Positions 1-22,285 of a stretch of DNA of 22,285 nucleotides are shown here, in pieces. Position 1 is the stretch's first letter; each line of letters starts with the position of its first letter. This DNA is from a virus, in the IMG/VR virus record IMGVR_UViG_3300031999_000216, positions 1 through 22,285 of that record, one strand, 5' to 3'. A program made the position numbers and the translations under genes. Below the pieces are notes generated by a model, which was not told the origin of the DNA, searched no databases, and saw only the letters and a program-made list of their open reading frames with translations.

Positions 1-627
1 AAGAGCGCCGGCAAGCTGACGTTTGTCAGGCTGGAGCAGGAAATAGGCAGCTCGCCGGCCCGCAAGGCCGGGCCGAAATCTTTGAAACCTTTGAAGGATC
101 GGAAGGCGGCGCTCGATGCCAAGCGATTGAGCCAGGTCCTGATCGATTTGAAAGAGAAGGTCGAGAAAACGTCCGTCGGGAATATCACTTACGACGATAA
201 GGCCACGATGGTGATGGCTATGGTCGCATATGAGGGCAACTGCTCGATAGGCTACGAAATCGAAGGGGGTCTCGATAAGGAGATTGCCCGGCTTGCCGAT
301 GATAAGGACCGCGGGCGGGCCTTCGACCAGGCCCTGGAATATTTGTGGCGATCGTTCAAGCCGACGCTGAAACAGTCGCTGACGTACGCGGGGCCGATCG
401 AGCAGACGCCGAAGCAGTATATCAAGAATGCCGAGCGGATCGCCGGGCTAATCGGGGCGGACCTGAAGGCGATGTTTGCTGATGTCTCGAAACAGAAGGG
501 ATTTACCGAGCCCAAGAGCTGGAAGGCCCTGGCCGCCGATGGGACCGAGAAGAATGTAAAAGACAAAAAGAAAAAAGGCAAAAAAATATCAGCCACAGAG
601 GACACAGAGGTCACAGAGAATGGCTAA
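1..627 (+). CDS. Unknown protein, 5'-truncated by window edge
   Basis: The reading frame is open from the first base to the TAA at 625-627, so this is the C-terminal 208 residues of a longer protein. A TTG at 82 is a possible start, but nothing marks it as the real one. The visible part is charged and mostly helical, with no signal peptide or membrane segment. A KDKKKKGKK cluster lies near the end. The last residues (ATEDTEVTEN) are encoded by an interspersed repeat at 591-620 that has been absorbed into the 3' end. The stop overlaps the next gene by 8 bases. I do not recognise the family. A ParB-like or other phage DNA-binding protein would fit the place upstream of the terminase, but no diagnostic motif is visible. 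Confidence 0.75.
   Translation, partial: KSAGKLTFVRLEQEIGSSPARKAGPKSLKPLKDRKAALDAKRLSQVLIDLKEKVEKTSVGNITYDDKATMVMAMVAYEGNCSIGYEIEGGLDKEIARLADDKDRGRAFDQALEYLWRSFKPTLKQSLTYAGPIEQTPKQYIKNAERIAGLIGADLKAMFADVSKQKGFTEPKSWKALAADGTEKNVKDKKKKGKKISATEDTEVTENG
591..620 (+). repeat. AGCCACAGAGG-family repeat, copy 1
   Basis: This 30-bp unit is built from ACAGAGG-type submotifs, and near-identical units lie at 1197-1224 (inverted), 4409-4438 and 4715-4744. This copy codes the C-terminus of the upstream gene. It also holds an AGAGG nine bases before the ATG at 620, so it supplies the likely translation start of the next ORF. Confidence 0.9.
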
Positions 628-955
628 GAAACAAATATTACAGGTACGGATATGTGAAGCAAAACCAAATAAGATGTTCACGGAATTGCAGACGAGTTTA
701 ATTCGTTTCTTGATTTATAACCAGGCTATCAAATGTGCGCGGTGTGGGAAAAAGAAGAAACGAATGTGGACAATGCTGTGCCAATTCCGGGCACAGAACT
801 TCGGTAATTTATTACTCGATGATGGCGGCATGTCGTTCGCACCGCTAACTCCCGTTTGCGACGATCATCCGGTGGGGCCAGATAAGTATAAAGAGGCAAA
901 AGTAAAAAAAGAGGCCGACCCGTGCTCGAACTGTCCCGAAGAATGCGAGATTTGA
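620..955 (+). CDS. Small hypothetical protein with CxxC motifs
   Basis: A 111-residue ORF that I do not recognise. It has one cysteine pair (CARCGKKKK, residues 40-48) and a second cysteine group at the C-terminus (CSNCPEEC, about residues 102-109), which suggests a metal-binding or redox protein. There is no membrane segment. Its ATG overlaps the end of the upstream gene, and the only Shine-Dalgarno-like sequence is the AGAGG in the repeat just before it. Base composition is poorer in GC than the terminase genes. Together with the next small ORF it lies between inverted copies of the AGCCACAGAGG repeat, which looks like a moron-type cassette. Function unknown. Confidence 0.65.
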   Translation: MAKKQILQVRICEAKPNKMFTELQTSLIRFLIYNQAIKCARCGKKKKRMWTMLCQFRAQNFGNLLLDDGGMSFAPLTPVCDDHPVGPDKYKEAKVKKEADPCSNCPEECEI

Positions 956-959
956 AAAT

Positions 960-982
960 ATCTGTGAAAATCTGTGGTTAAA
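960..982 (-). repeat. GATTACGCAGATTAA-family repeat, inverted copy
   Basis: Two ATCTGTG submotifs followed by GTTAAA. Read on the minus strand it resembles the longer copy at 4962-5000. It lies just after the stop of the 620-955 ORF and runs directly into a 7-bp array. Confidence 0.6.
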
Positions 983-1002
983 ATTTGAGATTTGAAATTT
1001 GA
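983..1002 (+). repeat. 7-bp periodic array (ATTTGAG type)
   Basis: Three near-copies of ATTTGAR in 20 bases. About sixteen arrays of this family occur in the window, in both orientations, almost all between genes. Where one is read through as coding, the 7-bp period gives a 7-residue protein period (NRKSxIx). Confidence 0.85.
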
Positions 1003-1030
1003 AAAATAAAAATTCGAAAGGAGAAACAAA

Positions 1031-1192
1031 ATGGCCGAGAAAAAAGAGATTAAAAGATCGCTCGAAAGCCTTGTGAATGATTTTTTTCAGAAGCTGGCCA
1101 GGCAATTGGCGGGCTGGCTGGAACTAGGAGAATTGTATATAAAGATCATAAGTGAATATCCTCAGCAAGGATCGCCCTTGGCGTTATATTAA
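1031..1192 (+). CDS. Small hypothetical protein (53 aa)
   Basis: ATG at 1031 is preceded by a strong Shine-Dalgarno sequence (GAAAGGAG, about 8 bases upstream), which is the main support for a gene this short. The product starts MAEKKEIKRSLESLVNDFF and is a largely amphipathic helix with a hydrophobic patch (LARQLAGWLELGELYIKII) in the middle. It may be a peripheral membrane or small regulatory peptide. It lies between the zinc-motif ORF and the small terminase gene, just before the inverted AGCCACAGAGG repeat. I do not recognise the family. Confidence 0.55.
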   Translation: MAEKKEIKRSLESLVNDFFQKLARQLAGWLELGELYIKIISEYPQQGSPLALY

Positions 1193-1196
1193 AAAA

Positions 1197-1224
1197 CTCT
1201 GTGTCCTCTGTGTCCTCTGTGGCT
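1197..1224 (-). repeat. AGCCACAGAGG-family repeat, inverted copy
   Basis: The reverse complement matches the unit at 591-620 almost base for base. The two inverted copies enclose the ORFs at 620-955 and 1031-1192. It ends eight bases before the terminase small-subunit ATG. Confidence 0.9.
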
Positions 1225-1232
1225 GAAAGTCA

Positions 1233-2189
1233 ATGAAAAATCGTAAATCGTCAATCATAAATCGAAAATCCCTGACCGCCGTTGCTGTCAAGAGTCTCGG
1301 CTACGAGTGCGAGAACCTCACGGCGGCGGATGACGCCAGCGGTCTCGGCATCACCCTGGCCGGCCTGTTTAGGTACAAGAAGTATGCGAAATTGAAGGCC
1401 GCCTGGCAACGTGGGCAGTTTTTGCGGAACCTTAAGGCCCTGGCCGGGGTAGTAGAGACGGTCTCGGAGGCGGCCCGGAAACTGGAGCTTTCATCGGGGC
1501 AGGAGCTGAGGGACATTCTCGATACCGATATTGAGGCAGCCAATATATGGAACCAGACCAGGCTCGATACGAAGATCAAGGCCCGCGAGGGCCTGATTGC
1601 CGCGGCGGCCGAGGGCAACCAGGCGGCGATCCGGGCGATTGAGAACTATCTTCGAGACGACCAAAGGCCGGCGGCGGGCGGGGCGGACTTTCACAAACTG
1701 ATCCAGAAATCAGTGGCGGACCTGTTCGACGTGGACCGGCTGACCGTCCGGAACTGGACGGACCGGCACAACTGCCCGCGGAACACGGATGGAACGTTCG
1801 ACCTGGCGAGTGTTATACGCTGGTGGAAGGATTTCGAGAAGCGCAAGAGCGGCACGCACGTGGAGGCCTCCGACAAGCTGCGCGACCTGAAGGCGGAGGA
1901 AAAGAAACTCGACCTGCTCGAGCGCCAGCACAGTCTATTGGACCGCGAGGAGGTGATCGCGGGCCTGGTCGCCCGGGCCCAGAACATGGTCGCGGCGTTC
2001 AATTATAAGAGGCGGGAATTGGCTAACATGGTCCACAACCAGACTATCGAGGGCGTCGAGGACATCCTGGGCCGGTTCTTCGAGGACCTGCAGAGGCAGC
2101 AGCTGGAGGTCCCTGAGTTTCTGGAGCTGCCGGAGGCGGCGGCGGAGAGACTGAAGGAATGTTTTGAACTGCTGGGCAGCAATTTATGA
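1233..2189 (+). CDS. Terminase small subunit, Nu1-like, with N-terminal extension
   Basis: The DNA-recognition subunit of the packaging motor. Residues about 156-198 match the winged-helix domain of lambda gpNu1: SVADLFDVDRLTVRNWT, then DGTFDLASVIRWW. A charged helix (about 204-240) and a long C-terminal helical part for binding the large subunit follow. At 318 residues it is much longer than gpNu1 (181). The extra 150 N-terminal residues hold another helix-rich part (about 76-142, SEAARKLEL ... NYLRDD) that resembles other small-terminase DNA-binding regions. The first 13 residues (MKNRKS...) come from a 7-bp repeat array and there is no good Shine-Dalgarno site, so the true start may lie further in. 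It lies upstream of the large subunit, as in lambda, which suggests cos-type packaging. Confidence 0.85.
   Translation: MKNRKSSIINRKSLTAVAVKSLGYECENLTAADDASGLGITLAGLFRYKKYAKLKAAWQRGQFLRNLKALAGVVETVSEAARKLELSSGQELRDILDTDIEAANIWNQTRLDTKIKAREGLIAAAAEGNQAAIRAIENYLRDDQRPAAGGADFHKLIQKSVADLFDVDRLTVRNWTDRHNCPRNTDGTFDLASVIRWWKDFEKRKSGTHVEASDKLRDLKAEEKKLDLLERQHSLLDREEVIAGLVARAQNMVAAFNYKRRELANMVHNQTIEGVEDILGRFFEDLQRQQLEVPEFLELPEAAAERLKECFELLGSNL
1238..1271 (-). repeat. 7-bp periodic array at the start of the small terminase gene
   Basis: Five AATCNNA units, reverse orientation relative to 983-1002. It is translated as the first residues of the small terminase, if the ATG at 1233 is used. Confidence 0.85.
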
Positions 2190-2214
2190 ATTACGATTTA
2201 TTATTTACGAATTG
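2183..2214 (+). repeat. Degenerate 7-bp array after the small terminase gene
   Basis: ATTACGATTTATTATTTACG units overlapping the terminase stop codon. It leads straight into the TTGAAAGGCGGTGACATT leader of the next ORF. Confidence 0.6.
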
Positions 2215-2231
2215 AAAGGCGGTGACATTAA

Positions 2232-2471
2232 ATGGGTTATCGATATGGTTCGAAAAAATATTGTAAAAAAATAGATCATAACGTTGAAAAACTACGCAAA
2301 TCCGCAAAAATATTACGAAAAGCTGTAGAACAGGATGACCCAAATCCTATAGGGAAAACAATGTTGGGGATTCTCGATTTGCTCGTTGAGTTAGAACAAA
2401 TTGTTAAGGACGAAATCAAATCTCAAGACGATTCAGATAATCGAAAATTGAAAATCGCAAATCGTAAATGA
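2232..2471 (+). CDS. Small hypothetical protein between terminase genes
   Basis: A 79-residue ORF with ATG at 2232 behind GAAAGGCGGTGAC, a reasonable ribosome binding site. The product is basic at the N-terminus (MGYRYGSKKYCKK) and then forms a predicted helical stretch (about residues 18-66) with heptad-like leucines, possibly a coiled coil. The C-terminal NRKLKIANRK is the translation of a 7-bp repeat array. Codon use is AT-rich, unlike the terminase genes on both sides. The 18 bases upstream of the start are identical to those before the ORF at 4478, so the two may be cassettes of common origin. No family recognised; moron-like position. Confidence 0.6.
   Translation: MGYRYGSKKYCKKIDHNVEKLRKSAKILRKAVEQDDPNPIGKTMLGILDLLVELEQIVKDEIKSQDDSDNRKLKIANRK
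2439..2468 (-). repeat. 7-bp periodic array
   Basis: Four AATCGNA-type units. It codes the last ten residues of the 2232-2471 ORF. Confidence 0.8.
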
Positions 2472-2475
2472 CAAA

Positions 2476-4410
2476 ATGGTCGCTATAAATCAAAAATCGC
2501 AAATCGAAAATCGTAAATGGCACGTTCTTCCCCTTCAGCCGGAAGAGCGGGACATCCTCCGGCCCCGCCAGCGGCCGTCGCTGGTGGACTGGATGGAGGC
2601 CAATTACTTACTGGTCGGGGGCACCTCGGCGATCGAGGGCCCGTGGTCGAGGGAATATACGCCTTATTTCGTGCCGATCGGCGAGTGGTTCAGCGATACG
2701 ACTACGCGGGAGATATGGATCCTTGCCTGCGCGCAGTCGGGCAAAACGACGTTCGGCACGGGCGCCAACGGGTATATAGTCGAATGCTCGCCCGGCCCGA
2801 CGCTGCTGATAATGCCGACCAAGGACGATGTGAAGAACCGGGTCGAGAGCCGGATCCGGCCGATGTTCGCGGCCAACGAGGACCTGCTTCGCCATTGCGG
2901 CGGCCGGGTTCGGAATATCTATATCGGCAAGCAGACGGTTTTCGATAATATGATCCAGTACATCGGATGGCCGACTACACCGCAGGCGCTCGCCGATAAG
3001 CCGTGCTGCTATATTATCGCCGATGAGACGGGCAAATACCCGCCGTTCGTCGGGGTCGAGGCCGACCCGATCTCGCTAATGAGAAAACGGCAGAGATGGT
3101 TCAAGGGCCGGAGCAAGCTGCTGGGAATGTCCACGCCCGTCACTGTCGACGATATGACGGACCAGGAATGGTCGCGCGGTGACTGCTGCCAGTGGTGGGT
3201 CGCCTGCCCGCACTGCCATAAGTGGCACCAGGTAGAATGGGAGAATGTGCTGATCGATCGCAAAGAGGACAATACATGGTACGCCGAGAGCGCTTACGAC
3301 CGGGGCGACCGGGCCCGGTACGTATGCCCGCAGTGCAAAGGCCACTGGAACGAGGAGGACCGCTGGCGGGCGGTGCGGGGCGGCAGGTACGTGCCGGGCG
3401 ACTGCCGGCTGGATGAGGATGGGCGGCTGATCGGCCAGGTGAGGCCGACAAGCTACCGGAGCTGCCGGATCCACGCCCTGATGCTGCACCCGATGGTCGA
3501 GACGGTCAATAGCCTCGTGGTCGAGTTCGTCCGGGCCCAGAAGGCAAAGGCGATGGGCAATATCCAGCCTTTGAAGGACTTTTGGAACTCCCAGTTGGCC
3601 CGGCCGTGGCGGGAGGATAAGGCGACTACTGATATCGAGGTCCTGAAAAGGCACATCGGCAAATACCCGGCGATGAAGGTCCCGGTGGGCGTTCAGATGA
3701 TCACGGTGGGCCTGGACGTCCAGCTGGACCACGTTTATATGCGTGCGATCGGCTGGGGTTATTTGGGCGAGTTCTGGAGCATATTCGACGCCCGGATCGA
3801 GACGGGGCCGACAGAGCGGGTGGAGAATTTGGAAAAGCTGATCCCGTACCTGGTCATGCGGTTCGAATTGATGGAGGATGCCGACAAGGTCATGCGGATC
3901 GCACTATCGGCAATCGACCGGCAGTACAACGCCGATGCGGTGGATGCGTTCTGCGTCCGGTGCGCGGCGGCCGCGCCGATCATACCGGTAATGGGCGATG
4001 ACAAGCTGGCCAAGCAGACCTGGACGGTGGGCAAAACGGCGGGCGGAAGATTGAAGCTGTACCGCCTAAATGTCACCGCCTATAAGGACGCCCTGCACCG
4101 CGGCTATTTCGAGTCGGCCGTTCCCGGCGCCGGGTACGGCCACCTTCACGCGGGCACGGATTACGCGGTGATGGAGCAATTGACTTCGGAAAAGAAGATC
4201 ATCGAGCGGCACGGTGACCGGATAAAGTGGATCGGGTGGGTCCCGAAAAAGCCGGGCCTTGCCAACCACTACTGGGACTGCGACGTTTACGCCCGGGCGG
4301 CGGCGGACATCGCGGGCGTGTGGAACCTGCCGGACCCGTCGGCGGCGAAGATCGAGATCGGCCCGTTCGGCCGGCCGGTGGAACGAAAGGCGATAAGGAC
4401 GAAGTATTAG
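2476..4410 (+). CDS. Phage terminase large subunit, GpA family
   Basis: ATPase and nuclease that translocates and cuts phage DNA. The 644-residue length matches lambda gpA (641). Walker A is AQSGKT at residues 86-91 and Walker B is CYIIADET at 178-185. Two CxxC pairs (CPHC at 244-247, CPQC at 284-287) form the zinc-binding insert typical of GpA proteins. The C-terminal half holds the nuclease domain (GLDVQLDHVYMRAIGWG and the AIDRQYNADAV region). The first 15 residues (MVAINQKSQIENRKW) come from a 7-bp repeat array and lack a clear Shine-Dalgarno site, so the native start may be somewhat downstream. GpA enzymes normally work with Nu1-type small subunits, as found upstream. Confidence 0.95.
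   Translation: MVAINQKSQIENRKWHVLPLQPEERDILRPRQRPSLVDWMEANYLLVGGTSAIEGPWSREYTPYFVPIGEWFSDTTTREIWILACAQSGKTTFGTGANGYIVECSPGPTLLIMPTKDDVKNRVESRIRPMFAANEDLLRHCGGRVRNIYIGKQTVFDNMIQYIGWPTTPQALADKPCCYIIADETGKYPPFVGVEADPISLMRKRQRWFKGRSKLLGMSTPVTVDDMTDQEWSRGDCCQWWVACPHCHKWHQVEWENVLIDRKEDNTWYAESAYDRGDRARYVCPQCKGHWNEEDRWRAVRGGRYVPGDCRLDEDGRLIGQVRPTSYRSCRIHALMLHPMVETVNSLVVEFVRAQKAKAMGNIQPLKDFWNSQLARPWREDKATTDIEVLKRHIGKYPAMKVPVGVQMITVGLDVQLDHVYMRAIGWGYLGEFWSIFDARIETGPTERVENLEKLIPYLVMRFELMEDADKVMRIALSAIDRQYNADAVDAFCVRCAAAAPIIPVMGDDKLAKQTWTVGKTAGGRLKLYRLNVTAYKDALHRGYFESAVPGAGYGHLHAGTDYAVMEQLTSEKKIIERHGDRIKWIGWVPKKPGLANHYWDCDVYARAAADIAGVWNLPDPSAAKIEIGPFGRPVERKAIRTKY
2487..2518 (-). repeat. 7-bp periodic array at the start of the large terminase gene
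   Basis: Four AAATCGNA-type units that are translated as NQKSQIENRK at the terminase N-terminus. Confidence 0.85.
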
Positions 4411-4438
4411 CCACAGAGGGCACAGAGGTCACAGAGAA
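4409..4438 (+). repeat. AGCCACAGAGG-family repeat, copy 3
   Basis: Begins inside the terminase stop codon. It forms a direct pair with 4715-4744 around the 4478-4690 ORF. Confidence 0.9.
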
Positions 4439-4441
4439 AAA

Positions 4442-4461
4442 GATTTGAGATTTGAGATTTG
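4442..4461 (+). repeat. 7-bp periodic array
   Basis: Three ATTTGAG units directly after the AGCCACAGAGG repeat and directly before the AAAGGCGGTGAC ribosome binding site of the 4478 ORF. Confidence 0.85.
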
Positions 4462-4477
4462 AAAGGCGGTGACATTG

Positions 4478-4690
4478 ATGGAATGGAATATAAGCAAAAA
4501 ATGGGACCTCGGCATTTACTATATGGGGTTCAGGTACGGGCTGATCGGCTACGCGGTTCAGGACAGGCCCTTATTTCTCCAGGTTGACTTATACATACTG
4601 CCGTTCTTTTGCCTGCAATTTTTCAAGATCAAGAAAGGTGATCGGGAAATATACGAGCACGCGAAAAAATACTGGAACTCAGGGAAATAA
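4478..4690 (+). CDS. Small hypothetical protein, aromatic-rich
   Basis: ATG at 4478 is chosen over an in-frame GTG at 4469 because AAAGGCGGTG ends about seven bases before it, and the same leader precedes the 2232 ORF. The 70-residue product is rich in Tyr, Phe and Trp (MEWNISKKWDLGIYYMGFRY...) with a hydrophobic central segment (LFLQVDLYILPFFCLQFF, about residues 31-48). That segment could be membrane-associated, although it contains Asp and Gln. The gene lies between direct AGCCACAGAGG repeats downstream of the terminase and is AT-rich compared with its neighbours. No family recognised; likely a moron. Confidence 0.6.
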   Translation: MEWNISKKWDLGIYYMGFRYGLIGYAVQDRPLFLQVDLYILPFFCLQFFKIKKGDREIYEHAKKYWNSGK

Positions 4691-4692
4691 AA

Positions 4693-4708
4693 GGATTTGA
4701 GATTTGAG
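4693..4708 (+). repeat. 7-bp periodic array (short)
   Basis: Two ATTTGAG units just after the stop of the 4478 ORF. Confidence 0.75.
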
Positions 4709-4714
4709 AATGGT

Positions 4715-4744
4715 AGCCACAGAGGACACAGAGGACACATAGAA
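4715..4744 (+). repeat. AGCCACAGAGG-family repeat, copy 4
   Basis: Its second AGAGG (4730-4734) lies ten bases before the ATG at 4745, so this copy appears to supply the ribosome binding site of the next ORF, as copy 1 does for the 620 ORF. Confidence 0.85.
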
Positions 4745-4936
4745 ATGAATAGAAATGAAAAACAGCAGAGGTTTTTCAAGGCCAGAGCTATCAAATTTAA
4801 CCGGAAACTTAATTTTATGGGCGAAAAGGTTTTAGAGCCGGCCAACTTTTCAAAATTGATGATTGAGGGGAAATGCCTGCTGACGTTTATAGCAATTGAT
4901 TGCTTAAACAGGAAAACGACAAGAACGAAGTATTGA
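4745..4936 (+). CDS. Small hypothetical protein (63 aa)
   Basis: The frame is open from 4697, but the upstream part is only repeat sequence (HRGHRGH), so ATG 4745 (MNRNEKQQRFFKARAIKF) is preferred. The product is basic with a short hydrophobic stretch (LLTFIAIDCL) near the end. Its last codons and stop (ACGAAGTATTGA, ending RTKY) nearly repeat the 3' end of the large terminase gene (GACGAAGTATTAG, also ending RTKY). This may mean the cassette carries a copy of its insertion target. AT-rich; family not recognised. Confidence 0.5.
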   Translation: MNRNEKQQRFFKARAIKFNRKLNFMGEKVLEPANFSKLMIEGKCLLTFIAIDCLNRKTTRTKY

Positions 4937-4961
4937 CGAGTTTCGATGTGAGCGAAGTATT

Positions 4962-5000
4962 AGCCGCGGATTACGCAGATTAACGCAGATGAACACAGAT
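4962..5000 (+). repeat. CCGCGGATTACGCAG-family repeat
   Basis: Repeated ACGCAGAT/ACACAGAT submotifs after AGCCGCGG. A related copy is at 14122-14150 and inverted fragments are at 960-982, 5253-5268 and 5533-5548. Its last bases form the first two bases of the ATG at 4999. Confidence 0.85.
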
Positions 5001-5250
5001 GATAAAAAACAGAAGAGAAATAAATCCTTCAAGCGATGTTGACAAGATTGAATGGGATTGTGTTATTTGTGATGAAAAATATAGACCAAATTTTCAATAT
5101 CATGAGTGTGACCCTAAAAAATTATCAAGATTTAACGCTGGAAAAAAAGCTGCTGAAACAAGAATTGAAAATAACGGATATTGGTTTCTGGAATTAAATT
5201 TTGCGGCCGCATTAGAGGAATGTGCTGAAATGTTCAAAGGAAGAATATAA
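4999..5250 (+). CDS. Small hypothetical protein with possible zinc motif
   Basis: An 83-residue ORF. A Cys/His cluster (CVICDEKYRPNFQYHEC, about residues 21-37) has the spacing C-x2-C-x10-H-x-C and could bind zinc. The remainder is helical and mildly acidic. The start codon lies at the end of an interspersed repeat and there is no clear Shine-Dalgarno site. Strongly AT-rich codon use contrasts with the terminase genes and points to a separate origin. Inverted fragments of the CCGCGGATTACG family lie at both ends. No family recognised. Confidence 0.55.
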   Translation: MIKNRREINPSSDVDKIEWDCVICDEKYRPNFQYHECDPKKLSRFNAGKKAAETRIENNGYWFLELNFAAALEECAEMFKGRI

Positions 5251-5252
5251 AA

Positions 5253-5268
5253 ATCAGTGTAAATCTGT
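5253..5268 (-). repeat. Inverted fragment of the CCGCGGATTACG family
   Basis: ATCAGTGTAAATCTGT. It forms an inverted pair with 4962-5000 around the 4999-5250 ORF. Confidence 0.55.
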
Positions 5269-5381
5269 ACTACAATCTTTCAACTTCTTGTTTTTTATGC
5301 GTGTTTTTTGAAACAGTCAACTGTAACCTATTTATTTGTAATATCTTATGAGTTTTTTTTCAAAAAGGAACTTTCGGCTTT

Positions 5382-5459
5382 TGTTTTTCGCCGTAGTCCG
5401 CTTTTCGCCGCCTTCACCAAAAGCTGAGGCGGTGAAAAGAAAGGCGGAGGCGAAAAACA
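5382..5459. repeat. Nested inverted repeat / large hairpin
   Basis: The outer arms are perfect 11-bp complements (TGTTTTTCGCC at 5382-5392 and GGCGAAAAACA at 5449-5459). An inner hairpin has a 13-bp stem with one G-T wobble (5401-5413 with 5427-5439) and a 13-nt loop. The left side of the outer arm is not followed by a T-run in the terminator position, so a simple terminator is unlikely. Confidence 0.7.
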
Positions 5460-5499
5460 TTCGCCGGATTCGCAAGAGCCGATCTTTGATCTTTTGGTT

Positions 5500-5526
5500 G
5501 CGGCCAAGGGCGAAGCCCGAGGCCGC
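5500..5526. repeat. GC-rich hairpin with GCGAAGC core
   Basis: GCGGCC pairs with GGCCGC, then comes an AA/GA internal loop, then GGGC-GAA-GCCC. The core GCGAAGC is known to form an exceptionally stable DNA mini-hairpin. No T-run follows. Confidence 0.7.
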
Positions 5527-5532
5527 GCTGGG

Positions 5533-5548
5533 TTAATCTGTGGTTAAA
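5533..5548 (-). repeat. Inverted fragment of the CCGCGGATTACG family
   Basis: TTAATCTGTGGTTAAA, close to the 3' half of the copy at 960-982. Confidence 0.55.
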
Positions 5549-5579
5549 TGAATAATTAAAACTTTTTGGAGTTAGAATC

Positions 5580-5897
5580 ATGGAAGATAAGAAATCGAAA
5601 AACGAAAATCGCAAGCCGGAAATCCGGTACTCGTTCCCGACGGTCAGCTCGTGCCCGCGGTGCAGGGGGACCGCGACGCGGGCGACCTCGACGCAGGGCC
5701 GAGTTCAATATCGAAAATGTATGGCCCCGGTCTGCCAGAAACGTTATACTGTTATCGGAACGGAAATAAAAAAACGAAAGGAGAAAACAGATGTCGAAAA
5801 AAACAGAGATTCAGAAAATAAAAGAATCGCCGACACCGGCGGAAAGGCGGATGGAACTAATGGCCAGCCTGGCCAGACACCCGGAGCTGACGGCTAA
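5580..5897 (+). CDS. Ogr/Delta-like zinc-finger protein (tentative)
   Basis: ATG 5580 follows a GGAG about nine bases upstream. The product has a zinc finger CPRC...CMAPVC (about residues 25-52) with C-x2-C-x18-C-x4-C spacing and a TATRATS stretch. This resembles P2 Ogr/Delta late-gene activators (C-x2-C...RTS...C-x4-C), though IS1 InsA-type zinc ribbons are an alternative. If Ogr-like, it would activate late transcription, which fits a place just before the head genes. The N-terminal KKSKNENRKPE comes from a 7-bp array. The 105-residue frame runs 107 bases into the next gene with a low-complexity tail, so the functional part may be only the first ~65 residues, or there may be a frame error. 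Confidence 0.55.
   Translation: MEDKKSKNENRKPEIRYSFPTVSSCPRCRGTATRATSTQGRVQYRKCMAPVCQKRYTVIGTEIKKRKEKTDVEKNRDSENKRIADTGGKADGTNGQPGQTPGADG
5593..5620 (-). repeat. 7-bp periodic array (degenerate)
   Basis: AAATCGAAAAACGAAAATCG units read as codons 5-14 of the zinc-finger ORF. Confidence 0.65.
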
Positions 5898-6105
5898 GTT
5901 GGCCGAGGCGATCGGGACGGACCACTTCTTTATCACGGTAAGCTGCCAGCTCAAAAGGCCCGGCGACCCGAACGATCTGCAGCACTTCTGGAGCCGCGTT
6001 CATTACCCGGTCAACGATGTCCTGCCGAGCCTGAAGCATATAGCCGGCAATTTCGCAGCGAAGGAAATGCCGAACGCCGAGATCGAGGGCGAAGGCTGGC
6101 ACTGA
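5791..6105 (+). CDS. Hypothetical protein (104 aa)
   Basis: ATG 5791 has a strong Shine-Dalgarno sequence (GAAAGGAG, about eight bases upstream) and typical GC-rich codon use, so it is very likely real. The N-terminal part is helical and charged (MSKKTEIQKIKESPTPAERR). The middle has beta-like segments (DHFFITVSCQLKRPGDPND). There are no cysteine clusters or membrane segments. It overlaps the upstream frame by 107 bases and is the last gene before a strong terminator at 6147-6174, so it ends the packaging-region transcript. Family not recognised. Confidence 0.75.
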   Translation: MSKKTEIQKIKESPTPAERRMELMASLARHPELTAKLAEAIGTDHFFITVSCQLKRPGDPNDLQHFWSRVHYPVNDVLPSLKHIAGNFAAKEMPNAEIEGEGWH

Positions 6106-6111
6106 GGGGAT

Positions 6112-6135
6112 TTGAGATTTCAGATTTCAGATTTG
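6112..6135 (+). repeat. 7-bp periodic array
   Basis: Four ATTTGAG/ATTTCAG units between the stop at 6105 and the terminator. Confidence 0.85.
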
Positions 6136-6146
6136 ATAATATTTAG

Positions 6147-6174
6147 CCCCCAGGCCCGTCCTGGGGGTTTTTTT
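6147..6174 (+). terminator. Rho-independent terminator
   Basis: Perfect 8-bp stem CCCCCAGG/CCTGGGGG with a 5-nt loop, followed at once by seven T. It ends transcription from the packaging and moron region. Confidence 0.93.
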
Positions 6175-6177
6175 ATG

Positions 6178-6205
6178 AAATTCTTTACAACATTGTAAAG
6201 AATTT
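6178..6205. promoter_or_regulatory. Perfect 13-bp dyad, operator-like
   Basis: AAATTCTTTACAA and its exact complement, separated by CA. The central TTTACA..TGTAAA half-sites look like a repressor or recombinase binding site. It has no T-run of its own and sits between a terminator and a promoter. Confidence 0.7.
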
Positions 6206-6250
6206 GCGGTTTAGGGAAGGAATCGGGTGTTTTTGCTTTGCCGGGAAAAC

Positions 6251-6279
6251 TTGCGCATAGTCGAATAGGGATATATGAT
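6251..6279 (+). promoter_or_regulatory. Sigma70-like promoter candidate
   Basis: TTGCGC (4 of 6 to consensus), 17-bp spacer, TATGAT (5 of 6). Start of transcription is expected near 6286. It lies between two terminators, so it would drive a short RNA or, with read-through, the head operon. Confidence 0.5.
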
Positions 6280-6280
6280 T

Positions 6281-6300
6281 ATTTGAGATTTGAAATTTGA
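6281..6300 (+). repeat. 7-bp periodic array
   Basis: Three ATTTGAR units, identical to the 20 bases at 983-1002. It would form the first bases of a transcript from the promoter at 6251. Confidence 0.85.
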
Positions 6301-6425
6301 GGGCTCGAAATGGTTCGGTAAAAATTAATTAACGGGCAGATGGATAATCGCCGACGGGCGGTTTTCCATCGAAAAAGAATATTAAACGGCAAGTTGGTGC
6401 CAACTCACTGACTTGCCGTTTTTTA
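6286..6425 (+). ncRNA. Candidate ~140-nt structured RNA
   Basis: Bounded by the promoter candidate at 6251-6279 and the terminator at 6384-6425. It contains a 14-position hairpin at 6339-6370 (GATGGA/TCCATC arms, inner AATCGCC paired with GGCGGTT, GACG loop, one T-T mismatch). It matches no RNA family I know. It could be a free small RNA, a leader acting by attenuation of the head operon, or a packaging-related RNA. Confidence 0.35.
6384..6425 (+). terminator. Rho-independent terminator or attenuator
   Basis: An 11-bp stem (AAACGGCAAGT with ACTTGCCGTTT) and a 16-nt loop that itself can fold (GTTGG/CCAAC), then a T-rich tract. It lies about 60 bases before the W-like gene, so it would attenuate or separate the head operon. 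Confidence 0.85.
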
Positions 6426-6440
6426 TTTGCCCGCCGAACG

Positions 6441-6480
6441 AATCAAAAATCTCAAATCGAAAATCGAAAATCAGGAATCG
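6441..6480 (-). repeat. 7-bp periodic array
   Basis: Five AAATCNNA-type units ending four bases before the ATG at 6484. It replaces any Shine-Dalgarno site there. Confidence 0.85.
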
Positions 6481-6483
6481 ACT

Positions 6484-6753
6484 ATGGCACTAACCTCGAC
6501 ATCGACTTTGAACGATGCACTGGCGCAGTATAACGACAACCTTTCCTGGGACGGTGATATAACAAAGGCCACGGCCGCCCTTGCCGCGATCCGCTGGCTG
6601 GTAATCAACCGGCCGAAAATCATTGCAACCAACGACCGGAGCGTCAATTTCGAGATCCTCTTCGCCGAGCAGGCAAAGCTCGAGCAGTACGTTTCCAAGT
6701 TCGGCACCGGCGTCAACCGCAGCAGCTTCGTGAGGGGGCGGATGCTGACATGA
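6484..6753 (+). CDS. gpW-like head-tail joining protein (probable)
   Basis: ATG 6484 is preferred over the open frame from 6427, whose extra residues (KNLKSKIENQES) are repeat translation. The 89-residue product (MALTSTSTLNDALAQYNDNL...) is mostly helical. A small protein between the large terminase and the portal, with a four-base ATGA overlap to the portal gene, is where lambda has W (68 residues). That protein fills the connector below the portal before the tail attaches. The assignment rests mainly on position and size; sequence similarity to gpW is only suggestive. Confidence 0.6.
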   Translation: MALTSTSTLNDALAQYNDNLSWDGDITKATAALAAIRWLVINRPKIIATNDRSVNFEILFAEQAKLEQYVSKFGTGVNRSSFVRGRMLT

Positions 6754-8261
6754 AAAAACAATCCTCATCATCCCGGCCGATCGTCATCGAGCAGCACAAG
6801 GGCTATTACGGCTCGTTAGGCTACCGGTCGGTGATTGTGGCGACGGGCGAGGGCCGAAGCTATACATCGTATCCCGGCTCGGCCCACGAGGAGATGGACC
6901 GGAAGAACCTGATCGCCCAGTCGCGGGAGTTCATGCGCGATAACGCGATCTACAAGGGCATGATCGACCGGATGGTCGACTATATCGTCGGCAACGGCTT
7001 CGAGCTGCAATTATCCGGCGGCGATAAAGAGTCGCTCGCAAAGACCGAGGGACTTTGGCGAGACTTCAACCGCAGGCCCGAGATCCGCAATTTACTGTCC
7101 GGGTCGATGGTTGCCAAGATGGTGCTGAGGGAAGTGCTCGTGGCCGGCGATACGGCGATCCTGAAAACCGACCAGGGTCTGATCCAGCATTTCGAGGCCG
7201 AGCAGATCGACAGCAGGCGGACGAAGGACAAGTCGGGGGCCTTAGTCAACGGGATCGTTAAGAATGAGTTCGGCCGGCCGGTGAAATTCAATTTGTGCCC
7301 GTGGAAAAGTTATTCGGTAGATATCACTAACGGCAAGAGCGTCGATGCGACCGAGGTATTGTACCTGACAAATCCCGAGCGGCCCAGCCAGGTCCGTGGC
7401 GTCCCGGCGTGCCAGGCCTCGTTCCCCATGCTGCACAGGATCAACGATGTCTGCGACAGCGAGGCGATCGCGTGGCAGCTCCTGGCCCGGATTGCAATCT
7501 CGATCGAGCGGGAGGGCGGGCCGGAAATGGCGTACACCGAATCGAAGGAGGATACGGACAAGTCGGCCGAGGAGCTGGAGGGCAACCTGGCCACGAGAAT
7601 AACCGAGATGGCTTACGCCCTTATTTTCCACGCCAGGCCGGGCGAGAAGATAACGGGGGTCGAGCGGAACATTCCCGGGCAGAACTTCGGCGAGTCGGTA
7701 AGAACGTTCCTGCGATTATTGGGCCTGCCGATCGGGCTGCCGCTGGAGCTGATCCTTTTGGACTGGACGAAATCCAATTACTCGCAGAGCCGCGCCGTCC
7801 TGGAGCAGGCGTTCGAAACATTCCTTGGCTGGCAGCAGATAATCGAGGATTTTTATTACCGGCCGCTCTTCGAGTGGAAATTGGAAACGTGGAAAAAGAA
7901 CGCCCTCGTTCCCGCCGACTCCGATTTCAAGGTCGAGTGGATCAAGAAGACTTTCCCCTGGATCGATCCCTTGAAGGAGGCCCAGGCCTACGCCACGCAG
8001 GTCGAGCGGGCCTTCACAACCCATACGCGGGCATGCAAGAGCCTGAATCTTGACCAGCAGGAGGTGACCGAACAGCGAGGCAAGGAGATATCGGCCGCGA
8101 TCAAAATAGCCCAGGGTATCGAGAAGGATACGGGCGTCAAGGTCCCGTGGGAATACTTCGCCGGAATCAAGCCGGGCGTGGATAAGAAAGAGACGGCCGG
8201 CCCGGCGGAGAAAGAAGAGGGTGACACTATCGATGAAAATGGAGACAAACAGGATGAATAA
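6750..8261 (+). CDS. Portal protein, lambda gpB-like
   Basis: Forms the dodecameric ring at the head vertex through which DNA enters. At 503 residues it is close to lambda gpB (533). The family pattern is visible: an N-terminal stretch with ARE-like helices (MDRKNLIAQSREFMRDNAIYKGMIDRMVDYIVGNGFEL, about 50-88), a conserved segment LIQHFEAEQIDSRR, the clip/wing region around GVPACQASFPMLHRINDVCDSE, and the C-terminal LPLELILLDWTKSNYSQSRAVLEQ (about 325-350) typical of lambda-family portals. It ends in a charged acidic tail. Translation is coupled to the W-like gene by an ATGA overlap, and the protease gene begins inside its last codons. Confidence 0.95.
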   Translation: MKKQSSSSRPIVIEQHKGYYGSLGYRSVIVATGEGRSYTSYPGSAHEEMDRKNLIAQSREFMRDNAIYKGMIDRMVDYIVGNGFELQLSGGDKESLAKTEGLWRDFNRRPEIRNLLSGSMVAKMVLREVLVAGDTAILKTDQGLIQHFEAEQIDSRRTKDKSGALVNGIVKNEFGRPVKFNLCPWKSYSVDITNGKSVDATEVLYLTNPERPSQVRGVPACQASFPMLHRINDVCDSEAIAWQLLARIAISIEREGGPEMAYTESKEDTDKSAEELEGNLATRITEMAYALIFHARPGEKITGVERNIPGQNFGESVRTFLRLLGLPIGLPLELILLDWTKSNYSQSRAVLEQAFETFLGWQQIIEDFYYRPLFEWKLETWKKNALVPADSDFKVEWIKKTFPWIDPLKEAQAYATQVERAFTTHTRACKSLNLDQQEVTEQRGKEISAAIKIAQGIEKDTGVKVPWEYFAGIKPGVDKKETAGPAEKEEGDTIDENGDKQDE

Positions 8262-9549
8262 TATGTTTCTCGCCCAGTTCCAGTCGAGCAAGTGGTCCGC
8301 TGATCCTATTTTCCTCGAATCGTTCATCAGGCGGCTGGCCGGCCTGAAGGTCACCGAGTCGATCGCGGCGATCGAGGTCGCCGCCCGGCCGAGGTCGTAC
8401 AACGTAATCAACGGCCGGGCCGTGATAAATATCAGCGGAGTCCTTCTCAAGACCGTGCCGGCCTGGCTTAGGTTCTGGGGGATCGAGGCTACGGGGTACG
8501 ATGAGATACAGGCCCAGCTCGGCCAGGCGCTCGCCGATACCTCGATCGACGGGATTCACTTGCAGGTTTCCTCGCCGGGCGGGATCGTGGACGGCCTTAT
8601 CGATACGGCCGATGCGATCTTCAACGCACGCAGGAATAAGAAAGTCACCGCGACCATCGAGGATCTCGGGGCTTCGGCCGCTTACTGGCTGGCCAGCCAG
8701 GCGGCGACGATCGGCGCCGGCAGGACGACCGAGGTCGGGTCGATCGGGGTCTATACCGTGTATTACGACTATTCGAAGGAGGCGGAGGATCTGGGGATCA
8801 AGGTTGTGCTGATCCGGTCGGGCGAGCACAAGGGAATGGGCGTGCCGGGCGCGGAGATAACGGCCGGGCAGATCGCCGCGGTACAGGCGAATATAGATGC
8901 AATCGCGGACCAGTTCGTCGATTCGGTCGCCAGGGGCCGGGCGATGGAGGCCGGCGAGGTCCGCAAGTTGGCGACGGGCCGGCTGTGGATCGCCGAAGAT
9001 GCGAAAAAGCTCGGACTTATCGATATCGTGACAAATGCAAGTCAGCAAAGCAGCTCGAACAATATTCAATCATTAGGAGATAAACAGATGGAAACAGTAA
9101 ACACAACGGCTCAGCCGGACATTGAAAAAGTGAAGAACGAATCTTCGGCCGCGGCCGTTACGGCTGAAACGGAGCGAATGAAGGCGCTGAGCGGGGCTTT
9201 TCCGGATGACCCGGAATTCGCAATCAGGGCGTTCACATCGGGCAAAACTATCGAGCAGGCCAAGGCGGACTATTGCGACGTCCTGCGGGAAAAGATCAGG
9301 AGCAGGGACAATCAAAAACCGCCGGTTGTCAATCAGAAACCCGCCGGCGCACCGCCGATAGCAAGTGGTGACACGGACGGTGCCGGTGCGGGCGACTTCA
9401 TGGCGGAGGCCAGGGCGATGGCGGAGGAAAAACACATCACCGTCACCGAGGCGATGAAGAAACTCAACCGAAGCAATCCCCGGCTGCACGAGCAGTTCGT
9501 GCAAAGATGCGAAGCCGATGGAATGGCAATGTACGGACGGGCCGGGTAA
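8254..9549 (+). CDS. Head maturation protease (S49, gpC-like) with C-terminal scaffold
   Basis: Cleaves scaffold and portal during prohead maturation. ATG 8254 is chosen because GGAG lies nine bases upstream and it overlaps the portal stop; an upstream GTG at 8221 is less likely. The S49 (SppA/ClpP-fold) domain covers about residues 40-265: the oxyanion segment VSSPGG, nucleophile Ser141 in GASAAYW, and Lys193 in SGEHKGMG as the general base. Length (431) matches lambda gpC (439). A flexible linker (about 266-300) leads to an acidic, helical C-terminal part that behaves like a scaffold and has its own internal start at 9088. Order portal-protease-decoration-capsid is as in lambda. Confidence 0.93.
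   Translation: MNNMFLAQFQSSKWSADPIFLESFIRRLAGLKVTESIAAIEVAARPRSYNVINGRAVINISGVLLKTVPAWLRFWGIEATGYDEIQAQLGQALADTSIDGIHLQVSSPGGIVDGLIDTADAIFNARRNKKVTATIEDLGASAAYWLASQAATIGAGRTTEVGSIGVYTVYYDYSKEAEDLGIKVVLIRSGEHKGMGVPGAEITAGQIAAVQANIDAIADQFVDSVARGRAMEAGEVRKLATGRLWIAEDAKKLGLIDIVTNASQQSSSNNIQSLGDKQMETVNTTAQPDIEKVKNESSAAAVTAETERMKALSGAFPDDPEFAIRAFTSGKTIEQAKADYCDVLREKIRSRDNQKPPVVNQKPAGAPPIASGDTDGAGAGDFMAEARAMAEEKHITVTEAMKKLNRSNPRLHEQFVQRCEADGMAMYGRAG
9088..9549 (+). CDS. Nested scaffold protein, Nu3-like, in frame within the protease gene
   Basis: An internal ATG in the protease frame is preceded by TAGGAG with eight bases of spacing, as good a ribosome binding site as any in the window. The product would be 153 residues, residues 279-431 of the protease: METVNTTAQPDIEKVKNE, a Pro/Gly-rich linker (PPVVNQKPAGAPP), and a helical C-terminus (EEKHITVTEAMKKLNR) likely to touch the capsid protein. 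Lambda C/Nu3 uses exactly this arrangement, so an independent scaffold is likely. Start-site use is inferred from sequence only. Confidence 0.75.
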   Translation: METVNTTAQPDIEKVKNESSAAAVTAETERMKALSGAFPDDPEFAIRAFTSGKTIEQAKADYCDVLREKIRSRDNQKPPVVNQKPAGAPPIASGDTDGAGAGDFMAEARAMAEEKHITVTEAMKKLNRSNPRLHEQFVQRCEADGMAMYGRAG

Positions 9550-9559
9550 ATCGCCGGCG

Positions 9560-9591
9560 ATTTGTGATTTCAAATTTGAGATTTGAAATTT
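9560..9591 (+). repeat. 7-bp periodic array
   Basis: Four ATTTNAR-type units between the protease stop and the first decoration gene. A small hairpin (CCCGGC-AGG-GCCGGG, 9604-9618) follows before the ribosome binding site. Confidence 0.8.
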
Positions 9592-9637
9592 TTAAGACAG
9601 GCACCCGGCAGGGCCGGGATGAAAGGCAAGGTAAATT

Positions 9638-10096
9638 ATGTCGACACAATCAGACAGCCCAAAGTCGTTCCTCGCGGGCGAGGCGATCGCGGCGTTCCTG
9701 CGGGTCAAGGCCAACGGCCGGACGGTGTACTTAGCCGATGCGACCGATTACGGGATCGGGGTCTCGCAGATAGGCGTGGCCATAAGCGTTTATGTCCCGG
9801 TCCGGCTGGACAGCCACGGAGGCTCATCCAAGATGACGGCCTCCGGCGCGGTATTGGCCGGCAGGAAGGTCTACGCCGCGGCAAGCGGGAAGATCGCGGC
9901 GACGGGGACACTGCTGATAGGAACGGCCCTTGATGCGGCCAGCGGCAACGGCAGCGTTATCGAGGTACTGCCTCATTTGGGCTTAAAACAGTCGAGCTCA
10001 TCGTCCAGCTCATCGAGCTCCTCAAGCTCCAGCTCCTCGCTGTCAAGCAGCTCGGAATCGTCCAGCTCGTCGAGCTCGTCAAGCTCCAGCAGTTAA
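9638..10096 (+). CDS. Capsid decoration protein 1 (DUF2190-like) with poly-Ser tail
   Basis: Probable capsid cement/decoration protein in the place of lambda D, between protease/scaffold and major capsid gene. Residues 1-118 form a compact Gly/Ala-rich beta domain (GEAIAAFLRVKANGRTVYLADATD, then KVYAAASGKIAATGTLLIGTALDAA) typical of DUF2190 proteins, which are often misannotated as recombinases. The last 34 residues are Ser apart from one Leu and one Glu. The tract uses mixed TCG, AGC, TCA and TCC codons, so it is not a simple triplet expansion. AAGG precedes the ATG. A second, about 89% identical copy follows. The tail would project from the shell; function of the tail is unknown. Confidence 0.8.
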   Translation: MSTQSDSPKSFLAGEAIAAFLRVKANGRTVYLADATDYGIGVSQIGVAISVYVPVRLDSHGGSSKMTASGAVLAGRKVYAAASGKIAATGTLLIGTALDAASGNGSVIEVLPHLGLKQSSSSSSSSSSSSSSSSLSSSSESSSSSSSSSSSS

Positions 10097-10130
10097 GTGA
10101 CATGGAAAAATTTAGATTAAGGAGATAATC

Positions 10131-10520
10131 ATGGCGACACAGAGTGACAGTCCCAAGTCGTTCCTCGCGGGCGAGGCGATTGCGGCGTTCCTGCGCGTCA
10201 AGGCGTACGGCCGGACGGCTTACCTGGCCGATGCAACCGATTACGGAATCGGGGTCGCGCAGATCGGCGTGGCCATCAGCGTGGATGTCGAGATCCGCCT
10301 GGACAGCCACGGGGGATCGTCCAAAATGACGGCCTCCGGGGCGATATCGGCGGGTGCGAAGGTCTACGCGGCGGCAAGCGGCAAGATAGCCGCGACGGGC
10401 ACGCTGCTGATAGGCACGGCCCTGGATGCGGCAAGCGGAAACGGAAGCGTTATCGAGGTCCTGCCCCACCCGGGGTACCAGCAGTCGAGCTCATCCTCGT
10501 CGAGCAGCTCCAGCTCGTGA
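10131..10520 (+). CDS. Capsid decoration protein 2 (paralogue) with short poly-Ser tail
   Basis: Tandem copy of the preceding gene. By hand alignment about 13 of 118 domain residues differ, with clusters at YVPV/DVEI (about 52-55), VLAGR/ISAGA (72-76) and the last residues before the tail. The tail is only 11 Ser. AAGGAG lies eight bases before the ATG, a better ribosome binding site than the first copy has, so this may be the main product. Both copies may be built into one capsid, giving long and short surface extensions in some ratio. Confidence 0.8.
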   Translation: MATQSDSPKSFLAGEAIAAFLRVKAYGRTAYLADATDYGIGVAQIGVAISVDVEIRLDSHGGSSKMTASGAISAGAKVYAAASGKIAATGTLLIGTALDAASGNGSVIEVLPHPGYQQSSSSSSSSSSS

Positions 10521-10585
10521 CGTTCGGGGAAATGAAAAAAACAGGGGCAATGAAAAAGAAAAGTTTCTTTTAAAGGAGTAAAAAA

Positions 10586-11545
10586 ATGATTCAGAAAAGC
10601 ACACACGCGGTCCCGCGTATGGATTTGGGCGAGGCCTTCCACGAATTCTCGGCCGAGGGCATGCGGTTTATAGCGATGGACATCCTGCCGAGAAAGCCGT
10701 TGGGGAAAAAGGCGGCCACGCTGAGCGTTACCAAGCGAAAGAACCTGACGATACCCCAGACCAGGCGGGCGAACGGGGCGACCTACGGCCGGATCGAATG
10801 GTACATGGACGACCTGGCGTACAGCTGCGTGAACCACGGCCTGGAAGGGCAGGTAACCGATGAGGACGTCGAGAACTACAAGACCGATTTCGACGCCGAG
10901 CTGGAAAAGACGCAGGGCATTAAGCTCAAGATGCAGTTGGCCCGGGAAAAGAGGGTCAAGGAGCTCGTTTTCAATACAACGACCTGGCCGTCTGGCACGG
11001 CGGCCCTTTATACCGACAATTCATCCGCACCCTGGGACGCCGCGGCCTCCGATATCATCGGCCAGCTCAGGGCGGGCCAGGAAAAGGTCAGGGCCAATAC
11101 GGGCAGGAAGCCGAACACGCTTATCATCGGCGAGGGCGCTATGAACAATATGTTGGCCAATACGGCGCTTATCGCGAGGTTCCCGGGCATCCCCGTGCTT
11201 ACCGAGCAGATATTCCGGGGCAGGATGGCCGACCTGATCGGGATCCAGAACCTGCTCGTCGGCCAGGCGGTCTACAACACGGCGGACGAGGGCCAGGACT
11301 TTACGGGCGGGGATATCTGGCCGGACGACTACGCGATGCTGGCCGTATTGGGCACCGAGTCCACGCCGATGGTCGAGGGGCACCTTGGCCGGACCATTAT
11401 CTGGGACCAGTACACCGCGGATATCGAGTACATGGAGAGCTACCGCGAAGAGCAGACGGAGTCGGAAATCATCCGGTGCAAGGAATACATCGATGAGAAA
11501 ATCTTCGATGCGTATTTCGCACACCTGATGAAGATCGACGCCTGA
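10586..11545 (+). CDS. Major capsid protein, lambda gpE-like
   Basis: Main shell protein with the HK97 fold. At 319 residues it is near lambda gpE (341). It has a strong Shine-Dalgarno sequence (AAAGGAG, eight bases before ATG), as expected for the most abundant virion protein. Family features include an N-terminal arm, a long charged helix (EDVENYKTDFDAELEKTQGIKLKM, about 93-116; spine helix), NTLIIGEGAMNNMLAN (about 175-190), and VLTEQIFRGRMADLIGIQNLLVGQAVYNTA in the A-domain. No poly-Ser tail, unlike the decoration proteins. Lies directly after them, as E follows D in lambda. Confidence 0.92.
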   Translation: MIQKSTHAVPRMDLGEAFHEFSAEGMRFIAMDILPRKPLGKKAATLSVTKRKNLTIPQTRRANGATYGRIEWYMDDLAYSCVNHGLEGQVTDEDVENYKTDFDAELEKTQGIKLKMQLAREKRVKELVFNTTTWPSGTAALYTDNSSAPWDAAASDIIGQLRAGQEKVRANTGRKPNTLIIGEGAMNNMLANTALIARFPGIPVLTEQIFRGRMADLIGIQNLLVGQAVYNTADEGQDFTGGDIWPDDYAMLAVLGTESTPMVEGHLGRTIIWDQYTADIEYMESYREEQTESEIIRCKEYIDEKIFDAYFAHLMKIDA

Positions 11546-11548
11546 GCG

Positions 11549-11576
11549 ATCTGAAATTTGAGATCTGAGATTTGAA
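11549..11576 (+). repeat. 7-bp periodic array
   Basis: Four ATTTGAG/ATCTGAG-type units ending one base before the ATG at 11578, with no Shine-Dalgarno site between. Confidence 0.85.
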
Positions 11577-11577
11577 T

Positions 11578-11901
11578 ATGTCGGATGTATTCGACGATAC
11601 ACTGGCCGCGGCGGCGGGAAGTTTCTTCCTGCTGCCCGGCTGCGAGACTGTGACTTATTACCCGGTCTCGGGAACGGCCCGGAAAATAAGCGCCGTGATC
11701 ACCAGGTCCGAGCCGGGCAAGATGCCGGCGATCAACGCTCTTGTAATGAACAGTCAGACCGGGGGCATATCGAGCGAGCTGGTCGATACCGGCGGGGATA
11801 AGATCGAATGTGCAAAACGGGCCGGGGCGCCGCCGAAGCTGCTCCGCATAACGGAGATCATCAACCAGGATGCGGGGCTGATGCTGCTGGCGGCAAGTTG
11901 A
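11578..11901 (+). CDS. gpFII-like head-tail connector (probable)
   Basis: A 107-residue protein directly after the capsid gene, where lambda has FI/FII. The start ATG 11578 directly follows a 7-bp array. The N-terminus (MSDVFDDTLAAAAGSFFLL) is helical; the remainder appears to be beta-rich (TVTYYPVSGTARKISAVITRS ... LLRITEIINQDAGLMLL), as in FII-type joining proteins, which bind below gpW and accept the tail. Size is near FII (117). Similarity is weak and position is the main argument. Confidence 0.6.
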   Translation: MSDVFDDTLAAAAGSFFLLPGCETVTYYPVSGTARKISAVITRSEPGKMPAINALVMNSQTGGISSELVDTGGDKIECAKRAGAPPKLLRITEIINQDAGLMLLAAS

Positions 11902-11902
11902 A

Positions 11903-11931
11903 AATTTGAAATTTGAGATTTGAGATTTGAG
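11903..11931 (+). repeat. 7-bp periodic array
   Basis: Four ATTTGAR units in perfect 7-bp phase, ending one base before the ATG at 11933. Confidence 0.9.
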
Positions 11932-11932
11932 A

Positions 11933-12529
11933 ATGTTCGAGATCCGTTACGACAATAAGAAGATCAAAAGGCTCGAGCGAGAGCTTGCCGGGTTCCCCCG
12001 CAGCAGCCTGCCTAAGGTAATGAGCCGGGGCCTGAACCGGACTGCGAGCGAGGCGAGGACGAAGGTCGGCCGGATGATCTCGCAGGAAACGGGCTTGAAG
12101 GTCAAGACCGTCCGGGACCGCGTGTCACTCGTGCGGGCGAGCTATACCAGCTGGCGGTCGATAGTTAAGATCAGCCGCAGAAGAATTCCCCTTTATAATT
12201 TTTCGGCCAGGCAGACGGGCAAGGGGGTCACGTACAAGAAGGGCGGCACGCGGGTACTGATCAGGCACGCGTTCGAAGCGACGATGAAAAGCGGCCATAC
12301 GGGCGTTTTCCACCGGGCAAGGCACATGCTGAATATCGGCCATTTCGTGCCGATGGTGAGTAAAAAATCGAAAGAGGCGATTTACGAACTCAAGGGTCCA
12401 TCTCTCGGCCAGGTATTTGTCAGTGCCCAGGACCGGGCGGATGCCATCTACCGGGAATCCATGCAGCGTCTGGAAAGGAATATTCACGACCAGGTCAATC
12501 TTATCCTGAAAGCGAGGCTGCCGGCATGA
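11933..12529 (+). CDS. Minor tail protein Z-like
   Basis: A 198-residue basic protein (lambda gpZ is 192) starting at ATG 11933, right after a 7-bp array. The family pattern is clear: MSRGLNRTASEARTKVGRMI (about 30-49) followed by TGLKVKTVRDRV and a C-terminal helix. gpZ acts late in tail assembly at the head-proximal end and is needed for proper DNA placement in the tail. The gene lies between FII- and U-like genes as in lambda and overlaps the next start by ATGA, indicating coupled translation. Confidence 0.82.
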   Translation: MFEIRYDNKKIKRLERELAGFPRSSLPKVMSRGLNRTASEARTKVGRMISQETGLKVKTVRDRVSLVRASYTSWRSIVKISRRRIPLYNFSARQTGKGVTYKKGGTRVLIRHAFEATMKSGHTGVFHRARHMLNIGHFVPMVSKKSKEAIYELKGPSLGQVFVSAQDRADAIYRESMQRLERNIHDQVNLILKARLPA

Positions 12530-12993
12530 GCGATTCTATAATCGAGCAGATTGCCGTTAAGATAACGGCCTTAGTCGATGCGGTCACCGTCGCAAACGGG
12601 TTCCACCAGACCCTTACCGCGGTAAGGCCCAAGCGGATCCACCTGGAAGGTGACATCAATACCGACCTTACGGTAATCGTCGAGCAGGATGCGGAGGCTG
12701 TTATCGAGGAGGACTCGAATACCGTGGTAATCTGGCGTCAGGGTTTCGCATTGCAGGCCCTGGTGATCGATTCGGACGATGCGACCGCGGCGATCGATAC
12801 GCGGCTCAACCAGGTCCGGAGCGATATCGAAAAGAAGCTGATGACCGGGGATAACTGGCAGTTGGACGGCCTGGGCGAAATTCTTCTCAAGAGCGCGGAA
12901 AAATTCATAGCCGACCCGCAGGTCGCGGGGATCTCGGTAAATATAGATGTGCTGTACGAAGTCAATAAAGCGGATCCTTATTCGCAGGCATAA
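12526..12993 (+). CDS. Tail terminator, gpU-like (probable)
   Basis: A 155-residue protein that starts within the Z-like stop codon. An alpha/beta layout with IEQIAVKITALVDAVT at the N-terminus, a central strand set (LTVIVEQDAEAVIEED...VVIWRQGFALQALVI) and a long helix (AAIDTRLNQVRSDIEKKLM) fits tail terminator proteins. These cap the tail tube at its final length and form the surface that joins the head. Position after Z and before the tube protein matches lambda U (131 residues). Confidence 0.7.
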   Translation: MSDSIIEQIAVKITALVDAVTVANGFHQTLTAVRPKRIHLEGDINTDLTVIVEQDAEAVIEEDSNTVVIWRQGFALQALVIDSDDATAAIDTRLNQVRSDIEKKLMTGDNWQLDGLGEILLKSAEKFIADPQVAGISVNIDVLYEVNKADPYSQA

Positions 12994-13004
12994 AGGAGAA
13001 AAAA

Positions 13005-13424
13005 ATGGATTTATACGGATGGACATTAACCGGATCGGTGAGCGGCGCGATAGGCAAGCTGACAAATTTCAGCTGGACGGGATTGAGCGAGGACGAGATC
13101 GACGTCACCAACGCCGACTCGACGGACAAGTGGAACGAGTACGAAGGAGGGTTCAAGGACCCGGGCGTGCTGTCGGCGACACTGCTGTTCCAGCCGGCAC
13201 TTTTTGAGACGATATTGACCGCCTTCGCAGGGGCGAACCAGGTATGGACGCTTGCAAAAGATACCAAGACCCTGAAAGTGACCGGTCACATACGGTCGGC
13301 CTCGCTTGAGCTGCCGCTTCGCACGGCCGCGACTCACCCGATAGAGATCCGCTGCAGCGGGCTGCCCGCCTTCAACAGCAGTTTATCGTCTTCGTCTTCG
13401 AGCAGCAGCAGCTCAAGCTCTTAA
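13005..13424 (+). CDS. Major tail tube protein, gpV-like, with poly-Ser tail
   Basis: Hexamers of this protein stack into the tail tube. AGGAG lies seven bases before the ATG. The core (residues 1-124) shows the tube-protein pattern FSWTGLSEDEIDVTNADSTD, then EYEGGFKDPGVLSATLLF. It ends SSL followed by 12 Ser. Lambda gpV carries a C-terminal Ig-like domain at this position; here it is replaced by poly-Ser, which would project along the whole tail. The gene is followed by a 7-bp array and the G/T chaperone pair, as in lambda. Confidence 0.85.
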   Translation: MDLYGWTLTGSVSGAIGKLTNFSWTGLSEDEIDVTNADSTDKWNEYEGGFKDPGVLSATLLFQPALFETILTAFAGANQVWTLAKDTKTLKVTGHIRSASLELPLRTAATHPIEIRCSGLPAFNSSLSSSSSSSSSSSS

Positions 13425-13430
13425 TTAGTT

Positions 13431-13460
13431 TCAGATTTGAAATTTAAGATTTGAGATTTG
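13431..13460 (+). repeat. 7-bp periodic array
   Basis: Four ATTTGAR/ATTTAAG units between the tube gene and the chaperone gene. Confidence 0.85.
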
Positions 13461-13492
13461 AAACATTTTTATAACGAAAGGAGATTTTTTGA

Positions 13493-13915
13493 ATGGAAAC
13501 ATGGGCCACAAAAGAGGGGTTCTTCAAGTGCCCGGTACCCCGCGAGCGAAAGACGGTCCCGGGGCTGGGCGATATCTGGATCTACGGCCTGACTAACGCA
13601 GAGAAGGACGATTACGAGGACAAGGTCATATCCGTCAGGGCCGGAAGCAGGCAGGTGAAGCTGAAGAACGCACGGGCGGTCCTGATGTCACTTGTCGTAT
13701 TCGACAAGAACGGCAAGCGGATGTTCGGCGAGGCCGATATCGGCCGGCTCTTGCTGGTCCCGGCGTTCGTGACCGACCCGGTGCTCGATATCGCCCGCAG
13801 ACTCTCGGGCATGCGAACGGGTGAGGAAGAGGAATTAGTAAAAAACTCTGCGGGCCCGGGGGACGAAGAGAGCGGCTCCGGTTCCGAATCGCCGAAGCCC
13901 GGGGATGGTCGGTAG
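13493..13915 (+). CDS. Tail assembly chaperone, gpG-like
   Basis: A 140-residue protein, the same length as lambda gpG, behind a strong GAAAGGAG ribosome binding site. It binds the tape measure protein and recruits tube protein during tail assembly. The N-terminal 110 residues are mixed alpha/beta (GDIWIYGLTNAEKDDYEDKV...); the C-terminus after residue 112 is low-complexity and acidic (EEEELVKNSAGPGDEESG...), as expected for a tail made only when no frameshift occurs. A slippery heptamer lies at codons 116-118. The frame continues into the next ORF by -1 shifting. Confidence 0.85.
   Translation: METWATKEGFFKCPVPRERKTVPGLGDIWIYGLTNAEKDDYEDKVISVRAGSRQVKLKNARAVLMSLVVFDKNGKRMFGEADIGRLLLVPAFVTDPVLDIARRLSGMRTGEEEELVKNSAGPGDEESGSGSESPKPGDGR
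13840..13846 (+). promoter_or_regulatory. -1 ribosomal frameshift site A_AAA_AAC
   Basis: The zero frame reads GTA-AAA-AAC, so the heptamer is in perfect phase for simultaneous slippage. After a -1 shift, reading continues CTC-TGC-GGG without a stop to 14139. GC-rich sequence that could fold begins about six bases downstream. Lambda uses a G_GGA_AAG site at the same place in G. Confidence 0.88.
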
Positions 13916-14139
13916 CGGAAGTGACGATGCGCCTGTCCGCATTCGAAGAGAGGCAGCTCGAGATTCTCGAATCGATAGATCCCTGGGGCCAGAAAAGGGA
14001 TGATTACCGGGCGGCCAAGATCATCCAGGCCTTCCGGGGCGGCAGGATTAAGGACATCTTGAAGGAGTTCGATTTCGAGACGCCGGGCGAGCAGCCGGAT
14101 GAGGATATCGAAGAAATAATTAACCGCGGATTACGCTGA
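13846..14139 (+). CDS. T-like extension of the tail chaperone, made by -1 frameshift
   Basis: In the -1 frame there is no stop between the slippery site and 14139, giving a G-T fusion of about 215 residues (118 from G plus 97). The conserved-looking part begins near 13921 (MRLSAFEERQLEILESIDPWGQKRDDYRAAKIIQAF). A GTG/ATG there has no ribosome binding site, so independent translation is unlikely. The T part is expected to bind the tube protein while G binds the tape measure. The last residues (NRGLR) come from a CCGCGGATTACG-family repeat that overlaps the stop. Confidence 0.83.
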   Translation, partial: LCGPGGRRERLRFRIAEARGWSVAEVTMRLSAFEERQLEILESIDPWGQKRDDYRAAKIIQAFRGGRIKDILKEFDFETPGEQPDEDIEEIINRGLR

Positions 14140-14150
14140 TTACGCAGATT
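14122..14150 (+). repeat. CCGCGGATTACG-family repeat, copy 2
   Basis: AACCGCGGATTACGCTGATT and a further ACGCAGATT. It supplies the last codons and stop of the T-like ORF and is followed by a 7-bp array up to the tape measure ATG. Confidence 0.8.
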
Positions 14151-14154
14151 CAAA

Positions 14155-14177
14155 AATAATAAATCGGAAATCGTAAA
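14155..14177 (-). repeat. 7-bp periodic array
   Basis: Three AAATCGNA-type units reaching the ATG at 14177, with no Shine-Dalgarno site. Confidence 0.75.
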
Positions 14178-16504
14178 TGAGCTTAATGACACAGGTCGGT
14201 TTGGAGTTCGTGGCCCGCGACAGTTCGAGATCGGTTATCGCATCGTTTACCGACTCGATCCATATGACCGGCAGAAGCATACAGACACTGGGGCGGAACG
14301 TACTGGCCCTGGCCGGCGTCGGCGGCGGTTTTTACATGTTGGGCAATATGCTGCGGAGCGGGGTGCGGGAGGCGGCGGCGTTCGAAAAACAGATGGCCGA
14401 GGTCTCGACCATGCTGAACGAGCAATCTATATCCCTGATGCCCCGATATACCGACCAGATCCGGGCAATGAGCAGGGAGTTCGGCGAGGGTACGGAAACG
14501 CTGTCGAAGGGTCTTTACGATATCCTTTCGGCTTCAATCGCACCTGCCGAGGCCCTCGACGTCCTGGCGGTTTCAACCAGGGCGGCCAAGGCGGGCCTGA
14601 CTGATACGGGCACGGCGGCCGATGTCATTACGACAATCCTCAATTCCTACAGCCTGGAGGCGTCGAGGGCGGGCGACATTTCCGATAAGCTTTTCAATAT
14701 AGTATTCCGGGGCAAGACGATCTTTTCGGAGCTGGCCCCCAATATCGGCAAGGTAGCCGCGCTGGCCGCGACGGCGGGCGAATCCTTCGACGATCTTGGC
14801 GCGGCCATAGCGACGATGACCCGGGCCGGCGTCAAGACGGATATTGCCGTGACATCGCTGCGGGCGATCATACTGAGCTTTCTAAAGCCCCAGTCCGACT
14901 CGATAGAGATGGCCCGCAAGTACGGGGTCGAGCTAAACAGCAATACGCTGCGAACTATCGGGCTGACCGGTGTTATCGAAAAGCTTAAAAAAGCCACTGC
15001 AGAGGAGCTTGCCGTCATTGTTCCTACCTCTCGCGCGATTACGGGATTCGCCGCCGCCGTGCAAAAGTCGGATGAGCTTGCGGGCGATTACGATTTGATG
15101 CTCAACTCGCTCGGTGCGACCGAGACGGCTTACCAGAAAATCGCCGCAACTTCTGCCCACCAGCTCGATCAGCTCAACCAGGAATGGATCGATATGAAAA
15201 GGGCTGTCGGCGATCTTGCAACCGGGCCGCTGATCGGGTTTTTGACGCTTGTCAGGAAGGGAGTGGAAGAGATATCGCAGGCCGTTGATAATTCGCGTAA
15301 AGCGATAGAAAATTTTAATAATTATATAACGAAGCACGGGCTGGCCTCGGCGGGTAAGCAGACTTACGGCAGTTGGGCGCCCATGCCGGAGGTTAAAGCT
15401 CCGTTGGGGCCGAGTGCTGAAGGCGCTGCAATGAAAGCGGAAATCGAGCGGCAGCAGACGCTGGCGATGATGGCCGCAATGCAATTAAAAGGATTGTCCT
15501 CCTTTCAATTTCCGGAAAGGGAGATCAAGGCGCCGGAACGCAACGCCGGATACGAATTCATCGGGCCTCCGGAGCCGGGCAAGGAATATTTGGCCGCCCG
15601 GAAAAAAATAGATGAACAGATCGTCGCCGATACCCGCGAGAAACTCACTTCGATCCGGGCGATGGACGATCTGACGCGGATGGAGAAAATCCAGAACCTC
15701 AAGGCCTACATGGCCGAGCATGCCGATACCCTGGCCGGAGTGGCGGAGGCGGAGAAACTTTTGTCGGATGAAATGGAATCTATTCTCAAAAGCCGGTCAG
15801 ATGCGATGAAGGTCTATTGCGCCGAGCTGAGGGAGGACTTCCAGAGTTTGGGCCTGTATATCTCGGAGAAATTCGCCGAGGCGAGCCGGTCGATAGAGAG
15901 CGGGCTGAGCGGGGCGTTTTTAAGCCTGCGGGAAGAGGGATCGAATTTTCGCTCGTTCATGGTCAACGTATTTACTTCGATCCAGGATTCGTTCGCGAAG
16001 ATGTTAGCCGACATGGCGGCCAGGGCGATGATGAATGCCGCTGTCGCCCCGGTGATGAATGTCCTGAGCGGTGTCCTGGGCGGTGCGCTCGGCAGTTTGT
16101 TTGGGGGAATCGGGAATCAAATCGGCAGCCCCAATTACGCTCCTAATTACAGCACTACATCGTCAAACGCGGGTGTACCTATACCCGAATCGATAATGAC
16201 GGGCAAACTGCACGGGGGCTGGGTCCCGGAGGGTGTGCCGAGCTTTCAAGGGGGCAGGGGACTTAAATCGAATGAGATGGCGGCGATTATCGAAAAGGAT
16301 GAGCTGCTGGCCCCGGCCGGCCAGGTTATCAGGTCACCGTTCAGCCGGGGTGGCTCTGCTCCGAACGTGATAATAAATAATAATACCGGCCGGCCGATCG
16401 AGCAGGATGGCCCTCCGCAGTTCGACGGTGAGAAATGGGTGGTTGCCCTGGTCGCAAAAAATATCAGCGAGGGCGGCAGTCTGAGTAAATTGATGAAGAA
16501 ATAA
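14177..16504 (+). CDS. Tail tape measure protein, gpH-like (TP901 family)
   Basis: Sets tail length and passes into the host envelope with the DNA. A 775-residue protein with the TP901-type core (AAAFEKQMAEVSTMLNEQS at about 69-87, then GTETLSKGLYDILSAS and the ITTILNSYSLEASRAGDISDKL region). A hydrophobic segment lies at about 41-63 (LALAGVGGGFYMLGNML), and a second Ala/Gly/Val-rich one at about 615-648; these may form the membrane-entering parts. The middle (about 340-540) is helical and low in complexity. By the usual scaling of about 1.5 angstrom per residue the tail would be roughly 115 nm. Start follows a 7-bp array. Confidence 0.93.
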   Translation: MSLMTQVGLEFVARDSSRSVIASFTDSIHMTGRSIQTLGRNVLALAGVGGGFYMLGNMLRSGVREAAAFEKQMAEVSTMLNEQSISLMPRYTDQIRAMSREFGEGTETLSKGLYDILSASIAPAEALDVLAVSTRAAKAGLTDTGTAADVITTILNSYSLEASRAGDISDKLFNIVFRGKTIFSELAPNIGKVAALAATAGESFDDLGAAIATMTRAGVKTDIAVTSLRAIILSFLKPQSDSIEMARKYGVELNSNTLRTIGLTGVIEKLKKATAEELAVIVPTSRAITGFAAAVQKSDELAGDYDLMLNSLGATETAYQKIAATSAHQLDQLNQEWIDMKRAVGDLATGPLIGFLTLVRKGVEEISQAVDNSRKAIENFNNYITKHGLASAGKQTYGSWAPMPEVKAPLGPSAEGAAMKAEIERQQTLAMMAAMQLKGLSSFQFPEREIKAPERNAGYEFIGPPEPGKEYLAARKKIDEQIVADTREKLTSIRAMDDLTRMEKIQNLKAYMAEHADTLAGVAEAEKLLSDEMESILKSRSDAMKVYCAELREDFQSLGLYISEKFAEASRSIESGLSGAFLSLREEGSNFRSFMVNVFTSIQDSFAKMLADMAARAMMNAAVAPVMNVLSGVLGGALGSLFGGIGNQIGSPNYAPNYSTTSSNAGVPIPESIMTGKLHGGWVPEGVPSFQGGRGLKSNEMAAIIEKDELLAPAGQVIRSPFSRGGSAPNVIINNNTGRPIEQDGPPQFDGEKWVVALVAKNISEGGSLSKLMKK

Positions 16505-16506
16505 TC

Positions 16507-16968
16507 ATGGCATCTTTTCCGACATTAACGCGGGCGGTATCACACCGGGGCTTTACCGAGACCAAGCTGATCGATCCCACCATAAGAAGCGAGTTTTCAT
16601 CCGGAGCGATCAGCACGCGGGCGAGATTCTCCGGGACGGTACCGAGACTGTTCAATGTCACGTACCATCACATCTCGGCCGCCGACAAGGTCCTCCTGGA
16701 GGATTTCGAGAACAATACAAACGTAGGCGCGGTGACTTTCAACTGGACCAATATTCTGACGAGTGCCGGTTGGATAATGAGGCTGAACAGGCCCATCGAG
16801 TTCGGGCTGGAGCCCAACTGCATCGATAAATACTTCGCCAAGATAGAGATGTTCGGAACGGTGGGATCGTCGAGCTCGTCGAGCCTGTCAAGCTCTTCAT
16901 CTGAAAGTTCGAGCAGTTCATCCGAATCGTCCAACTCCTCAAGCAGCTCATCCAGCGGGGGCGCTTAA
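16507..16968 (+). CDS. Minor tail protein, gpM-like, with poly-Ser tail
   Basis: Starts two bases after the tape measure stop. Residues 1-119 fit the lambda gpM pattern: a beta-rich fold with RSEFSSGAISTRARFSGTVP, a helix (SAADKVLLEDFENN) and a FNWTN strand. gpM is a distal tail protein at the tube-tip junction. About 26 Ser follow, broken by one Leu, two Glu and one Asn, and the end is GGA. Lambda gpM (109 residues) has no such tail. Codons in the tract are mixed, as in the decoration and tube genes. Confidence 0.75.
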   Translation: MASFPTLTRAVSHRGFTETKLIDPTIRSEFSSGAISTRARFSGTVPRLFNVTYHHISAADKVLLEDFENNTNVGAVTFNWTNILTSAGWIMRLNRPIEFGLEPNCIDKYFAKIEMFGTVGSSSSSSLSSSSSESSSSSSESSNSSSSSSSGGA

Positions 16969-16970
16969 TA

Positions 16971-16990
16971 ATTTGAAATTTGAGATTTGA
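16971..16990 (+). repeat. 7-bp periodic array
   Basis: Three ATTTGAR units ending three bases before the ATG at 16994. Confidence 0.85.
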
Positions 16991-16993
16991 GAG

Positions 16994-17617
16994 ATGCCTG
17001 AAGAAATTGATAAATATATAAGTATCGAAAAGAACAAGCTGTCGAGCGGCGGCGCGTGGCTGTGGCTGCTCGATATTTATATCGACGGCGAGGACACGCT
17101 GCGTTTCGTCAATAACATCGAAAGCATCACGTACCTGGGCACGCTGTACAACAAGTGCAATTTTCAGATGAGCCCGTACGATAAAAGCGAGCCCGGCAGG
17201 CTGAGCAATATCAATCTCGAAATAACCAATACCGACCTGGTCAGGTACGTGCTGCCTTACGTCGACGATTACAACGGCCTTATCGGCTGCAATATCGTCA
17301 GGACGCCCGTCAATTCCAAATTCCTGGCAATAGACATGTCGGCCAAGAGCGAGGATTTTATCGTCACCGGCTGCTCGGCCGGCGAGGAATGGATCAGCTT
17401 TGTCCTTGGCGCCCCGAGCCCGTTGAGCCGGAGTTTTCCCGCCTCCCGGTATTTCGGCGGGTACTGCCGCTACGTCGCCAAGTTCAAGGGCGTCGAATGC
17501 GCGGCAGGGTCGGGAGCTTCCTGTAACGGCACGCCGGAAAACTGCGAGGACCTCGGCAATTTACCGAGGTTCGGCGGCCAGCCGGGACTGAGGGCCAACG
17601 CGGTACGATTCGCATGA
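16994..17617 (+). CDS. Minor tail protein, gpL-like
   Basis: A 207-residue tail tip protein (lambda gpL is 232). The C-terminal region holds four cysteines at 158, 169, 177 and 184 (YCRY...VECAAG...SCNG...ENC) followed by LPRFGGQPGL, which is the gpL signature. In lambda those cysteines coordinate an iron-sulfur cluster, and the same is expected here. The N-terminal part is beta-rich (WLWLLDIYIDGEDTLRFVN). The stop overlaps the next start by ATGA, and order M-L-K is as in lambda. Confidence 0.88.
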   Translation: MPEEIDKYISIEKNKLSSGGAWLWLLDIYIDGEDTLRFVNNIESITYLGTLYNKCNFQMSPYDKSEPGRLSNINLEITNTDLVRYVLPYVDDYNGLIGCNIVRTPVNSKFLAIDMSAKSEDFIVTGCSAGEEWISFVLGAPSPLSRSFPASRYFGGYCRYVAKFKGVECAAGSGASCNGTPENCEDLGNLPRFGGQPGLRANAVRFA

Positions 17618-18024
17618 TAAAGACAGAAGACAGGATCGATATCGCCGATCTGATCGGCAAGCCCTACAAAGAAGGCGGGCGCGGCCCGGCCAATTATGAC
17701 TGCTGGGGTATCTGCATGGCGGCGGCCGCCCGGGCGTCAATCGAGCTGCCGGATATCGAAGTGCCGGAAGGCAGCGAGTTGAGGGCCAAAATTATCGAAG
17801 AGCAAAGTCAAACCAGATTCAGGAGGATTGACACACCCGGGGCATATTCGATATCGCTTTTCAGGATTATCGACGATGCCAATAAGATCAAATGGCACGT
17901 TGGTCTAGTCCTTGAAAACGGCAGGGACTTTATCCATACCACGGGGAAGATGGGAGTGAATATATCATCCCTGGCGGACCCGTTATGGCGGCTGTTCCTG
18001 GAGGGTTTTTATGAATTGTCTTAA
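17614..18024 (+). CDS. NlpC/P60 peptidase, gpK-like tail tip hydrolase
   Basis: A 136-residue papain-like peptidase. Catalytic Cys30 is in YDCWG, His95 in WHVGLVL, and His108 in DFIHTTG is a likely third residue. It lacks the N-terminal JAB/Mov34 metalloprotease domain that lambda gpK has (199 residues). Such enzymes cleave peptidoglycan peptides during DNA entry or help tail tip assembly. Planctomycetes have atypical thin peptidoglycan, so the target is of interest if the host guess is right. It overlaps the L-like gene by 4 bases and the J-like gene by 14. Confidence 0.9.
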   Translation: MIKTEDRIDIADLIGKPYKEGGRGPANYDCWGICMAAAARASIELPDIEVPEGSELRAKIIEEQSQTRFRRIDTPGAYSISLFRIIDDANKIKWHVGLVLENGRDFIHTTGKMGVNISSLADPLWRLFLEGFYELS

Positions 18025-20224
18025 AATCATCTCGGTTGTAAACCCTTTCGATCTTTCCGACCGCAATGTCGAGAATGTCCCTTTTACCGGCCAGAATTTG
18101 TCCGATATAATCAACAAATACGCCGCCGGCATGGATGAGGTGATAGTCCACGTCAATCAGATGAAGCTCGATCCTGTCGAAAAAGAAAAATACAATCTCG
18201 CATTAAAGGCCGGGGATGAGATCGTGCTTATCCCGGCCGTGCGTGATGTGGTGGGAGCGATCGTGGCGGTCGCATCCTGGGTAGCGACGTCGGCGGGCTA
18301 CGCGAGCGTCACCGCGATGCTGGTATCGACGGCGATAGCCATCGGGGTATCTATAGGCATTGCTTACCTTATCCGGGCGATCGGGTCATCCCCGGACGAT
18401 GCGGAGATAGAATCGACTTCCACCTATTCATGGTCGCCTGCAACCGTACAGAGGCAGGGGACACCGGTACCGCGGCGATACGGCACGAATAAGGAATTCG
18501 GCAATATTATCGCCGCATGGCGGGCACCGGATGGGGCAGATGAGACGCTCTATACGCTGATATCCTTCGGTGATGGGCCGGACGGCGGGATCGTTGCCGA
18601 TTCGATATATATAAATAACCAGCCGGCGGACAATTACGATGGTGTTACGACGGCCGAACGAAAAGGGACCTTGTCTCAAAGTGCGGTATTCTCAACGCTC
18701 AAATGCGAGTACCAGCCGGCGATAGAGGTAATCAACGTCGCCGACGGAGGCGGTGCTTATACCTGGACCACGCCTGATAAAGATTTTAACTGGCTCGAGA
18801 TAGCCTTGAAATATTCGGGGCACTTAGTTAAGGAAGACGGCGGCGTCCGCACCCAGTACGTGGCCATAAAAATAGAAATTTCGGCCCACGGGGCGGAGAC
18901 CTGGTACACGCTGGCCGATGAAATCCTTGTCTGTGCAAACTGGCCTATGCAGAAAAACTACGTATCGACGGGAACCTATACGGGCGGCTCACCCGTAAGC
19001 ATTACGAAGGGCACCCGGTGCGACATAAGAGTGACCAAGACCAATACCGGGCGTCTGTTTATGAGCAACAGGGCATCCCGGTATTTATGGCTGGCGACGG
19101 TGAGGGAAGTGATCAATACGGCCTTTACATATCCCGGGCTGGCCCTGTTAGGCATATCGGCGCTGGCTACAGAGAACCTGAGCGGGTCATTGCAGATAAG
19201 CTGCATAAGGAAGGGCCGGATCGTCAATGTCTACGATGGTTCGAGCTGGGCGCTCGAATGGTCGGACAACCCGGTATGGGTGATATGGGACATACTTACC
19301 CGGCCTGTAATAAGCGGCGACGGGGACGGCACACCGTACGCAATAGAGCGGTACGATGGCATCGACCCGGCCAGGCTGACACCGTATCTCGATGAATGGT
19401 ACGATGCCGCCGACTATTTCGACGATCTTATAAGCGATGGGCAGGGCGATACGCAGAAAAGGATAATTTTCAACGGTGTCTTCGATGAAAGCACCACGGT
19501 ATGGGAGGCGGTGAACAGGGTCTGCGCGATGGCGCGCTGCGAGGTCCTGAGAATCGGCCGCAATTATACCATACTGGTCGATAAGCCTTACACCGGCAAC
19601 CCGGTCCAGCTTTTCAGTGCGGGCAATATCAAGCCAGGCTCGTACCGCAAAAATTATATAGACCTCGAGGACCGGGCGGGCGAGCTGCAGATAGATTACC
19701 TCGATAAGGATATCGACTACCAGATGACGCCGATGCTTCACGTCGATACGGCGATCGACAGCACGGCGTCGAAGACCATCGAGGGGTTCGGCATAACAAG
19801 GGCCACGCAGGCCTGGCGGGCCATATATTACGAATTGGCCAAGAACAGGGTCCTGAAGTACATGACGACTTTCGAGGCCGATATAGATGCGATCGCCTGC
19901 AAGAAAGGCGATATCGTCCTGGTCGTAGAGCCCTGGCGATTGGGCGGGCGGATAGCCAGCTGCACGGCGAACAATAAGGTGATACTGGAAACACCGCCTT
20001 CCATCTCGGCGGCCGATACGCTGGCGGTCAGGGTAAATCATCCCGATACCGGCGCCGAGACCGTCGAGACGCACACAGTATCGAGCGTCGACGGGACGGA
20101 GGTCACGATTGCCGATACCTGGACGGTGACGCCGAAAAAAGACGACCTGTACGCGTTCGGTCCTACGGGCAGTATTATCAAGAAGTTCCGGGTCGTAGGC
20201 ATAACCCAGGGTTCCGAAATATGA
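18011..20224 (+). CDS. Tail tip attachment protein, gpJ-like
   Basis: Central tip protein that decides host binding. GGAGGG lies about ten bases before ATG 18011. Residues 1-78 form a small beta-grasp-like domain (NPFDLSDRNVENVPFTGQNL ... GDEIVLIPAV), as if the lambda gpI-type domain were fused on; no separate I gene exists here. Two hydrophobic helices at about 80-122 (VVGAIVAVASWVATSAG, LVSTAIAIGVSIGIAYLI) are usual in I/J-type proteins. The J core begins near residue 150 (VQRQGTPVPRRYGTNKEFGNI). At 737 residues it is shorter than lambda J (1132) and lacks the long C-terminal fibronectin/receptor part, which may have moved to the small genes downstream. Confidence 0.88.
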   Translation: MNCLKIISVVNPFDLSDRNVENVPFTGQNLSDIINKYAAGMDEVIVHVNQMKLDPVEKEKYNLALKAGDEIVLIPAVRDVVGAIVAVASWVATSAGYASVTAMLVSTAIAIGVSIGIAYLIRAIGSSPDDAEIESTSTYSWSPATVQRQGTPVPRRYGTNKEFGNIIAAWRAPDGADETLYTLISFGDGPDGGIVADSIYINNQPADNYDGVTTAERKGTLSQSAVFSTLKCEYQPAIEVINVADGGGAYTWTTPDKDFNWLEIALKYSGHLVKEDGGVRTQYVAIKIEISAHGAETWYTLADEILVCANWPMQKNYVSTGTYTGGSPVSITKGTRCDIRVTKTNTGRLFMSNRASRYLWLATVREVINTAFTYPGLALLGISALATENLSGSLQISCIRKGRIVNVYDGSSWALEWSDNPVWVIWDILTRPVISGDGDGTPYAIERYDGIDPARLTPYLDEWYDAADYFDDLISDGQGDTQKRIIFNGVFDESTTVWEAVNRVCAMARCEVLRIGRNYTILVDKPYTGNPVQLFSAGNIKPGSYRKNYIDLEDRAGELQIDYLDKDIDYQMTPMLHVDTAIDSTASKTIEGFGITRATQAWRAIYYELAKNRVLKYMTTFEADIDAIACKKGDIVLVVEPWRLGGRIASCTANNKVILETPPSISAADTLAVRVNHPDTGAETVETHTVSSVDGTEVTIADTWTVTPKKDDLYAFGPTGSIIKKFRVVGITQGSEI

Positions 20225-20484
20225 GTCTGAAAATTACTTTAATCGAATACAACGAGGACATATACGACGGGGATGAAAGCGAGCCGGATATCCAGTACAG
20301 GGATTATGCCGCTACGGATCTGGGCGGAGAGGATGGTGATGCAAAAAGTGAAATAGTGGAAAGAGAGCGGCGATCCTGGGAGCTGGATGTCAAGCTCGAC
20401 GGTTTGCACGATTATTTGATTGGGATATCGAGTTTTTCGAGCAGCAGCAGCTCTTCGAGCAGCAGCTCATCGAGCGGGGCCTGA
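20221..20484 (+). CDS. Tip accessory protein A, ends in poly-Ser
   Basis: An 87-residue ORF starting in the stop codon of the J-like gene (ATGA). Residues 1-66 begin MSLKITLIEYNEDIYDGD with EPDIQYRD at about 21-28, a pattern shared with the next gene. The end is SSF, about 13 Ser and GA. Being translationally coupled to J suggests a small tail tip or fibre-base protein. No known family recognised. The tail is the same kind of Ser tract as in four other virion genes. Confidence 0.65.
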   Translation: MSLKITLIEYNEDIYDGDESEPDIQYRDYAATDLGGEDGDAKSEIVERERRSWELDVKLDGLHDYLIGISSFSSSSSSSSSSSSSGA

Positions 20485-20489
20485 TCGGC

Positions 20490-21212
20490 ATGGCACAGAA
20501 AATAACTTTAATCGAATACGATGATGGCATATACGCCGGTGACGATGCCGAGCCGGATATCCAGTATCGCGATGTCCATCCCTGCGTAAGCGGCAATAAC
20601 AGGATCCCGGAGGATGTCCAGGCCGAGTTCGATGACGTTGAAATTGCCCGCAGGATAGAGGACATGCGAAATTATGCGTATGTGATATCCAGCTCATCGA
20701 GCTCATCGATCAGTTCCTCGAGTTCCAGCGTCAGCCCATCCTTTAGCACTTGTTATTTTCCAGGCGATTCAACAAGTCTTCTATGTGCCCAAACATTTAC
20801 ACCATCTGCAAATCATAAAATTACAAAAGTTAATTTGGTGGTTGGTGATTTTTGGGAATACGGTTTAACTGGAACATTATATGTGCAGATTCGTTCTACG
20901 TCTGGAGGACAACCAACGGAAACTATTTTATGTTCAGGTTCTATAGATGCTTCGACTTTACCTGTCTGGCCGTATTCCTTTGTAGAAATATCACTCGGAA
21001 GTGGATGTGATATTATTGAAGGTGTTACTTATGCAATAGTAATTTCATTTCCTGAATTTTTTAATACAGGTGAAGTAGAAGATCGTAATGTTATTGGTTG
21101 GTTTTATGAGGATTCAGATATTTATGCAGGTGGTCGTGTATTTTGTTGGGACGGTGATGCGTGGGATACATATGTTGCATATGCAAACCAAGATTTTTAT
21201 TTTGAGGAATAA
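20490..21212 (+). CDS. Tip accessory protein B: shared N-terminus, poly-Ser linker, foreign C-terminal domain
   Basis: A 240-residue paralogue of the preceding protein: MAQKITLIEYDDGIYAGDDA then EPDIQYRD. A linker of seven Ser, Ile, six Ser (about residues 67-80) follows. After it lies a C-terminal domain of about 155 residues (from FSTCYFPGDSTSLLCAQTFT) with the pattern of beta-sandwich binding domains: AQTFTPSANHKITKV, GTLYVQIRSTSGGQPTETIL and GVTYAIVISF. The DNA of this domain is strongly AT-rich from about 20747, in sharp contrast to the first 250 bases. It is a good candidate receptor- or glycan-binding protein gained by recombination. Exact family unknown. Confidence 0.7.
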   Translation: MAQKITLIEYDDGIYAGDDAEPDIQYRDVHPCVSGNNRIPEDVQAEFDDVEIARRIEDMRNYAYVISSSSSSSISSSSSSVSPSFSTCYFPGDSTSLLCAQTFTPSANHKITKVNLVVGDFWEYGLTGTLYVQIRSTSGGQPTETILCSGSIDASTLPVWPYSFVEISLGSGCDIIEGVTYAIVISFPEFFNTGEVEDRNVIGWFYEDSDIYAGGRVFCWDGDAWDTYVAYANQDFYFEE

Positions 21213-21219
21213 ATATTTT

Positions 21220-21327
21220 TTGGACGAACAGGGGAAAGTTTTTATTGCCGAGTTGGGCTTTTCCGAGATCAACGATGCAAGAGATAGAGCCGACGTAGGG
21301 AGAAAAAATCATGGCGAAAGAATGTGA
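21220..21327 (+). pseudogene. Possible leftover 3' coding fragment
   Basis: An open frame of 35 codons (starting LDEQGKVFIAELGFSEINDA) lies between the AT-rich domain and the holin-like gene and overlaps the latter by 17 bases. Composition turns GC-rich again near 21245. It has no ribosome binding site. It could be the 3' end of the gene that was displaced when the AT-rich domain arrived, or chance. Confidence 0.25.
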
Positions 21328-21562
21328 TAACCGTATGTATGGCCTTGTTTGCAGGGAGCGTTTTGACAGGATGGAAAGCATGCAGGAAGAGACGCTGAGG
21401 ATCCTGCGGGGCGTCGATTCCGAGCCGGGGCTGGTGGACGATGTGCGGGGCCTGAAGAAAGCGAATAAAAGAATCTGGGCGGGCGGGGTATTCATACTCT
21501 GTGCCTTTGTTCTGGAGATCGTACGGGCCGCCTGGGGCTGGATTGAGAGGATAGTCAGATGA
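21311..21562 (+). CDS. Holin-like small membrane protein
   Basis: ATG 21311 follows GGGAG with a nine-base gap. Residues 17-50 (RFDRMESMQEETLRILRG ...) form a probable coiled coil; residues 54-74 (IWAGGVFILCAFVLEIVRAAW) are one membrane segment; the end is amphipathic and basic. A short coiled coil plus one C-terminal membrane helix is the XhlA / haemolysin-like holin layout. Place after the tail genes fits a lysis role, but no endolysin is visible before the window ends. An anchoring role for tail or lysis factors is an alternative. Confidence 0.6.
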   Translation: MAKECDNRMYGLVCRERFDRMESMQEETLRILRGVDSEPGLVDDVRGLKKANKRIWAGGVFILCAFVLEIVRAAWGWIERIVR

Positions 21563-21753
21563 AGCCGGGCAGGCACATAAAAAGGCTGCTACGTGAATGC
21601 TACCGCATCCAGGGGCACGGGCACTGCCGGGATGCGGCGGATTTCGTGCGGGTCAAGGATATCGAGACAGCGGTGCAGGACCTGGCAGACAATTTTGAGA
21701 ATCAAAAACTGATGGAAAACAAAAGGAGATGGCCGTGGAATTTCCGTCGATAG
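21559..21753 (+). CDS. Small hypothetical protein (64 aa)
   Basis: Starts in the stop codon of the holin-like gene (ATGA overlap), so probably co-translated. The product is basic, with MKPGRHIKRLLRECYRIQGH at the N-terminus and a Cys/His-rich segment (CYRIQGHGHCRDAADF, about 14-29). C-terminal RRWPWNFRR overlaps the methyltransferase start by 19 bases. Family not recognised. Coupling suggests a role in lysis or an accessory of the next enzyme. Confidence 0.55.
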   Translation: MKPGRHIKRLLRECYRIQGHGHCRDAADFVRVKDIETAVQDLADNFENQKLMENKRRWPWNFRR

Positions 21754-22285
21754 AGCAATGGCGGTCAATCGTCTTAGCGCCCGGGGAAGAGAAGTTCGGG
21801 CGATTGGACTTTTACGAATATTACCGGGAAAAGTTCCGGATCTGCCGGCTCTGCGGGCCGGCGTCGATTGCGGAGATCGGGGTCAGGTGGGGCTATTCGG
21901 CGTTCGCGTTCCTGTTCGCAGCGCCGGGGGCCTCTTATACCGGCTGGGACTTTATAGGCGGCGGGCACGGAGGTGTTAAGGATGACACGTTCCCAAGGGT
22001 GCGGAAAATACTGGAGCAAAACTTCCCCGGCGCGAAGATCGATCTTATCCACGCGGACACGCGGACGCTCGAAAGTCTGGGAGGGCCTTATGATTTCGTC
22101 CACGTGGACGGCAACCATTCGATAATGGGGGTGGCGCACGATTTGAAGATCGCTTTCCAATCGCTGGCGCCGGGCGGCGTCATATTAGTGGATGATTACG
22201 AGTACATCGGCGGCGTTAAGGTCGCGACCAATGGTTTCATTTTGAGTTATCGCGATAAGATCGAGCAGTTCTATACGGTCGAATC
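21735..22285 (+). CDS. Class I SAM-dependent methyltransferase, 3'-truncated by window edge
   Basis: Open to the last base, with at least 183 codons. GTG 21735 is preferred because AGGAG ends six bases upstream; an in-frame ATG at 21729 touches the Shine-Dalgarno site. Motif I is IAEIGVRWGYSA (residues 45-56), the acidic motif is YTGWD (68-72), YDFVHVDGNHSI is at 119-130, and the post-motif LAPGGVILVDDY at 144-155. This is the Methyltransf_24 pattern, a family often acting on sugars, small molecules or glycoconjugates rather than DNA. CRLC (37-40) is an extra Cys pair. As a cargo gene after the lysis-like genes it could modify glycans on virion or host surface; the substrate is unknown. Confidence 0.85.
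   Translation, partial: MEFPSIEQWRSIVLAPGEEKFGRLDFYEYYREKFRICRLCGPASIAEIGVRWGYSAFAFLFAAPGASYTGWDFIGGGHGGVKDDTFPRVRKILEQNFPGAKIDLIHADTRTLESLGGPYDFVHVDGNHSIMGVAHDLKIAFQSLAPGGVILVDDYEYIGGVKVATNGFILSYRDKIEQFYTVE

Follow-up and report, generated by a model that had tools for sequence, protein, structure and literature searches.

In phages of the lambda type, Ig-like domains occupy C-terminal display sites of tail and decoration proteins. In mycobacteriophages, capsid and tail-tube proteins carry glycans at their C termini (Freeman et al. 2023, as cited in PMC12619734 and PMC11600133), and cluster O members, according to PMC11600133, encode three tandem glycosyltransferase genes downstream of an O-methyltransferase gene. 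Among bacteria, the autotransporter heptosyltransferase TibC glycosylates serine and not threonine and harbors an iron finger consisting of C339, C342, C358, and C370 (PMC4358343), and polyserine linkers are known in bacterial proteins (PMC2699552, PMC6821194). In the literature searched, with subscription journals mostly outside it, we found no paper describing poly-serine or serine tails on phage virions, and neither the poly-serine form on five or more proteins nor a TibC-like phage enzyme was found there.

We studied the linear virus record IMGVR_UViG_3300031999_000216, whose 22,285 bases are hereafter called the window. It encodes a structural module of the lambda/HK97 type, running from terminase to tail tip, with the following features.

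9638..10096, + strand: decoration (cement) protein 1 (Phage_cement_2, 24 bits; PHROG 673)
9992-10093: its long C-terminal serine tract, 34 residues, 32 of them serine
10131..10520, + strand: decoration (cement) protein 2 (Phage_cement_2, 32 bits)
10485-10517: its short C-terminal serine tract, 11 serines
10586..11545, + strand: major capsid protein, without tract (PHROG 1005, E 4e-46)
13005..13424, + strand: tail tube protein (Pfam Phage_TTP_11)
13377-13421: its C-terminal serine tract, SSL followed by 12 serines
16507..16968, + strand: M-like minor tail protein, named by position
16867-16956: its C-terminal serine tract, 30 residues, 26 of them serine, followed by GGA
18011..20224, + strand: J-like tail tip protein, without tract (PHROG 31, E 5e-87)
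20221..20484, + strand: tail-tip accessory protein A, named by position
20428-20475: its C-terminal serine tract, SSF followed by 13 serines, then GA
20490..21212, + strand: tail-tip accessory protein B, named by position
20688-20729: its internal serine tract, with an accessory-A-like N terminus before it and a variable C-terminal domain after it
21729..22283, + strand: Methyltransf_24 methyltransferase (PF13578, E 8e-15), first gene of a putative glycan cassette, cut by the contig end

Pfam and PHROG matches back the names of the decoration (Phage_cement_2), tail tube (Phage_TTP_11), L, K, and J proteins, while the M-like protein and accessory proteins A and B had no informative family match and owe their names to their position. 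The decoration proteins were identified by their match to PF09956 (32.3 bits for protein 2 and 23.9 for protein 1, versus a cut-off of 24) and by their site next to the major capsid gene. PHROG 673 labels the region 9638-10520 as "head scaffolding protein" where Pfam reports a cement protein, and the PHROG label looks doubtful. For the cores of the decoration and tail-tube proteins, single-sequence searches returned no homologue of solved structure, and a profile search gave only a marginal match, to the "capsid stabilization protein" 8qsy (E 0.14). The decoration protein model was poor (pLDDT 63) and unfit for fold search, so it is from knowledge of the family that its C terminus would be expected to face outward.

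The proposed system resembles mycobacteriophage virion glycosylation in that the phages, as seen in relatives of the window, encode glycosyltransferases and that the C termini of capsid-surface and tail-tube subunits are the acceptors, here candidate ones. Unlike in mycobacteriophages, long poly-serine tails are present on decoration, tail tube, M-like, and tip proteins, the major capsid protein has no tract, and the key enzyme belongs to glycosyltransferase family 9 and harbors four invariant cysteines. The proposed poly-serine system would thus be a variant of known virion glycosylation, and an earlier note on this DNA, which had stated that no described phage follows such a plan, went too far, since C-terminal glycans on mycobacteriophage capsid and tail-tube proteins are known.

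All six serine tracts lie on structural-module proteins where the earlier note had placed them, five at the C terminus and one, in accessory protein B, as a linker between two folded domains. Tracts are absent from the major capsid, portal, and tape measure proteins, as had also been claimed, and likewise from L, K, and J. A stray run of five serines (6781-6795) lies inside the portal gene but in another frame. All six serine codons are used (about 41% AGY, entropy of 1.8 to 2.4 bits per tract), the longest same-codon run per tract is 1 to 4, and the codon makeup is close to that of serines elsewhere in the window. These mixed codons and short runs indicate that the amino acid is kept rather than a triplet repeat, as previously suggested, and codon slippage was rejected as the origin of the tracts. 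Outside the tracts, serine has a share of 6.6%. At this frequency, chance would yield about 1e-8 runs at least 10 residues long, which rules out a chance origin.

To follow the tracts among related phages, we gathered relatives with a major capsid protein scan (20 viral relatives), to which an alignment scan added more, and compared orthologue profiles of the decoration, tail-tube, and M-like proteins. In each of the tract-lineage phages examined, the orthologues of the decoration, tail-tube, M-like, and tip-accessory proteins have tracts, over a range of 43 to 88% capsid identity and 48 to 67% GC. All close orthologues harbor a tract instead of ending at the core, and tracts are missing only in more distant relatives. 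Every complete tail tube orthologue of the tract lineages has one (typically 12 to 20 residues), as do the five M-like orthologues of L004, L005, L006, L010, and L022 (23 to 33 residues), while tracts of accessory A orthologues typically measure 13 to 55 residues. Tails of only 6 to 8 residues occur in L014 and in the L015-L021 group, in each case on one of the decoration paralogues. Orthologues of the portal, capsid, protease, tape measure, L, K, and J proteins are tract-free, and the protein at 12526-12993 has tract-bearing orthologues in L011 and L023. Altogether we counted 91 distinct tracts, 70 of which are C-terminal and 21 internal or not provably C-terminal; they are almost pure serine (1978 serines and 3 threonines among 2058 residues).

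Two further observations concern individual relatives. L007 has an extra short frame between its large terminase and portal genes (4174-4518; 115 amino acids from stop to stop) that ends in 16 serines. In the nearly identical phages L029 (3319-3612) and L028 (3659-4087), the tail tube of one carries a deletion, either real or an assembly join, that cuts off the end of the fold but keeps the serine tract in frame.

In a capsid tree of 56 rows, the tracts fall into one or two lineages (26 rows; two changes) inside a well-supported clade of 33 rows. Outside these lineages, decoration orthologues either end at the core (L041 and L042) or continue into a C-terminal extension (L036, L039, L040, and prophage G203, whose protein has 387 residues), and the M-like orthologue of L063-L066 ends without serine. 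The decoration C terminus therefore looks like a display slot that can be empty, filled with other sequence, or filled with serine. The idea that folded domains take this slot in other phages was borne out to the extent that some tract-less orthologues are extended by roughly 100 to 270 C-terminal residues. The tails would share with lambda-type Ig-like domains the C-terminal display sites of surface subunits, but they would be disordered, where the Ig-like domains are folded.

Very long tracts at L019:7561-8295 and L004:19799-20179 are built from tandem units of 13 residues (SSSSSSLSVSSST) or 5 residues (SSSSE), suggesting that tracts grow by duplication. Such expansion in length, together with the variation among phages of the domains that follow internal tracts, is what would be expected if the tracts were functionless products of events at the DNA level (slippage or recombination joints) or assembly errors. 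An assembly artefact, a concern the earlier note had raised itself, is excluded by more than 20 independent contigs whose orthologues have their tracts at matching positions. The codon mixture with same-codon runs of 1 to 4, the persistence of the same sites at 43% capsid identity and across 48 to 67% GC, and the regular pairing of short and long decoration tails make a functionless origin highly improbable.

This pairing was seen at 19 loci with two complete tracted decoration paralogues, corresponding to 16 distinct pairs in which the shorter tail measures 7 to 18 and the longer 19 to 116 residues. In 15 of the 16 pairs, one tail has at most 16 and the other at least 19 residues (permutation p = 9e-5, an indicative value since the cut-offs were set after the lengths had been seen), and the short and long genes occur in either order (8 and 8). 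The cores of the two window paralogues are about 89 to 90% identical, compared to 73% for the best match in other phages, and in several phages, including that of the window, the paralogues are closer to each other than to the copies of other phages. The length asymmetry thus seems to have arisen anew, or been preserved, in the course of duplication or gene conversion.

We then looked beyond the tail genes. All tract contigs that run past them (7/7) harbor family-9 glycosyltransferase and Methyltransf_24 genes at this place, in a cassette whose order is similar across tract phages and which usually includes an NAD-epimerase. Besides the latter, the cassette members located beyond the tail tip are as follows.

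Methyltransf_24 proteins, assigned by Pfam
"FFFTAVD" protein, with a DSD-type motif and no Pfam match, glycosyltransferase-like by this motif only
"GEFGWE" protein, with a family-9 match
protein of 600 to 700 residues, in which a family-9 glycosyltransferase domain (N-terminal) precedes one of group 1 (C-terminal)

The family-9 and group-1 Pfam matches in the relatives' cassette genes are above or near the cut-off, and the two-domain enzyme is found in seven contigs (G399, G400, G403, G404, G408, G409, and that of L023). The window includes the first methyltransferase before its contig ends, and this protein shares 69% identity with the methyltransferase of the L249 cassette. L014 and L023 are without recognizable copies of some members. 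The remaining tract contigs stop earlier, either inside the cassette (G398 and G405) or before its site. None of the nine tract-less relatives (G203, G411, and G413-G419) contains a cassette gene. The observed co-occurrence of cassette and tracts gives a Fisher value of 9e-5, which ignores kinship and is an upper bound on the strength of the association, because at most two tract lineages underlie it; the cassette is present in both of them. Finally, a further tract-bearing protein follows the cassette in L247, L259, and L194.

We considered whether the tracts could be unmodified flexible spacers or hydrophilic hairs, with the adjoining enzymes serving otherwise. Like the polyserine linkers of bacterial carbohydrate-active enzymes, they are long serine runs, some of which do link domains, as in accessory protein B and in L015-L017, where the M-like core is connected through a tract to a domain upstream of it, and the 21 of 91 tracts that are internal or not provably C-terminal fit this explanation. 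However, the phage tracts are mostly C-terminal tails on structural proteins, with no domain beyond them to link, and hardly any other residues occur in them: threonine is almost absent and glycine and proline are excluded, which is unusual for a spacer. Moreover, the cassette accompanies the tracts in both lineages and is missing from tract-less relatives. We therefore regard unmodified spacers as unlikely.

Another explanation is that the cassette has nothing to do with the tails and modifies either a host surface glycan, leading to superinfection exclusion or receptor change, or the phage DNA. Phage glycosyltransferases often act in such ways (PMC12619734), and an epimerase and methyltransferases would also suit the synthesis of an envelope polysaccharide. 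However, the cassette sits in the late structural module, with a tract protein even following it in several phages, no GT2-type glycosyltransferase, the type common in serotype conversion, was found in the phage contigs, and the family-9 domain resembles a protein-serine glycosyltransferase. Taken together, this makes an unrelated function of the cassette quite unlikely.

The family-9 domain (Pfam PF01075) was modeled at a pLDDT of 82 with a GT-B heptosyltransferase fold. Its best fold matches in Foldseek are heptosyltransferases, namely, TibC (TM 0.64 to 0.68, rmsd of about 5 Å) and WaaF (TM 0.63, 8.3 Å), the E value being better for WaaF. By sequence, the similarity to TibC is marginal (E 0.003 to 0.07), and the profile alignment reaches TibC residue 386, beyond the iron finger. 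Four cysteines are invariant among seven homologues (C241, C247, C255, and C265 in L259 numbering). The domain shares with TibC and AAH a GT-B family-9 fold, its cysteine cluster, at the corresponding place, may be a counterpart of the iron finger, and the serine-only acceptor of TibC matches the serine-only phage tracts. Unlike TibC and AAH, the phage enzyme carries a fused group-1 glycosyltransferase domain. Its cysteine spacing differs and is incomplete in some homologues: in four sequences, CX2C-X13-C-X9 (or longer)-C resembles the spacing of the TibC iron finger, while 3/7 lack C238, the first cysteine of the CX2C pair. In L145, L158, and L177, which are more distant, the motif was not seen. 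Since the phage model begins directly with the GT-B fold, the N-terminal beta-barrel of TibC seems to be absent. No match to the enzyme was found among 50,697 phage records. The likeness to TibC in modeled fold and cysteines, combined with the shared restriction to serine, points to a serine-specific protein glycosyltransferase, an enzyme of the lipopolysaccharide (LPS) type being the alternative identity.

As an independent sample, we searched IMG/VR with a degenerate serine-codon pattern, which matched at least 120 stretches. Among the matches listed, many unrelated viral contigs encode poly-serine proteins, some of them low-complexity proteins apparently foreign to this system. Within the stretches listed, relatives of the family-9 enzyme are encoded in nine contigs, compared to none in 40 random stretches plus the tract-less relatives (p of about 0.006); against the 40 random stretches alone, the same nine give p = 0.08. 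For the whole of Pfam family 9 in full contigs, the enrichment was not significant (9/50 poly-serine versus 3/29 random). L145 and L177 have a different capsid gene; next in line comes a tract protein, and after it a methyltransferase/family-9 fusion. This sample is thus supportive rather than decisive for a link between tracts and enzyme. Separately, the viral contig L091 (547,943 bases) encodes three poly-serine proteins and family-9 glycosyltransferase genes.

Concerning the host, L023 belongs to a Phycisphaerae metagenome-assembled genome (MAG), but its whole contig appears phage-derived, so this link is by binning alone. A tract-less sister phage with 48% capsid identity is an apparent prophage in a 124-kb contig of a Phycisphaerae-class genome, with cellular genes on either side and a recombinase-like gene at its end. 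Binning and sister prophage together make Planctomycetota likely hosts for the phage group and candidate hosts for the phage of the window. L318-L321 (G203, contig C31, about 22.5 to 59 kb) form a window-related apparent prophage without serine tracts or cassette in a genome of the Phycisphaerae class. A poly-serine habit of the host as a whole was not supported, as 264 kb of the MAG containing L023 include no serine run of 7 or more.

The earlier note had proposed serine hairs, perhaps serving as O-glycosylation sites. This is the best-supported reading, the cassette being found with the tracts and absent without them, and the sugars themselves are predicted. Given outer-shell and tail proteins with serine runs and adjoining sugar enzymes, the particles are probably coated with sugar-bearing hairs, and we consider it reasonably likely that flexible, disordered serine tails are O-glycosylated by glycosyltransferases of the phage itself, resulting in a glycan-haired virion. 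Capsid, tail, and tip subunits would be made with the serine-rich tails of 7 to 120 residues read from the genes, and the TibC-type-like family-9 glycosyltransferase would then place a first sugar on serine. The fused group-1 domain and the "GEFGWE" and "FFFTAVD" proteins may lengthen the glycan, with the epimerase providing sugar and the Methyltransf_24 enzymes O-methylating the product. Upon assembly of the coated subunits, the decoration proteins would display hairs on the head, the tail tube along the tail shaft, and the M-like and accessory proteins at the tail tip, and short and long decoration tails may set the density and reach of the coat. We infer that such outward-exposed hairs would let the particles adhere reversibly to polymers on the host surface, keep them colloidally stable, and shield them, as Ig-like and other outward domains presumably do on other phages. 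More tentatively, and as a possibility that we put forward with some reserve, a lineage of phages, probably of Planctomycetota, would bear a glycan brush in which poly-serine tails are hyperglycosylated by a TibC-like phage serine system and O-methylated, short and long decoration hairs tune the coat, and similar sets of tails and enzymes operate in phages with other capsid genes.

If this is true, serine tails next to a family-9/methyltransferase cassette would be a mark of glycosylated virions that can be read from the genomes of uncultivated phages, and virion glycosylation could be tested by expressing two or three genes. It would also suggest that phages recruited a serine hyperglycosylation enzyme of the bacterial type, as well as a coating strategy for the phages of Planctomycetota, a little-known group.
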